A stretch of DNA of 64,000 bases from Acidobacteriota bacterium (GTDB lineage: Bacteria > Acidobacteriota > Terriglobia > Terriglobales > SCQP01). The translations under genes were made by a program, and so were the position numbers. Below are positions 1 to 64,000 of the stretch, in pieces; positions within the stretch are counted from its first letter, which is position 1, and every line of letters starts with the position of its first letter. Location of the stretch: NCBI GenBank assembly GCA_021818955.1, contig JAKASR010000023.1:1-64000 (forward strand). The letters run 5' to 3'. A model generated the notes under the pieces. The model saw only the letters and a list, made by a program, of their open reading frames with translations, searched no databases and was not told where the DNA came from.

Positions 1-67
1 TCTTCTCGTAGGCCTCGACGAGGGCATCGGCTTCCGCCCGGCTTCGCCGTGCTGGTCGTTTGTTCAT
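1..67 (-). CDS. IS66 accessory protein TnpA-like, N-terminal fragment
   Basis: A minus-strand frame opens with ATG at 65-67 and runs off the window. The 22 visible residues begin MNKRPARRSRAEADALVEAY. The pattern of basic residues, then RSRAEADALV, then an aromatic residue matches the start of the small helix-turn-helix accessory protein (TnpA/OrfA) of IS66 elements, which normally continues with a GLS/T-R-F-C segment. The match is short, so the call rests mainly on its position 60 bases inside an IS66-type terminus. A weak GGCAGG lies just upstream of the ATG. Confidence 0.5.
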   Translation of the reverse strand, partial: MNKRPARRSRAEADALVEAYEK

Positions 68-127
68 GCCTGCCAGTTCAGCACGGCTTTGGCTGCTGAT
101 CTACCCTGTGTTTGCTCTAACGCTTAC
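1..127 (-). mobile_element. IS66-like insertion sequence, left end, cut by the window edge
   Basis: Read on the minus strand, an element end begins at base 127 with GTAAGCGTTAG. GTAAGCG is the usual terminal sequence of IS66-family inverted repeats. About 60 bases further in, an open reading frame starts that resembles the IS66 accessory protein TnpA. The rest of the element lies left of base 1, so the other inverted repeat and the target duplication cannot be checked. If the boundary is right, one copy of the 8-bp duplication would be bases 128-135. The element sits 97 bases beyond the addA-like stop codon and does not break that gene. Confidence 0.6.
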
Positions 128-223
128 CGACAATCTGCCGTTCCCGGCGGCTAAAACGCGTGTACTTTTTGGACCGGTGCTTTTGACTCCGGCGAGATTG
201 CGCGCCGAGAGACATGAAGAAAT

Positions 224-3200
224 TTAGTCGTCTGCCCCCAATTCGCGCCAGGCGCACAACAGCGGGAAATAAAGGCCCAGGCGGATCGGAAGCGCAGTTG
301 GAGCATCCTGCCAAGCCCGCACCAGTCGGGCATAACGCCGCAATTGCTCGCGATGGCGAACCAGTTCGTTATCTAGGAATTTGTCCAGGTTTCCGCCGCT
401 ATGCCGCGAGGTCTTGTAATCCACAATCCAGCGTGCGCCCGAATCGATGAAGCATCGGTCGATGCGAACGTTATAAAGGCGGCCATCGAGTACTCCGCTT
501 AATTCCCATTCGGAACGTTCAGCTTCATGCGTTTTGAGCAGCCAGCGCCCGCGATCGTCCGTGAGGGCGTTGCGCAGGGCTTCGAGCGCGGTTTGGGTGG
601 CATGAGCCAACTCACCCGCAGGGACGCCGCCGGCGGCCAAGGCGGTGCGCAGTTGTGGCCGCGTTTCTTCCACGCGCCCGGCGGACCAGAGTTCCAGCCC
701 CTCGCGCTGAATGCGCTGCAGCATGGCATGCACCACAATGCCCACTTGGCGCAGGCTCTCGCTTACCCAATCGAAGCTGACGGGTTCGGGTTCAGAAACG
801 GCGAACGGCGTGCCGCCCGATAAGGATGGGGGTGAAGATGGAGGAGTCCAGTCCAGCCGCAAGCGTTGCAGAGGAGGGTGTTCTGGCCTGTCAAGCCCGG
901 CAACGGCAGCGGGAGGCTCACTCGGCGCCAATGCCAGCCAGTCGCGCCGCACGGCGGGCCATAAAGGTTTCAAGAGGCTGCCTTCGGCCGGATCGCACAC
1001 TGCCTGGCCTTTCATGCCCAGGCATGCGGATAAAACCAGGTGGCGGATGGCGCGCGTGGCCGCGACATAGAGTAAGCGCTTATCCTCTTCGCGGCGTCGA
1101 TATTTGCGCCACAGTTTCAGATATTCATACTGCGGGTCGGCCCCGCCCCTGGCCGGTTCCAACCCCAACAGGGGCCGGTTCGTTCCAGCCTCGACATCCA
1201 CCCACAACAAGGGGAGTTCCGGCTCGGAATTCTTTCCGGGAGGGCGATCGAGACCGGGCAAAATGACGGCTTCGAATTCCAACCCTTTTGCGGCATGCAA
1301 AGTCATTACCTGCACATTCACGCGTTGATTTTCGAAGGCCGCCGGCGGCGCCATCAAATTCTGTAATTGCGCTTCCCAAGCGGCGCGATTCCGAAGCTCG
1401 CCGCCGGATTCATATTCTTCCAGCAGGCTCCAAAATGCCCGCAATTGCTCCGGAAGCTGCCACTGCGATTGCTCATCTTGCGGCAGGCAGGCGGGCCCGC
1501 CGAGCCGGAGCCAGGCCGCCTCAACCGCGCGTCGCAAACCCTGCGCCTGCCGCAACTGCAGCGCCTGCCGTAGAATCGGCAGGACGCGTTCGATGCGCGC
1601 CCGGGCTTGTCCTTGCAGCGCATGCGCATTCAAAAGTTCCCAGACCGGTGCATCCGGGTCTCCGGCCGCTAGCTCATGCAGATCGGCGAGAGTCAAACCG
1701 CACCAGGGCGCGCGCAAAACCGCCAGCCAGGCAGTGCGGTCGGCGGGATAGGCCAGCGCCCGCACCAGCGCGCGCAGATCCTGCACCACCTGGCTCTCTC
1801 CTAACCGCGCCAGGGCAACGGCCTGAAATAAGATTTTCTGCCGTCGCATTTCCGCCACAATGGCGCTCGCATGGCTCCGCTCACGCACCAGAACGGCAAT
1901 CCGCGCCGGCGAAGCGGGCATTGCCGTGGCATCCTGCGCCAGCAGTTCGCGCAGGCGCTGCACATGCCGCACCACCGCTTGCGCTTCCCTTTGCCGAGCT
2001 TCACGCGGCGCGAGCGGACTTCGCGGATTGGCCAAGCGATCGTAGAAGACCAACGCAGGCAGAATTTCCACGCCAGGCAGCGAGCGCGGAGCGGGATCGG
2101 AACTCGAAAACGAAACCACGTCCGGCTCCGGCCCGGCGGGGTGAGCAAACACCGTTGGAAAGGAATGATTGACCCATTGCACCAGGCTGCGATTGGAACG
2201 GAAATTGACCCGTAAACGCAGGCGCTGCAGATTCAATGCCGGCAACAAACGTTCAATGTTGAGGAACAAACCCATTTCCGCCTGGCGCCAGCCATAAATG
2301 GACTGCTTGGGATCGCCGACGATGAACAGCGTTCGTCCGTCGCCGGCTTGCCAATTGGCCGTCAGGCGGCGGAGCAGATCGAATTGGGCGCGCGAAGTAT
2401 CTTGAAACTCGTCAATCAAAATATGCTGAATGCGATCGTCGAGGACGATTTCCAGATCCGTCGGCGCCTCCTCGTCGCCCAAGGCGCGGCGCGCGGCCTG
2501 GGCCATCTCGATAAAATCCACCGCGCCCCTCTCCGACCAGATCAGCTTCAATTCGGCCACGGCATAGGGAAGGACCCAAAGCAGACTTTTCAACGTTTCC
2601 CATTGGTCCGCCTCGATTCGCTCGGAAGGCAACTTTTGAAGTTGCTGGAAGGCCAGTTGCATGCGCGGCCAAGTCATTAAATCGGCAATGAGCTTTCCCA
2701 GTAATTTTTTTTGCGCCCGGTTTTCGGGTGGTATTCCATCGCGAATATTCCATGACTGATGCCATCCGCCCTGCTTCGTCAGCAGCAGGTTGGCAAATTT
2801 CTTCCAAACAGGAAGCGCATCGGCCGTTTCCAGCCGATCAAGATCGAGCCTATAGCCGCAGATGGCCGCGGCAATTTGCAGGCCGGATATTCTCAAATCG
2901 GCATCGACCCGGCTGAGCTCAGAAACCAGCGCAGCGAGCTGCGCTTCGATGTGAATCCGATAAGCCGACTCCAAACGTTCACGGAAATGTTCCAGGTCCT
3001 CTGGCGAGTGTTGCACACCAATCGCTTCTTGCCATTGATCCCGCCGTACCAGCAATGCCATCAGGCGCGTTTCGAGACGGTCAATTTGATTGTCGAAGTG
3101 CAGCAGCAGATTGCGCACCTGATCGGCAATCGGGCCGGCATCGCGCACTTTGAGCAACAGCCGCCGCGCGGCTAGCCGATAATCTTGCGCCGGGTCGCCT

Positions 3201-3691
3201 TCCAACAGGCGCAGCACTCCGCCCAGGCGGGCCTCGAAGGGCAGGCTTTGCGCCAGCGATGCGCAAAACGCATCAATGGTTTGGATACGGAGTTGATTGG
3301 GCATCCGCTCCAATCCCCAATTCTTTTGCCGGACACGTCCGGCTAATTCGATTGTTTTCGGCTGCAAGCGACCGCGCTGGCGCGGGTCAAGACAGGCTTC
3401 GAGCGCGCGCAAAACGCGCTGGCGGATTTCACTCGCCGCCTTGCGGGTGAAGGTGATGGCCAAGACCCGATCCGGACGGTCCACTTCCGCCAGCAGGCCG
3501 AGGTAGCGCTGCAACAGCAATTCAGTCTTGCCCGCCCCGGCGGGAGATTCCACCACGCAGGAACGCGCCGGATTGAGCGCGGCCTGGCGCTCGGCGGCAT
3601 CGCTTAAACCAGAATCCGGCTGCGGCTGCGCTGCCGCGGCTTCCGGAATAAGCGACGGCTGATCGGAAATGGGCAGTTCCGGTTCAGTCAT
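224..3691 (-). CDS. addA: AddA/RecB-like UvrD-family helicase-nuclease
   Basis: This is a superfamily 1 helicase fused to a RecB-type nuclease, about 1155 residues, expected to process double-strand DNA ends for recombination. From the chosen start, Walker A (SPAGAGKT) is near residue 50. Motif II is DEFQDT, motif III is GDPKQSIYGWRQ, motif IV contains NFRSN, motif V is TLHAAKGLEFE and motif VI is LLYVAATRA. The C-terminus carries the PD-(D/E)XK nuclease signature with IVDYKTS. ATG at 3691 is preferred over the in-frame ATG 36 bases upstream because GGAG lies at a good distance before it. It overlaps the end of the AddB-like gene by 8 bases, so translation is probably coupled. All helicase motifs look intact. 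Confidence 0.85.
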   Translation of the reverse strand: MTEPELPISDQPSLIPEAAAAQPQPDSGLSDAAERQAALNPARSCVVESPAGAGKTELLLQRYLGLLAEVDRPDRVLAITFTRKAASEIRQRVLRALEACLDPRQRGRLQPKTIELAGRVRQKNWGLERMPNQLRIQTIDAFCASLAQSLPFEARLGGVLRLLEGDPAQDYRLAARRLLLKVRDAGPIADQVRNLLLHFDNQIDRLETRLMALLVRRDQWQEAIGVQHSPEDLEHFRERLESAYRIHIEAQLAALVSELSRVDADLRISGLQIAAAICGYRLDLDRLETADALPVWKKFANLLLTKQGGWHQSWNIRDGIPPENRAQKKLLGKLIADLMTWPRMQLAFQQLQKLPSERIEADQWETLKSLLWVLPYAVAELKLIWSERGAVDFIEMAQAARRALGDEEAPTDLEIVLDDRIQHILIDEFQDTSRAQFDLLRRLTANWQAGDGRTLFIVGDPKQSIYGWRQAEMGLFLNIERLLPALNLQRLRLRVNFRSNRSLVQWVNHSFPTVFAHPAGPEPDVVSFSSSDPAPRSLPGVEILPALVFYDRLANPRSPLAPREARQREAQAVVRHVQRLRELLAQDATAMPASPARIAVLVRERSHASAIVAEMRRQKILFQAVALARLGESQVVQDLRALVRALAYPADRTAWLAVLRAPWCGLTLADLHELAAGDPDAPVWELLNAHALQGQARARIERVLPILRQALQLRQAQGLRRAVEAAWLRLGGPACLPQDEQSQWQLPEQLRAFWSLLEEYESGGELRNRAAWEAQLQNLMAPPAAFENQRVNVQVMTLHAAKGLEFEAVILPGLDRPPGKNSEPELPLLWVDVEAGTNRPLLGLEPARGGADPQYEYLKLWRKYRRREEDKRLLYVAATRAIRHLVLSACLGMKGQAVCDPAEGSLLKPLWPAVRRDWLALAPSEPPAAVAGLDRPEHPPLQRLRLDWTPPSSPPSLSGGTPFAVSEPEPVSFDWVSESLRQVGIVVHAMLQRIQREGLELWSAGRVEETRPQLRTALAAGGVPAGELAHATQTALEALRNALTDDRGRWLLKTHEAERSEWELSGVLDGRLYNVRIDRCFIDSGARWIVDYKTSRHSGGNLDKFLDNELVRHREQLRRYARLVRAWQDAPTALPIRLGLYFPLLCAWRELGADD

Positions 3692-6377
3692 AATTCGGCT
3701 CCGCGTCAAAATCTTCATCATGCTCATCGTGATCGCGCGGATGCAATTCGCGCACGCGACAAAGTGGATGCAGGTGGCATTGATCGCACAACTGCGGGGT
3801 TTTCGGCTGAAGAATAGCCAAGCCGGCGGCGAACTCTTCCGCTAACGCGCGCAGGTGGCCGCGCCAACTGCCGATTTGTTCCGCCCATTCCTCGGTGGAG
3901 ACGGTTTTGACGCCCTCCGGCATATCCGGACCCGAACCGCGGCCGGCAAATTTCCAGCGGTCGCGGCGCAGGCTGGCGAATGCCAATCCTGCAGCTGTGG
4001 GCGGCGTCGCCAAAATCAGGTAAAGCGGCAATTGTGGTTCCGAGGGACGGGGAGGATCCCAAACTTTCACCGAGCCGTAATCGCCGGTTTTGTAATCTAA
4101 AATCAACCGCCGTCCATCCTGAAACTCATCCACACGATCCACGCGCATTGAGACCAGAATTCCGCCGAGTTCCGCTTCGAGCCGCGCTTCCCGGGCCAGT
4201 ACCCGAAACCAGGGTCGCTGAGCTTCAACTTCAATGCACCAATTTCGCAATATGCGGCAGAGGCGGTTCAATTCCAGGCGGTGCAGCGCGAGCCTTAAAT
4301 CATCACCCTGTTCCATAAAGCCGGCTTCGATCTCGCGCCGGCAGCCGGCAAGGATCGCGTCGAGTTTTTCCTCCGCAATCGCCTGACGCAACCCATCGCT
4401 ATCGCGCAATTGAAGCCAAAGACTTTCCAGGAAACGATGCGCCAGAATGCCCTGATCGCGACGATCCCATCCTAATTCCGGCACTTCATAATCTTCAGCT
4501 CCTAGCCTGATTTCCGCGAAACCGCGGAATGGGCACCAGGCTTGAGCTTTAAACAGGTTGACGCCGCCGCGCTGCTTGCCCGAAGCCGCCACACCGGTAT
4601 CGGTGTACGATTCCAGCGGATCGTGCCCGGTCCAGACCGAGCTGAAAACCCACTCCGGTTGCGGCGCTGGCTCCATTACGGGTTCGAATTCCCGCAAAAA
4701 CGGGCTGGGGCCAAGCTCGATATCCTCTTCCCGTCTGGGATAACTGAATATCCCCTCGGGCGCGGAATTCTCGAGGCGATGCATGACCGCATGGGCAAAT
4801 TCATACGCCTGCTGCGGCGTGGCGCCGGGCATTTGCAAGCGGTTCTGCAAGAGCGGCGGTAAAAACGGCAACGGACGCGCAGGCGCCGGCCAGGCCCGAT
4901 CGCTGAGGCCGATGACGCGCACAGCATCGAAGCGCAATCCCGCCGCCTGAAGCAGGCCCAGCACTTCGACGCGCGCATGCGGTTGTTCGGGCTGGAAGAT
5001 CCGCGCGCCCGCCATACGCTCCAGGCGGTGGAAAGCCTCCTCGGCGGAAAGAGAACCTAAAACGCGATCTAATTTGCCAAAATCGTCCAGCAATTCACGC
5101 CAGGCTTCCGCCGCCTGGTGTTCATCACTATTCAGCCGTTCGCCCGGCCAGCACCAGGCGGCCAAAAAAGCGCCAAACTGCTTGCGCCAAACGCCCGGCG
5201 CGGCGGCGCCCGGCAGCGGCGACGCCGCACCCTGCTCCATGGCCTGCCGTAATCGCGGGCAACGCCACGCATCCAATCGGGATTCGGCAAGCCGCAGCAG
5301 GCGGATCCAGGCATTCCAGCTGAATTCCACCCAACGCCGGCGGCGCAACTCGGCCTCCAGTTGTTGCCGCGCATTCCATTCTTCAGCCGCGCCCACGCAA
5401 TAGGGCGATCGCAGCAGTCGGCTGGCATCGGCGAGAGTGCAAGGCCCGAGGCGAAAGCGCAAAAGCGCGAGTGCATCCTGGCCCAGGGCGCGATCTTTCA
5501 GCGGCCGGCCAAGCGAGATCGAATAAGGATAAAAACGAGTTTCGCGGGGCTGGGCGAGCAATTCCGGCGCAAGCGCTTCCATCAACTCGCGCTCCAAGCT
5601 CGAACGGCAAAGACTCAGATCGGGTGCGAGTATCGCAATCCGCGCCTCCGAATCGCTTTCCAGCCAGCGCCGCGCCCAAGCCGCCGCGGCACGCGCTTCG
5701 GCCTCAGCATCCGCGGAAGAGACACGCCCGTGACGCCGCGGCTCGGCGGGCCAGAAATGCATTCTTAATCGCCGAATTTCGGCGATGCGCTGTTGCGCCG
5801 GCGTGAGTTGCAGAAAACCATATCCGATCGCGGCCGGCGCGCCGGCGGCAGGTGGGGGCCAGACCGGATCGGCCAGCCGGCTGGGGACATCCAGCCAATG
5901 ATTTTCTTTTAGTTTCCGGGCATATAAATCCGCCCAGGCGAGGAAGGCTTGCGCATCCTCGCCCTGAAACTGCGGCTTCCAGGCGCGCCATAACTCGCTT
6001 CCATAGGCGACGCCAAAATCGTGCAATCTTTGCCAGGCTAAATTTGCGGCTTGAGCGGCGGCGGAAATATCCAGCAGCCCGCCATTCTGAGCTTTAATTA
6101 TGCTTTCCCAAAGGCAATCGGTTTCCAGTTGGTTGAGCGGCGCCGGCCCATCCGGCAAGCGCTGCGCATGTTCCTCCCACAACTCTTCCAGCCAGGCGTC
6201 CCAGCCCAGAATTCGCGGCGTTTCCCAAGCTGCCCGGCCGCGGGCCAATTGGTGGTGCGCCCAAGCGTAACGCAGCGCCCGCGCGGCGTGGGCGTTAGCA
6301 GTGACCACGGTGGCGCCCGATTCCAGCTCGGCCCAAAGCGGCTGATAAACCGATTCTGTGGAGACAAATTCCGGCAT
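3684..6377 (-). CDS. AddB-like PD-(D/E)XK nuclease, partner of AddA
   Basis: A protein of about 897 residues of the AddB-like DNA repair family that accompanies UvrD/RecB-type helicases. The N-terminal half is a degenerate helicase fold (it begins with a VVTANAHAARAL-type segment). The C-terminal nuclease has GILAHRFLESLW (the H motif), VDRVDEF and LILDYKTGDYG. Four cysteines are arranged as in the AddB iron-sulfur cluster: one in AWCPFRG ahead of the nuclease, and C-X2-C-X5-C in CDQCHLHPLC near the end. The upstream TTG could also start the gene, but ATG at 6377 is the simplest choice. No Shine-Dalgarno sequence is visible. It overlaps addA and with it should form one end-resection machine. 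Confidence 0.75.
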   Translation of the reverse strand: MPEFVSTESVYQPLWAELESGATVVTANAHAARALRYAWAHHQLARGRAAWETPRILGWDAWLEELWEEHAQRLPDGPAPLNQLETDCLWESIIKAQNGGLLDISAAAQAANLAWQRLHDFGVAYGSELWRAWKPQFQGEDAQAFLAWADLYARKLKENHWLDVPSRLADPVWPPPAAGAPAAIGYGFLQLTPAQQRIAEIRRLRMHFWPAEPRRHGRVSSADAEAEARAAAAWARRWLESDSEARIAILAPDLSLCRSSLERELMEALAPELLAQPRETRFYPYSISLGRPLKDRALGQDALALLRFRLGPCTLADASRLLRSPYCVGAAEEWNARQQLEAELRRRRWVEFSWNAWIRLLRLAESRLDAWRCPRLRQAMEQGAASPLPGAAAPGVWRKQFGAFLAAWCWPGERLNSDEHQAAEAWRELLDDFGKLDRVLGSLSAEEAFHRLERMAGARIFQPEQPHARVEVLGLLQAAGLRFDAVRVIGLSDRAWPAPARPLPFLPPLLQNRLQMPGATPQQAYEFAHAVMHRLENSAPEGIFSYPRREEDIELGPSPFLREFEPVMEPAPQPEWVFSSVWTGHDPLESYTDTGVAASGKQRGGVNLFKAQAWCPFRGFAEIRLGAEDYEVPELGWDRRDQGILAHRFLESLWLQLRDSDGLRQAIAEEKLDAILAGCRREIEAGFMEQGDDLRLALHRLELNRLCRILRNWCIEVEAQRPWFRVLAREARLEAELGGILVSMRVDRVDEFQDGRRLILDYKTGDYGSVKVWDPPRPSEPQLPLYLILATPPTAAGLAFASLRRDRWKFAGRGSGPDMPEGVKTVSTEEWAEQIGSWRGHLRALAEEFAAGLAILQPKTPQLCDQCHLHPLCRVRELHPRDHDEHDEDFDAEPNYD

Positions 6378-6489
6378 GTGGCGCAACTTTGCCGGCGGCG
6401 GTTTGCCGCCGGAAGCAAATCAGCTACACAGCATGCTACTGCAAGCACGGCCCTTCTGGAACGAGATACCGGGATGCTTCTATTATTCA

Positions 6490-6505
6490 CCCCTGTTTTC
6501 AGGGG
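6490..6505. terminator. Short perfect hairpin between two minus-strand genes
   Basis: CCCCTG-TTTT-CAGGGG forms a perfect 6-bp stem with a four-base loop, just after the stop of the NHL lipoprotein gene (which reads leftwards and ends at 6553). The sequence following it on the minus strand is AT-rich but has no clean run of U. It may be a weak terminator. The remainder of 6387-6552 shows no gene. Confidence 0.35.
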
Positions 6506-6552
6506 AGGTTTGCGGTTAATTTCCTTGTATTTTCACCGGCTTCTGTTTCGTT

Positions 6553-9500
6553 TCACTGCACGATACGAACGGTATTGGCAGTGCGGTCGGTGAAAAGCAA
6601 GAAACTGGCATCGGGGGCGACGGCCACGCCGAAAACCTGGTTGTAGCGCACCGGACCGATCAGATCGCCGGGAATTTCGAGGTAGTTGCCATCCGCCATA
6701 TGCAAGATAGCGCGCGCGCCATCCAGGGAAGAAACCTGGCCGGTAGAAAGGTTCAGGCAGCGCACCAGGCCGACTCCGGCTTCGCCCCAGAACAAGCTAT
6801 GGCCATCGGTGGCCAGCAGCGCCGGGGTGCAGAGTTCGGCAGAAGCGCCAACCCCATCGACAGCGCCGCAGACTCCGGCCTGGCCGGCGATGGTCGTCAC
6901 CGCTCCCGTCGCCAGCGTCAGCGCGCGAATGGTGTGATTGCTGTAATCGGAAATGTAAAGCGTCGCCTGGTCTGTACTGAGCGCCATTCCGACCGGCTGA
7001 TTGAATTCTGCGGCCGCACCCACGCCATCGCTGGAGCCAAGCGTACCTCCAGCAAGGGTGGAGACGGTACCGGCGTTCAGGTCGATCAGGCGAATGGCAT
7101 TATTGCCGGTATCGGCAACATAAAGTTTCGTTCCATCGACACTGACTGCAACGCCATAGGGCTGCCAGAATCTCGCGGCCGAAAGTGAACCATCCGTACT
7201 CCCGGAAGTCGTTGAGCCGGCCACCGTTGAAACGGTATCGGTGGCCAAGTCGAGCTTGCGAATCATGTTGTTGTCGGTATCGGCGATATAGAGCGCGCCG
7301 TGCGCGGCATCCAGCGCCAAACCGCGCGGGTTGCGGAAGCGGGCCACTGCGCCCGGCCCGTCCACATAGCCGTACCCATGGCCGGCCAGAGTCGAGACAT
7401 CGGTTGAGCTGAGATTAATAGCTCGAATGGCGCCATTGTTGCTGTCGCTGACGTAGGCGGTAACGCCATCGGTGGCGATTCCGGACGGAGCGTCAAAGCG
7501 GGCTATAGAGATTGAATTGAAGCTGGAGCCGGTTCCGACGCCATCGACATAGCCGCGATGGGACGGCTGGCCGGCGAGGATGGAAACGGCGACGTTGGCG
7601 GAAAGCGAGCTGGTTGCGGCCAAGGGATTGGCCAAATCAATCCGCCGCAGCAGCCCATTGGCGCTATCGGCGACGAAGATTGAACTGGTATTGGCGCCCA
7701 CCAGATCGGGGATGACCGTCAGGTCGCGAGGCGCATAAAAGCTGGATTGAGCGCCGCTGCCATTGGTTTCGCCCGCGGAGCCGTTGCCGGCCAATGTAAA
7801 CACAACCGGCGTACCCGTCAGCGTCAACGCGCGAATCAGGTTGTTGTCGGCGATGTACAGCAATGCGCTATTGTGCGGGTCCACCGCCAGATTATGAAGA
7901 TAGCTGAATTGAGCGCTGAGCGCCGGGCCATCTTGCGCTCCGGAGACGCCGGAGCCGGCAATGGTGGACACCGCATCCGTGGCCAGCGTGAGTTTGCGGA
8001 TCTGGTTGGAGCAGCGATCACTGATGTAGAGCGCTGCGCCGTTAGGATCGGCGGCCAAGCCCCAAGGCTCGCAGAAGGCGGCGGCGCCGCCCACGCCATC
8101 GACGCTTTTGGCCACCCCCGGTTGTCCGGCAATCGTGGCGACGGTTGCGGTGGCGATGTTGATGGCCCGAATCACATCGTTGCCGGTATCGGCGACGTAG
8201 AGCGTGGTGCGGTCGGGTGAGAGGGCAATGCCGTGCGGCCGGTCAAACAACGCCGCCGCGCCCGCGCCATCGGCATAGCCGGACGTACTGCCGCCGGCTA
8301 GTACCGTCATGGCATTGGCGCCGGTCACGAAGCGACGAATCTTATTGCCGAGCGTGTCGCCGATATAGAAGGTATGACTGCTGGTATCGAGCGCCAAACC
8401 CTCGCCATCCTGGAAGGGGAAAGTGTAAGGAGAACCGATCACAGTAGTTACCGTGCCGGTGGCCAAATCGGCCGAGCGCAGGGCATAGCCTTGTCCATCG
8501 AGGAAGTAGAGCGTGCCGCTGCCGTTGCTCGTAATGGCATCGGCCTGGAGCTCATCCGCCACGCCGGCGCCATCTTCAAAGCCGACGCCGCCCGGCCCGC
8601 CTGCTAGAGTATGCACTTTTCCAGACCAGCCGCTAATGGTCAGCAGCACAGTCGCGGTGGCCACCTGCTGCGCGCCATTGACGGTCGCAGTCGCGGTCAC
8701 GGTAATCGGCGCCGCCGCCACTGCCAGGCTGATGCTGGCGGTGGCGATGGTGAGATGGGAGGTGCCGGAAGCGGTAAATTGCGTCTGGTCGAAACGGGTC
8801 GAAACGTTGGGCAGCGCGGTGGTCGCCGCCAGGGTAATCGTGGAGGAAAAACCGTCGGAAACCGTCACGGTCAGCGGCAAGACGGCGCTGGTGGCTTTGG
8901 CCAAAGTCAAAGTGGAGGAGATGGGCGAAAGAGTAAAGGTGCCGGGCGGCAAGGTCAGCAAAACGCTGGCGGAAGCGCTGGCGCTAGGATCGGCCTGACT
9001 GGTGGCGGTGACAGTCACGGTAGAGTCGGAGGGCATGGCGGCCGGTGCGGTATAGACTCCCGCGGCGGTAATAATGCCTACCGCCATGCTGCCGCCGGCG
9101 ATGCCGTTGACGTTCCAGGTGACGGCGGGGTTGCTGGTATTCGACACGGTTGCGGTAAAGCCCAGGCTGGCGCCCAAATTCAAAGTCGCCTGAGTGGGGC
9201 TGATGGTGATTTGCACTCCATTCGACAGAATCACCTGCGCCGTCGCCATCTGGTTAGGATCCTGTACGCTGACGGCGGTAATCGTGATTTGCCCCAGCCC
9301 GGGGTAGACGGCGGGGGCGGTATAGAGGCCGGAGGCATCGATGGTCCCCATAGCCGCGTCCCCTCCCGGCGTGCCGTTCACGCTCCAGTTCACTGCCGTG
9401 TTGGTGGCGTTGATCACCGTCGCGGTGAACTGCTGGGTGTGGCGGATGGTCAAATCGGCGGTCGCTGGACTGATGCTCAGACTCACTGCCGGGGTAATCG

Positions 9501-9876
9501 AAACCAGGGCGGTGGCACGGCTATTGGAGTTATCCACGCTGACCGCGGTCACTTTCACCTGCGCCGGAGTAGGCGGGGTTGCCGGGGCGCTATAACGACC
9601 GGCGGAAGTAATCCGTCCATAGGCGGCGTTGCCGCCGAGAATGCCGTTCACTTTCCAGACCACCGCGGCGCTCGGGCTGTTTTGCACCGAGGCCACAAAC
9701 TGCTGTTGGCCGATATCGGCCTGCAAGGAGACCGCCGCGGGCGCGATGCTGACGATCGGATCGGTGGGGGTGCGCGATCCGCAACCGATCAATCCCAGCA
9801 ACAGAAAACCGGCGGCCAGCACCGCGGCCAAAGCACCACGGCGACGGGCAAGAGCGGCAAAGTTTAGCAGCAACAT
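6553..9876 (-). CDS. Secreted lipoprotein with Ig-like repeats and an NHL beta-propeller
   Basis: A protein of 1107 residues. A signal peptide ends in a lipobox (LLGLIGC, Cys near residue 32), so it should be a lipid-anchored surface or periplasmic protein. Residues 40-310 hold three Ig-like (BIG2-type) repeats with the recurring pattern W-x-V-N-G and G-x-Y-x-A-P. Another beta-sandwich follows to about residue 420. The rest is a long series of NHL propeller blades, each with LYVADTGN-type and IRxI/L sequences and the phrase TIAG plus DGxGxxAxF. There are enough blades for two propellers. Such proteins are common in Acidobacteriota and are thought to bind proteins or polysaccharides, but no enzyme motif is visible. 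It lies 18 bases after a small exported protein and is probably co-transcribed with it. Confidence 0.75.
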   Translation of the reverse strand: MLLLNFAALARRRGALAAVLAAGFLLLGLIGCGSRTPTDPIVSIAPAAVSLQADIGQQQFVASVQNSPSAAVVWKVNGILGGNAAYGRITSAGRYSAPATPPTPAQVKVTAVSVDNSNSRATALVSITPAVSLSISPATADLTIRHTQQFTATVINATNTAVNWSVNGTPGGDAAMGTIDASGLYTAPAVYPGLGQITITAVSVQDPNQMATAQVILSNGVQITISPTQATLNLGASLGFTATVSNTSNPAVTWNVNGIAGGSMAVGIITAAGVYTAPAAMPSDSTVTVTATSQADPSASASASVLLTLPPGTFTLSPISSTLTLAKATSAVLPLTVTVSDGFSSTITLAATTALPNVSTRFDQTQFTASGTSHLTIATASISLAVAAAPITVTATATVNGAQQVATATVLLTISGWSGKVHTLAGGPGGVGFEDGAGVADELQADAITSNGSGTLYFLDGQGYALRSADLATGTVTTVIGSPYTFPFQDGEGLALDTSSHTFYIGDTLGNKIRRFVTGANAMTVLAGGSTSGYADGAGAAALFDRPHGIALSPDRTTLYVADTGNDVIRAINIATATVATIAGQPGVAKSVDGVGGAAAFCEPWGLAADPNGAALYISDRCSNQIRKLTLATDAVSTIAGSGVSGAQDGPALSAQFSYLHNLAVDPHNSALLYIADNNLIRALTLTGTPVVFTLAGNGSAGETNGSGAQSSFYAPRDLTVIPDLVGANTSSIFVADSANGLLRRIDLANPLAATSSLSANVAVSILAGQPSHRGYVDGVGTGSSFNSISIARFDAPSGIATDGVTAYVSDSNNGAIRAINLSSTDVSTLAGHGYGYVDGPGAVARFRNPRGLALDAAHGALYIADTDNNMIRKLDLATDTVSTVAGSTTSGSTDGSLSAARFWQPYGVAVSVDGTKLYVADTGNNAIRLIDLNAGTVSTLAGGTLGSSDGVGAAAEFNQPVGMALSTDQATLYISDYSNHTIRALTLATGAVTTIAGQAGVCGAVDGVGASAELCTPALLATDGHSLFWGEAGVGLVRCLNLSTGQVSSLDGARAILHMADGNYLEIPGDLIGPVRYNQVFGVAVAPDASFLLFTDRTANTVRIVQ

Positions 9877-9894
9877 AGGCGCAGGGGGAGGAAG

Positions 9895-10386
9895 TCAATG
9901 GAGCAGGGCTTGTTCCCGTTCCCAGTAATGAATAGCTTGCGTCGTGCGGCGAATCGCCCAGGCATGGGCAATCATCGGCACCAGTTGCCAGCTCAGGCCC
10001 CAGCGGGCATGGCCACTGCGCGCCAGCCCCCAGGCCGGGCTGTCAAACGCCACTACTTCCAGCGGCGCTTCGATCAGCAGCGCCCGCTTCCACTCAAACT
10101 GATGACAATGATTGGTTGCAATCGGGTTGCGGATCAGCGGATCCGCCTCGCATAACCCCAGTTGGCGGGCATGCGCTTCCAGTGCGAAATGTTCCGCCGC
10201 CAGCACGATTTGCGACGCCAGCAGCGCCAGAAAGGGGCGATGCCAGCGCCGGGCATATTCCACATGTTCGGCGCAGCCCAGACAGGGACGATAGCGCTGC
10301 GCCGCGGCGGACCCGATCAGGCTCAACACGCAAACCGGCAGCAGCCAGCGGCGCAGGTGTTGTAACTGGAAGTTAGTAATTCGCAT
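9895..10386 (-). CDS. Small exported protein of unknown function
   Basis: About 163 residues. I do not recognise the family. It begins with basic residues followed by a hydrophobic stretch (LLPVCVLSLIGSAAAQ) that looks like a cleavable signal peptide ending AAA-Q. The mature part has a CLGC pair, a hydrophobic helix (FLALLASQIVLAAEHFAL), several His and Trp residues and a second hydrophobic stretch near WQLVPMIAHAWAI, so it may be membrane-associated. ATG at 10386 is preferred because the longer 208-residue frame would run deep into the divergent promoter region. The gene leads into the Ig/NHL lipoprotein with an 18-base gap, which suggests a shared operon and perhaps a shared surface role. 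Confidence 0.55.
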   Translation of the reverse strand: MRITNFQLQHLRRWLLPVCVLSLIGSAAAQRYRPCLGCAEHVEYARRWHRPFLALLASQIVLAAEHFALEAHARQLGLCEADPLIRNPIATNHCHQFEWKRALLIEAPLEVVAFDSPAWGLARSGHARWGLSWQLVPMIAHAWAIRRTTQAIHYWEREQALLH

Positions 10387-10656
10387 CAGAGTCGCTGATC
10401 GAAAGACGCCAAAAGCAGTGCTGCTGGTTGGCGGAAAACGCGCGGGCCGGCAGAGTTCTTCTTTGGACGCCCCGCTTTGGGCGTATTCCGAACGGTCCCT
10501 TGCGCTCGGCCCAGGTTGCAACTGACCCTGGCGGATTTTCGATCTTTCAACCCAACCAGCCCGCGTATAGCAGCATCGTTTGGATACGGCGGTCTATGCT
10601 CCCGCTTCGCGACCGGCACGCCGCGCCCAGCCCGAAGTCAGCAGGAATTTTGCTTC

Positions 10657-11688
10657 ATGCCACCGCATCCCAGCCAGCTCGAAGCTTCGCGCCAGCCACT
10701 TTCGGCTTTTGACCCAACCCCGAAAGGCGACATTGCTTGTCTGTTACAACTCTCTCCCGATGACTGGCGGCGTAACCGCATCAGTTGGGGATGTAGTTTG
10801 CTTTTGCAGGCACTGCTTTTGGGGGGATACATATGGGTGGGCGGGCAAACGCCGACAGCCAAGTGGCCGCCGCCGACCGCACACGTCGAACAATTCTGGT
10901 TATGGACGCCGCCGTCGCAGCCGCACCCGCGACCGGCATCGCCCCCCACCGAATCGGTGGCCCGGTTGCGCTGGCATCAAGCTCCGCAGCGGCGGCTGAA
11001 TCCGACCGTATTAATGTCTGCGGCGTCCGCCCCCCTGCCCGATCCGGCGCCGCATTTGATCGTGCGCCGGCCCTTGCGCCGGCTGGCGTGGTCGCAGCCC
11101 ACGCCGGTGCGCTCGCCGCTGCAGTTGGGCAGTTTCGGATCGCCCACGGGACTGATTCCGGTTCAGTCCCCGCCGGTGCGTCCCAATATGGCTGCGCTCG
11201 GGGCTTTTGCCTCGGTACAGACGCGCGGCAGCGGCGATGCGCCCGCGGGCGCGACCGCGGGTGGCGGCGGTGGCGCCGGCTTTGCCTCGGTCAGTGCCGC
11301 GTTTCCCCGCCCGCCTTCGCCCCGGTTCCGCGAGCGGATCGCCATCCGCCGGTTTGGCTCGCCCCAATTGCAAACGTTGCCTGGAAACGCAGTCCCGCCG
11401 GCCGCAGCGGCTTCCAATATTCTTCCCCCCCGCATCCTCTACAAGCCCCGCCCCAACTACCCCGCGCTGGCGCGCGCGCAAGGCATTCAGGGGATGGTGG
11501 TACTGGAGGCGATTTTGCGCGCTTCCGGAACGGTGCAGGTACTGCGGATCATGCACGGTCTGGGCGATGGCCTCGACCAGAGCGCGCGCGTGGCCGCCGC
11601 GGGCATCCGGTTTTTGCCGGCACGATTGAACCAGCAGCCGGTGGATTGGAAAGTATATCTTTACATCAGCTTTCGTTTATTGGACTAA
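10657..11688 (+). CDS. TonB C-terminal domain protein
   Basis: About 343 residues. One membrane helix (LLLQALLLGGYIWVGG) lies near residues 45-62. Then follows a long proline/alanine/arginine-rich region typical of a periplasm-spanning linker, including a Gly-rich patch (TAGGGGGAGF). The last 85 residues are a TonB C-terminal domain: KPRPNYPALARAQGIQG, then VVLEAILRASGTV, ending with WKVYLYISFRL. The ATG at 10657 is chosen because AGGA lies about 10 bases upstream; longer versions of the frame have no support. ExbB/ExbD are not present, so it may be a diverged TonB or an envelope protein using the same fold. It is the first gene of a three-gene plus-strand set. Confidence 0.75.
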   Translation: MPPHPSQLEASRQPLSAFDPTPKGDIACLLQLSPDDWRRNRISWGCSLLLQALLLGGYIWVGGQTPTAKWPPPTAHVEQFWLWTPPSQPHPRPASPPTESVARLRWHQAPQRRLNPTVLMSAASAPLPDPAPHLIVRRPLRRLAWSQPTPVRSPLQLGSFGSPTGLIPVQSPPVRPNMAALGAFASVQTRGSGDAPAGATAGGGGGAGFASVSAAFPRPPSPRFRERIAIRRFGSPQLQTLPGNAVPPAAAASNILPPRILYKPRPNYPALARAQGIQGMVVLEAILRASGTVQVLRIMHGLGDGLDQSARVAAAGIRFLPARLNQQPVDWKVYLYISFRLLD

Positions 11689-11692
11689 GGTC

Positions 11693-13483
11693 ATGTTCCG
11701 AATCGCGCAATCGTTTTTGACGATGATGGCGCCATCTTTTTCCGCGCCGCCCACCCCGCGCCGCCTGATGGGACACCACCCGGCACGAGCCCTCGTGGCC
11801 GCCGCCTGTTGCCTGGCGCTCTGCCGCGCCGCGCGGGCGCAAACTCCGGCGCCGCATCCAGAGCAGGCGCGCGCGGATGCAATTCTCGATCGCATGGCCG
11901 CGCATGAGCGCGACCTGATCCGCCGCATGCAGCACCTTCAGCCCCGGTTGGAGGTATATCTGCAGGACTTCCGCTCCAACCCTAATCCCGAGCTAGGCAG
12001 CATTCCGGTCAACGACCGTTATTATCTCGGGCGCCTGGGGTTCAGTGACAAGCAATTCAGGCTCCTGTCGTTTTTACCGCGTCCGGACGCGCGCTGGCGG
12101 CGCTGGTTGGGCCCGATCGGTGACCTGTTGACCCGGCCCGCGTTCCGTGCCTGGCAGATGAATTGGGTGCCCAACGGCTTTGTGCGTATGCTGTTTCCCG
12201 ATCCGGCGCATTTTGACCGTCAACATTATCGCTTTCAATTTGTGCGCCGCGGCCTGGCCGGACATCTCACCTGTTATATCTTCGACGTGGCTCCCCGCCG
12301 CCGCTATGCCCGGGGCGGCTTCATGGGCCGCATCTGGATCGAACACCGGCACGATTATCTGGTGCGCTACGACGGTGTGCTCTGGGGTAGCGGCTGGACG
12401 CGACGCTATATGCACTTTGACGGCTGGCGCGTGGAATCTGGTCCGCGGCTTTGGCTGCCGGTTTATATCTATAGCGAAGAAAACGATTTTCGCTACGGTT
12501 TTCGCCGCACTTTGCGCTATCGTGCGCAAATCCGGCTGTGGGGCTACGACCTGCTCCACGCCGGCCGGCGCGAATCCCTGACCCATATCCGTATCGAAGG
12601 GCCACAGATCAAAGATCCGCCGCCGCGCGTACAGTTGAGGTCGCCGCAGCACGCCCGCCAGTTGTGGGAAGAGCAGGCGGAAAATAACGTGCTCGACCGG
12701 CTGGAGCGCGCCGGCCTGATCGCCCCTCCCGGCCCGGTAACGCAGGTGCTGGAAAAAGTAACTTCCAATCTGATCGTCAGCAACAATCTGCAACTGCGAC
12801 CGGAAGTGCGCTGCCGCGTGCTGCTCACCACCCCGCTTGAAAGTTTTACCATCGGCCATACCATCGTTCTCAGTCGCGGGCTGATTGATACGCTTCCCAA
12901 CGAGCCGGCGCTGGCGGCCATGCTGTCGCATGAGTTGGCGCATATCGTGCTCGACCAGCAGATCAGCAGCAGTTATGCCTTCACCGACCGCATGATGATT
13001 CCCGACTCCATGGTAATCAACCAGTTGCAGTTGCGCGACACGCGCCGGGAAGAGCGCCTGGCCGGCCGCCGCGCCTGGCAACTGCTCGAACACTCGCCCT
13101 ACCGCGCCCAACTGGCTGAGGCGGGATTATTTATGCGCGCGCTGCAAGTCGCCGGACCGTCGCTGCCGCATCTCATGCGCCCATTATTTGGCAACCGTAT
13201 GTTTCACCGCGGCCAATTACGGCGCTTGCATCAGCTGCTGGCGGTCGCCACCCCGCTCCAACCCAAAAATCTGCGCCAGATCGCCGCCTTGCCGCTGGGC
13301 AGCCGTATAGCCGTTAATCCCTGGACGGACGATTTGAGCCTGGAAAACCATCGCCCCATCGATCTGTTCTCAGCCCGCGACAAAATGCCATTTGAACTGG
13401 CGCCGCTGTTTCCCGTGCTCAACCGTTTGCCGCAAAAAACCGCGAGCACGCCGTCGCCCGCCCGTACAGGAGTACATCCATGA
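11693..13483 (+). CDS. Secreted M48-type metalloprotease with an N-terminal LolA-like region
   Basis: 596 residues. A signal peptide is visible (AACCLALCRAARAQ). Residues about 90-310 look like the LolA-type beta fold often seen in acidobacterial envelope proteins (IWIEHRHDYLVRYDG, FDGWRVESGPRLWLPVYIY). The protease part contains MLSHELAHIVLDQ, with the zinc-binding HExxH at about H413-H417. A downstream EERLAGRRAW segment sits where M48 enzymes have their third zinc ligand (normally E-x2-D-x2-A), but the Asp is replaced by Arg. The gene starts 4 bases after the TonB-C gene and overlaps the next one by ATGA, so the three are coupled. Likely role: envelope protein quality control or lipoprotein handling. 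That role is inferred. Confidence 0.7.
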   Translation: MFRIAQSFLTMMAPSFSAPPTPRRLMGHHPARALVAAACCLALCRAARAQTPAPHPEQARADAILDRMAAHERDLIRRMQHLQPRLEVYLQDFRSNPNPELGSIPVNDRYYLGRLGFSDKQFRLLSFLPRPDARWRRWLGPIGDLLTRPAFRAWQMNWVPNGFVRMLFPDPAHFDRQHYRFQFVRRGLAGHLTCYIFDVAPRRRYARGGFMGRIWIEHRHDYLVRYDGVLWGSGWTRRYMHFDGWRVESGPRLWLPVYIYSEENDFRYGFRRTLRYRAQIRLWGYDLLHAGRRESLTHIRIEGPQIKDPPPRVQLRSPQHARQLWEEQAENNVLDRLERAGLIAPPGPVTQVLEKVTSNLIVSNNLQLRPEVRCRVLLTTPLESFTIGHTIVLSRGLIDTLPNEPALAAMLSHELAHIVLDQQISSSYAFTDRMMIPDSMVINQLQLRDTRREERLAGRRAWQLLEHSPYRAQLAEAGLFMRALQVAGPSLPHLMRPLFGNRMFHRGQLRRLHQLLAVATPLQPKNLRQIAALPLGSRIAVNPWTDDLSLENHRPIDLFSARDKMPFELAPLFPVLNRLPQKTASTPSPARTGVHP

Positions 13484-13986
13484 AACTGCATCATATCTGT
13501 CTGGCCGTTGTTATGCCGCTGCCGCTGGCGCTGGCAGCGCCGCCATCCCCGGCCACTAATCAGCCAAAGTTATTTGGCCCCGGAGTGCGCCTGGCCGAAT
13601 CTATTCGGATCTCGCCCGCCCCATTGCTGAATCTGGAATTCGGATTGCACCAATTGTCTGTTCATTCCTCGGCTTCAGTCCTGAACTTTTCCGGAATTTC
13701 TTCCGTGCTGCTGTCGCCTAACCCCTTTGCCTTGCCTGTCCGCACGTCCCCTCGCAGCCCCATTTCCGGTGCGCCGCTGGCGCGGCCGCTTACCGGCCCG
13801 CCAGTTTCAAACTGGCTGCGCAAGGCCATGGCTGCCACTTCGCCGCCCGATCTCGCTCTGGGACAATTGCACGCCCCGGCGACCACCGATGAAACCGGCC
13901 ATGGCATTCCCACCCACTGGCTGGCGGCAATCGGTATCACGCTCGCCATCATCGGCACTGCTGTTATGGCTGCCGGCTGGCATTAA
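13480..13986 (+). CDS. Small exported protein with a C-terminal membrane anchor
   Basis: 168 residues of unknown family. It has a short signal peptide (LAVVMPLPLALA), a Pro/Ser-rich body without recognisable motifs, and a C-terminal hydrophobic helix (WLAAIGITLAIIGTAVMAAGW) that would anchor it in the membrane. It begins on the ATGA that ends the M48 protease gene, so it is translated with it and may be a partner or substrate. Codon use is like the neighbours. The 160 bases after it, before the convergent ABC permease, contain a 12-base palindrome AATGCATGCATT at 14092-14103 and no gene. Confidence 0.6.
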   Translation: MKLHHICLAVVMPLPLALAAPPSPATNQPKLFGPGVRLAESIRISPAPLLNLEFGLHQLSVHSSASVLNFSGISSVLLSPNPFALPVRTSPRSPISGAPLARPLTGPPVSNWLRKAMAATSPPDLALGQLHAPATTDETGHGIPTHWLAAIGITLAIIGTAVMAAGWH

Positions 13987-14146
13987 TCGCTTTGGATTTG
14001 ATGGATCGAAATGAAATCTGCAGGCAGGAAAGGCTAAGCGGCTCGTTGTAGTTTTTCTCTGGCCATGAGCGAGCCCGAAAACGCCAGCCTGAATGCATGC
14101 ATTGGCATGGAATACTCCGGCCCGTGGAATCTGCTGAAGTCGTATC

Positions 14147-15367
14147 TTATTCGTAACGCAAGGCTTCAATCGGGTCGAGTCGGGCCGCTTTCTGCGCGGG
14201 ATAATAACCGAAGAACACACCGATTGCGATCGAGAAAATCACCGCCACCAGAATGGAAACTGTGGAGACATCCACTTTCCAGTGCGCAAGCGTGGCGATC
14301 AGGCGCGATCCTCCGACGCCCAGGATAATTCCGGTAAAGCCACCGATGGCGCTCAGCACCACGGCTTCCATCAGGAACTGCGTCTGCACGTCTTTTTCCG
14401 TCGCGCCCACCGCCATGCGGATGCCGATTTCGCGCGTGCGTTCGGTGACTGAAACCAGCATGATATTCATAATCCCGATGCCGCCGACCAGCAGCGACAC
14501 TGAGGCGATCGAGGCCAGCAGCAAAGTCATGATATGGCCGGTGGCGGCGGCGGTATTTTCGATATCGGCCAGGTTGCGCACCGCGAAGTCGTTCATCTGG
14601 CCCGGCAGAATCCGGTGGCGGACGTGCAAGAGGTCGGTAATCTGCTGCTGCGCCGCGGTCGAAGCCTGGCGCGAAACGGCTTGGGCAATGATCAACTGCA
14701 CCCAGTCCTGGCCGGTGATCTTCTTCTGCATGGTGGTATATGGAATCACGATTAGGTCGTCCTGATCATGCCCCATGTTTGCCGACTCGCCTTTCGGCGC
14801 CAGCGTGCCCACAATCTTGAAAGGCAGATTGCCAACCTGTATGGTTTTACCTAGCGGGTTGGCATAAGGAAACAGGTTTTCGACGACGGTATTGCCCAGC
14901 ACACAAACGTTGTCGGACAACTCGACTTCCTGTTGAGTAAACGGCCCGCCGGAAGAAAAATCCCAATTGCGAATTGAAAAAAACGCCGGCTCGGTGCCGA
15001 TGATGTTGGTGGCCCAGTTGTTATTACCGTAAATGACCTGCTTACGGCTCTGCACCTGCACCGCCGCGGCCTTCACCGTGGGCACCAGATGCAGGATGGC
15101 CTGCTCGTCCTGATGGGTCAGAGTCCTCACCGCCCACCAGCCAAAGTTGACCGCGCCGGCCTGATGGCTGCCGGCAATGATGAACAGCATATTGGTGCCG
15201 AGCGAAGCCAACTGCTCCTGCACCTGCTCGTTGGCGCCCTGGCCAACAGCGACCATGGCGATCACTGCGGCGACGCCGATGATGATGCCCAACATGGTCA
15301 ACGCGGAACGCATTTTATTGCGTTTCAACGCACGGCCGGCAATCCTTAAGATTGAGGCGAAATCCAT
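14147..15367 (-). CDS. MacB-type ABC transporter permease (FtsX fold)
   Basis: 406 residues. One N-terminal membrane helix (MRSALTMLGIIIGVAAVIAMVAVG) is followed by a large periplasmic domain of the MacB type (residues about 45-260). Three C-terminal helices follow, with the FtsX signature GGIGIMNIMLVSVTERTREIGIRMAVGAT. In E. coli MacB this part is fused to the ATPase. Here the ATPase is a separate gene 4 bases upstream, as in many Gram-positive and acidobacterial systems. With the MacA-like adaptor it should form a mechanotransmission-type exporter for peptides, lipoproteins or toxic compounds. No TolC-like gene is in the window. The gene is last in its operon. Confidence 0.85.
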   Translation of the reverse strand: MDFASILRIAGRALKRNKMRSALTMLGIIIGVAAVIAMVAVGQGANEQVQEQLASLGTNMLFIIAGSHQAGAVNFGWWAVRTLTHQDEQAILHLVPTVKAAAVQVQSRKQVIYGNNNWATNIIGTEPAFFSIRNWDFSSGGPFTQQEVELSDNVCVLGNTVVENLFPYANPLGKTIQVGNLPFKIVGTLAPKGESANMGHDQDDLIVIPYTTMQKKITGQDWVQLIIAQAVSRQASTAAQQQITDLLHVRHRILPGQMNDFAVRNLADIENTAAATGHIMTLLLASIASVSLLVGGIGIMNIMLVSVTERTREIGIRMAVGATEKDVQTQFLMEAVVLSAIGGFTGIILGVGGSRLIATLAHWKVDVSTVSILVAVIFSIAIGVFFGYYPAQKAARLDPIEALRYE

Positions 15368-15371
15368 ATAC

Positions 15372-16175
15372 TCAGTCCTGATCCTCGTCGACTGTCGGCA
15401 AGTTGGGCAGCACCTCCGCCGCGATCGCGCGTCCGGTTACCTGTTCGTCGCGGCGTATGCGCCCATCGCGGAAGGTAATGATGCGGCGCGCGAAGCGCGC
15501 AATGTCGGATTCGTGCGTGACCAGCACCAGGGTGATGCCCTGCTCGGCATTGAGGCGCTGGAAGATATCCATAATTTCGACGCTGGTGCGGCTGTCGAGA
15601 TTGCCGGTGGGCTCGTCGGCGAGCAGGATAGCGGGATGGTTCATCAGCGCACGCGCAATTGCTACTCGCTGCTGTTGCCCGCCGGATAGCTGGCTGGGGA
15701 AATGGTGCTCGCGGTTCGCCAGTCCCACCAGCGCTAGCACCTCATGCGCCCGCGCCATGCGCTCCTCCGGCTTCATGTGGGCATAAAGCGCGGGCAGCTC
15801 GACATTTTCCAGGGCGGTGGTGCGCGACAGCAGGTTGAAGCCCTGAAAAACGAAGCCGAGTTTCCGGTTGCGAATGCGAGCCAGTTCCGTCTTATCGAGC
15901 TGCGACACATCCGTGCCCTCGAGAAAACAGGAGCCGCGCGTAGGACGGTCCAGGCAGCCGAGCAGGTTCATGAAGGTGCTTTTGCCGCTGCCAGAAGCGC
16001 CCATGATGGCGACAAACTCGCCTTTGGCAATGCTGAGATCGATGCCGCGCAAGGCGTGCACCTGCACCTCGCCCAAATCGTAAATCTTATACACGCCTTG
16101 AAACTCGATCAAGACAGGGGTGGCAGCGGCAACTACGTTTCGCGAGTTTTCAAGGATGGGAGACACCGTAGACAT
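15372..16175 (-). CDS. ABC transporter ATP-binding protein of the MacB/LolD type
   Basis: 267 residues, the full size for this family. Walker A is GASGSGKS at residues 59-66, the Q-loop lies in FVFQGFNL, the signature motif is LSGGQQQRVAIARAL, Walker B is ILLADEPTGNLDS, and the switch histidine is in LVTHE. The GNLDS sequence is typical of the LolD/MacB/FtsE branch. It would drive the FtsX-fold permease encoded 4 bases downstream. The 8-base gap to the upstream adaptor gene shows that the three genes form one operon. The first 20 residues are a variable extension. Confidence 0.88.
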   Translation of the reverse strand: MSTVSPILENSRNVVAAATPVLIEFQGVYKIYDLGEVQVHALRGIDLSIAKGEFVAIMGASGSGKSTFMNLLGCLDRPTRGSCFLEGTDVSQLDKTELARIRNRKLGFVFQGFNLLSRTTALENVELPALYAHMKPEERMARAHEVLALVGLANREHHFPSQLSGGQQQRVAIARALMNHPAILLADEPTGNLDSRTSVEIMDIFQRLNAEQGITLVLVTHESDIARFARRIITFRDGRIRRDEQVTGRAIAAEVLPNLPTVDEDQD

Positions 16176-16183
16176 AACTTAAC

Positions 16184-17659
16184 TTAGAAGCGTCGTCCGC
16201 CGCCAAACGGCGTGCCCGAACTCTTGGGCAGCAGTTCGCCCACGATCACCTTATCGCCCGGACTGAGCGATCCTTTTACCACTTGTTCCACGGCCGTATT
16301 GGTGAAATCGGTAATCCCGGTGCGAATCTTGACCGGAATGAAGCTACGGTGCGGGCCGAGTTTCCAGATCACCGCGGTGGCTGAGGCGGTGCTGGTCACG
16401 GCGGGAGGGGCGTCGTGATGCTCCCCGCCGGGGTCGGATCGAGAATGCTCGGCCTGGCCGCCTCCGGGGCGAAGGTTGCCGGCCGCGCGTCCACCCGTGC
16501 CTCCGCCATTGATGTCGTATCGAGCCAGCAGCGCTCGCACCTGTGCGGAGGGCATCTGCGGATGAAAGTTCAGCGCGGTGTTGGGCACCAGCAGCCGGAA
16601 ATGCGCTTCCGCCACCGGAATCCTTACATAAGCGGTCATGCCCGGAAAGACGACATTGCCTGGATTTTTAAAATTCACGATAGTGTCGTACTCGACCACG
16701 TTTTGCACCGTAGTGGCATTCATGCGTAGCTGCGCGATGTGGCCATGAAAGATCTTGTTGGGGAAGGCATCCACGGTGAACTGCGCCGGGTCGCCCACCT
16801 TTAACCGGCCCATGTCGCTCTCGTCGGTCTGTACATCCACGTACATCTTGCTCAGGTCTTGCGCGATGGTAAACAATGTCGGCGTCTGGAACGATGCCGC
16901 GACCGTCTGGCCGATTTCCACCGCCCTATTCACCACCACGCCGTTTATCGGCGAGTAGATTTTGCAATAGCCTAAATTGGTGCGTGCGATACGCAGCACC
17001 GCTTCCTGCTGCTTGACTTGGGCCTGGGCCTGGAGCAATTGGGCCTGAGCCGACTTGATTTGCGCTATCGCCTGATCGTAAGCGGCCTGGGCGGCCTGAG
17101 CCGCAGCATGATCGCCGCTATAAGTGGCTACCACCTGATCGCGCTGCTGCGCGGAAATGATGCCCTGCTTAAAGAGCGGAAGTTCGCGCTGATAATCCAG
17201 CTTGGACTGGAGCAGCGTCGCCTGCGCCTGCTCCACGCTCGCCTTTTTGGAGGCCGCCGCTTGGCGGCTCACCTGAATATTGGCCGTCAGCGCCTTGACG
17301 TTGGCTTGGGAATTGGCCAGATTGGCTTCGTCCTGGCGAACCGTATTCTCATAAATTGTCGGATCGATTTCTGCCAGCAATTGGCCTTGCTTAACCTTGG
17401 AATTGAAATCCACATACAACTTCACAATACGCCCGGAAATCTGTGAGCCCACCTGCACCGAAATCAGCGGGGTAACGGTCCCTGTCGCCTGCACAATCGA
17501 GGTCAGATTCCCCTTCCGCACCACGGCGGTAAAGATCTGTGCCTGCGCTTTGGCGGTCATTTTATGAATGCCCCAGCCGCCCAGTAGCAGCACAATTAAA
17601 AGCCCCACCTGGACGGTACGATTGCGGATTAGTTTTTTGAAATTCAGTTTCAATTCCAT
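16184..17659 (-). CDS. MacA-like periplasmic adaptor (HlyD family)
   Basis: About 491 residues from ATG at 17659. A single membrane helix (VQVGLLIVLLLGGWGI) near residues 14-30 anchors it. Next come the first lipoyl half (TGTVTPLISVQVGSQISGRI), an alpha-helical hairpin rich in Gln and Ala (about residues 110-230), the second lipoyl half (YSPINGVVVNRAVEIGQ) and beta-barrel domains. The C-terminus has a Gly/His-rich insertion (GGGTGG, then HSRSDPGGEHHD) that is unusual in MacA. A longer frame starts at 17755, but the extra residues look non-coding and neither start has a clear Shine-Dalgarno sequence. It heads the exporter operon and is divergent from the biotin operon. Confidence 0.8.
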   Translation of the reverse strand: MELKLNFKKLIRNRTVQVGLLIVLLLGGWGIHKMTAKAQAQIFTAVVRKGNLTSIVQATGTVTPLISVQVGSQISGRIVKLYVDFNSKVKQGQLLAEIDPTIYENTVRQDEANLANSQANVKALTANIQVSRQAAASKKASVEQAQATLLQSKLDYQRELPLFKQGIISAQQRDQVVATYSGDHAAAQAAQAAYDQAIAQIKSAQAQLLQAQAQVKQQEAVLRIARTNLGYCKIYSPINGVVVNRAVEIGQTVAASFQTPTLFTIAQDLSKMYVDVQTDESDMGRLKVGDPAQFTVDAFPNKIFHGHIAQLRMNATTVQNVVEYDTIVNFKNPGNVVFPGMTAYVRIPVAEAHFRLLVPNTALNFHPQMPSAQVRALLARYDINGGGTGGRAAGNLRPGGGQAEHSRSDPGGEHHDAPPAVTSTASATAVIWKLGPHRSFIPVKIRTGITDFTNTAVEQVVKGSLSPGDKVIVGELLPKSSGTPFGGGRRF

Positions 17660-17853
17660 AAGAAGCAGGCGGTTGGTGGACCGGAAGAAACCGGCGAAAA
17701 CCGCACTTAATTCTACTAACGCCACCCGAGGGAAGGTGGTTACATGCGGGAACAATAACGGGCGGCGGGAAGCCAGGTGAAGCGCTTTTCCTCTATCATA
17801 CTGGAGTGCCTGCCGAGTGCCGGTTACGGCATCTCCGGCTTGCCCTTACGCTT

Positions 17854-20103
17854 ATGTCCACCACCTCCGAACGGCCCTCTTTCAGTCCTGCCGCCGCGTC
17901 CTCCAGCCCACCAGCGCCCAGCCTGGGCGAAGTTGAAGCTATTTTTAAAATGCCTTTGCTGGAATTGATTGAACGGGCGCATGCCCTGCACCGGCAATAT
18001 CATCCCGGGGGCGAAGTCCAACTCTGTCAGCTGCTTTCCATCAAAACCGGAGGCTGCCCGGAAGATTGTGCCTATTGTCCACAAAGCGCTCACTATAAAA
18101 CCGGAGTCAAAGCCGAAGCCTTGCTTGATGCCGGGCAGGTGCTGGCGGAAGCCCGGCAGGCGCGCGACAGCGGGGCGACCCGTTTCTGCATGGGAGCGGC
18201 TTGGCGGCAGGCGCGCGAAGGCGCCGATTTCGAGCGTGTTCTGGAAATGGTGCGCGGGGTGGCGGATCTGGGTCTGGAAGTCTGTTGCACTCTGGGAATG
18301 TTGACCGCTTCGCAAGCGCAGCGGCTGGCCGAGGCCGGCTTGACCGCGTATAACCACAATCTGGATACGTCGCCGGAATTTTACGATCGGATTATTTCCA
18401 CTCGCCAATATGCCGACCGGCTGCAAACCCTCGCCCTGGTTCGCGATGCCGGGATCCAGGTCTGCTGCGGCGGCATTCTGGGTATGGGAGAAAGCGAAGC
18501 GGACCGCATTCGCCTGTTGCATGTGCTGGCCAGCCTGCCGCAACCGCCGGAATCGGTGCCGATCAATGCGCTCGTACCGGTGGAGGGAACGCCTCTGGAA
18601 AAGCAGCATCCGGTTGAGCCGCTGGAAATGGTGCGCATGATTGCCGCCGCCCGCATCCTGATGCCGCAGTCGAAAGTCCGGCTCAGCGCCGGCCGGCTGG
18701 CGCTCTCGGATGAAGCCCAAACCCTCTGTTTTTACGCCGGCGCCAACTCCATCTTTGTGGGCGAAAAATTGCTGACCACTCCCAACCCCGAAACCGATCG
18801 CGATCGGGCCTTGCTCCAACGGCTGGGATTGTCGCCGGAACCGTCCAATTCACGCGCCGAGACCCAGCGCTCCGCCTGGCAAAGCGGGCAGCCTTCCGGA
18901 GCGGCAACCGGCGGCCTTGCGGCTGCGCTTTCGGCCATGCAAACCGAACTGGACCGTCTCGAGCTCGCCGGGCGGCGGCGGAAGCTGACGCTGCCCTACG
19001 GTATCGATTTCTGCTCCAATGATTATCTCGGCCTGGCCGGCGATGAAAGCATTCGCGCCCGCATGCTGCAATGGTTGGAAAGCAGCCAGCGGCTCGGCTC
19101 CGGAGGCTCCCGTCTGGTGCGCGGCCATGCGGAAGAGTTTGAGCGCCTGGAACAGCGCTTTGCCGCATTCTATGGCGCCGAGACCGCCTTGTTTTTTCCC
19201 TCCGGCTATGCCGCCAACACCGGCCTGCTCAGCGCCATTGCCCATCCCGGCGACGTCTTTTTTTCCGATGCGCTCAATCATTCCAGTCTGATTGACGGCA
19301 TGCGCCTTTCCGGCGCCGAACGGCGAATCTATCCGCATCTGAATCTAGCTGCCCTGGAAAAACTGCTCGAACCGCCGAAAAAAGCCGATCAGTACCGTTG
19401 GATCGTGGTGGAATCACTCTACAGCATGGAAGGCGACCGCGCGCCGCTGCAGGAACTGGCCAGGCTGGCTCGGCAATACCAAGCCGCATTGATTGTCGAT
19501 GAAGCCCACGCCAGCGGTATTTTGGGCGAGCGCGGTGAAGGCGCCTGCGCCGCCGCCGGCATTCAGGACGTGCTGCTGGCCAGCGTGCATCCCTGTGGCA
19601 AGGCTTTAGGCGCGGCCGGAGCGTTTGTCTGCGGTCCGCGTATTTTGCGCGATTGGCTGATCAATCGCGCGCGCCCATTCATTTATTCCACCGCGCCGCC
19701 GCTCTGGCTGGCAGCGCAACTGGAGGCAGCGCTGGATCGTTTACAAAACGAGGGCTGGCGGCGCGAGCGCGTGCGCGCGCTGGCGGCGGAACTCCGCGCC
19801 CGGTTGCGCGCCGCCGGCTGCAAATTGGCCGACGAACATTCTCCCGGACGTGATGAGCATTCGCCCATCATCTCCGTCCTCTTTGGCTCCGACCCGGCCG
19901 CAGTTGCGGCCGAAAAAATGCTGGCCGACGCCGGCTTTGATTGCCGAGCCATTCGCCCGCCCAGCGTGCCCGAAGGCTCTGCCCGGCTGCGCATCAGCGT
20001 CCACGCCACCCATACTCGTACCCGTCTGGTCCAGTTGGCGGAAGCTTTCCGCCGCCTGCATTCGCCAGGCGGCGATCCCGGCCCTTTGCCATCTGACCTA
20101 TGA
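17854..20103 (+). CDS. bioBF: Fused biotin synthase and 8-amino-7-oxononanoate synthase (BioB-BioF)
   Basis: A single uninterrupted frame of about 749 residues. Residues about 25-330 are a full BioB: the radical SAM cysteines lie in [13 protein letters not shown] (about C68, C72, C75), with [12 protein letters not shown], the [10 protein letters not shown] segment and [11 protein letters not shown], all close to E. coli BioB. A linker of about 25 residues rich in Ser, Gln and Gly follows. From about 355 onward comes a full BioF, a PLP enzyme with [21 protein letters not shown] and the Schiff-base lysine in [12 protein letters not shown] (about K583). BioF makes KAPA from pimeloyl-thioester and alanine; BioB inserts sulfur into dethiobiotin. 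An in-frame GTG at 17806 preceded by GGAG is an alternative start. The stop overlaps the next ATG by 4 bases. Confidence 0.9.
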
Positions 20104-21227
20104 ATTACGCACATCCTTGGCGGTTCGGCCGCTCGCGATCCCTTCTCCTGGCAACGCTGGCGGCGCTGCTATTCGCGGCGCCGAGTGCCATGGCCGCCGC
20201 GCAGCAGCCTAAACCCGCCGGTAGCGACAATCTGGTTTTCATTCCTGCCACCGATCCAGCCTTCACCTACATCGGACGCTGGGGCGAACTGTCCACCGGC
20301 ACCGGCGTGGCTATGGCCACGGTCAATTCCAGCTCGCAAGCTTACATTGCCTTTTCCGGCAGCGTGGCTTATGGCGATTTCGATGTCCGCCACGTCTCTT
20401 TCATGGCCCAGATTGCGGTCCGGGTGGATGACGGCCCTTGGCGGTTGATTACCATTGACCGGCCCCAAATTCAGCTTTGCGCCCAGCTTTCCAAGGGCAC
20501 GCACCAGCTTGAAATCGCGATCAAAGACGTGGACGAGCGCGGCAACCGCTGGTTTCCTCCCTTTGCCAGCGCGGTAGTGTTTGAGGGGCTGGAAATCGCG
20601 CCTCAAGCCATCCTCTCTGCTGTATCCTTGCCGCCGGCACCGACGCTGGCCTTTTTGGGTGACTCCATTACCCAGGGCGTGCGTGTAATGGGCATGCAGA
20701 TTGGGGTCACCGGCTCGAACGCCTTGGAAAGTTATGCCTGGCTGGCCGGCGAAGAGTTGCACACTCGGCATTACCAGGTCGCGTTCGGACGGCAGGGCGT
20801 ACTGCGCACCGGCAATGGCGATGTGCCGCCGGCCACGCTCGCCTTCGGCTGGAATTTCGCCGGTTCTCCCGCCAACGAGCCCGCGCCCGATTTTTTGGTG
20901 CTGAATCAGGGAACCAATGACCAGCGCTATCCTCCGCGCGAATATTTACAGGGTCTGCTGGGCTATCTCAAAGAAATTCGTGCCTATTATCCGCATACCG
21001 TGATCTTCGTGCTCCGCCCCTTCGGTGGCTTTCATTCCGCCAGCACCCAGCAGGCGGTGATGCTGATGCACGATCCGCGAATCCATTACGTGGATACCAC
21101 CAACTGGCTGAAGCCTTCCGATTATCGCGACGGCGTTCATCCCAACCGCCGCGGGTCGGAAATTGCGGCGCAAAAGCTGGAAGCAGTGCTGTCGCCTTAT
21201 ATCAAAGCCTGGAAAACTCAACCGTGA
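20100..21227 (+). CDS. Secreted SGNH/GDSL-family hydrolase in the biotin operon
   Basis: 375 residues. A signal peptide ([21 protein letters not shown]) is followed by a beta-sandwich region (residues about 40-170). Next comes an SGNH hydrolase domain with the nucleophile Ser in FLGDSITQG, the block III Asn in LNQGTND and the catalytic Asp/His in DGVHPNRRG. The two-domain order resembles carbohydrate esterase family 2 deacetylases. It overlaps bioBF by ATGA and bioD by one base (TGATG), so it is translated with them. In other bacteria the esterase of biotin synthesis (BioH and its replacements) is cytoplasmic. The signal peptide here argues against that role, so its place in this operon is unexplained. 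Confidence 0.75.
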
Positions 21228-21937
21228 TGGCAAGCGCGGCGGAGCGCCGCGTGAAGCCGCGCGGCTGGTTCATTACCGGCACCGATACCGATGCCGGAAA
21301 AACTGTGATCGCGGCCCTGCTCACGCTCGGGCTCAACGCGCATTACTGGAAGCCCGTGCAGTCGGGCGCGCCCACCGATAGCGATTGTATTGCGCACTGG
21401 ACAGGAATTAGCGCCGAGCGTATCTATCCCGAGGCATGGCGGCTGCCCTTGCCGGCTTCCCCGCACTGGGCGGCGCAACAGGCCGGAGTGGAGATCAAAA
21501 TTCAAAATCTCCATCTTCCTCCCGCGCCCGCCGGCATCACCTGGATCGTCGAGGGCGCGGGCGGAACGCTCGTGCCGCTGAACTCTCACGAAACCATGGC
21601 CGACCTGATCCGGCAACTGGGTTTGCCCGTTATCGTCGTGGCCCGGCACCGGCTGGGGGCCATCAATCACACCCTGTTGACGCTCGAAACGCTTCGCCGC
21701 CGCGAAATCGAAGTCGCCGGCGTCGTGCTGAACCACGGACCTGGCGCAGAAGAAAACCGGATTTCGGCGCCCGCGCGCGCGTCACTCGTGGATCCGCTGG
21801 GCGGCAATCGCCGCGCAATTGAAAGCTTCGGCTCGACCCGCGTGCTAGCGGAAATTCCGCTGCTTGCCTCGCTTACTCCACCTGTCCTGCAACAAGCCTT
21901 CGACCGCTTCCTGCGTGAGCCGCTACAGCGGCTTTAG
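21227..21937 (+). CDS. bioD: ATP-dependent dethiobiotin synthetase
   Basis: About 236 residues, normal for BioD, which closes the ureido ring of dethiobiotin from DAPA, CO2 and ATP. The P-loop is GTDTDAGKT near residue 20. The second conserved block is WKPVQSGAPTDSD, and the third is VEGAGGTLVPL. The ATG at 21227 uses the last base of the SGNH stop codon, and a GTG 3 bases earlier is also in frame. The product would go to the BioB half of the fused protein upstream. bioA, which makes DAPA, is not in the window. The TAG stop overlaps the stop of the convergent treZ by 3 bases. Confidence 0.88.
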   Translation: MASAAERRVKPRGWFITGTDTDAGKTVIAALLTLGLNAHYWKPVQSGAPTDSDCIAHWTGISAERIYPEAWRLPLPASPHWAAQQAGVEIKIQNLHLPPAPAGITWIVEGAGGTLVPLNSHETMADLIRQLGLPVIVVARHRLGAINHTLLTLETLRRREIEVAGVVLNHGPGAEENRISAPARASLVDPLGGNRRAIESFGSTRVLAEIPLLASLTPPVLQQAFDRFLREPLQRL

Positions 21938-23814
21938 TTGCGGGGACGATGGGTCGCTTGGCTTTTTCTGGAATTTTCGACTTCTAAATACGCCGCGCCG
22001 CTCCAGGCCGGCAATGCCATTTCCACGCCCCGTTCAAGCCGGCGTGGCAAAGCCGCGCCGGGGCCTTTCCAGCGCCGGTCCCCGGTAGCCAGCAACCAGC
22101 GGAATTGGCCAGGGAAAGGAAATCGAAGCTGCAAAGCGCCGTGGTGAAAATTCATCGCGATGAGCGCTCGCGGCGTGCCGGCCTTGGCCGGTGTGCGCAA
22201 GACCCAAAACCCTTCGTTTCCGGCGCGTTCGCAGCGGGCGCGGCCTCCCGCGGCCAGCGCCGGATAGCGCCGCCGCAGGCGCAGCAATTCGCGGTGAAAA
22301 GCCAGCAATTCGCGGTGCGGCGAGCGCCGGCGCAAATGCCAGTTCAGCCGGCTGGCGGCGAATGTCGCCGGCGATTGCGGGTCGGGCGGTTCGGGCCATT
22401 GGAAGTCGGCAAATTCTTCATGCCGTCCGCGGCGTACCGCCTCGACCAAGCCGGGATCGCCATGCTCGATGAAGTACAAAAAAGGCGCCGGCTCGCCGTA
22501 CTCTTCCCCCATAAACAGCAATGGCAATTGCGGCGCCGCCAACCAGGCCAGCGCGGCCAGCTTCAAAGCTTCGAGTCCGACCAGGACGGAGAGGCGCTCG
22601 CCACCGGCGCGGTTGCCGACCTGATCGTGGTTTTGAGCGCAGATGACAAACCGCTGCGGCGGTATTCCCCGGGTGGAGTTTCCATGCCGGCGGCGACGAT
22701 AGATGGAATATTGCCCTTGATAAACATAGCCTTGCTCGATGGCGTGCGGCAGGTCGGCGGCGCCGTGAAAATCGGCGTAATAGCCTTCGCATTCGCCGGT
22801 CAGCGCGGTATGCAGGGCGTGATGAAAATCGTCGCTCCATTGCGCATCCATGCCCAAGCCGCCGCTGGAGCGTGACCGCAGCACGCGCGAGTCGTTGAGA
22901 TTGCTCTCGGCAATGACCTGCACCCGTCGCCCCAGGCGCATCCCCTCTTGTTGCGCCGCTTCCGCCAGTTCGGCCAGAAATGGCGTGGCGGAGTGGTCCA
23001 CGATGCCATGAATTGCGTCTAGCCGCAGGCCATCGAGATGATAATCCCTCACCCACTCCAGCGCGTTGGCGATGAAGTAGCGGCGCACGTGATCGCTTTC
23101 CGCGCCGTCGTAGTTCAAGGCCGCGCCCCATGGAGTTTTATAAATTTCGGTGAAGTAGGGGCCGAACTCGCTCAAGTAGTTGCCTTCCGGGCCAAGGTGG
23201 TTATAGACCACGTCGAGAAACACCGCCAGGCGGGCGCGATGCGCCGCTTCCACCAGGCGCATCAGCGCCGACGGGCCGCCGTAGGAGTGCTGCACGGCAT
23301 AGGGAAATGCGCCATCGTAGCCCCAGTTGCGTGTCCCGGGAAATTGCGCCACCGGCATCAACTCCAGTGCGGTAATGCCCAGTTCGCGCAATTCCCGCAA
23401 GCGCGGGTGAATGGCGTCAAAGCTGCCCTGATGCGTAAAAGCGCCGGCGTGCAACTCGTAAAAAACCAGGTCTTCCAGCACGCAGCCTTTCCAGCCGCGA
23501 TCGCGCCAGCGGTAATCGAGGCTTACCACCGCCGAGGGGCCGTGCACCCCCCGCGGCTGGCTGCGGGATGCCGGATCGGGGCGGCGGCGGCCGTCGGGAA
23601 AGCGATACCAGTAGAGCGCGCCGGGCGGCACGCTGTCCAGGCGGGCGGCGAAATAACCCTCGCCGGCAGCCAGCAAATCGAAGCGTTTGCCGGATTCGGC
23701 GAATTCCAACTCGAGCGATTGCGCGCGCGGCGCCCAGACGCGAAATGTACAGCCGCCATTATTATCGGGCACGGCGCCGAGTCGTCCGGCCGCTTCCGCG
23801 GGCAGGTTCCACAT
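21934..23814 (-). CDS. treZ: Malto-oligosyltrehalose trehalohydrolase (GH13)
   Basis: About 626 residues. TreZ releases trehalose from maltooligosyl-trehalose made by TreY. The N-terminal CBM48-like domain begins with CTFRVWAPRAQSLELEF. The GH13 barrel has region I DVVYNHLGPEGNYL, region II GLRLDAIHGI with the nucleophile Asp, region III VIAESNLND with the acid/base Glu, and region IV ICAQNHDQVGNR. The NHDQVGNR form is characteristic of TreZ. ATG at 23814 gives the usual family length; the frame extends to 23997 but would overlap the next gene. TreY and GlgX-type partners are not in this window. It is convergent with bioD with overlapping stop codons. Confidence 0.88.
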   Translation of the reverse strand: MWNLPAEAAGRLGAVPDNNGGCTFRVWAPRAQSLELEFAESGKRFDLLAAGEGYFAARLDSVPPGALYWYRFPDGRRRPDPASRSQPRGVHGPSAVVSLDYRWRDRGWKGCVLEDLVFYELHAGAFTHQGSFDAIHPRLRELRELGITALELMPVAQFPGTRNWGYDGAFPYAVQHSYGGPSALMRLVEAAHRARLAVFLDVVYNHLGPEGNYLSEFGPYFTEIYKTPWGAALNYDGAESDHVRRYFIANALEWVRDYHLDGLRLDAIHGIVDHSATPFLAELAEAAQQEGMRLGRRVQVIAESNLNDSRVLRSRSSGGLGMDAQWSDDFHHALHTALTGECEGYYADFHGAADLPHAIEQGYVYQGQYSIYRRRRHGNSTRGIPPQRFVICAQNHDQVGNRAGGERLSVLVGLEALKLAALAWLAAPQLPLLFMGEEYGEPAPFLYFIEHGDPGLVEAVRRGRHEEFADFQWPEPPDPQSPATFAASRLNWHLRRRSPHRELLAFHRELLRLRRRYPALAAGGRARCERAGNEGFWVLRTPAKAGTPRALIAMNFHHGALQLRFPFPGQFRWLLATGDRRWKGPGAALPRRLERGVEMALPAWSGAAYLEVENSRKSQATHRPRN

Positions 23815-23941
23815 ACACCGATTATGAAGCGCCGCGGCGCTTGAGGATTTGCCTGCAAAAAGCGCCTGAAGCTGCCGATACCTAAAAACGAACGCTATAC
23901 CCCGCGGTAGTCGGCTGACGGGAAGCGAAGGCCACGGAGAA

Positions 23942-25369
23942 CTATTTCCCCTTTTTTTTCTTCTTTTTCGGATGCGGGTAGGCACGCCAGAGTTCACCTG
24001 GCCCGGTATTGCTAAGGCCGCGGATGTTCACGTCATCCAGGCTGGCGGCGACGAGGTTGGCAATCCGCAAGCGCAGCCGGATGAGAGGATCGCGGCCAGG
24101 CAAAGGCTGCGGGTGAACCCGGCTGGTGAGCATGATCAGATACGTTTGCGTGTAGGGATCGACCCAGATCGAGGTCCCGGTCCAGCCGGTGTGCCCGAAC
24201 GAGCCGAATGGAAACAGCACGCCGCGGTTGCTGAAACTGGAATCAATGTCCCAGCCCAGACCGCGCAGATCGGGATTGCCGGGCGGCGATTGCGGAGTCG
24301 TCATTTTGAGTACGGCCAGCGGCCCCAGGATTCGGGCGCGGCGATAAGTGAGCGCCCCCTTCCGCCTTTGCCGCACGTTGAGCACGCCGCCATTCAGCAA
24401 CATCTGCGCGTATAGGCCCAAATCGTGCGCATCGGAAAACAGCCCGGCCATGCCGGAAACGCCGCCCATGGCGGCAGCGGTGGGATCGTGCACCTGTCCC
24501 CAGCGCAACTGGCCGTTAATGACCTGCGTGGGCGCAATGCGATTGCGTAGCGTGACAGGTGGATTGAACATAGTGTCGCGCATGTCCAGCGGGCCAAAAA
24601 TATGTTTCTGGTCGTAAATATTCAGCGGTTCCCCGGTCAGCCGCTGCACCAGATATCCCATCACGATGAAATTGATGTCGCTGTAGACGAATTTTTTCCC
24701 GGGCGGGTTGATGAGCCGAGCCTGTTCGATCAGGCGTTTGGCGGCTTCCAGTCCATGCCAGGGCACATTGACGTTCTGATTTTTGGGCCAGCCGAGGAAA
24801 TGCGTCGGCGGCATATGCAATAACTCGAGCAGCACCGGGCTGGGAATATCGGGCGGCAAGCCGGAAAAGTGCGTCATCAGTTCGCGAATGGTCAAGGCCC
24901 CTTTGCCGTTATCCGCAAACGCCGGCCAATAGCGCGCGATCGGGGCGTCCAGCCGCAATCGCCCCTCGGAAAGCAGTTGCATGACCGCGGGCGCGGTGGC
25001 GATCACTTTCGTCAGCGAGGCGAGATCGAAGATGGTGTTGTAGCGCATGGGCGCCGGCGAGGGCAGGATGCGCCGGCTGCCAAAAACTCCCTGGTAGATG
25101 ATCTGTCCGCGATGGGCGGCCAGAATGACTGCGCCCGGAAAGGCTCCGCGGGCAATCGCGTGCTCGACCAGTGGAGCAATCCGCTTGAGCAGGGCGCGAT
25201 TGACATGCCGTACCGGCGGCATCACCTCGTGGCGCGCGCCGGGCGGAAATGTTCGGACCGGTGGCGCGGGCGTTGGCGCTTGCGACAGCGCCGGCAAAGC
25301 CAGCCCGGATAGAACCAGCATTAAAGTTAGCGATAAACCCCTCAGATGAAAACGGATGCGGTAAGACAT
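23942..25369 (-). CDS. Secreted serine hydrolase of the class C beta-lactamase/esterase family
   Basis: 475 residues with a signal peptide (LTLMLVLSGLALPALSQ). The active-site Ser-x-x-Lys is SLTK at 118-121, the second motif is YSDIN, and the third is HTG in FGHTGWTGTS, so all three motifs of the family are present. Family members include beta-lactamases, D-aminopeptidases, esterases and amide hydrolases; the substrate cannot be told from sequence. It ends in an unusual lysine run (HPKKKKKKGK) coded by a long A/T homopolymer at about 23946-23970. A sequencing slip there would change only the tail. No operon partner is obvious. Confidence 0.8.
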   Translation of the reverse strand: MSYRIRFHLRGLSLTLMLVLSGLALPALSQAPTPAPPVRTFPPGARHEVMPPVRHVNRALLKRIAPLVEHAIARGAFPGAVILAAHRGQIIYQGVFGSRRILPSPAPMRYNTIFDLASLTKVIATAPAVMQLLSEGRLRLDAPIARYWPAFADNGKGALTIRELMTHFSGLPPDIPSPVLLELLHMPPTHFLGWPKNQNVNVPWHGLEAAKRLIEQARLINPPGKKFVYSDINFIVMGYLVQRLTGEPLNIYDQKHIFGPLDMRDTMFNPPVTLRNRIAPTQVINGQLRWGQVHDPTAAAMGGVSGMAGLFSDAHDLGLYAQMLLNGGVLNVRQRRKGALTYRRARILGPLAVLKMTTPQSPPGNPDLRGLGWDIDSSFSNRGVLFPFGSFGHTGWTGTSIWVDPYTQTYLIMLTSRVHPQPLPGRDPLIRLRLRIANLVAASLDDVNIRGLSNTGPGELWRAYPHPKKKKKKGK

Positions 25370-25602
25370 AAGCGCACAGAGTAGCAGCAGTTAACGTTTC
25401 CTGCATACGCGCAAGGAAACAAAAAAGGGATCAAGCTCTCTCCATAATCAATATGTCTAATAGGTTCAAAGAGATGAGCGGAGGCACTTTGAAAAATAAA
25501 GGCGTCGCCAAGTTGTCACAACTGTCTTCCGTTGAGATGAAACGCGGGAGACGGTAAATCCTCAATATTGTTATTGCGAGTCTTATGGCTGATCAGGCAG
25601 CC
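25370..25602. other. Intergenic region between recA and the serine hydrolase
   Basis: 233 bases, clearly richer in A and T than the surroundings. A plus-strand frame of 34 codons (25453-25557, beginning MSNRFKEMSGGTLKNKG) is present but has no Shine-Dalgarno sequence and no recognised relative. It could be chance. No tRNA or classic terminator was found, although recA transcription must end here or read through into the hydrolase gene. Confidence 0.4.
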
Positions 25603-26709
25603 TTACCGTCGCGCAGGGGGCGACGGAGCCGGGTCGCGACGAGGCGCGGAGCTGGCGGCCGCCGTCGCCGCCGCCGGTCGGGCGGAGTCCGCGGGCGTGG
25701 GCGTGGATTCGACGCGCGGTAGTAAGCCAAGTTTCTGGCGCAGTTCCTGCTCCAGGCGCTGCAGCAGCGGTGCGTTTTCTTTCAGGAACTGTTTGGCATT
25801 TTCGCGGCCCTGGCCAATGCGCTCATTGTGGTAAGACAGCCAGCTGCCGGTTTTCTCTACGATACCCTGCTCGACGCCGAGGTCAATCAAATCGCCGGTG
25901 AGCGAGATGCCCTCGCCGTACATGATGTCGAACTCGGCTTCGCGGAAAGGCGCGGCGACTTTATTCTTGACGACTTTGGCGCGGGTACGATTGCCGATGA
26001 CGGCATCGCCGTCTTTGATGGCGGCGATACGGCGGATATCCACGCGCACGCTGGCATAAAACTTGAGCGCGCGGCCGCCGGTGGTGGTTTCGGGATTGCC
26101 GAACATCACCCCGATTTTTTCGCGAATCTGGTTGATGAACACCAGGCAGGTTTTGGATTTGGAGACGATGCCGGTGAGTTTGCGCAGGGCCTGGGACATA
26201 AGCCGAGCCTGAAGGCCGACATGGGAATCGCCCATCTCGCCGTCCAATTCGGCTTTGGGGACGAGGGCGGCGACGGAATCCACGACCAGTACATCGATCA
26301 CGCTGGAGCGGACCAAGGTTTCGGCAATTTCGAGCGCCTGCTCGCCGAAATCCGGCTGCGAAACCAGCAGGTCGTCCACATTCACGCCCAGCTTGCGGGC
26401 GTAGCTGGGGTCGAGCGCATGCTCAGCGTCAATGAAAGCAGCGAGGCCGCCTTGTTTTTGCGCGGCGGCGATGACTTGCAAAGCCAAGGTGGTTTTGCCG
26501 GAGGATTCCGGCCCGTAGATCTCCACTACGCGGCCGCGCGGCATGCCACCCACGCCGAGCGCGGCATCGAGCGAGAGTGAGCCGGTGGGGATGACGGCAA
26601 TGGGCACAATCGCGTCTTTGCTGCCTAGGCGCATGATCGAACCTTTGCCGAATTGCTTTTCGATTTGCGAGAGCGCCGCATCGAGGGCGCGATTCCGTTC
26701 TTCCGCCAT
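25603..26709 (-). CDS. recA: Recombinase A
   Basis: 368 residues. RecA carries out strand exchange and triggers the SOS response. The N-terminal helix ([19 protein letters not shown]), Walker A GPESSGKT (residues about 66-73), the EHALDP segment, the L1/L2 DNA-binding region around [19 protein letters not shown] and the C-terminal domain all match the family closely. After the conserved core, about 35 residues form a Pro/Ala/Ser-rich tail instead of the usual acidic tail. It is probably a single gene. A palindrome lies over the expected start of its transcript (26832-26850). Confidence 0.97.
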
Positions 26710-26831
26710 AATGCCTGCCTGCTTTCCGGGAGCGCGGGGGTGCCGCTCACTCGCTACGGCGTCGCGTCCGGCTGGGCTGAAGCCTGCGATGGAGCGGGGG
26801 ATGGAATTCCCTTTCCGCTGCGTCTAGGCCG

Positions 26832-26861
26832 GTTTGCGACGACCGCAAACGCTTCATCATA
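26832..26861 (-). promoter_or_regulatory. Putative recA promoter with a palindromic operator
   Basis: On the minus strand a TATGAT (26861-26856) resembles a -10 element. Starting 6 bases after it is a perfect inverted repeat, GTTTGCG-N5-CGCAAAC (26850-26832), which would cover the transcription start. Such a position is typical of a repressor site, and LexA is the natural candidate for recA. The repeat is not one of the well-known LexA consensus sites, so the link is inferred. No good -35 box is visible. Confidence 0.45.
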
Positions 26862-26915
26862 GCACCTTGCGCGAAGCGCGCCGCACCGCTTTCGCGCTCC
26901 CTCGCCGGAACGCTT

Positions 26916-28193
26916 TTAAGGGCGCGGGCGGATGCGTTTTTTCGGCCGATAAGAGTGCGGGGAAACCAGCTTAAAGCGGACGCGCCACAACAGTAACGGC
27001 CGGTCATGGCGCAGACTCCAGCCTTCCAGCCGCGCTCCCTGCCAGCCGATTAGATGGTGCCGGGTCAGCAAGATCGGGAAGAGGTTGAACTGGGGATCGC
27101 GCCACCGCACCCGGCCATGCTTGAGGCTGAGCAAGAGGGCTCCACGATTTTGCCTGCCGAACAAAAACAAGCGGCCATGGCGCGCCAGGGCAAGTCCGAA
27201 ACGGCGGGGCAGAGTTCGGTTCCAGACCGGATGCCCGTTCTGTAGCTTGAACCAGCGCAGGCAGGTCGCATGGGCTTCGTCCTGCAGGCTGAGCGCATGA
27301 TTGCCCAGCACCAACAGCCGGGGGGCGCGTCCGTCGAGCAAGCGGCGCCAAGGGTGCTTTCGCCAATGCGCGCCGGTGAGCAGCAGTGAAGCGGCCGGAG
27401 TGTTTAAACCGGGCCGGGGCTGAACCGCCAGACGGTCAGCCATGATCCAGCCTTTGCGATTCAGCGCGAGATGCGGATAGGCTCCGCTCGTGGCCGGCGA
27501 GGGTAGGGCCTGCAAGCTCACCAGCCGGGCGCCGCCATTCCAGGTCCATTGCGCGGAAAACAGCCCGCCGGTGCGCGGATTGAGCAAAAGCGCGCCCTGG
27601 TTTTCCTGCGTCAGCAGCAACAATCGCGCGGGATAAACCAGATGCATGGCGGAATTGTGGGGGCGGTAGAACCAGAGCTCCGAATGATCCCGATGGACGA
27701 TGAGGGCGAGCATGCCGCCCTCCGGCACGGCGGCATAGCTCAGTTCGCCTCCGAGCGGCACATGGTAGCTGCCCAGCTTGCGTCCGGTATTGAGTTCCAC
27801 CAGGCTGACGCGGCCTCTGTGGAGCAGATAAAAAACCTTGCCGCCGGCATCGAGCACGCCCTGGCGATACCCCAACACCTCATGGCACCAATAGGGAATG
27901 CCGGTATGCGCCTGCAACTGGCAGATGCGGGTGATGTGCAAGTGATAGACCCGATTGATGCCGGCAAGATAGGCGATGACCAGGTGGCCATGGCCGTCGT
28001 TCCAAGTCTGGCCGTCGAAGCTGGCAAACCGCCAGAGGATGCGTCCGGTGCGGGTCGAAAGCGCCACGCCGTTGTGCGGCATATAGAACACGCCTTTGGC
28101 GACAGCATAGAGCTGTTGCGCGCCAAGCGGCAGCGCCAGCAGCAAGACCAGCCCCGCGGCGCGGGCCGATAGCTTTTTCAATGCACACGCCAT
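26916..28193 (-). CDS. Exported PQQ-like beta-propeller protein of unknown function
   Basis: 425 residues. An N-terminal signal peptide (AAGLVLLLALPLGAQQ) is followed by about seven repeats with the pattern of quinoprotein-like propellers: short strands such as VALSTRTGRILWRF, RVSLVELNTGRKLGSY, LLLNPRTGGLFSAQW and LLSLKHGRVRWRD. No catalytic or cofactor residues stand out, so it may be a scaffold like BamB rather than an enzyme. The C-terminus is very basic (RPKKRIRPRP). It follows the acyl-CoA dehydrogenase gene by 75 bases and could be the last gene of that transcript. The function is unknown. Confidence 0.6.
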   Translation of the reverse strand: MACALKKLSARAAGLVLLLALPLGAQQLYAVAKGVFYMPHNGVALSTRTGRILWRFASFDGQTWNDGHGHLVIAYLAGINRVYHLHITRICQLQAHTGIPYWCHEVLGYRQGVLDAGGKVFYLLHRGRVSLVELNTGRKLGSYHVPLGGELSYAAVPEGGMLALIVHRDHSELWFYRPHNSAMHLVYPARLLLLTQENQGALLLNPRTGGLFSAQWTWNGGARLVSLQALPSPATSGAYPHLALNRKGWIMADRLAVQPRPGLNTPAASLLLTGAHWRKHPWRRLLDGRAPRLLVLGNHALSLQDEAHATCLRWFKLQNGHPVWNRTLPRRFGLALARHGRLFLFGRQNRGALLLSLKHGRVRWRDPQFNLFPILLTRHHLIGWQGARLEGWSLRHDRPLLLWRVRFKLVSPHSYRPKKRIRPRP

Positions 28194-28268
28194 GGCGACA
28201 GCGATCCCCGAAACTTTACTGCGCCGGGTCGGCCGGAACCCAGCCGCTCCACTGGGAATAGGATAATT

Positions 28269-29114
28269 TTAATATTGATAAAAGCCGCGGCCGCTTTTGC
28301 GGCCCAGGCGTCCGGCGGCCACCATGGTTTGCAGCAGCGGGCAGGGGCGGTACTTGCTGTCGGCGAAATCGCGGTAGAGCACGCGCAGGATGTCAAGGCA
28401 GATATCGAGTCCGATTAGGTCGGCCAGGGCGAGCGGGCCCATGGGATGGTGCATGCCTGATTTCATGATCTCGTCCACCGCCTCGGGCGCGGCTACCCCT
28501 TCCATAACGCAATAGATCGCCTCGTTGATCATCGGCATCAGCACGCGATTGGAGACAAACCCGGGAAAGTCGCGCACTACAACTGGAATTTTTCCGAGGC
28601 GCGCCGCCAGCGCCTGCACCGCGGCGATTGTCTCTTCGGAGGTTTCCAGCCCGCGCACGATCTCCACCAAGGGCATGACCGGCACGGGATTCATGAAATG
28701 CATGCCGGCGCACTGTGCCGGGCGGCGGGTAGCGGCGGCCAGCGCGGTGATCGAGATCGAAGAGGTATTGGACACCAGCAGCGTCGCCGGCGGCGCCATG
28801 CGGTCGAGTTGCTGGAAAATCTCGCGCTTGAGCTCGATTTTTTCCGGTACCGCCTCAATCACCAGATCGGCGCTTGCCGCCTGCTCCAAGCCGGCTGGGC
28901 GCAGGCGAGCCAGGGATTCCGTAACCAAGGTGGCGGGGATTTTGCCGCGTTCGGCGGCGCGGGTAAGTTGGGCTTCAATCGCGGCGCGGGCGCGCGCCAG
29001 CGCCTCCGGCTGGTTCTCGCATAGCCTGACTTCGAATCCATGCTGCGCCAGCACCTGGGCTATGCCGGCGCCCATGGTGCCGGCGCCCATGACCGCGACG
29101 GTTTGAATGGGCAT
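28269..29114 (-). CDS. hbd: 3-hydroxybutyryl-CoA dehydrogenase
   Basis: 281 residues, the standard length of the short stand-alone 3-hydroxyacyl-CoA dehydrogenases. The NAD-binding Rossmann motif is GAGTMGAG at residues 10-17. The catalytic His lies in GMHFMNPVPVMPLVEI, with the following GFVSNRVLMPMINEA. The C-terminal domain has HPMGPLALADLIGLD and ends GRKSGRGFYQY, all characteristic. It oxidises 3-hydroxyacyl-CoA to 3-ketoacyl-CoA or the reverse. The thiolase gene lies 17 bases upstream, so the two steps are encoded side by side in one operon, for short-chain acyl-CoA breakdown or synthesis. Confidence 0.9.
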   Translation of the reverse strand: MPIQTVAVMGAGTMGAGIAQVLAQHGFEVRLCENQPEALARARAAIEAQLTRAAERGKIPATLVTESLARLRPAGLEQAASADLVIEAVPEKIELKREIFQQLDRMAPPATLLVSNTSSISITALAAATRRPAQCAGMHFMNPVPVMPLVEIVRGLETSEETIAAVQALAARLGKIPVVVRDFPGFVSNRVLMPMINEAIYCVMEGVAAPEAVDEIMKSGMHHPMGPLALADLIGLDICLDILRVLYRDFADSKYRPCPLLQTMVAAGRLGRKSGRGFYQY

Positions 29115-29131
29115 GCTTAAGTGTAGCCCTG

Positions 29132-30340
29132 CTACTCCCAGGCTTCGACGGCGAGCGCGATAGCGTTGCCGCCGCCCAGGCAGAGCGCGGCAATGCCGCG
29201 GCGGGCATTGCGGCGGCGCAGCTCGAACAACAGCGTGACCAGGATGCGGGCGCCGGATGCGCCAATGGGGTGTCCGAGGGCGACGGCGCCGCCGTTGACG
29301 TTGACCCGCTCCGGATCGAGCCCGAGCTCGCGCGTGACTGCGACTGCTTGCGCGGCGAACGCTTCATTCAGTTCGTAGAGATCGGCGTCGGCGGCCTTCC
29401 AGCCGGTCTTTTTCCAAAGCTTGCGCACCGCTTCCACTGGCGCCATCATTACCCATTTCGGCTCGATGCCGCTCACCGCCTGGGCCATAATGCGAAAACG
29501 GGGTTGGCTCGGCTCGGGCGAGAGGCCGGACAAGGCTGAAGCGGCGGCGACCACCACGGCCGCCGCGCCGTCATTGGTGCCGGGAGCATTGCCGGCGGTG
29601 ACGGTCCCGTCTTTTTTAAATGCCGGCTTGAGCTGGCGTAAGGCGTCGAGCGAACTGTCGGGGCGAGGGCCTTCGTCCTGGGTTACGATCACCGCCGGAC
29701 CCTTTTTCGCCGGCACCTCGACCGGGACGATCTCGGCCTGAAAGCGGCCTTCGCGCATGGCGGCCACGGCTTTTTGATGGCTGGCGAGGGCGAACTGGTC
29801 CTGATCTTCGCGGCTGACGCGATAGCGCTCGCTGACCAGTTCGGCGGTCTGGCCCATGTGAAAGTTTTCGTACACGTCCCATAACCCGTCTTGAATCATG
29901 GAATCGAGCATTTGAGCATTGCCCAGGCGATAGCCCAGACGGGCGCCGGGCAACAGGTAGGGGCAATTGGACATGGATTCCATGCCGCCGGCGACGACGA
30001 TGCGGGCTTCGCCCAACTGCACTGCCTGCGCTGCCAGGGCGATGGCTTTCAGGCCCGAGCCACAGACCTTATTGATCGTCAGGGCGGCGACACCGGGAGA
30101 GAGGCCGGCAAACAGCGCCGCCTGGCGGGCGGGATTTTGCCCGGCGCCGGCCTGCACCACCTGGCCCATAATGCATTCCTCCACCTGCTCAAGTGGTACG
30201 CCGGCGCGCCGCACGGCTTCGCGCACGGCGGCGGCGCCCAGGCGCGGCGCCGGTAGCGATGATAGCCCGCCGAGAAACTTGCCGACAGGTGTGCGGGCGG
30301 CGGCGATGATGATGGGAGTTTCCAGGCGATCGGTCGTCAT
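29132..30340 (-). CDS. Acetyl-CoA C-acetyltransferase (thiolase)
   Basis: About 402 residues. The first catalytic cysteine is in [11 protein letters not shown] (C93), the NEAFAAQA segment precedes, and the C-terminal catalytic residues lie in [10 protein letters not shown] and [13 protein letters not shown], so the active site is complete. It joins two acetyl-CoA, or cleaves acetoacetyl-CoA. The start at 30340 is supported by a strong GGAGGA about 10 bases upstream. It overlaps the stop codon of the DUF971 gene (ATGA). It is followed by the hydroxyacyl-CoA dehydrogenase gene, forming a two-step pathway segment. Confidence 0.9.
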
Positions 30341-30705
30341 GTTTCCGGCTCCTCCGCGGCCGGCGCGGCGGCGCGGCATTCCGCGCACGGGCACAGCTCG
30401 CGCAGATAGCTCCAGGTATAAATGCCGCTGGAGTGGCGGTCGTCGAAGTGAAGTTGCAAAGCGTAGCGGCCAACCGGCTCAATTTTCTGTAATTTCTTTC
30501 CGGAAGGCTGCAGGATAGACAGCGGACCGGCGGGGCGGATGGCGGTGGGCTTATCCCCCGTGCCGTGCGCGTCGGTGCAGGTGGCGCAGGGACAGCGCTG
30601 GCGCAGGTAATGGATTTCGTAACGGCTGACGTGTCCGTCCGCCCAGCGGATGGTGATCCCTTCGGAAAGCGATACATCCACGTGCTGCGGGGCGGCTAAC
30701 GGCAT
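30337..30705 (-). CDS. DUF971 (GBBH-like N-terminal) domain protein with two CPCxxC motifs
   Basis: 122 residues. The fold of this family also forms the N-terminal domain of gamma-butyrobetaine hydroxylase; stand-alone members are often near iron-sulfur carrier genes. The conserved phrases [17 protein letters not shown] and [22 protein letters not shown] are present. Each half carries a similar metal-type motif: C38-P-C40-x2-C43 (QRCPCATC) and C105-P-C107-x2-C110 (ELCPCAEC). This suggests zinc or iron-sulfur binding. It sits between thiC and the thiolase gene and overlaps the latter by 4 bases. ThiC itself needs a 4Fe-4S cluster, which fits a maturation role, but this is inference. Confidence 0.75.
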
Positions 30706-30792
30706 ATTCGCAATACCGGCTAAAGCTCATTCTATCGCCCGCGCCTGCTATTTTGAGATAACAGGCCAACTCTTCAAGCGCTGGCCGCAGGA

Positions 30793-32484
<1,692 letters not shown>

Positions 32485-32497
32485 TCAAGGCAAGCTC

Positions 32498-34465
32498 ATG
32501 TCCACCACCCTCCACTCTCCCTCTTCGGCATTCCAATCCGCGGCGCGAGTTTCGGGCCGCGCCGCCTACGACCAGCTCTATCGTGCCGCCGAAACCGCCC
32601 CGGAGTCGTTTTGGGCACAACTGGCGCGCAACCAGTTGCATTGGTTTCAGCCGTTTCAGCGCGTGCTTGATTGGCAGTTGCCGCGGGCGCAGTGGTTCCC
32701 GGGCGGGTTGATCAACGCCTGCTACAACTGCGTGGACCGGCACTTAAGCAGCTGGCGGCGCAATAAGGCGGCCTTGATTTGGGAAGGAGAAAATTTCGAG
32801 CAGCGTATCCTCACTTACCAGGAGCTGCACCGTAAAGTTTCGAAGTTCGCCAACGTGCTCAAAAGCCTGGGCTATCGCCAGGGCGACCGGGCGATCATTT
32901 ACATGCCCATGACCCCGGAAGCGGCGATTGCGATGCTGGCTTGCGCGCGCCTGGGCATCATCCATTCGGTGGTCTTCGCCGGCTTTTCCTCCGAAGCGCT
33001 GAAAACGCGGATGGAAGATCTCGAAGCTAACCTGGTGATCACCGCCGACGCCGGAAGGCGGCGCGGGCGGGAAATCATGCTCAAGCGCAATGTCGATGCC
33101 GCTCTGGCCGAATACGCCGGCGTGCGGCATTGCATCGTTTATAAACATCTGGGCGCCGGCATCGAAATGCATCACCAGCGCGACCTGTGGTGGGACGACC
33201 TGATGTTCGGCATGTCGGAGGATTGTCCGGCGGAGCCGCTCGACAGCGAGCACCCGCTCTATGTGCTCTATACCAGCGGCACCACCGGCAAGCCGAAAGG
33301 CGTGGTGCACACCACTGCCGGTTATCTGCTGCAGACGCATATGACCATGCAGTGGGTCTTCGATTTGCGCGAACAGGACATCTTCTGGTGCACCGCCGAC
33401 ATCGGTTGGGTCACCGGGCACAGTTACCTCATTTATGGCCCGCTCTCGATGGGTGCCACCACGCTGCTTTATGAAGGCGCGCCCGACTGGCCGGAACCGG
33501 ATCGTTTCTGGCGGCTGATTGAAAAATACCGGGTCAATATTTTTTACACTTCACCCACGGCCATCCGCAGTTTCATCCGTCAAGGCGATGCTTGGCCGCA
33601 AAAACACGATTTGAGCAGCCTGCGGCTGCTGGGCTCGGTGGGCGAGCCGATCAATCCCGCCGCTTGGGAGTGGTATTACCACATCATCGGCGGCGGCCGC
33701 TGTCCGATCGTGGACACTTGGTGGCAGACCGAAACCGGCGCCATCCTGATCGCCCCCATGCCTGGGGCGGTCGCCACCAAGCCAGGCTCCGCTACCCTGC
33801 CGTTGCCCGGCATCTTTCCGGCGATTGTGGATGCCAAGGGCCAGCCCGTCGCCGAGGGCCAGCAGGGTTTCCTGGTCATGCGCCAGCCTTGGCCTTCTAT
33901 GTTCCGCACCCTGTGGCGCGACGAGACCCGTTTTCGCGAAATTTATTGGGACAAAATCCCCGGCTTGTATTTCACCGGCGATGCGGCGCGGCGCGATGCC
34001 GACGGCTATTACTGGCTGCTGGGCCGGGTGGATGATGTCATTAACGTCAGCGGCCATCGGCTGAGCACCATGGAAGTGGAATCGGCAATGGTGCGTCATG
34101 CCGCCGTCGCTGAAGCCGCCGCCGTCGGGCGACCCCACGAGATTAAGGGACAGGGACTGGTGGTCTTTGCCACCTTAAAAGGCGGTCAGGCGGCCTCGCC
34201 CGAGTTGGTCGACGAGCTGCGGGACTGGGTAGGCAAGGAAATTGGCGGCTTTGCCCGCCCGGATGAGATCAGGCTGGTGGAGGCGCTGCCCAAAACCCGT
34301 AGCGGCAAGATCATGCGCCGCCTGCTGCGCGAGATTGTAACCACCCGCAGCGTCAGTGGCGATACCACCACCCTCGAAGACTATGCCGTGCTGCTCAAGC
34401 TCAGCCAGCAGGGCAAGGAGGAAGAAGAGTTGCTGGCGCACGAAGCGCAAAAAGAAAAGGTTTAG
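32498..34465 (+). CDS. acs: Acetyl-CoA synthetase (AMP-forming)
   Basis: About 655 residues, normal for Acs. It activates acetate to acetyl-CoA through acetyl-AMP. Motifs: LYTSGTTGKPKGVVHTT (P-loop-like A3), the TWWQTETG A5 motif, YFTGDAARRD (A7), the GHRLSTMEVES hinge and the C-terminal PKTRSGKIMRR with the catalytic lysine (about K604) that is usually the target of acetylation control. The ATG at 32498 is preferred: AAGG lies shortly before it and the product then begins like other Acs proteins. The frame extends 57 codons upstream without support. It is divergent from thiC. Confidence 0.93.
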   Translation: MSTTLHSPSSAFQSAARVSGRAAYDQLYRAAETAPESFWAQLARNQLHWFQPFQRVLDWQLPRAQWFPGGLINACYNCVDRHLSSWRRNKAALIWEGENFEQRILTYQELHRKVSKFANVLKSLGYRQGDRAIIYMPMTPEAAIAMLACARLGIIHSVVFAGFSSEALKTRMEDLEANLVITADAGRRRGREIMLKRNVDAALAEYAGVRHCIVYKHLGAGIEMHHQRDLWWDDLMFGMSEDCPAEPLDSEHPLYVLYTSGTTGKPKGVVHTTAGYLLQTHMTMQWVFDLREQDIFWCTADIGWVTGHSYLIYGPLSMGATTLLYEGAPDWPEPDRFWRLIEKYRVNIFYTSPTAIRSFIRQGDAWPQKHDLSSLRLLGSVGEPINPAAWEWYYHIIGGGRCPIVDTWWQTETGAILIAPMPGAVATKPGSATLPLPGIFPAIVDAKGQPVAEGQQGFLVMRQPWPSMFRTLWRDETRFREIYWDKIPGLYFTGDAARRDADGYYWLLGRVDDVINVSGHRLSTMEVESAMVRHAAVAEAAAVGRPHEIKGQGLVVFATLKGGQAASPELVDELRDWVGKEIGGFARPDEIRLVEALPKTRSGKIMRRLLREIVTTRSVSGDTTTLEDYAVLLKLSQQGKEEEELLAHEAQKEKV

Positions 34466-34554
34466 CCCGGAGTCGGGGAATCAGGTGATGGGGTTGGTTG
34501 CCGATTGAAATTATCTTGCCGGCGGCCGGCGCGGCGCGCGTATGATGAGTCAGC

Positions 34555-35322
34555 ATGGTGCGGCTCACGATTTTGGGAAGCGGTAGCGGCGGCAACTGCG
34601 CCCTGCTTGCCACTTCGTGCGCGCGCATCCTGTTCGACGCGGGCTTCAGCCGCCGGGAAACCCGTAAGCGGCTGGCGCTGCGGGATGAGCGGCTGGAAGC
34701 AATCACGGCGATTTTCATCTCGCACGAGCACAGTGACCATGTCCGCGGCTTGGCCGGTCTGGTTCGCGAACTCGCCACCCCGGTTTATCTGACTGAGCGC
34801 ACGCATCGGGCGCTGGAGGGTCCGGCGCCACAACGGGTAGAGTATTTTCGCGCCGGCGAGAAGATAGAAGTAGGCGATATTAGCGTGACCCCCTTCACGA
34901 TTCCCCACGATGCCGCGGATCCGGTCGCATTTTCAATTCAGGCGGAAGGCATGAAGTTGTGTCTGGTCACGGACTTAGGTTATCTGCCGGAAAATGTCAA
35001 AGATCAGTTGTGCGGTGCCGACTGCCTGGTGCTGGAATCTAACCATGACTTGGAAATGCTCAAAGTTGGCCCTTACCCCTGGTCGGTCAAACAGCGGGTC
35101 ATGAGCCGTGTGGGACACCTGTCTAACGGTGCAGCCAGCGAATATCTGGCCAGTGATTACGATGGCCGGGCACGTTTTGTGGTGCTGGCTCATCTAAGCG
35201 AGAATAACAACCTGCCGGAATTGGCCCGCATCCATGCCGAACAAGCGCTGGAACGCCGCGGCTGGTCCCCAGCTCTGATGATCGCACAGCAATCTCAGCC
35301 ATTACCCGCTATTACGCTCTAA
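34555..35322 (+). CDS. MBL-fold metallohydrolase of the YycJ/WalJ type
   Basis: 255 residues. A small metallo-beta-lactamase fold protein with GSGSGGNCALL at the start and the zinc motif SHEHSDHVRG (H57-H62). A later His lies in TIPHDAADP, TDLGYLPE supplies the bridging Asp, LESNHD follows, and HLSNGAASEYL and LAHLSENNN come near the end. This pattern matches YycJ/WalJ, a nuclease-like enzyme implicated in mismatch repair and in cell-wall/DNA coordination in Firmicutes. A TATGAT 15 bases before the ATG could be a promoter. The next gene is 197 bases away. Confidence 0.82.
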   Translation: MVRLTILGSGSGGNCALLATSCARILFDAGFSRRETRKRLALRDERLEAITAIFISHEHSDHVRGLAGLVRELATPVYLTERTHRALEGPAPQRVEYFRAGEKIEVGDISVTPFTIPHDAADPVAFSIQAEGMKLCLVTDLGYLPENVKDQLCGADCLVLESNHDLEMLKVGPYPWSVKQRVMSRVGHLSNGAASEYLASDYDGRARFVVLAHLSENNNLPELARIHAEQALERRGWSPALMIAQQSQPLPAITL

Positions 35323-35423
35323 GTCATAGAAAAATAATGCAGATAACCTTCAGGACCAAAGCTGGACAAGGCCGGCTCCCTCTAAAAATAATTACTCTGA
35401 ATGTGAGCCGTACTTTCTGCCAA

Positions 35424-35452
35424 TTGACAGTCAGGCTTTGTCCTGCTACAAA
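35424..35452 (+). promoter_or_regulatory. Near-consensus sigma-70 type promoter for the M23 peptidase
   Basis: TTGACA at 35424-35429, a 17-base spacer, and TACAAA at 35447-35452. The -35 is perfect and the spacing optimal. Transcription would start near 35459, about 60 bases before the GTG start of the M23 peptidase. This is the best promoter I see in the window. Confidence 0.6.
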
Positions 35453-35519
35453 TTATCCCTTTCACCCTTCCGGGGAGGTCTGGTAGAGGCCAGGAGTAAC
35501 GAAAAGGTAAACTGGAACC

Positions 35520-36419
35520 GTGCGTAAGCGTTTTTACATCTTCGTCGTGCGCCAGGATTGGGATGGGCAACTGCGGCGCACCCCTATCTCCGGCCGTTGG
35601 GCGGCGGGGTTTGCGCTCTGCGCCGTGGTCGGCGCGGGAACGCTGTTGGGACTGGCGGGTTCGTATGTCCGCATGCTCGGCAAGATGCGGGAATTCAACC
35701 TTATGCGGCGGCAGCAAACGGAGTTGGTCAAAGCGTTGCAGCAATCCCGCCATGAGACGCTGCGCACCCGCGCGGAAATGGCCAGCCTGGGTTCCCTGGC
35801 GCAGGAAGTCACAGCCATTTACCATCTGCGCCACGGCGCCAGCCTGCGGGCCCGGCTCCAACCCGTCAGCGCCGATTCGCAAACCGTGTATCAGGATAGT
35901 TTCCGCGATTTTCATTTACTGGAATCCAGCGCGCGCCCGAACGCCTATCTGGGCCCCTGGCGTTGGTTAAATGAAGAACAGTGGCGGCCTAATATCTGGC
36001 CGGTTTTAGGCCGCATCAGCAGCAGCTTCGGGGAACGCGTGGATCCCCTGACGGGGGAAGGCGAGTTCCATACCGGCATTGATATTGCCGCCGGCTGGGG
36101 CACGCCGGTACGCGTGACCGCCGATGGTCGAGTTGTATTTGCCGGGTTTATGAATGGCTATGGCCGCACAGTGATTGTGTATCACGGCCATGGCTTGCGC
36201 ACGCTGTATGCCCATCTCTCGCATATCTCCGTCATCGAAGGCCAGCAGGTACAGCGGGGCCAGCATATAGGCGATTTAGGCAACTCCGGCTGGACGACCG
36301 GCCCCAATCTGCACTATGAAGTGCGGGTGCAAAACACTCCGGTCAACCCTTATCCCTACCTGTTCCGGCGCGCCCGTCCGGTGGTCGCGCATTTGCGCAA
36401 ATTCTCGCGCGGTCATTAA
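35520..36419 (+). CDS. M23 (LytM-type) peptidoglycan endopeptidase
   Basis: 299 residues from a GTG start. A membrane helix near residues 26-46 (AAGFALCAVVGAGTLLGLAGS) is followed by a helical, probably coiled-coil segment to about residue 130. Next is an M23 domain with the zinc ligands H184-x3-D188 (FHTGIDIAAGWGTP) and H265 in LHYEV, and the YAHLSHISV segment supplies the remaining His. All metal ligands appear present, so it may be an active endopeptidase cutting peptide crosslinks, rather than an inactive EnvC-type activator. It has its own strong promoter. It has no close operon partner. Confidence 0.85.
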   Translation: MRKRFYIFVVRQDWDGQLRRTPISGRWAAGFALCAVVGAGTLLGLAGSYVRMLGKMREFNLMRRQQTELVKALQQSRHETLRTRAEMASLGSLAQEVTAIYHLRHGASLRARLQPVSADSQTVYQDSFRDFHLLESSARPNAYLGPWRWLNEEQWRPNIWPVLGRISSSFGERVDPLTGEGEFHTGIDIAAGWGTPVRVTADGRVVFAGFMNGYGRTVIVYHGHGLRTLYAHLSHISVIEGQQVQRGQHIGDLGNSGWTTGPNLHYEVRVQNTPVNPYPYLFRRARPVVAHLRKFSRGH

Positions 36420-36429
36420 CTAAAATTCA

Positions 36430-36458
36430 TTGCTTCGTATGGCGTTCAATGCTATAAA
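36430..36458 (+). promoter_or_regulatory. Putative promoter of the FecR-like gene
   Basis: TTGCTT at 36430-36435, 17 bases, TATAAA at 36453-36458. It lies 45 bases before the ATG, which is preceded by a strong GGGAGG. The gene therefore seems to be transcribed separately from the M23 peptidase. Confidence 0.5.
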
Positions 36459-36503
36459 AGCTAAGCGTGTTTGTGTGAAGCGCCTTAAGGGAGGCTCGGA
36501 AAT

Positions 36504-37124
36504 ATGAAATACGGTCGAGTGTTGGTAACTACAGTGGCCGCCGCTCTTGCGATGCCCCTGCTGGCGACAGCCCCCGGCGCAATGCTCAACATAGCCGGCG
36601 GTCGCACCTTGGTCAATGGACATAACGCCTTGAGTGGATCCGTGATTATGGCTGGCGATGCCGTCGCGGTGCGCAAGGGACAGGCGGAATTGATGCTGCC
36701 GGGGGTCACCGTGCTCGCCGCCGCCAGCACGAATTTCAAACTGGCGCATAGCCGCCACGCCATCCGGTTGTCGAGTGGTATGCTCACTATCCGCGGCCGG
36801 ATGCCGGTGCTGGTTCTGACCCGCTCGCTAATTCCCGCCTCGAGTTCGACCGTGTACTCTGTCAAACGCTACGGCGGCATCGTTTATGCTGAAACCGAGC
36901 GCGGCTCGTTGATGCTCACCGGCGCTGGCCACTCCTTGACGGTTCCCGCCGGAAGCGCGGTGCGCTTCGCCGATACCCAAACTTCGGCGACCAATGCGGC
37001 CGGCACCAGCCGCCTCAGCGCTCCCGTCTTGGTTGCCATCGGGACTGCAGTCTTTGCTGGAGCCTGGATTGCCACCTACGAGGCTACTAAGCCCAGCTCC
37101 GCCGTAAACAGCCCGTCTTTCTAA
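36504..37124 (+). CDS. Exported FecR-like domain protein with a C-terminal anchor
   Basis: 206 residues. A signal peptide (VAAALAMPLLATAPGA) is followed by beta-rich repeats like a FecR sensor domain: GGRTLVNGHNALSGSVIMAGDAVAVRKGQAEL, later KRYGGIVYAETERGSLML and SLTVPAGSAVRF. This matches FecR-type proteins that are common as small secreted proteins in Acidobacteriota. A C-terminal hydrophobic helix (LVAIGTAVFAGAWIATYE) would anchor it. No cognate sigma factor is next to it, so a signalling role is doubtful. The gene has its own promoter and ribosome-binding site and is followed by a strong terminator. Confidence 0.6.
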   Translation: MKYGRVLVTTVAAALAMPLLATAPGAMLNIAGGRTLVNGHNALSGSVIMAGDAVAVRKGQAELMLPGVTVLAAASTNFKLAHSRHAIRLSSGMLTIRGRMPVLVLTRSLIPASSSTVYSVKRYGGIVYAETERGSLMLTGAGHSLTVPAGSAVRFADTQTSATNAAGTSRLSAPVLVAIGTAVFAGAWIATYEATKPSSAVNSPSF

Positions 37125-37143
37125 GCTGTTTTTTTCGGAACAT

Positions 37144-37177
37144 GCAAAAGCCGCCGGCGCCAGCCGGCGGCTTTTGC
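37144..37177. terminator. Strong bidirectional rho-independent terminator
   Basis: A perfect 15-bp stem (arms 37144-37158 and 37163-37177) with a four-base loop GCCA. The arm outer ends are A/T runs, so an A-tract precedes and a T-tract follows the GC-rich core (GCCGCCGGC). It lies between the converging FecR-like and NYN-LOTUS genes and can stop transcription in both directions. Confidence 0.85.
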
Positions 37178-37249
37178 TTTAGGAAGACGCTCTTGCGCCC
37201 ATATGGCGAAGCCAGGGCCCGGGGTTGCTAGCGGAGGCGCGGCAAACTT

Positions 37250-38815
37250 TTAGGTACGAGGTTTGCGTTTGCGCGGCGCTTTGGCTGGCGCTCCATTGCT
37301 GCTGCCGTTGGCCTTGGGCTTGCGGCCGCGGCGCTGGCCATGGTTGCCGGCTTCGGCCACAACGGCGGCGGCTAAGCTGAGGCTTTCTTCCTCGCTCGAG
37401 CCCGGTGCGCCCCGATAAAAGCCGAGCACGGCGATTTGGGAATCTTCCTCTTCCTCTGCCGTGCGCCGGGCGGGTCGCACGCCGGGCGTAGGTGCGAAGG
37501 CCACGGCGGCCGGTTCGGCCTCGGCCGTATTGCCCGTTTCGGAGGCGGTTGTCGCCGTCTCGCCCGGGTTTTCCTCCGCCTCATTGCCGGTGGCCGCGGA
37601 CTCGGCCGGCTGCGACTGGGCAGCCGGCGGTGGTCCGGGAATAAAGACGCGCAGCGCGCCTTTGCGATCGCGCTGTAGCCGGAGCAGATTCAGGTTCTGG
37701 CCGGCGCGCAGCAGGTCCACCAGCGAGGCGAATCCATAAACCTGCTCGTCAAATCCCGGCTGCTCGGCGCGCAGCATTTGTTTGAGGTTGCGCAGATACA
37801 GCGGGCGCGGGTTGGTGCCGCGCAGTGGCTGCAAAACTTTTTGTAACAGCGCCACGGCTTCCTCCGGCGGCCGCTGCGGCTCGAGCGGCGCGGGCGGAAC
37901 CACGGCCGGCGGCGCAGACGGAGCCACAGCCGGCGGTGCGGCCGGAGCCGCGGCCAGCGGTGCGGCCGGGGTCAGTTCGGCTGCCGGCTCGGAGGGCAGT
38001 GGCGCCTCGGTAATTTCCACCTCGGGCTCTTTTTCCAGCGGCTCAACCACGAAACTGTTCCCTTGCTGGCGCAGGTTGAGATAATTGATATTGGCTAATT
38101 TCTGCACGAAATCGCGGAACGAGCCGGAACCGTAATCGCGCTCATTGAAGGTGGAATCGAGCTGGATCAGGGTGCTCTTCAGCAAACCTAATTGGGGCTG
38201 CACTTCGCGTTCGCCCAATACCTTCAGTGCACGGTAAACCAGCGGCACTGCGCGCTGCAGCGGATAGACCTCGCGCCGGCGCGAGTTTTCAACTTCGCGC
38301 CGGCGGCTGGGCGCCAGGTAGGTTTCCACCAGGTTTTCGTATGCCAGGAATTCGCTGCAGTTGCGTTGCAGGATCGTGCTGGTAAAGGACCGTCCGCCAA
38401 CCACGAAAACCGCCTTGTTGTACTGCTTCAGCTTTTCCACCAGGGCGATGAAGTCGCTGTCGCCCCCGACAATGACGAAGGCGTTGATATGGGGATGGTT
38501 GATGGCGGTTTCCAGAGCGTCGAGCGCCAGATTAATGTCGGCGCCGTTTTTATCGCCGCGTGGAGTGAGATCGCGCTGCACCATGATGACCGCGTTTTGG
38601 GTCAGGGTGCGGCTGAGATCGCCGGCGCGCTTCCAATTGCCATAGGCCACCTTGGTGACCACCTCGCCGCGCTCTTTCAGCGCTTCCAGCACCAGCGAGA
38701 GATCGAAGTCGCGCCCCAAGGTGCCGCGCACGCCAATCTGGATGTTGTCAAAATCGATAAAGACCGCAATCTTCTGTTTTTCGTCGTTCACGAAGGCCAC
38801 CGCCGCTAGAGGCAT
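37250..38815 (-). CDS. NYN ribonuclease domain protein with two OST-HTH/LOTUS domains
   Basis: 521 residues. The N-terminal domain is a NYN (PIN-like, LabA/DUF88) nuclease, with acidic residues in VFIDFDNIQ (D21, D23), a later GADINLALD and VGGDSDFIALVEKLK. Two LOTUS-type winged helices follow: VPLVYRALKVLGE to NSFVVEPL, and VALLQKVLQPLRG to LRVFIPG. They are separated by a Pro/Ala-rich stretch of about 60 residues. The C-terminus is acidic, then strongly basic (KAPRKRKPRT), which suggests nucleic acid binding. The same domain pair in eukaryotes acts in RNA regulation. The bacterial role is unknown. It is a single gene. Confidence 0.8.
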   Translation of the reverse strand: MPLAAVAFVNDEKQKIAVFIDFDNIQIGVRGTLGRDFDLSLVLEALKERGEVVTKVAYGNWKRAGDLSRTLTQNAVIMVQRDLTPRGDKNGADINLALDALETAINHPHINAFVIVGGDSDFIALVEKLKQYNKAVFVVGGRSFTSTILQRNCSEFLAYENLVETYLAPSRRREVENSRRREVYPLQRAVPLVYRALKVLGEREVQPQLGLLKSTLIQLDSTFNERDYGSGSFRDFVQKLANINYLNLRQQGNSFVVEPLEKEPEVEITEAPLPSEPAAELTPAAPLAAAPAAPPAVAPSAPPAVVPPAPLEPQRPPEEAVALLQKVLQPLRGTNPRPLYLRNLKQMLRAEQPGFDEQVYGFASLVDLLRAGQNLNLLRLQRDRKGALRVFIPGPPPAAQSQPAESAATGNEAEENPGETATTASETGNTAEAEPAAVAFAPTPGVRPARRTAEEEEDSQIAVLGFYRGAPGSSEEESLSLAAAVVAEAGNHGQRRGRKPKANGSSNGAPAKAPRKRKPRT

Positions 38816-39077
38816 TCCCGCGGGCGAAAATGCAGCGGCTTGTCTGGATTCGTAGTTCGTGCCGTCCCAAATGCTCAGCGCTTCCGTTTGGAAGGCAGGC
38901 GGCGCGCCCTACCAGAATCAGCATAGCATGGAATCGCCGTGAACACGCGGCTGCGGAAGCCGCCGGCAAACCCGATGCTCAACATCCAAAGATTCAATAT
39001 GCATTCCCCGCGTGAAAGTGGCGAATCGCGGCTACACTAGCCGCTTCCGGTGGCCCCGCCTGGCCACCCTCAGCGCC

Positions 39078-40785
<1,708 letters not shown>

Positions 40786-40934
40786 CCGCTTTTCCGCGGG
40801 CCTTACGCCTCATCTCCGGCCGATTCTGGGCTGCCGCGGCCCGGGTTCCCTTGTGCCCGCTACAGCCATTGCGGCTTCTTGCCGCGTTTCTGCCGCTTCG
40901 TGCGAGAATAGTACATCGGAGGCGGTAAGCAGTT

Positions 40935-41474
40935 ATGGTAAACGCCGGCTTTTCCTCGCGCATGACGATTGCGATGGACCTGGACCGGGTCGAAGGCCTC
41001 TCGGCTGACCTGGAACGCATTGCCGAGGACCGCGACGCTCTGGGGCTGATGCGCAGCTTGGTCGGTTTATTCAAACATCGCGTGCCGCACTATCACTGGG
41101 TCGGCATTTATCTGCTGAAAAATGACGAGTTGCGGCTAGGCCCCTATGCCGGCAAGCCTTCGCCTCATACCTGCATCCCGCTTAGCCAGGGGCTATGCGG
41201 CGCAGCGGCGCGCCTTGGCCATTCGATCATCGTCGGCGACGTGCAAGGCGATGACCGCTATCTGGCTTGCAGCCTCGAAACCCGCTCGGAAATCGTCGTG
41301 CCGATTCTCGATGGCGAACAGGTGCTGGGTGAAATTGACATTGATAGCGACGTACCCCAGGCCTTCAACGAGCACGATCAGGCCTTGCTGGAGCGGGCCG
41401 CCTCGCTGATTGCCGGAAAGCTCCGTCTGGCGAATTCCGCCGAATTGTTTCCGCAGCCCGAGTTGGTGCCCTAA
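40935..41474 (+). CDS. GAF domain protein resembling free methionine-R-sulfoxide reductase
   Basis: 179 residues forming one GAF domain. It resembles E. coli YebR/MsrC in WVGIYLLKNDELRLGPYAGKP, CIPLSQGLCGAAA, YLACSLETRSEIVVPI and GEIDIDSD. Three cysteines occur (C80, C88, C112). The second and third match the YebR cysteines, including the catalytic one in the ACD/ACS segment; the first is shifted two residues, so enzyme activity is likely but not certain. GGAGG at 40919-40923 supports the ATG at 40935. It lies 149 bases after the PII gene and probably has its own promoter. It may instead be a small signal-sensing GAF protein. Confidence 0.65.
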   Translation: MVNAGFSSRMTIAMDLDRVEGLSADLERIAEDRDALGLMRSLVGLFKHRVPHYHWVGIYLLKNDELRLGPYAGKPSPHTCIPLSQGLCGAAARLGHSIIVGDVQGDDRYLACSLETRSEIVVPILDGEQVLGEIDIDSDVPQAFNEHDQALLERAASLIAGKLRLANSAELFPQPELVP

Positions 41475-41557
41475 GCGGATTCTTCGTGCTGGGCCGCTCG
41501 CCGCACGCCGGCCTGTCTCCGGGGATGCCGCTTGGTGCTCGTCTGTTTTGTTCAAAA

Positions 41558-41706
41558 AGCGTTAACGGCCGAGTCGGACGGGAATTCAGGTCCGAAATCG
41601 CAGGTCGAAATGCTGCCGGCGTCCATGAGTTTTTGCCATGCGTCCGGCTTTCGGCCTGACCCTTGCGAAAGTTTCAGCACCTTAAAGTACAAGCGGCCGA
41701 GCCGCA
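41558..41706. repeat. Structured intergenic repeat, copy 1
   Basis: First of two related blocks in the 505-base gap between the GAF and permease genes. It begins AGCGTTAACGGCCGAGTCGGAC. TCGGAC (41574-41579) pairs with GTCCGA (41590-41595) across a 10-base loop. A GTCCGG/CCTGAC arm pair with one mismatch follows near 41642-41660. At the end GCGGC-CGA-GCCGC (41693-41705) forms a small hairpin. No reading frame is shared by the copies. Confidence 0.6.
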
Positions 41707-41743
41707 TTTGAATTCGGTAGCTCTACACTTTATTTTGGCTATA

Positions 41744-41934
41744 AGCGTTAACGGCCGAGTCGGACAGTAGTTTTCGTCCGAAATCGCAGGCCGAAGCGCG
41801 GGGTTCTTGTTAGGTCGCGCGCCTATTAAACGACAATAAACTTTCGGCCGCCATGAGTATTCGCCCTGCGTCCGGTTTCGGCCGGACCTTGGCGAAAGCG
41901 TCAGCGCCTAAAAGTAAAAGCGGCCGTGCCGCTT
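41744..41934. repeat. Structured intergenic repeat, copy 2
   Basis: Second block, starting with the same 22 bases as copy 1. The first hairpin has the same stem (41760-41765 with 41776-41781) but an unrelated 10-base loop. An extra stretch of about 37 bases adds a GGCCGAA/TTCGGCC pairing. Then GTCCGG-TTTCGG-CCGGAC pairs perfectly. The end is a 7-bp hairpin (AAGCGGC-CGT-GCCGCTT, 41918-41934) followed by CCCTTTT, like a terminator. Possible structured RNA; the identity is unknown. Confidence 0.6.
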
Positions 41935-41979
41935 CCCTTTTGCTGGCGGCTGGAAGCTGCTAGCTGGTAGCTTTGAATC

Positions 41980-43446
41980 ATGCCCAGGGAACTATCCCGG
42001 GAGCCTCGCTCTACCCCGCGCGCGCCCGCGACGCTTGCCCGTCGCTTGGGCTTGGGCGGCGCCATCCGCCTCAACATGCTCGACATGATCGGCGTGGGAC
42101 CGTTCATTACGCTGCCGCTGATGCTGCGGCTGGAATCGCCCGCCGTTGCCCTGCTGGCTTGGGGCTTGGGCGCGCTGCTGGCGCTCTGCGATGGCATGAT
42201 CTGGTCGGAACTGGGCGCCAGCCTGCCCCAGGCCGGCGGCTCGTATCAATACCTGAAAACCATTTATGGCGAACGGCGCTGGGGCCGGATGTTCAGTTTT
42301 CTGTTTGCCTGGCAAGTGCTGTTCAGCGCTCCGCTTTCGATTGCCTCCGGCGCGATCGGCTTGGCGCATTATGCCGGCTATCTCTGGCCCTCCCTGCACC
42401 AGGTCTGGTTTGCCTGGACCTGGGGCGCTGCCAGCGGCCTGCGCATCGGCCCGGGCACCGTTGTGGCCATGGGCGTCTGCCTGCTGGCCACTTATCTGCT
42501 GGCTCGCGACCTGGGCCATATTGAGCGCCTGGCCTACTGGCTTTGGGCGGGCGTGATGCTGGCGCTCGCCTGGATCATCGTCGCCGGCCTGCTCCATTTC
42601 AACCTGCGTCACGTCTTGAGCGCTTCCCCGCCGGCCACTGCCACCGGGGCTTGGAGCGGTCTGGCGGCGGCCATGCTGATCGCCACCTACGATTACTGGG
42701 GCTATTACAACATCTGCTTTCTCGGGGGCGAGCTGAAAGACGCGCCCCGCACCTTGCCCCGCGCCGTGCTGGGCTCCATCGGCCTGGTGGCGGTGCTCTA
42801 TATCCTGATGAACCTCGGCATTCTTGCCGTCATTCCGCCCGCCTGGTTTCATGCCGCCGGACATGTGCAAACCCGCAATGCCGTCGCCGCCGTCTTCATG
42901 TCGCGCCTGTATGGGCCTTGGGGCGGCCGCATCGCCGCGCTGCTGATCATCTGGACCGCTTTCGGCTCGCTCTTTTCTCTGCTGCTCGGCTACTCGCGCG
43001 TGCCTTGGGCGGCGGCGCGCGATGGCAATTTTTTCTCCGGTTTCGGCCGGCTCGATGCCGGCGGGCGCTTCCCGCGCCCGACTCTGCTGTTTCTAGGTTT
43101 CGCCGGCGCTTTGGCCTGCACGCTTACGCTCTATCAGGTCATCGCCGCGCTGGTGGTCGTGCGGCTGGTGTTGCAATTCCTGCTGCAGGCGGTGGGTTTG
43201 TTATGGCTGCGCCGCCGCCAGCGCGCGATCGAGCGGCCGTTTCGGATGTGGCTCTACCCGCTGCCGGCCTTGGCCGCCATCGCCGGTTTTCTCTATATGC
43301 TGCTCGGACGCCCGCAGTTCGGTCGTGAACTGGCCGTGGCCGGCCTGCTGCTCGGCTTTGGCCTGGCTTTTTTTCTGTTGCGCGCGCGGCGCTCGGCCAC
43401 TTGGCCATTTGCGGTTTCGACTCAGCCGGCCGGCGAAGAGTTTTAA
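41980..43446 (+). CDS. APC-family amino acid/polyamine permease
   Basis: 488 residues with about 12 membrane helices. The first helix carries the unwound APC motif (MLDMIGVGPFITLPLML), followed by GGSYQYLKTIYGER in helix 3 and GYYNICFLGGELKDAPRTLPRAV in the central region. The E-x-K/D-x-P-x-R-x-L-P-R pattern is typical of the amino acid transporter group. The substrate cannot be told. The start ATG lacks a Shine-Dalgarno sequence. The gene stands alone between the structured repeats and an AT-rich region. The last 30 residues are a basic cytoplasmic tail. Confidence 0.8.
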   Translation: MPRELSREPRSTPRAPATLARRLGLGGAIRLNMLDMIGVGPFITLPLMLRLESPAVALLAWGLGALLALCDGMIWSELGASLPQAGGSYQYLKTIYGERRWGRMFSFLFAWQVLFSAPLSIASGAIGLAHYAGYLWPSLHQVWFAWTWGAASGLRIGPGTVVAMGVCLLATYLLARDLGHIERLAYWLWAGVMLALAWIIVAGLLHFNLRHVLSASPPATATGAWSGLAAAMLIATYDYWGYYNICFLGGELKDAPRTLPRAVLGSIGLVAVLYILMNLGILAVIPPAWFHAAGHVQTRNAVAAVFMSRLYGPWGGRIAALLIIWTAFGSLFSLLLGYSRVPWAAARDGNFFSGFGRLDAGGRFPRPTLLFLGFAGALACTLTLYQVIAALVVVRLVLQFLLQAVGLLWLRRRQRAIERPFRMWLYPLPALAAIAGFLYMLLGRPQFGRELAVAGLLLGFGLAFFLLRARRSATWPFAVSTQPAGEEF

Positions 43447-43861
43447 TAGTGTCATATGCTCTAAACTATTCATTTCTCTAGCCTTAACCTCAAAAAAACG
43501 GCATACCCGTGCACACTAATATTTTTTTTGCCGTCCCCGGTAAACTCTAGAATTAAAAAGAGTTATATTGCGGGGACGGCGGGGACGGCAAAAAAACACT
43601 ATTTTTTTCTTTTTTGGTTTTTTTGGCTTTTGCATTCCCGATTGATTCGGTTCATCCCTGCGCTGGATTGCCAAACTGCCGTTTCTAAAGAGTTTTTTCC
43701 TCCCTCCCATAGTTCATTTGATTTAATAACCAATGTTTCTTGGAGTTTGTGTGTCTATTTTTAAGGCCGAAATAGATGTTTCAAAATCTGCAATGTCCAA
43801 GAGCAGCCGGCATCCGGTATGCTCAAACCTTACGGCAGTTTGCTGCTGCAAGTCGTTCCCG
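43447..43861. other. AT-rich intergenic region
   Basis: About 415 bases with long T tracts, strikingly AT-rich for this genome. It contains the inverted repeat described separately at 43523-43596 and then T-runs to about 43625. An open frame from 43733 runs into the PIG-L gene, but its first 43 codons look non-coding. No RNA gene was recognised. Confidence 0.55.
43523..43596. repeat. REP-like long inverted repeat with A/T-run flanks
   Basis: The 17-base arm at 43523-43539 (T7 then GCCGTCCCCG) is exactly complementary to 43580-43596 (CGGGGACGGC then A7). The loop of 40 bases holds a nested AACTCT/AGAGTT stem and one extra copy of GGGGACGGC, so the right arm is a tandem pair. It lies after the permease gene and would work as a terminator in both directions. 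It also resembles the tandem-copy REP units seen near REP-associated transposases, but none is present here. Confidence 0.65.
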
Positions 43862-46717
43862 ATGACCAAAATACGGCGATCTTTAATTTTTGCGTGCCTG
43901 GCCACGGCCGCGCTGGGTCTGGTCTCCGCGCTGGCATTATTTGCGGCGTATACCTCGAGCCAACCTCAACCGGCTCGCGCCGGCAAATCGGCGGCGGCGC
44001 GCTGGCGTCCGCACACCCAACTCCACCGCTTTCACAAGCCCTGGCGTCGCGGCAGCCTGGGGTTGTGGCAAACCCTGAAGCAGCTCAACACCCGCGCCAG
44101 CCTGCTGTTTATCGTCGCCCACCCCGATGACGAAGATGGCGGGCTGCTTTCCTGGCTCTCTCACGGGCTGGGCGCGCGCGTCGACCTGCTGACATTGAAC
44201 CGGGGCGAAGGCGGGCAAAACGTGATGTCGAGCGATCTTTGGGACCGGCTGGGCCTGGTGCGCACCCAGGAACTGCTGGCCGCCGATCGCTACTACGGCG
44301 TGGATCGCCAGTACTGGACGCGGGCCATTGACTTCGGCTTCTCCAAACATCGCCGCGGCTCGCTCCGGCAGTGGGGGCGGCAGCGCGTCCTGAGCGACGT
44401 GATCCGGGTGGTGCGGCTCACGCATCCGCTGGTGATCGCTTCCACCTTTTCCGGCGGCCCCGGCGACGGCCACGGCAATCACCAGGTGGCGGGCGAGATG
44501 GCGCAACTGGCCTACGCACTGGCGGGCGATCCGCGCCAATTTCCGCGCCAGTTGCAATCGGGCTTGGTGCCCTGGCAGCCGCTCAAAGACTATTTCCGCC
44601 AGCCGTTTTTCCCTTCGGCTCGCGGTATCTACGACTACGCGACCGGCCAGACGTTTCCGCCGCGTATCTACAACTACATCACCCGGCAATGGATGCCGCT
44701 CCCGCTGGCCTCGAACGTCGAAGTCCCCGAGGGAATGTGGAATCCGCTGTTGGGCAAAAGCTATTTGCAACTGGCGCGCCAGGGCTGGAGCATGCAGAAG
44801 TCGCAAAACGGCGGCGGCGGCGTGCCCGGGCCAGGGCGTATGCAGGTCGGCTATCACCGCAACGCCAGCCGTGTGCCGGTCGCGGCGAAAGAACTTAGCT
44901 TTTTCGATGGGATTGATACTTCACTTGCCGGCATCGCCGGTCTCGCGCCCGCGGCGGCACGCCCGCAGCTGCGCCTCAGGCTGGAGGCGATCCAGGCGGC
45001 GGTGAATCGCGCGCGCGCGGCTTATAACGTGGCGCAACCCTGGCGGTGCGCTCCGGCGCTGGCCGCGGGCATGCGCCAGACCGAAATGTTGCTCCGTGAT
45101 CTGCCGAATCTGCCGCTGCCGGCGGCGGCGCGCGCCGATGTCGGTTTCGATTTGCGCGTCAAAGCGCGCCAGTTCAATCGCGGGCTGATTCAAGCGCTGG
45201 GACTGCACCTGGGAGCCACGGTGCAGCCTCCACATGCGCCCAGCGGGCCGTTTGCTCGCTTCATGGGCCCGCAACCGGGCATTCGCGTGGCCGTTCCCGG
45301 CGAGCGCTTCGGCGTGGAAGTGCGGCTGAGCGCGCAAGCACCGGCAAACATGGGGCCGGCGCGATTATGGCTCGCAACCGGCCGGACGCGCGGCTGGCGG
45401 ATTACTCCGGCCAGCCGGGCGGGCACTTTGACGCCCGGCCGGGTGGACCGCGGTTCGTTCCAGGCGCAAGCGCCGGCGCGCGACGATTATACGCGCCCTT
45501 ATTTCGCCCGTCCCGGCTTGCAACAGGCTTATTACAACCTGCTCCAGCCCCGCTATCGCAACCGGTCCTTTGCCCCTTATCCGCTGATTGCGCGCGCCGA
45601 AGCGGAATTTGACGGTGTGCGCATTCAAATGGCGAAGGCGGTCGAAAGCGTGCATCGCGAAACCGGCCGCGGGCTGGTGTACACGCCCTTGGCCATCGCG
45701 CCGGCGCTCTCGCTCTGGATCGCGCCCAAGGCCGGCATTGCCCCGCTCGGGCGGCCGAGCTTCACGCTGGCCGTGCGCCTGCACAGCAACGCGCCCCAAA
45801 TCGAAGCCGGGCGGTTGCGGCTGCAATTGCCCTCCGGCTGGCATGCTCAGCCCGCGGCCGCGCCTTTCCGGCTGGCCGAGGGCGACGACGCGCGGCTTGC
45901 GTTCCGCGTTTTTCCTCATGCGCTCGAAACCCGCGTGTATACCCTGCGCGCTGTCGCCACCGCCGCCGGCAAGCGCTATACGCTGGGGTATCGCACCGTC
46001 GGCTATCCCGGCCTGCAGCCGTATTACTATTATCGCGATGCGGAATACCATGTCACCGGCGTGCGGGTGCGGGTCGCTCCCGGCTTGCGCATCGGCTATA
46101 TCGCCGGCACCGGCGATCAGATCCCTCTGGCGATCGCGCAATTGGGTGTGCCGCTCGAAATGATCGGCGATGCCGGCCTGGCGCACGCCAATCTCAGCCG
46201 CTATTCCGCCATCGTGCTCGGCATCCGCGCCTATGCGGCCCGGCCGCTGCTTGCGGCGTACAACTACCGCCTGCTCCGCTACGTGCGCCGCGGCGGCGTG
46301 CTGATCGTGCAATACAACACCGGCGAGTACAACCACGACTTCGGCCCGTATCCCTACCAATTAATTAATAGCCCGCGCTTTACCGTGGTGGATGAGCATG
46401 CGCCGGTGCAGATCTTGCAGCCGGCGAGTCCTTTGCTGAGCTGGCCGAACCGGATCACCGCCGCCGATTTTGCCGGCTGGCTGGAAGAGCGCGGGCACGA
46501 TTTTCTCGCTCGCTGGGATCCGCGCTATCAGGCGCTGCTGGAAACGCACGACCCGGGACAGGCGCCGCAACGCGGCGGCCTGCTTTACGCGCGCTACGGT
46601 AAGGGAGCTTACGTCTATTGCGCCTATGCGCTTTACCGGCAAACGCCGGAGGGCGTGCCCGGCGCTTATCGCTTGCTGGCCAACCTGCTCAGCCTGGCCC
46701 GCAACCCGAAGCGCTGA
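43862..46717 (+). CDS. Very large secreted PIG-L family deacetylase
   Basis: About 951 residues from ATG at 43862, with a signal peptide or anchor (IFACLATAALGLVSALALFAAY). Residues about 80-330 are a PIG-L (LmbE) domain with the zinc motif AHPDDED (H87, D89, D90) and a later GDGHGNHQVAG. A long beta-rich middle region (about 430-760) has no clear motif. The last 180 residues resemble a class I glutamine-amidotransferase or ThuA-like alpha/beta fold (IGYIAGTGDQIPLAIAQLG, YSAIVLGIRAYAA, YVRRGGVLIVQYNTGEYNH). The family removes N-acetyl groups from sugars. Secretion suggests a polysaccharide or glycoconjugate substrate. It is a single gene, convergent with ddl 25 bases away. Confidence 0.75.
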   Translation: MTKIRRSLIFACLATAALGLVSALALFAAYTSSQPQPARAGKSAAARWRPHTQLHRFHKPWRRGSLGLWQTLKQLNTRASLLFIVAHPDDEDGGLLSWLSHGLGARVDLLTLNRGEGGQNVMSSDLWDRLGLVRTQELLAADRYYGVDRQYWTRAIDFGFSKHRRGSLRQWGRQRVLSDVIRVVRLTHPLVIASTFSGGPGDGHGNHQVAGEMAQLAYALAGDPRQFPRQLQSGLVPWQPLKDYFRQPFFPSARGIYDYATGQTFPPRIYNYITRQWMPLPLASNVEVPEGMWNPLLGKSYLQLARQGWSMQKSQNGGGGVPGPGRMQVGYHRNASRVPVAAKELSFFDGIDTSLAGIAGLAPAAARPQLRLRLEAIQAAVNRARAAYNVAQPWRCAPALAAGMRQTEMLLRDLPNLPLPAAARADVGFDLRVKARQFNRGLIQALGLHLGATVQPPHAPSGPFARFMGPQPGIRVAVPGERFGVEVRLSAQAPANMGPARLWLATGRTRGWRITPASRAGTLTPGRVDRGSFQAQAPARDDYTRPYFARPGLQQAYYNLLQPRYRNRSFAPYPLIARAEAEFDGVRIQMAKAVESVHRETGRGLVYTPLAIAPALSLWIAPKAGIAPLGRPSFTLAVRLHSNAPQIEAGRLRLQLPSGWHAQPAAAPFRLAEGDDARLAFRVFPHALETRVYTLRAVATAAGKRYTLGYRTVGYPGLQPYYYYRDAEYHVTGVRVRVAPGLRIGYIAGTGDQIPLAIAQLGVPLEMIGDAGLAHANLSRYSAIVLGIRAYAARPLLAAYNYRLLRYVRRGGVLIVQYNTGEYNHDFGPYPYQLINSPRFTVVDEHAPVQILQPASPLLSWPNRITAADFAGWLEERGHDFLARWDPRYQALLETHDPGQAPQRGGLLYARYGKGAYVYCAYALYRQTPEGVPGAYRLLANLLSLARNPKR

Positions 46718-46741
46718 TGCCGGCGAACGGCTTTCCCGCGA

Positions 46742-47938
46742 TTATCCAAATAGACGCAGCTCTTGTGTCGGCTCGCGCCGCAGCCGTTTGCGGATGGCGT
46801 TGGCCCGCTCGGCCCGGTCGATGAGCTTCGTCAGCAGCTCCGTGATCAGCCAGTAGCGCGGAGCGGCCGCGAACAGGTAATAGGAGAGCGAACCCGGAAG
46901 CGTGTTGATTTCATTGAAGTAGAGTTGATCCCGGTCCGTGTCGATCAGAAAATCGATTCGCGCGATGCCTTCGCAGCCTAATGCCGAAAATACTCGCACC
47001 GCGTACTCCTGGGCCGTGGCGCGCATCGATGGCGGCAAATCAGTGGGATCGAGTACCCGGACTGCGCTCGCCATGCCTTCGCTCGAGCGAAGGCTTTTTC
47101 GCCCGGCTCGCTTGTATTTATCGCCGAATGAGAGGGGGGATTCTTTTATCGTCACCGGCATTTCGGTTACCGATGCAATCGGTGGATCGACCCCCAGCAC
47201 CGCCACATTCAGCTCCAGGCGGTTCTTGATAAAGGGCTCAATCAAAGCTTCAGTATCGAATTCAAAGACCTTCAGGATTCCCGCCGTCAGGTCGGCGCTT
47301 GCATGGGCCACCGACACCCCCGCGCTGGAACCCAGGTTGCACGGCTTGACGATTACCGGCCAGGGAAAGGCCGCTTCGACCTCGGCGGAAATCCGGCCGG
47401 GCCAGCTCTCATCGCCATCCAGGACTTGCCGCGGAACCGATTGCCACGGTACCACCGGTATGCCCATATGCGCGGCCATGATTTTGCTGAACCGCTTGTT
47501 CATGCCCACCGCGGCCGCTCCGACCCCGCACCCCACATACGCGCAGCCGGCTAATTCTAAAAGGCCCTGAATGCAACCGTCCTCTCCATAGGTTCCATGC
47601 AGGATCGGCAAAAAGACGTCGATGCGCAAGCCGGGCCGGCTTTGCCCCGCTTGATCCCCAAACGTTAAGACCGATTCTCCAAATGTCTGGCTTAGAGACA
47701 CTTCGTTGAGCTGGGCGGTATGCGGGCCCTGGCTGCCGAATGCATCGCGGTGCCAAAGTGCGTCGCCGGTCCACCAGCGCCCGCGCGGATCGATATAAAT
47801 CGGAATCGCCGTGAATTGCTCCGGATCGATCGCGTGCAAAACCTGTAAGCCGCTCACGATCGATACGTCGTGTTCAAGCGAACGGCCGCCGAATAAAACG
47901 GCCACGGTTCTTCGGGGCTGCGCGTTTCCGTTTTGCAT
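46742..47938 (-). CDS. D-alanine-D-alanine ligase family protein
   Basis: 398 residues, an ATP-grasp ligase. It contains FGGRSLEHDVSIVSG, HGTYGEDGCIQGLLE, VGMNKRFSK, VIVKPCNLGSSAGVSVA, GIARIDFLID and FNEINTLPGSLSYY, so the ATP and magnesium sites are complete. The omega-loop region (SFGDKYKRAGR, then a long Ser/Arg-rich stretch) departs from the usual YDYEAKY of housekeeping Ddl, so the second substrate may not be D-alanine. It starts 2 bases after the MurF-like gene and ends the three-gene cassette. It is probably a paralogue of a housekeeping Ddl outside the window. Confidence 0.8.
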   Translation of the reverse strand: MQNGNAQPRRTVAVLFGGRSLEHDVSIVSGLQVLHAIDPEQFTAIPIYIDPRGRWWTGDALWHRDAFGSQGPHTAQLNEVSLSQTFGESVLTFGDQAGQSRPGLRIDVFLPILHGTYGEDGCIQGLLELAGCAYVGCGVGAAAVGMNKRFSKIMAAHMGIPVVPWQSVPRQVLDGDESWPGRISAEVEAAFPWPVIVKPCNLGSSAGVSVAHASADLTAGILKVFEFDTEALIEPFIKNRLELNVAVLGVDPPIASVTEMPVTIKESPLSFGDKYKRAGRKSLRSSEGMASAVRVLDPTDLPPSMRATAQEYAVRVFSALGCEGIARIDFLIDTDRDQLYFNEINTLPGSLSYYLFAAAPRYWLITELLTKLIDRAERANAIRKRLRREPTQELRLFG

Positions 47939-47940
47939 GC

Positions 47941-49578
47941 TTATGCCTTCTGCGCCGCCCCGCGGCGATATCCGTTTTTGAAAAAGAGCCCGCCGGAATT
48001 TTCATAGAGATCCGGCAAATCGTTTTCCAGAATCACCGAATCGCCGGGCCGCAACTGTTCCCGCAGCCAGCGGAATGCCGCCGTTCGATTTTCCACCGGA
48101 ATCAACGCCCCTCTGCGGCTAGAGTCCCGATATCCCGCCTCGAAAGCTGCCCGATTGGTTTCGCTGACGATGAGAGTGTAATCGCAAACCGCCGCCGCTT
48201 CGGCGGCCAGCGCTTGGTTGGCGTCGTATTGTTGAGGCCCCAATTCGATGACCCCCGGCGTTACCAGGATGCGCCTCTCGACTGTCAGGCCGGCGGCAAC
48301 TTCCAGCGCTGCGCGAAACCCGATCGGATTGGAGTTGTACGCATCGCGGATCCAGGTAATGCCGTTGTCTTCGACCACTTCCAGCCGGTTGCTGACCGGA
48401 CGCAATGCCCGTAGCGCGGCCAGCACGATTTCGGGGGTCATCCCCAGAGCGGTGGCGAGCGTGTATGCGCCCAGCATGTTCAGCATGATGGGCCGGCCGA
48501 GCAGGGGAGTAAAGCCGTCGTAGTCCGTTCCGCGGTGCCGGATCTTGAAATGGGTCCCGCGCGCGGAAAAGGTGATGGACAACAACCTCGTGTCCAGTTC
48601 CTCGGCGGAACTTTCACCGTAAAGCAGGACTTTGCATCGAGTTTGGCGGGCGATCCGCAGGGCGCCGGGACTGTCGGCGTTGGCCACCAGAATGCCGTCG
48701 GCAGGCAGCGCTTGCGCCAGTTCGCTCTTGGCCCGGACGATTTCCTCGGTCGAGCCAAAGCGCTCAAGATGCATTGTCCCCACCGCCGTAATAATCGCGG
48801 CGGAGGGCGGGGTCAGTTCGCAGAGGCGGCGGATGGAACCGCGGCGAAAAGCCCCCATTTCCACCACCATGTATTCGTCGCCCTTGGCCAGGTTTTCCCG
48901 GATGTGCCGCGTCACTCCCATCAGCGTATTTACGCTGCCTGCGGCCGCCAGCGTGGGGCCCTTGAATTGCAGAATGTGAGCCACCATCGCTTTGGTGCTG
49001 CTTTTTCCATAGCTCCCGGTTATCCCAATGATGAAAGGGCGCACTTCGGCCACCCGGCGCGCCGCTTCGCTTTTGAAGCGCCGTTGCAAGCGCGTTTCAT
49101 ACGGCATCAGGATCAGGTCGGTCCCGAGCAATAGCAGCGGGAGGATCGGCAGCAAAATGGCCGCGGCTACGAACTGGTTAACGGCTAGCCCCAGCGGAAG
49201 TATCCGCATCAGCGCCCCATAGAACACAATCGTTAACGCAAATGCGGCGATCTGCGTTCGCAGGGCGCGGCTCGTCAGCCGCAGCGGGATCTTGCCCGTC
49301 GTTCGCGGATCCGGTTGCGCGGTTCCCAACCCCAGCCAGGCCAGAATTCCGAGAAGGCTCGCCGTGCGGGGCAGTATGGAACCTAATGCGACGGCTGCGA
49401 TGGCCGCCATCCAGGCGGGATCGGTCAACGATTTCCATCGAAGCCAGTGGAGGAACCTGGCGCGCTCGTAGACTTCTTGCTGGAAGAAGCGCAAATATCC
49501 TAATAGCCGCCGCCAGAATAGGTAAATCTGCGCGGCGGCCGCGAGGATGGCCAAGGCAAGCGTAAAACTATTGGACAT
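47941..49578 (-). CDS. Membrane-anchored Mur ligase related to MurF
   Basis: 545 residues. The N-terminal 180 residues form about four membrane helices (near 4-22, 56-85, 110-130, 135-158) and replace the UDP-MurNAc-binding domain of normal MurF. The rest is a Mur ligase: P-loop GITGSYGKSSTK (about 185-196), VNTLMGVTRHI, VVEMGAFRRGS, GTMHLERFGS, NRLEVVE, DAYNSNPIGF and TPGVIELGP. Without the UDP-sugar domain, the substrate may be lipid-linked or membrane-embedded. The gene starts inside the upstream hydrolase gene (11-base overlap) and is followed 2 bases later by the Ddl-like gene that would supply a dipeptide. The function is inferred from this pairing. Confidence 0.75.
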   Translation of the reverse strand: MSNSFTLALAILAAAAQIYLFWRRLLGYLRFFQQEVYERARFLHWLRWKSLTDPAWMAAIAAVALGSILPRTASLLGILAWLGLGTAQPDPRTTGKIPLRLTSRALRTQIAAFALTIVFYGALMRILPLGLAVNQFVAAAILLPILPLLLLGTDLILMPYETRLQRRFKSEAARRVAEVRPFIIGITGSYGKSSTKAMVAHILQFKGPTLAAAGSVNTLMGVTRHIRENLAKGDEYMVVEMGAFRRGSIRRLCELTPPSAAIITAVGTMHLERFGSTEEIVRAKSELAQALPADGILVANADSPGALRIARQTRCKVLLYGESSAEELDTRLLSITFSARGTHFKIRHRGTDYDGFTPLLGRPIMLNMLGAYTLATALGMTPEIVLAALRALRPVSNRLEVVEDNGITWIRDAYNSNPIGFRAALEVAAGLTVERRILVTPGVIELGPQQYDANQALAAEAAAVCDYTLIVSETNRAAFEAGYRDSSRRGALIPVENRTAAFRWLREQLRPGDSVILENDLPDLYENSGGLFFKNGYRRGAAQKA

Positions 49579-50320
49579 CCGCCTCCAGCCAGCTTCGGAT
49601 CTTTAAAGCGCAGAGGTGCGCGCCGGTCCCTTGAAACGGAAAATGATCTTTATGCGGAAGTATGATCATCTGCGCTTTCCCGCGAATCAAGCGGGCGTAG
49701 GCGCTCGCTATCCCGGCGGGCGCTTCACGGTCATCCGAGCCCCAAAGCAGCAAGCTCGGACATGCAATGGTTTTCGCGGCCTCGGTCAGATTCTCGTTCA
49801 CGGTACGCACCAGCAAGCTGCGTAGCTGGCCCGCATTTAAATAATCTTTCGAGCCAAAGCGCGCGGTATGCCAGTCGAGCGGCGCCGGACCGGTCACCGG
49901 GCGCAATAGTTGCAGCAATTTCCGCAGGTTGCGAATGCCCCATCGCCGCAGGGATCGGCGCGAAAATCGGGCAATTGGAAGCCCCGGAACGCCGATCAGC
50001 ACGATGCCGGCCAGCCGGGAATCCGCCTTCCCGGCCAGGCGGACCGCGATTCGCCCGCCAAAGGAGTGGCCCACGACGACCATGCGTGCGCGCGAAAACT
50101 GCTTCAGGTATTCACTCAGCAATTCGGCATAATCGGCCGTGCTCCAGTCTGGCGGGGGCGGAGGCGCCTCGCCGAATCCTGGAAGGTCGATCAAGTGCCC
50201 CCGGTAGGAGCCTTCGAATAGGCTGGCCAGTTCCCGGAAGCTTTCCCGGTTCTGACCCCATCCATGCAGAAAAAACAGCTCTCCCTGGCGAGGCTGGCCG
50301 AAACTTTCGTCGATCAGCAT
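49568..50320 (-). CDS. Alpha/beta-fold hydrolase
   Basis: About 250 residues. LFFLHGWGQNRESF gives the oxyanion region, GHSFGGRIAVRLA the nucleophile Ser elbow, WGSDDREAP the catalytic Asp and HKDHFPFQG the catalytic His, so the triad is complete. The start is uncertain: GTG at 50374 or ATG at 50320, and I chose the ATG next to AAGGC. It heads a cassette with the membrane MurF-like ligase (11-base overlap) and the Ddl-like gene. A plausible role is release or editing of the ligase product, or esterase/amidase action on it. No specific substrate can be claimed. Confidence 0.75.
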   Translation of the reverse strand: MLIDESFGQPRQGELFFLHGWGQNRESFRELASLFEGSYRGHLIDLPGFGEAPPPPPDWSTADYAELLSEYLKQFSRARMVVVGHSFGGRIAVRLAGKADSRLAGIVLIGVPGLPIARFSRRSLRRWGIRNLRKLLQLLRPVTGPAPLDWHTARFGSKDYLNAGQLRSLLVRTVNENLTEAAKTIACPSLLLWGSDDREAPAGIASAYARLIRGKAQMIILPHKDHFPFQGTGAHLCALKIRSWLEADVQ

Positions 50321-50532
50321 GCCTTGGCGGTGGGTAAAGTTGCTTGAATTAGCGGTCGCGTTCTGCGAAATCACGGCTGATCAGGTGCCCGTGCGTCTAA
50401 ATCTATCACAAAGCGGCTTGCGGACGGCCGCAGATGATCGGGAACGCGCAGCCACATGGGCAATCGACCCTGGCCAGGCTGGCCGGAAGCTATCGCCCCC
50501 GGTTTTGCCCCCAGTCGGCGCTACGATAGAGT

Positions 50533-52188
50533 GTGCAAACTTTTCCGTTACCCGCCGTTCCCGCGCATCCCAAGGGCACCCGAGCCCGTGTGCTGCTGAG
50601 TTCCGTATTCGGTCCATACGCCCATGATGATGAGTTTGGCAGCCGCGCCATCAATCCCATGGAGCTTTACCATAATCAGGTGACGCGCGAACAGGGGGCA
50701 TACTCGCTGCGAATGTTCCATCGCTCCTGGGGCATCATGATGATCCGGGAGAACATCTCCGCTCCCTGTACCCTGCTCGATTTTCCCAGCCGCGAAGTGT
50801 TCGAGCGCGAGCTGGCTGCGGGCGCCTATGACATCGTCGGCATCTCTTCCATTATCGTCAACGTGGGCAAGGTGCGGGAGATGTGCCGTATCGTGCGCCG
50901 CCTCTCGCCCGGGTCCACGATTGTGGTCGGGGGCCATGTGGCCGCCATTCCCGGCCTGGACCGCATGATAGATGCCGATCACATCGTAACCGGCGATGGC
51001 GTCGCCTGGATGCGCCGCTACCTCGGCGAAGACACCGCCGCGCCTATCCGCCACCCCGACATCATTTCCGGTTTCGGGCTTCGCGTCATGGGCATCGGCG
51101 CCCGCGAGCGCACCGGTCGCACCGCCGCTACCATTATTCCTTCCGTCGGCTGCCCGCTCGGTTGTAATTTCTGCACCACCTCCGCGTTCTTCGGTGGCAA
51201 GGGACGATTTCTAAATTTCTATGACAGCGGACGCGATCTGTTCGAAGTCATGGTCCGTATCGAAAAGCGGCTTCAAATTGATTCTTTCTTCATGATGGAT
51301 GAGAACTTCCTTCTCCATCGCCGTCGCGCGCTCGAACTGCTGGAGCTCATTGAGCGCCACCAGAAGAGCTGGAGCCTGTATGTGTTCTCCTCGGCGAACG
51401 CGATTGCCAAATACACCATGGAAGAACTGGTGGCGCTCGGTGTCTCCTGGATATGGATGGGGCTCGAATCCAAGCGCGCCGGCTATGCCAAGCTCAAAGG
51501 CTCCGACACGCGGAAATTAGTGCACGAACTGCAAGGCCATGGCATCCGGGTGCTCGGTTCGACCATTATCGGGCTTGAACACCATACCCGCGAAAACATC
51601 GGCGCCGAAATCGAATACGCCGCCGAACACGATGCCGACTTTCACCAGTTCATGCTGTACACGCCGATTCCCGGCACCGCCCTCTACGCCGAGATGGCCG
51701 CCCAGGGCCGCTTGCTGCCAGAAACCGATTTGGCGGACATTCACGGCCAGTTCAAGTTTAATTTCCGGCATGCCGCTCTTTCGCGCGATGATTCCCGGCG
51801 GTGGCTCGACTTCGCTTTCCGGCGCGACTTCGAGCTCAATGGGCCCAGCCTTTATCGCATCTGCCGCACCACATTCGAGGGCTGGAAGCGTTATCGCCAG
51901 GACGCCGACCGCCGTATCCGCGCTCGCTTTGAACGTGACCTCGCCCAGCTTCGCTGGCTTTACCCCGGAATTCTCTGGGCCATGGAGCGGCGTTTGCGCC
52001 AGACCAATGCCACCGTTCAGAAGCGGGTAGCGGAATTGCGCCGCGAGATGGCGGCCGAATTAGGCCTGCGTGCGCGCCTCGCGCAGTTGGCCGGCCCGCT
52101 GTTCCAGTCGGCCGCGGCGCTGGAAGACCGCCGCCTGGCGCGCGGATGGACCTACGAGCCTCCTGTGATCGTCGAGCACCCCGCCTGA
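50533..52188 (+). CDS. Cobalamin-binding radical SAM protein
   Basis: 551 residues from a GTG start. Residues about 15-175 look like a B12-binding Rossmann domain (YDIVGISSIIVNVGKVREM, IVVGGHVAAIPG). The radical SAM motif is C207-x3-C211-x2-C214 (GCPLGCNFCTTSAFFGG), followed by FFMMDENFLLH and GLESKRAGYAKLKG. The C-terminal third is helical and basic, with a TPIPGTALY segment. Class B enzymes of this type methylate or join unactivated carbons, for example in hopanoid, lipid and antibiotic synthesis. The substrate here is unknown. No pathway genes are next to it except the unrelated MurF-like cassette, which is divergent 212 bases away. Confidence 0.8.
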   Translation: MQTFPLPAVPAHPKGTRARVLLSSVFGPYAHDDEFGSRAINPMELYHNQVTREQGAYSLRMFHRSWGIMMIRENISAPCTLLDFPSREVFERELAAGAYDIVGISSIIVNVGKVREMCRIVRRLSPGSTIVVGGHVAAIPGLDRMIDADHIVTGDGVAWMRRYLGEDTAAPIRHPDIISGFGLRVMGIGARERTGRTAATIIPSVGCPLGCNFCTTSAFFGGKGRFLNFYDSGRDLFEVMVRIEKRLQIDSFFMMDENFLLHRRRALELLELIERHQKSWSLYVFSSANAIAKYTMEELVALGVSWIWMGLESKRAGYAKLKGSDTRKLVHELQGHGIRVLGSTIIGLEHHTRENIGAEIEYAAEHDADFHQFMLYTPIPGTALYAEMAAQGRLLPETDLADIHGQFKFNFRHAALSRDDSRRWLDFAFRRDFELNGPSLYRICRTTFEGWKRYRQDADRRIRARFERDLAQLRWLYPGILWAMERRLRQTNATVQKRVAELRREMAAELGLRARLAQLAGPLFQSAAALEDRRLARGWTYEPPVIVEHPA

Positions 52189-52261
52189 CATTGGTGCGGG
52201 CGCTCGTTCAGGACCAGTTAAAGCACTCAGGCCGGGATGGTCTCCGGCGTCGGCATGGCGC

Positions 52262-52289
52262 TTGCCGCATTCGGTTCGCTGTTTACAAT
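52262..52289 (+). promoter_or_regulatory. Promoter of tRNA-Leu
   Basis: TTGCCG at 52262-52267, a 16-base spacer, and TACAAT at 52284-52289. A start near 52296 would be about 10 bases before the tRNA 5' end, which suits a stand-alone tRNA gene. Confidence 0.55.
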
Positions 52290-52305
52290 AGAGAGGGTTC
52301 GTTCT

Positions 52306-52392
52306 GCGAGAGTGGCGGAACTGGCAGACGCCCTGGACTTAGGATCCAGTGCCCGAAAGGGCGTAGGGGTTCGAATCCCCTCTCTCGCACCA
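52306..52392 (+). tRNA. tRNA-Leu (UAG anticodon)
   Basis: The cloverleaf is complete. Acceptor GCGAGAG (52306-52312) pairs with CTCTCGC (52382-52388), the discriminator A is at 52389 and CCA is encoded at 52390-52392. The anticodon stem-loop is CTGGA-CTTAGGA-TCCAG with anticodon TAG, reading CUA and CUG. The long variable arm (GCCC-GAAA-GGGC) marks a class II tRNA, and the T arm is AGGGG-TTCGAAT-CCCCT. Confidence 0.95.
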
Positions 52393-52413
52393 GCTTCCCC
52401 AGCCTGGATTCGC

Positions 52414-52433
52414 GCTTCCCGCCGGCGGGAAGC
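52414..52433. terminator. Palindromic terminator between tRNA-Leu and the E2 gene
   Basis: A perfect 20-base palindrome (GCTTCCCGCC and its complement) is followed by TCCCTTT on the plus strand. It lies 22 bases after the tRNA and 45 bases beyond the stop of the converging E2 gene, so it can end the tRNA transcript. Confidence 0.55.
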
Positions 52434-52477
52434 TCCCTTTCAGCCTGGCGCGGGTTGAACCAGTTTCCGCCTTCAAC

Positions 52478-53875
52478 TCACGACAGCGGCTGATTCCATT
52501 TTTCCAGCGTCTCGACCACGGAGGCGAGGAACTGGTCGGCGACGGCGCCGTCGATGACACGGTGGTCAAAGCTGAGCGTGAGGTGGACGATGGAGCGGAT
52601 GGCGATGGCGTCATCCACGACCACGGGCGTCTTGTGAATTCCGCCAATGCCCAGAATCGCAACCTGGGGCTGATTGATCACCGGCAGGCCGAACAATCCG
52701 CCAAAAATGCCGGGATTGGTGATGGAAAACGTGCCGTCCTGCACTTCGTCGGGACTGAGCTTTTTACTGCGCGCGCGCGCGGCCAGATCGTTGATGGCGC
52801 GCTGCAGCCCCAGGAAATTTTTCTCTTCGGCATGCTTGATGACCGGCACCAGCAGGCCCCAGTCGAGCGCCACGGCGATGCCCAGATTGATGTCTTTTTT
52901 ATAGACAATCGACTCTTCCTGCACGGAAGAGTTGACGATGGGGAAACGCTTCAGCGCCTCAATCGCGGCGACGGCGAAAAAGGGCATAAACGTCAGACGC
53001 GTGCCATGGCGGTTTTCGAAATCGTTTTTGGCCTCGTCGCGCAACCGCGCGATGCGGCTCATATCAGCCTGAAATACCGAATAAACGTGAGGCGAAGTGC
53101 GCTTGCTCATCACCATGTGTTCGGCGATGCGTTTGCGCATCAGCGACATAGGCACGATCTCGACCGCTCCGGGTCGCGCCGGCGCGGGTGAAGGCGCGGC
53201 GGCCACCGGAGCGCCGGGTACGGCCGGAGTGCCGGGCGCCGTGGGACGAGCCGGCGCGGCGGCCGCCGGCGCCGCGGCAGCGGGTGCGGGCGCGCCCTTG
53301 CGCTGCTCCAGATACTGCATCAAGTCGTGCTTGGAGACGCGGCCTCCTATGCCGGTGCCGCGCACCTGGCTAAGGTCCACCTGGTTTTCTTTCGCCAGTC
53401 GGCGCACCAGCGGCGACGAGCGCACCTCACCCCGCTCGATTTCGGCTTCTTCCTGCTCGGTTTTTTCTTCCACCGCATCGGGTGGCGCCGCCTTGGCGGC
53501 GGCCGGCGAAGGCGGCGTCATGGGCGCAGCCGCGGCTGGAGCGCTGGGCGCGGCCGGGATGGGGGACGCGGCTTCCGCCGCCGCCGGCTTGGCTTGTACG
53601 GCCGGTGCGGACGTTTCTGCCGGCGCGGCGGCTTCGCCTTCCCCATCGAGCAGCGCCACGACCGTATTCACCTGCACCGTCTGCCCTTCGGGAACCTTGA
53701 TTTCCCGCAAGACTCCGCTGGCGGGCGAGGGCACTTCGGCATCCACCTTGTCGGTGGAGATTTCGAACAGGGGCTCGTCGCGGGCAACGCTTTCTCCCGG
53801 CTTCTTCAGCCACTTGGTGACGGTGCCTTCAAAAATAGACTCGCCCATCTGGGGCATGACGACATTGACCGGCAT
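52478..53875 (-). CDS. Dihydrolipoamide acyltransferase (E2) of a 2-oxoacid dehydrogenase
   Basis: 465 residues. One lipoyl domain (1-80) has the lipoylated lysine at about K43 in EISTDKVDAEVPS. An Ala/Pro-rich linker follows to about 150, then the E1/E3-binding domain (PLVRRLAKENQVDLSQVRGTG), a second linker, and the catalytic domain from about 235 with the active-site His/Asp in SFDHRVIDGA. It passes the acyl group from E1 to CoA. It is the last gene of the operon lpd-lipB-E1alpha-E1beta-E2 and should be lipoylated by the LipA/LipB encoded nearby. Substrate class (pyruvate, branched chain or acetoin) is undecided. Confidence 0.9.
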   Translation of the reverse strand: MPVNVVMPQMGESIFEGTVTKWLKKPGESVARDEPLFEISTDKVDAEVPSPASGVLREIKVPEGQTVQVNTVVALLDGEGEAAAPAETSAPAVQAKPAAAEAASPIPAAPSAPAAAAPMTPPSPAAAKAAPPDAVEEKTEQEEAEIERGEVRSSPLVRRLAKENQVDLSQVRGTGIGGRVSKHDLMQYLEQRKGAPAPAAAAPAAAAPARPTAPGTPAVPGAPVAAAPSPAPARPGAVEIVPMSLMRKRIAEHMVMSKRTSPHVYSVFQADMSRIARLRDEAKNDFENRHGTRLTFMPFFAVAAIEALKRFPIVNSSVQEESIVYKKDINLGIAVALDWGLLVPVIKHAEEKNFLGLQRAINDLAARARSKKLSPDEVQDGTFSITNPGIFGGLFGLPVINQPQVAILGIGGIHKTPVVVDDAIAIRSIVHLTLSFDHRVIDGAVADQFLASVVETLEKWNQPLS

Positions 53876-53961
53876 AGGGCCTCGCTAAAACATGGGTAAA
53901 ACCGCTGGAAAGATTTATCGTCCCATGAAAACGCGCTTGAGAGCAATCGGCCGGTGCAGAG

Positions 53962-54933
53962 TTAATAGCGTGCAAGCTGCTTCACCATTTCCGCCAGTCT
54001 CGCGGCGGAGGGCAAAAAGGCCTCCTCCAGCGGCGGCGAAAAGGGCACTGGCGTATCGGCCGCGGTCAATCGCAGTATCGGTCCGTCGAGATCTTCATAG
54101 GCATGCTCTTGCAGCAGTGCCGTAATCTCGCCCGCCAGCCCGCCGGTGCGCGTGTCTTCGTGCAAGATCAAAACCTTGCTGGTGCGGCGCGCGCTGGCCA
54201 GCATGCCTTCCACATCGAGCGGCAGCAGCGTGCGCAGATCGAGCACTTCCAGTTCCAGCCCTTCGCCGGCCAGACGGTCGGCCACTTCCAGCGCCAGCGG
54301 CACCATGGCGCCATAGGTAATCACGCTAAGGTCGCGTCCCGGCCGCGCCACGCGCGCCTTGCCCAGCGGCGCCAGATGCTCGCCTTCCGGCACTTCCTCC
54401 TTGACTCGGCGATAAAGAAATTTGTGCTCGAGAAATATCACTGGATTGTTGTCGCGGATGGCGCTTTTCAGCAGTCCTTTGGCATCCACGGCGGTAGCCG
54501 GCTCGACCACCTTCAGCCCGGGCGTGTGCACGAAATGCATTTCCGGGTTTTGGGAATGAAAGGGACCGCCGTGCACGCCGCCGCCGGCGGGTCCGCGCAG
54601 CACGATCGGCACCGGCGCCTGCCAGCGGTAATGGCTTTTGGCGGCGAAGTTGACGATCTGGTTATAGGCGCAGGCGATGAAATCCATGAACTGGAACTCG
54701 GCCACCGGGCGCATGCCGGTGTAGGCGGCGCCAATGGCGGCGCCGACCAGGGCTGACTCGGCCAGTGGCGTATCCATCACCCGCACCGGGCCAAATTCAT
54801 CAATCAGGCCGGCGGTGGCTTTGAAAGCGCCGCCGTAAACGCCGATATCCTCGCCCAGTAGAAAAACAGCGGGATCCCGCCGCATTTCCTCTTCGAGCGC
54901 CAGGCGAATGGCTTCGACGTAAGTCAATTGCAT
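53962..54933 (-). CDS. 2-oxoacid dehydrogenase E1 beta subunit
   Basis: 323 residues, the usual size. Conserved segments: TYVEAIRLALEEEMRRDPAVFLLGEDIG near the start, DTPLAESALVGAAIGAAYTGMRPVAEFQFMDF and GGGVHGGPFHSQNPEMHF in the middle. The C-terminal transketolase fold (LEVLDLRTLLPLDVEGMLASARRTSKVLILHED) is complete. With E1alpha it decarboxylates a 2-oxoacid using thiamine diphosphate and loads the acyl group onto lipoyl-E2. It sits 33 bases after E1alpha and 86 bases before E2 in the same operon. The sequence is of the pyruvate/branched-chain heterotetramer type. Confidence 0.92.
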   Translation of the reverse strand: MQLTYVEAIRLALEEEMRRDPAVFLLGEDIGVYGGAFKATAGLIDEFGPVRVMDTPLAESALVGAAIGAAYTGMRPVAEFQFMDFIACAYNQIVNFAAKSHYRWQAPVPIVLRGPAGGGVHGGPFHSQNPEMHFVHTPGLKVVEPATAVDAKGLLKSAIRDNNPVIFLEHKFLYRRVKEEVPEGEHLAPLGKARVARPGRDLSVITYGAMVPLALEVADRLAGEGLELEVLDLRTLLPLDVEGMLASARRTSKVLILHEDTRTGGLAGEITALLQEHAYEDLDGPILRLTAADTPVPFSPPLEEAFLPSAARLAEMVKQLARY

Positions 54934-54966
54934 AACCGCTCCTGCGGGAAAAATCCAGCCGCCAGC

Positions 54967-56382
54967 TCAGGGCCGCCGGCGCCCACGGCCGAGAAAACGC
55001 GGCCGCGGGTCATGGCACCCGTCGCAATAGACGCCTTCGAAGGCGCGCTCGGGTGGAGGCATCGGGCTGGCCTCGGCGGCATCGCGCTCGGCCAGTATTT
55101 CCGACTCTACCGCCCGCCGCATCTCTTCGATCGCGGCCTCATCCAGCCAACTTTTCCGCTTTAACCAGATTTCCAGCCGCGCGATCGGGTCGCGCAGCCG
55201 CCAGAATTCCAGCATCGCCGCCGGCACATAGGCGGCCGGATCATGAATGGCGTGGCCTTTCATGCGCATCAGCTTGGCTTCGATCAGCGTCGGCCCGCCG
55301 CCGGCGTGCGCTCGCTCGATTGCCTGATGCGCCGCTTGATAGACCTGGAACGGATCGGTGCCATCCACGATCATGGCGGGAATGCCATAAGCGCGGGCGC
55401 GGATGGCCAAATCGCGAATCCGGGTCTGCTTTTGCAGCGGGGTCGAGTAAGCCCAGAGATTGTTTTCCACGATCAGCACCAGGCCGAGATTCTGCACCGC
55501 CGCCAGGTTGAGGCCCTCGTGAAAGACGCCGGTGCTCTGTCCGCCATCGCCGATCCAGGTCATGGCGGCGATTTCGCGGCCCTGCAGGCGCTCGCCCAGG
55601 CATACGCCGGCCATGACGGGAATCAGGTCGCCCAGCATGGAAATGGGCGCGACCACGTGGCGCGATTCCAAGTCGCCGAAATGCGAGGTCCCGTCTTTGC
55701 CGCCGGTGGGCGAATCGGCGCGGGCCATATACTGCATCATGATGTCGCGTGCAGGGAACCCGCGCACCAGCAGGCTGCCCTGATTACGGATCATCGGCGC
55801 CATCCAATCATTTGGGCCGAGCGCGTATGCGGAGGCCACCGAGCAGCCTTCCTGCCCCAGCCCGAAATAGACGCCGCCAACCACGCGGCTTTGCTTATAG
55901 AGGTTTTCCAACTGCTGTTCGAGGGCGCGATTGAGCAGCATCCAGCGAAAAATCTCGATGCACTGCTCGCGGCTGAGGCCGCGCGGCTCAACCAGCGGCG
56001 GCGGCGGCGTGATCGCCCCCGTCCAGCGGTAAGCCAGCTTGCCTTCATCCCAGATTTCTTCCAGCTCGAAGCGCAGCCGTTCCTGCCGCAGATCCTGGAA
56101 CCATTCCGTCACGCGCGGGGTGGATCGGGCGCCGGGACGCGCGGGATTCGGCTCCGTGGCGCCGCCCCCCGGACCGCGGCGGCGAGGCCGGTGGTCCGGC
56201 CGCTCGCGCCGGGGGCCGCGTTGTGGGCGAGCGCCGCCGGCCGGACGCGATGCCGCGGGCACGGGCTGAGCCGGCGATTCGCTTGAGGCCGGCCCCCCAT
56301 TGGCTTTTTCGGCCACGGATTTTTCCGCCGCTTCCGCTGCCGGTTTAGCGGGCGTGGTATTGGGAGCGTCGTTATCGGCCAT
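54967..56382 (-). CDS. 2-oxoacid dehydrogenase E1 alpha subunit with a long disordered N-terminus
   Basis: About 471 residues. The catalytic part starts near residue 105 and has the thiamine diphosphate motif WIGDGGQSTGVFHEGLNLAAV to VENN, with GGKDGTSHFGD in the substrate loop. The first 95 residues are low-complexity, rich in Ala, Pro, Arg and Gly (PRRERPDHRPRRRGPGGG), unlike normal E1alpha. The C-terminus has an odd CDGCHDPRPRF segment. ATG at 56382 is preceded by GAGG; the longer frame would overlap lipB. It lies 19 bases after lipB and 33 before E1beta. The extension may hold the complex together or bind nucleic acid or polyanion, but that is speculation. Confidence 0.88.
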   Translation of the reverse strand: MADNDAPNTTPAKPAAEAAEKSVAEKANGGPASSESPAQPVPAASRPAGGARPQRGPRRERPDHRPRRRGPGGGATEPNPARPGARSTPRVTEWFQDLRQERLRFELEEIWDEGKLAYRWTGAITPPPPLVEPRGLSREQCIEIFRWMLLNRALEQQLENLYKQSRVVGGVYFGLGQEGCSVASAYALGPNDWMAPMIRNQGSLLVRGFPARDIMMQYMARADSPTGGKDGTSHFGDLESRHVVAPISMLGDLIPVMAGVCLGERLQGREIAAMTWIGDGGQSTGVFHEGLNLAAVQNLGLVLIVENNLWAYSTPLQKQTRIRDLAIRARAYGIPAMIVDGTDPFQVYQAAHQAIERAHAGGGPTLIEAKLMRMKGHAIHDPAAYVPAAMLEFWRLRDPIARLEIWLKRKSWLDEAAIEEMRRAVESEILAERDAAEASPMPPPERAFEGVYCDGCHDPRPRFLGRGRRRP

Positions 56383-56401
56383 GCCTATCGCCTCGCTAAC
56401 A

Positions 56402-57199
56402 TTATCCGCGTTCCGCGATGGGATGAAAATCCGGTGGCGCCGCCGGGGCCAACGGCGCCGGTTCCGGCAACCGCGTAGCCGCGCGCCATTCCGTCGCCGC
56501 CACCCAAACCAGCTCGCGCCGGAATACGCGGCTGAAGTGGCGCGCGGCCAGCGGCAGCAGATCGCGAATTTCGAGCGGGCGCCGCAATTCGCGCTGCAAC
56601 GAGCTGACCTCGCGGTCGCGTATACCGCAGGGCAAGATCGCGCTAAAGCCCGCCAGGTCGGGCGCGACATTGAGGGCGAAGCCGTGGGTGGTGACGCCGC
56701 GCGAGATATGCACGCCGATGGCGGCCAGCTTGCGTTCCGGCGGCTCCGCCGTCCAGACCCCGGTCAGCCCCGCGATCCGCCGTGTTTCCAGGCCCAATTC
56801 GCCTATCATGCCCATCAAAACTTCTTCCAGCGCGCGCACATACTCGACCGCGCCCAGCCCCGGGCGCGTGCGTGCCGTGCCGGAGACAGGCGGCGGCAGC
56901 TCGCGCAAGTCGAAGATGGGATAGCCGACCAGTTGACCCGGTCCGTGCCAGGTTATGTCGCCGCCGCGGTTGCATTCGGCCAGCTCCACCCCGCGCGCCG
57001 CCAGCCGTTCTGGCGATTCCAGCAGGTGTTCGCGGCGGGCATTGCGCCCCAGTGTGATCACCGGATCGTGCTCGAGCAGCAAAAGCTGGTCGCCGCAAAG
57101 CCGGCGCTGGCGCCGGCTTTCCGCCGCGGCCTGCAGCCGCAGCCCCTCGGCATAGCCGATGCGGCCTAAACCCACGGCTTCAATGACTGGCTCGGGCAT
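56402..57199 (-). CDS. lipB: Octanoyl-ACP transferase (lipoate biosynthesis)
   Basis: 265 residues. LipB moves octanoate from ACP to the lipoyl lysine of E2. The signature is RGGDITWHGPGQLVGYPI (residues 78-95). The catalytic lysine is about K157 in ERKLAAIGVHI and the catalytic cysteine about C191 in ILPCGIRDREVSSL. The last 45 residues form an extra Pro/Ala-rich tail beyond the usual end. It sits between lpd (32 bases) and E1alpha (19 bases), so the lipoylation enzyme is made together with its target complex. LipA, the next enzyme, is encoded about 3 kb upstream on the other strand. Confidence 0.92.
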   Translation of the reverse strand: MPEPVIEAVGLGRIGYAEGLRLQAAAESRRQRRLCGDQLLLLEHDPVITLGRNARREHLLESPERLAARGVELAECNRGGDITWHGPGQLVGYPIFDLRELPPPVSGTARTRPGLGAVEYVRALEEVLMGMIGELGLETRRIAGLTGVWTAEPPERKLAAIGVHISRGVTTHGFALNVAPDLAGFSAILPCGIRDREVSSLQRELRRPLEIRDLLPLAARHFSRVFRRELVWVAATEWRAATRLPEPAPLAPAAPPDFHPIAERG

Positions 57200-57231
57200 G
57201 ATGGCTGCTGCGCGAACACGGCGCCGGGCAT

Positions 57232-58635
57232 TTACATATTGATCGTCAGGCCATAAACCGAGTTCGCGGCATCCAACATCGCCTCATACAAGGTGGGATG
57301 CGCATGGATGGTCTGCATTATTTCGTCCGCGGAAACCTGCAGCTGCATACCCAGCGTGGCCTCGGAAATCAATTCCGTCACCAGCGGGCCGATCATATGC
57401 ACGCCCAGCACGGTGCCGTCTTTTTCATCCGCCAGCAGCTTGATAAAGCCCTCATGCTGGCCCAGGATGGTGGCCTTGGAGTTGCCGGCGAAGCTGAACT
57501 TCCCGACTTTGTATCGTAACCCGCGGTCGCGCGCGGCTTTTTCGGTCAGGCCCACGCTGGCCACCTGCGGCTCGCAATAAGTGCAATTGGGGCAATTGCG
57601 GTAATCGAGCGGTTGCGCCGGACGCCCGGCCAGATGCGCCACCGCCACCATGCCTTCCATCGAAGCGGCATGGGCGAGCTGGGGCGCGCCGGCAACTACA
57701 TCGCCGATGGCGTAAACTCCCGGCTCGGCCGTGCGCATGTAGGCATCGGTGCGGATGAAGCCGCGATCGAGCTGCACCTTGCTGGCTTCGAGGTTCAACC
57801 CCTCCGTGACCGGGCGGCGTCCGACGGCAACCAGCACGTATTCCGCTTCCAGGCTTTGCGCCTTGCCCTCGGCCGTGAAGTCGATTTTGACTTTGTCCGG
57901 CGCGGGCTCGACCTTATCCACCCGTGCGCCGGTGTGGATGGCGACTTTTTGCTTTTTCAGCGCCTTTTCGATCTCCCGCGAGATTTCCTCGTCTTCGATC
58001 GGCAGGATGCGCGGAAGCATTTCCAGCAGCGTGACCTGGGTGCCGAAGCGGGTGTACATCGAGGCAAACTCCACCCCCACGGCGCCGGCGCCGATGATAG
58101 CCAGCGATTTGGGCACTTGCGCGAGCGCCAATATCTCGATGTTGGTGAGCACGCGCCCGCCGGCCTTCAATCCGGGCAGCAGCCGCGCTTCCGAGCCGGT
58201 GGCGAAAATGATGTTTTTCGCTTCGAGCGTGAACGCTGCGCCTTGAGGAGGCGTAACCTCCAGCCGGCCGGGTCCGGACCAGCGGGCGCGGCCCTTGATC
58301 CATTCCACCTTGTTCTTGCGGAATAGGTACTCGATGCCTTTGGAATGCTTGCCGACGATTTTGTCTTTGCGCGCCTGCGCCTGCGGCCAATCGAGGCTGA
58401 ACTCGCCTGCCTTGATGCCGAACTCCTGGGCGCGGCGGAAGGTATCGAGCACCTCGGCATTGTGCAGCAGCGCTTTCGTGGGAATGCAGCCAACCAGCAG
58501 GCAGGTGCCGCCTAAACGCGGGTCTTTTTCCACCACGGCCACGGAAAGCCCGTATTCCGCCCCGCGAATCGCCGACCAGTAGCCGCCCGGCCCGCTGCCC
58601 ACCACCACCAGATCGAATTTGTTTTTGTCCGCCAT
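57232..58635 (-). CDS. lpdA: Dihydrolipoyl dehydrogenase (E3)
   Basis: About 467 residues. FAD-binding GSGPGGYWSAIRGAEYG is at the start, and the redox disulfide is in GGTCLLVGCIPTKALL (about C45 and C50). The NAD motif is IGAGAVGVEFASMY, the second FAD motif YAIGDVVAG, and the catalytic His/Glu is HAHPTLYEA near the C-terminus (usually HPTLSE). It reoxidises dihydrolipoyl-E2 with NAD+. ATG at 58635 is chosen; a GTG 12 bases upstream is also possible. It is the first gene of the complex operon. An extra CxxC (NCPNCTYC) near residue 350 is unusual. Confidence 0.92.
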   Translation of the reverse strand: MADKNKFDLVVVGSGPGGYWSAIRGAEYGLSVAVVEKDPRLGGTCLLVGCIPTKALLHNAEVLDTFRRAQEFGIKAGEFSLDWPQAQARKDKIVGKHSKGIEYLFRKNKVEWIKGRARWSGPGRLEVTPPQGAAFTLEAKNIIFATGSEARLLPGLKAGGRVLTNIEILALAQVPKSLAIIGAGAVGVEFASMYTRFGTQVTLLEMLPRILPIEDEEISREIEKALKKQKVAIHTGARVDKVEPAPDKVKIDFTAEGKAQSLEAEYVLVAVGRRPVTEGLNLEASKVQLDRGFIRTDAYMRTAEPGVYAIGDVVAGAPQLAHAASMEGMVAVAHLAGRPAQPLDYRNCPNCTYCEPQVASVGLTEKAARDRGLRYKVGKFSFAGNSKATILGQHEGFIKLLADEKDGTVLGVHMIGPLVTELISEATLGMQLQVSADEIMQTIHAHPTLYEAMLDAANSVYGLTINM

Positions 58636-58819
58636 AGATTTGCTCACGGCCGGCGTACGCGCGTAGTGATTTCAGCCAAAAATTGGCGCCGGCGCGGGGA
58701 AACAATAATGTTAGCAATTTCCGCAAGCGCCGGCTCGAATGTTCCTTAACTTGATGCTACGGCTAGCCGGGATCTCGCCTGCTCGTTTTTGGGGTCGGGG
58801 GACTGGAATTTCGGGGGTG

Positions 58820-60229
58820 CTATTCCAGCGGCACTTCTTCCAGCCAGGCAGCCGGATGCGCGTTCCAGCCCAATTCGCGTTGAATGCGCTGGGCCAGTGC
58901 GGCCGAGGCGGCAGGCTCGCCATGCACCAGGAAAATGCGCCGCGGCGGGCGCGGCATGCGGCGCAGCCAGCTGATCATTTCTTCGGCGTCGGCGTGATCG
59001 GAAAATTCCTCGAAGGCGGCCACTTGGGCGCGCACCGTCACCGGTTGCTTGTGGATGAATACCGGATTTTTTCCCGACCGGATCTCAAAGCCCAGCGTGC
59101 CCGGTGATTGGTAGCCGACAAACAGCGCCAGGTTGCGTGCGTCGGGCAGCCGCTGCGCCAGATGATGCACCACCCGCCCGCCGGTAGCCATGCCGCTCGA
59201 CGAAATAATGATCATCGGCCCAGCCTGGTTATTAATGGCGCGGCTGGCGGTGGGCGAATGATCGAAAAACACATGATCCCAGTTTTGCGGCTGGCCGAAG
59301 CGGCGAATTAGATCGCGGGTCGCCGGGTTGAACTCATCCGTATGACGGAGAAAAATCTCGATGGCTGCCAGGGCCATGGGGCTATCCAGGTGTATGGGAA
59401 CGCGGGGCACCAACTGGTCTTCCATCAGTTTTTTTATTAAAAAGAGCAGTTTTTGCGTGCGCTCGACCGCGAAGGCGGGAATCACCACTACGCCCCCGCG
59501 CTGCAGCGCGGCGCGTAATAACTCGGCCAGCCGCGGAGCCACATCGTCGTCGGGATGGAGGCGATCGCCGTAGGTGGATTCCATTACCAGGTAATCCACA
59601 TTGTCGGGCGGTTCCGGACCGGAGCCGAGCATTTGCGACGCGCCCTGGCGCAAGCGGCCGAGATCGCCGGTAAAGAGAATGCCGCGCGCGTCGTCGCCGC
59701 TTCCCAGGCGAATTTCGAGAAAACAGGAGCCCAGAATGTGCGCCGCGCGATGGAACTGCACCTGGGCAGCCGCGCTCAGCGCCAGGGTGGAATCCAGCGG
59801 CTGGGGCTGTAGCAGCGCTAGCGCCCGGCGGGCGTCTTCCTCGGTATAAAGCGGCAACGCGGGCTGGTGCCGGGTAATGCGATGCTTGTTGCGAAACGCC
59901 GCGTCTTCTTCCTGCAAGCGGCCGGAATCGGGCAGCAGCACGCCCATCAGTTCCGCCGTCCCTTGGGAAGCATAGACGGCGCCGCGATAGCCATCGTGCG
60001 CCAGGCGCGGCAGGTAGCCGGTATGGTCCAGATGCGCGTGCGTAATCAGCACCGACCGCAGCGCGCCGATTTCAATCGGCAAGGGCTGCCAGTTGCGTTC
60101 GCGCAATACTCTGGCGCCCTGAAACATGCCACAGTCGATCAGGTACTGCTCGTTGTTATTTTTCAGCAGATGGCGTGAGCCGGTCACCGAGCCGGCGGCG
60201 CCCAGAAATCGCAGGCTGCGCTGCGCCAT
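58820..60229 (-). CDS. Beta-CASP metallo-beta-lactamase, RNA-processing type
   Basis: 469 residues. The MBL part has THAHLDHTGYLPRL (H64-H69), AAHILGSCFLEI and FTGDLGRL. The beta-CASP part has ESTYGDRLH, VVIPAFAVERTQKLLF and the C-terminal motifs SGMATGG, FVGYQSPGTLG and EFSDHADAEEM, then LVHGEPAAS. This matches the bacterial COG1236 group related to CPSF73/YSH1, which are endo- and exoribonucleases. The zinc ligands all seem present. It stands between the lipoamide complex and lipA, divergent from the latter, and has no obvious operon partner. Confidence 0.87.
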   Translation of the reverse strand: MAQRSLRFLGAAGSVTGSRHLLKNNNEQYLIDCGMFQGARVLRERNWQPLPIEIGALRSVLITHAHLDHTGYLPRLAHDGYRGAVYASQGTAELMGVLLPDSGRLQEEDAAFRNKHRITRHQPALPLYTEEDARRALALLQPQPLDSTLALSAAAQVQFHRAAHILGSCFLEIRLGSGDDARGILFTGDLGRLRQGASQMLGSGPEPPDNVDYLVMESTYGDRLHPDDDVAPRLAELLRAALQRGGVVVIPAFAVERTQKLLFLIKKLMEDQLVPRVPIHLDSPMALAAIEIFLRHTDEFNPATRDLIRRFGQPQNWDHVFFDHSPTASRAINNQAGPMIIISSSGMATGGRVVHHLAQRLPDARNLALFVGYQSPGTLGFEIRSGKNPVFIHKQPVTVRAQVAAFEEFSDHADAEEMISWLRRMPRPPRRIFLVHGEPAASAALAQRIQRELGWNAHPAAWLEEVPLE

Positions 60230-60366
60230 AAGGGGCTGCCTCCAAGCCGCCAGAGTAACAGAATGAAGGCTGCAAAGGCGCGCGAGCCTCTCGTGGCTTT
60301 TATGCGCCAGCGATTTTCCGTACTTCTTTTCTTCTGGCGCCTTTTTCTTGCCAGCCGTTTTGTAAA

Positions 60367-61284
60367 ATGTTGTTAATGGCTATTCCGCCGCTGGTGCAAA
60401 TCGCCGAACGACCTCAGCCGCTGCCGCGGCCGAGCTGGCTGCGCTCGCGCGCGCCCTTCGGCGAGAACTTCCACCGGCTGAAGCAGTTGGCGCGCGGCTT
60501 GGAACTGCATACCGTTTGCGAATCGGCGCGCTGCCCCAACCTGGGCGAATGCTGGCATCACGGCACGGCTACTTTCATGCTGTTGGGCGAGATTTGCACC
60601 CGGCGCTGCGGCTTTTGCGCCGTCCCCAAAGGGCGGCCTCTGCCGATTGACGATGACGAGCCGCGCCGCGTCGCCGAAGCCGTTGCCACCCTGGACCTGC
60701 GCCATGCCGTGCTGACTTCGGTCAACCGCGATGACGATAATCTGGGTGGAGCGCGCATTTTCGCGCAATCGATTGCCGCCATTCGCGAACGCGCTTCCGG
60801 CTGCAAGGTCGAAGTGCTGATCCCCGATTTCAAAGGCAGCCGCGAAGCTCTCGAAATCGTTATCGCCGCCCGCCCCGATATTCTCAACCACAATACCGAA
60901 ACCGTGCCCGAGCTTTACCGCTTTGTTCGTCCCGGGGCGCGTTTCGAGCGATCGCTTGAACTTTTGGCCTGGGTCAAGCAGATGGCGCCGGACATGCTGT
61001 CCAAGACCGGGCTGATGCTGGGATTGGGCGAAACCCAGGCCCAGCTCGAAGCCGCTCTGCGCCGCCTGGCTTCAACCGGCTGCGACATACTTACCCTCGG
61101 CCAGTACTTGCAGCCTACCCGCCACCATCTTCCCGTCAAGCGCTTTTATTCGCCGGAAGAGTTCGCCATTCTGCGGCAGTTTGGCATGAATTGCGGGTTC
61201 CGGCATGTGGAAGCCGGCCCGCTGGTTCGCAGTTCGTACCACGCCTATGCTCAAGCCGAAGGCTTAAGCACGGCAAGAAAATAA
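60367..61284 (+). CDS. lipA: Lipoyl synthase
   Basis: 305 residues. LipA inserts two sulfur atoms into the octanoyl group on E2. Both clusters are clear: the auxiliary one, C51-x4-C56-x5-C62 in CESARCPNLGEC, and the radical SAM one, C77-x3-C81-x2-C84 in CTRRCGFC. HAVLTSVNRDDD, PDILNHNTETVPELY, MLGLGETQAQ and the C-terminal RSSYHA (the serine that ligates the auxiliary cluster) are also present. ATG at 60367 or 60376 could start it. It belongs functionally with lipB and the E2 gene on the other strand. Confidence 0.93.
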   Translation: MLLMAIPPLVQIAERPQPLPRPSWLRSRAPFGENFHRLKQLARGLELHTVCESARCPNLGECWHHGTATFMLLGEICTRRCGFCAVPKGRPLPIDDDEPRRVAEAVATLDLRHAVLTSVNRDDDNLGGARIFAQSIAAIRERASGCKVEVLIPDFKGSREALEIVIAARPDILNHNTETVPELYRFVRPGARFERSLELLAWVKQMAPDMLSKTGLMLGLGETQAQLEAALRRLASTGCDILTLGQYLQPTRHHLPVKRFYSPEEFAILRQFGMNCGFRHVEAGPLVRSSYHAYAQAEGLSTARK

Positions 61285-61347
61285 ATTTTTGGATGGACTT
61301 TATTCCACCATGCAACCCCGCTTTTAGTTATCTATTCCCTTAGGGGA

Positions 61348-61363
61348 ACCCATTAAAATGGGT
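61348..61363. promoter_or_regulatory. Palindrome upstream of the histidine kinase gene
   Basis: ACCCATT-AA-AATGGGT is a perfect 7-bp inverted repeat; an adjacent TTCCC-TTAG-GGGAA lies at about 61334-61348. They sit between lipA and the kinase, 24 bases before the first possible start. They could be an operator for the kinase gene or a weak terminator for lipA, though no T-run follows. Confidence 0.4.
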
Positions 61364-61386
61364 ATCATCTAATCGTATAGGCACTC

Positions 61387-62964
61387 GTGTTTTTCACTGA
61401 TTCCTGCAATTTCGGCTACATAGGGAATTCGGAACCATCTCTCCCTGCCTCTGTCGATTCTTTAAGGCGGGCCTCACCTGGATGTCGTAGGCTTGCATTC
61501 GTGGCGCTGCAGCATAAACAGGAATGGAACAAGCATGTCTCGGAATGGCTGGTGCCGAATATTTCCGGCCGGCTCGTGCCGGCGCTGGTATCCGCGCTGG
61601 CGATGCATGGGGTTCTATGGACCCTGCTCTCTCTGACTCACGCCGGCGTAGATTTCTGGTACTTGGCTTATCTGCCTGCGATGGCCTTGCTGGCATTCTA
61701 CTTTGGCTGGCCGGCGGGCTTGACTTTACTCATCAGCCTATGCCTGAGTCATATTTTTCAGTGGCCTTGGGTAAGATCGAATCCGGTTTCGTTGCTGCCG
61801 CTGGTAATTTTAAGTTTAATGTGGCTTGCGCTGATGCAATGGGTCCGCCGCCATCGCATCCGGCTACTCGTGCTGAAGGCGGAATGGAACCGGCTATTAG
61901 GCGGCACGGGAGAGGCTGTTTTCATTCTCGATGCCAATGGATGCATTGTTGACGCCAGCCCGGCAGCCCAGCAATTGCAGCACCAATCCCTTTCCCGGAT
62001 GCGCGGCCTGACCCTGGATGCAGTTTTGGATAATCCGCATCCAGCGGGGGCGGGAAATCCCACTACATACTTTCGCAATGCTATAGAAAAGTCTTTGCTA
62101 ACGAACCGTCCGGTGAAGCTGGAATATTCCATTCCAGCCGCGGCGTCGCAACTTCCCTCCATCAGCCTGGTGGGAGTGGCTATGCCGTGGCGGCTGGCGG
62201 GCAGTCAATCTGGCGTCGTGGTGATTTTGAATGATCAGACGGAACAGCGGCAACTCGAAGCTCACCTGGCCGAGGCCGAGCGGCACTTGGCCATCGGCCA
62301 GATGGCCGCGGGAATTACCCACGATTTCAACAACATTCTGGAAGTGATCGAGAAGGCCACCGCCATTCTGGCGCTCAATGCCGGCGCCTCCGACGCCGAT
62401 CAGCAGCCTTATCTGCGCGCCATACATTTAGGCGTGGTGCGCGGCGGCGAGACCCTGCGCCGCTTGCGTGAATACCTGGCCGGCGGGCTGGGAGGCCAGG
62501 AATTGCTGGATGTCTCCGATCTGGCCCGCGATGCAATGGAGTTGACCCGTCCGCTCTGGCGCCACCAGGAACAGGTCAGCATTCAGGCCGAGTTGCAGTC
62601 CGTCCAGCCCGTGCGCGGAAATGCCGTGGATCTGCGCCGCCTGATCACGAACCTGCTGCTGAACTCGCTCGAGGCCATCAAAGACCATGGCGGGCAGATC
62701 ACGATTCGCACGCGCAACGAGGGACAGCGGGTGCGATGCATTGTCTCCGACAACGGCCCGGGCATTCCCCTCGAAGCCCAGCCTTATATTTTCCGTCCTT
62801 ATTTCACCACCAAAGCCAAAGGCTCCGGCCTGGGCCTGGCCGAAGCGCAAAAAATCGCCTTGTCGCACCAGGGCCGGCTCAGCTTTCAAAGCGAGCCCGG
62901 CAAAGGCACGGAATTTGTGCTCGACCTGCCCGGTAATCCCGCCAGCATGGCGCAATCGGCGTAA
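61387..62964 (+). CDS. Orphan membrane histidine kinase with a PAS domain
   Basis: 525 residues from GTG at 61387. The first 38 residues look weak as protein and a GTG at 61501 is an alternative start. Three or four membrane helices (about 60-150, e.g. YLAYLPAMALLAFYFGWPAGLTLL) resemble a DUF4118-type sensor. A PAS domain follows (LLGGTGEAVFILDANGCIVDASPAAQQL). The kinase core has the H-box GITHDFNNILEVI (about H312), N-box LLLNSLEAIKDHGG, G1 DNGPGIP and G2 GSGLGLAEA. The HDFNN H-box is of the NtrB-like HisKA type. No response regulator gene is adjacent. Substrate signal unknown. Confidence 0.8.
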   Translation: MFFTDSCNFGYIGNSEPSLPASVDSLRRASPGCRRLAFVALQHKQEWNKHVSEWLVPNISGRLVPALVSALAMHGVLWTLLSLTHAGVDFWYLAYLPAMALLAFYFGWPAGLTLLISLCLSHIFQWPWVRSNPVSLLPLVILSLMWLALMQWVRRHRIRLLVLKAEWNRLLGGTGEAVFILDANGCIVDASPAAQQLQHQSLSRMRGLTLDAVLDNPHPAGAGNPTTYFRNAIEKSLLTNRPVKLEYSIPAAASQLPSISLVGVAMPWRLAGSQSGVVVILNDQTEQRQLEAHLAEAERHLAIGQMAAGITHDFNNILEVIEKATAILALNAGASDADQQPYLRAIHLGVVRGGETLRRLREYLAGGLGGQELLDVSDLARDAMELTRPLWRHQEQVSIQAELQSVQPVRGNAVDLRRLITNLLLNSLEAIKDHGGQITIRTRNEGQRVRCIVSDNGPGIPLEAQPYIFRPYFTTKAKGSGLGLAEAQKIALSHQGRLSFQSEPGKGTEFVLDLPGNPASMAQSA

Positions 62965-63025
62965 TGCTCCCGGGCGAAGGCGCCTAGCCGCCCCTTTTCC
63001 CGTGGCGGGGCTGTGCGCTATGTTT

Positions 63026-63895
63026 TCAATGCCGCCGGATAATGGCCGCGCCCCAAACTAATAGAAGCAGCAGCCCGACATAGCCGTTGACGGTAAAAAA
63101 GGCGGCATTGATTTTGGAAAGATCGTCGGGCCGCACCAGGGAGTGTTCCCAGGCCAGCAGCAGCGCCACCATCGCCAGGCCCAGCCATCCCAAGGCGCCG
63201 AGCGGGTGCAGGCGCAGCAGCTCAACCAGCAAGGCGAGCATGAGCAGGTGGCAAGCTTGGGCGACATGCAATGAGCGGGCTATCCCCAGGCGTTTGGGAA
63301 GGGAATAAAGATCGGAGCGTTCGCGGTCGAAATCGTAATCCTGGCAAGCGTAGAGGATATCGAAGCCGGCGCCCCACAGCATGACGGCGCCGCTGAGCGG
63401 CAGAATGGTGGGCGAGAAGCTGCCGCGCACCGCAATCCAGGCCGCGGCCGGAGCGATGCCCATCGCCAGTCCCAGCGCCCAATGCGAAAGCCAGGTGAAG
63501 CGCTTGGTATAGGAATAAAGCGTGATGCAGGCCAGCGCCGGCAGCGAGAGTTCAAATGCCAGGCGATTGAGCTGCCAGGCCGCCAACTCGAAGACGGCGG
63601 CGCTGGCGAGGAAAAAAACGACGGCAAAACGCAGGCTGAGCAGGCCGGCGGGCAGGGCGCGCAGGCGGGTGCGCGGATTGTTGGCGTCGAGTTTGCGGTC
63701 GGCGATGCGGTTAAACGTCATGGCCGCCGAGCGCGCCCCGATCATGGCCACAACGATCCAGAGCAGCGCATGGGCGCTGGGCCAGCCGCGCGCCCCGAGC
63801 AGCGCCCCGAGCAGGGCAAAGGGCAGGGCAAAGACGGAGTGCTCGAACTTGATCATCTCGAGCGTCCGCCGGATTTGGGTCCACCACCAGCGCAT
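63026..63895 (-). CDS. UbiA-family prenyltransferase (UbiA/MqnP-like)
   Basis: About 289 residues with 8-9 membrane helices. The two Asp-rich motifs are NRIADRKLDANNPRT (residues about 60-75) and DYDFDRERSDLYSLP (about 175-190), both complete, with the YSYTKRFT segment between them. It joins a polyprenyl diphosphate to an aromatic acid. The close fit to NRxxDxxxDxxNPRT and the Acidobacteriota-like context suggest the menaquinone (futalosine) branch enzyme MqnP rather than ubiquinone UbiA. ATG at 63895 is chosen; ATG at 63907 is equally possible. The gene is convergent with the histidine kinase. The last 100 bases of the window show no further gene. Confidence 0.82.
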   Translation of the reverse strand: MRWWWTQIRRTLEMIKFEHSVFALPFALLGALLGARGWPSAHALLWIVVAMIGARSAAMTFNRIADRKLDANNPRTRLRALPAGLLSLRFAVVFFLASAAVFELAAWQLNRLAFELSLPALACITLYSYTKRFTWLSHWALGLAMGIAPAAAWIAVRGSFSPTILPLSGAVMLWGAGFDILYACQDYDFDRERSDLYSLPKRLGIARSLHVAQACHLLMLALLVELLRLHPLGALGWLGLAMVALLLAWEHSLVRPDDLSKINAAFFTVNGYVGLLLLLVWGAAIIRRH

Positions 63896-64000
63896 GGAAT
63901 TAAGCATAGCAAGCGTCCAAGCCGGCGAGCGGGCCCGCAGCCGAGCGCTGCCGCAGCCGAGCACGGATGGGGCAGCTAGTTTATACTGAATAGGGCGTGC

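Follow-up and report, generated by a model that had tools for sequence, protein, structure and literature searches.

At one locus of the window, a 64,000-nucleotide stretch, three open reading frames lie on the minus strand and encode an alpha/beta hydrolase (49568-50374), a membrane MurF-like ligase (TM-MurF, 47941-49578) and a Ddl-like ligase (46742-47938). The hydrolase and MurF-like frames overlap by 11 bases (49568-49578), while the MurF-like and Ddl-like frames are 2 bases apart (47939-47940). The initial annotation had read these genes as a single cassette, which the overlap, the gap and the domains seen in the products bear out, and it had raised the question of how often such ligases stand beside a Ddl and a hydrolase. 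The order hydrolase, TM-MurF, Ddl is kept in 48 of the 67 testable loci, from many phyla, so the arrangement is not due to chance. The features of the locus are as follows.

46742..47938, minus strand: Ddl-like ATP-grasp ligase, 398 aa (Pfam/NCBIfam), the sole Ddl in the genome
46868..46915, minus strand: cassette-type substrate loop NEINTLPGSLSYYLFA, Ddl residues 342-357, 4 residues shorter than the classical NEINTMPGFTPISMFPKLW
47045..47128, minus strand: lengthened omega loop FGDKYKRAGRKSLRSSEGM...RVLDP, Ddl residues 271-298 (64 cassette and 8 classical Ddls aligned)
47941..49578, minus strand: membrane MurF-like ligase, 545 aa (TIGR01143, AlphaFold2, Foldseek), the sole MurF candidate in the genome
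48001..49035, minus strand: Mur ligase ATPase and C-terminal domains (Pfam; motif comparison with classical MurFs)
48010..48027, minus strand: ENDLPD in place of the classical MurF K(G/A)S motif (motif comparison)
49036..49578, minus strand: helical membrane domain, residues 1-181, standing where the UDP-MurNAc-binding domain would be
49258..49293, minus strand: basic motif K.PL..T.RA.R, residues 96-107, between membrane helices
49444..49509, minus strand: motif R..L....(F/L)QQ..Y...R(F/Y)..W, residues 24-45, predicted at the cytosolic membrane face
49568..50374, minus strand: alpha/beta hydrolase of a cassette-specific family (Pfam Abhydrolase_6/1; triad S104-D215-H244)

TM-MurF is matched by Pfam Mur_ligase_M (121.7 bits) and Mur_ligase_C (51.4 bits against a cut-off of 28.4), and its best family is TIGR01143 (MurF), with 211 bits over profile positions 65-399 only, short of the curated cut-off of 288.6 bits. 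The AlphaFold2 model (mean pLDDT 92, pTM 0.90) has MurF 4qf5 as its best structural match in the PDB (Foldseek, E 9e-26). With classical MurF it shares the ATPase and C-terminal domains, the P-loop, EMG, catalytic histidine and DD.YN.NP motifs and, in the protein of the window, the catalytic lysine (core motifs GSYGKSSTK, EMG, H270, K284, DAYNSNP and TPGVIELG), but it has TPGM and ENDLPD where the classical enzymes have LGDM/GEM and K(G/A)S. N519 and L521 are invariant among 63 TM-MurF sequences. TM-MurF forms a clade of its own, apart from classical MurF.

The main difference from MurF lies at the N-terminus, where no UDP-MurNAc-binding domain was found by the TIGR01143 profile, whose match begins at position 65, or in the AlphaFold2 model. 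Residues 2-179 are instead modelled as all-helical (helices 2-34, 39-48, 54-68, 70-87, 103-126 and 131-179), with four hydropathy peaks (4-22, 60-78, 115-133 and 140-158), and the model rules out a soluble UDP-binding fold for this part. The proposal that membrane helices had taken the place of this domain thus agrees with the profile gap, the hydropathy and the model. In the same 63 sequences, T102 is invariant and Q33, Y37, W45, K96, R104 and R107 are at least 90% conserved. The model thus shows with high confidence a helical membrane domain, marked by invariant motifs, followed by the ATPase and C-terminal core of a MurF.

The Ddl-like ligase has both Dala_Dala_lig_N and Dala_Dala_lig_C (Pfam) and the main catalytic residues of Ddl and VanA-type ligases, is about 38% identical to the classical Ddl of the genus, and scores 275.9 for NF002528 (cut-off 262, above) and 241.1 for TIGR01205 (cut-off 245.65, slightly below). 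The canonical second-substrate loop PGFT..S is absent and PGSLSYYLF, four residues shorter, is found instead. The change in this loop, also pointed out in the initial annotation, is real, as the cassette-type loop is common to all 64 cassette Ddls when aligned with 8 classical ones; it also occurs in seven Ddls located elsewhere in TM-MurF genomes. Cassette Ddls thus differ from Ddl and VanA-type ligases by a shared four-residue deletion giving PGS(L/F)..YLW and by a long Gly/Lys-rich omega loop. We do not claim a loss of D-Ala binding, because the alignment permits the Ser-Leu pair, including the serine that binds the second D-Ala, to be retained after the four-residue deletion. The cassette is without the VanH/VanX partners of VanA-type systems, and in a search for a van cluster (D-Lac/D-Ser ligase with VanH/VanT and VanX/VanXY) the ligase models scored far below cut-off and no such neighbours were found in the scan.

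The hydrolase may start at GTG 50374 (268 aa) or at ATG 50320 (250 aa), the start used in the initial annotation. HGW, GHSxG, S175xD177, D215 and H244 are invariant in the family (72-member comparison, 47-row alignment), and the best fold matches of the AlphaFold2 model (pLDDT 94.5) are generic esterases and lipases, with a membrane phospholipase A first, which does not decide its function.

MurF and Ddl are regarded as near-universal soluble cell-wall enzymes and drug targets, which normally finish the cell-wall building block. In the source genome, a 47-contig acidobacterial draft that is 96.3% complete, a profile search found no MurF other than TM-MurF, and the single PF07478 match of Ddl strength is the cassette Ddl; MurC, MurD, MurE, MraY and MurG are all present. 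A relative of the same genus has murF between murE and the next gene, and ddl in a synthetase-...-ddl-next gene arrangement. Both equivalent sites are assembled in the source genome, with flanks at 52-76% identity, yet without murF and without ddl. The cassette sits elsewhere, and because its flanks belong to the genus (73-90% identity, with gene order conserved), a binning error and contamination of the contig are excluded. The absence of any further murF or ddl is the outcome that the initial annotation had itself named as refuting its proposal. Since, in addition, neither gene is found at its conserved locus, the cassette most likely serves as the housekeeping route and not, as the initial annotation had suggested, as one parallel to cell-wall synthesis.

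Each of the 13 family relatives carries a classical MurF, and TM-MurF was found in four of 399 genomes of the class, all four lacking classical MurF; the acidobacterial carriers point to about three separate acquisitions of the cassette. In a wider survey, in which most genomes were metagenome-assembled, classical MurF was missing in 33 of 50 TM-MurF genomes from many phyla, among them the isolates Blastochloris sulfoviridis DSM 729, Chamaesiphon polymorphus CCALA 037 and Pseudalkalibacillus decolorationis DSM 14890 (an extra match in the last is MurE). Exactly one strong Ddl was present in 28 of these 33. A stand-alone classical MurF occurs alongside the cassette in 10 of the 50, so the cassette can also be an addition, and some genomes with both MurFs carry a second Ddl scoring like the classical type. 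The MurF-Alr fusion (PRK11930 type), another non-standard MurF arrangement, is present in some cassette genomes; unlike TM-MurF it keeps the N-terminal MurF domain, fused to alanine racemase, and key motifs have been lost from the MurF half in several of these genomes. A plasmid or phage cargo was considered and set aside; plasmid records gave only classical-MurF-like matches and none at 80%. An unannotated faecal 'phage' contig matches the catalytic part at 39%.

The replacement of MurF and Ddl by the cassette is strongly supported by these data. We think it rather probable that the cassette is a laterally spread substitute for the two soluble enzymes that couples D-Ala-D-Ala, or a dipeptide closely like it, to a tripeptide precursor linked to the membrane. 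The Ddl-like enzyme would make the dipeptide, and TM-MurF, sitting in the inner membrane with the catalytic domains on the cytosolic side, would ligate it to the MurNAc-tripeptide stem of lipid I or lipid II, so that the last stem-peptide step would come after MraY instead of before it. The hydrolase could be a serine hydrolase dedicated to an accessory task, perhaps the removal of wrong or surplus products; the initial annotation had proposed that it may trim or release the product. A membrane-linked acceptor appears most likely, as TM-MurF has no domain for gripping UDP-MurNAc and carries a conserved membrane domain at that position. MurT offers a precedent, as it is without an N-terminal UDP-binding domain and has membrane-linked lipid II as its substrate; according to its authors, a domain of this kind would collide with the membrane (PMC6113224). 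Like TM-MurF, MurT is a Mur ligase core without this domain, but it differs in having only a short flexible N-terminus, a zinc ribbon and a GatD partner; the cassette neighbours of TM-MurF are the hydrolase and Ddl, not GatD; MurT models reach 20.5-25.2 bits against TM-MurF (cut-off 800). By this analogy, the lipid-linked acceptor put forward in the initial annotation is reasonable, whereas the separate peptide-modification route attached to it is not supported.

Replacement may also be true with soluble UDP-MurNAc-tripeptide as acceptor, the membrane domain only tethering the enzyme beside MraY for channelling. The MurF motifs kept in the core and a normal MurE, which should make this substrate available, are consistent with such a scheme, but we regard it as less likely, as the UDP-binding domain is gone with nothing similar in the model, and the near-invariant polar and basic residues of the membrane domain across phyla go beyond the needs of an anchor. 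The dipeptide itself may be other than D-Ala-D-Ala, since the PGS loop of the Ddl and the ENDLPD of TM-MurF both differ from the classical enzymes. A precursor ending in another residue, with possible effects on glycopeptide binding or crosslinking, would fit the coordinated changes in the Ddl loops and in ENDLPD and TPGM of TM-MurF. We consider this unlikely, given that the omega-loop KY and the ARIDF arginine are kept, the substrate loop aligns with Ser-Leu retained, and the cassette contains no gene for an unusual hydroxy or amino acid. A peptide-modification route beside normal cell-wall synthesis would suit the ten genomes that encode a separate classical MurF as well and, in some cases, a classical-like second Ddl, but is quite improbable where no other MurF exists, as here, in the four acidobacterial carriers and in the 33 others, and where murF and ddl were lost from conserved loci. 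The incomplete draft leaves a little room for classical genes in its missing few percent, but such an artefact is scarcely credible with both absent from assembled loci with intact neighbours and the same absence in unrelated carriers, isolates included.

We found no description of a membrane MurF or of such a cassette in a literature search that reached little of the subscription literature. Returning to replacement with a membrane-linked acceptor, there is perhaps an even chance that in many lineages an integral-membrane MurF adds D-Ala-D-Ala or a variant at lipid I/II, after MraY, and has repeatedly displaced soluble MurF and Ddl horizontally. If so, bacteria can complete the stem peptide with another enzyme that probably acts on another substrate, genomes labelled 'murF-negative' would become interpretable, and these bacteria would be predicted to have altered precursor pools and to respond differently to inhibitors of MurF, Ddl and MraY and to glycopeptide inhibitors.

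The three cassette genes lie on the minus strand, joined by an 11-base overlap and a 2-base gap, just as the initial annotation had read them:

49568-50374, minus strand: alpha/beta hydrolase gene, with an alternative ATG start at 50320
47941-49578, minus strand: Mur ligase gene (545 aa)
46742-47938, minus strand: Ddl gene (398 aa)

A strong Shine-Dalgarno-like GGAGG lies upstream of the Mur ligase start. The top profile match of the ligase is TIGR01143 (MurF), scoring below the curated cut-off and starting only at profile position 65, and both Ddl domains are present in its neighbor. We class the two proteins as a MurF and a Ddl recognizable from the catalytic core, with a defining MurF feature missing.

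The initial annotation had proposed a peptide-modification route parallel to cell-wall synthesis and had itself named the lack of any other murF or ddl as the result that would refute it; neither gene was found a second time in the 3.8-Mb assembly, which is 96.3% complete. Its Mur ligase domain matches are MurC, MurD, MurE, FolC, and the window protein, and the ATP-grasp matches other than the cassette Ddl are of the carboxylase or carbamoyl-phosphate-synthase type. In G003, a relative of the same genus, classical murF immediately follows murE, and classical ddl is flanked by a group of ORFs and a glycosyltransferase-like gene. Both corresponding sites are assembled in our genome and lack murF and ddl: at the first, murE (75% identity to G003) is followed directly by the next two G003 genes (52% and 55%), and at the second we found the synthetase (72%), two ORFs (58% and 71%), the glycosyltransferase-like gene (55%), and the gene after it (73%). 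The cassette flanks keep the genus order (AmtB, 85%; GAF, 84%; permease, 78%; PIG-L, 73%; radical SAM, 90%; E2, 82%) and are native; other genes occupy the cassette position in G003. Taken together, these results indicate that the lineage lost classical murF and ddl and has the cassette instead.

Among these neighbors, the B12-binding radical SAM gene (50533-52188, plus strand), weakly HpnJ-like and far below curated cut-offs, is judged native from its 90% identity within the genus. The PIG-L deacetylase domain belongs to a secreted-looking protein of 994 aa (43733-46717, plus strand) whose long C-terminal part has no strong family match. Beside the cassette runs a series of 2-oxoacid dehydrogenase E2, E1-beta, E1-alpha, LipB-like, and E3 (lipoamide dehydrogenase) genes (52478-58647, minus strand), assigned from translations alone. 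Elsewhere in the window are an apparent fusion of biotin synthase (Radical_SAM and BATS) with a BioF-like class I/II aminotransferase (17806-20103, plus strand, 765 aa) and an AddAB-like pair of UvrD-type helicase and PD-(D/E)XK nuclease protein (224-6386, minus strand).

The membrane type, in which a helical membrane domain replaces the UDP-MurNAc-binding domain, occurs in only 4 of 399 genomes sampled from the class (G000, the genome studied here, G194, G305, and G366), none of which has a classical MurF; in all 13 family relatives, MurF is classical and the membrane type is missing. Phylogenetically, the membrane sequences form a single clade (31/31 rows, support 100/99) separate from classical MurF; two rows labeled as classical, L019 and L021, are MurE neighbors included in error. 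The window protein clusters with sequences of Chlamydiae, Melainabacteria, Chamaesiphon, and Chitinophagales, and the remaining acidobacterial proteins occupy two other positions, indicating about three independent acquisitions. Scanning 84,980 species genomes gave at least 564 relatives, the best 80 of which were retained. The hydrolase is upstream in 66 of 73 loci with testable flanks, Ddl is immediately downstream in 54 of 73, and the full order is present in 48 of 67 testable loci.

A census of 50 membrane-MurF genomes, with assignments backed by sequence checks, found stand-alone classical MurF in 10, a MurF-Alr-type fusion in 7, and neither in 33, of which 28 carry a single strong Ddl. 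Cultured isolates account for three of these 33 genomes (Blastochloris sulfoviridis DSM 729, Chamaesiphon polymorphus CCALA 037, and Pseudalkalibacillus decolorationis DSM 14890); the rest are mostly metagenome-assembled, so individual absences are weak, unlike the overall pattern. Presence of membrane MurF and absence of classical MurF/Ddl go together. Three fusions (L209 751-3192, L227 412-2976, and L228 1-2184) have lost several MurF motifs (DD.YN.NP, EMG, and KGS), as if their MurF half were decaying following replacement by membrane MurF.

The altered substrate loop suggested for the Ddl was borne out by alignment: 64 cassette Ddls share a loop of type NE.N..PGS(L/F/I/M/C)..(F/Y)LW, in which 4 residues are deleted compared with NEINTMPGFTPISM(Y/F)PKLW in 8 classical Ddls. 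Their omega loop is longer and in many cases rich in Gly/Lys. Seven Ddls elsewhere in membrane-MurF genomes are also of cassette type, so membrane MurF and this kind of Ddl stay associated where their genes lie apart. In the alphaproteobacterial MAG G425, which has no classical MurF, a cassette-type Ddl is accompanied by a classical-type one (L220 130-1347 and L219 157-1248, both minus strand). In the hydrolases, the catalytic triad is invariant and a family-specific S.DY ... NED motif is found; many esterases and lipases have a similar fold, the first match being a membrane phospholipase A.

An AlphaFold2 model of the Mur ligase, built from 63 aligned sequences (mean pLDDT 92, pTM 0.90), is all helices over residues 2-179, with a last helix (131-179) that extends into the ligase; a hydropathy plot shows four peaks. 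The model's top PDB matches are MurF structures over ~363 columns, the two catalytic domains. The membrane domain is more than hydrophobic filler: from Bacteroidales to Cyanobacteria, its residues Q33, Y37, W45, K96, T102, R104, and R107 either never vary or are conserved in at least 90% of sequences. As relatives were fetched with catalytic-part patterns (LENDLPDL and GITGSYGK), this conservation is not a selection artifact; that of the two motifs partly is. The window protein retains the P-loop, EMG, H270, K284 (the probable carbamoylated lysine), and D(A/S)YNSNP; two acidobacterial membrane MurFs (L104 7858-9456, minus strand, and L105 3-1499, plus strand) have Asn at the K284 position. Classical LGDM/GEM becomes TPGM (TPGV in the window protein), and K(G/A)S becomes ENDLPD.

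We found no description of such a membrane MurF or cassette in the literature searched, and the membrane type is not mentioned where a Mur-family survey published in 2025 covers MurT, CapB, and CphA (PMC11915815). The main rival for its substrate is that a membrane-tethered ligase uses UDP-MurNAc-tripeptide. MurT likewise has no UDP-binding domain and acts on lipid II, and the authors of its structure considered that domain unnecessary there and likely to clash with the membrane (PMC6113224); by this analogy, membrane MurF would act on a lipid-linked tripeptide, which is probably its substrate. As the genome has no other MurF or Ddl, we infer from what is known of these families that the last stem-peptide step must fall to the cassette.
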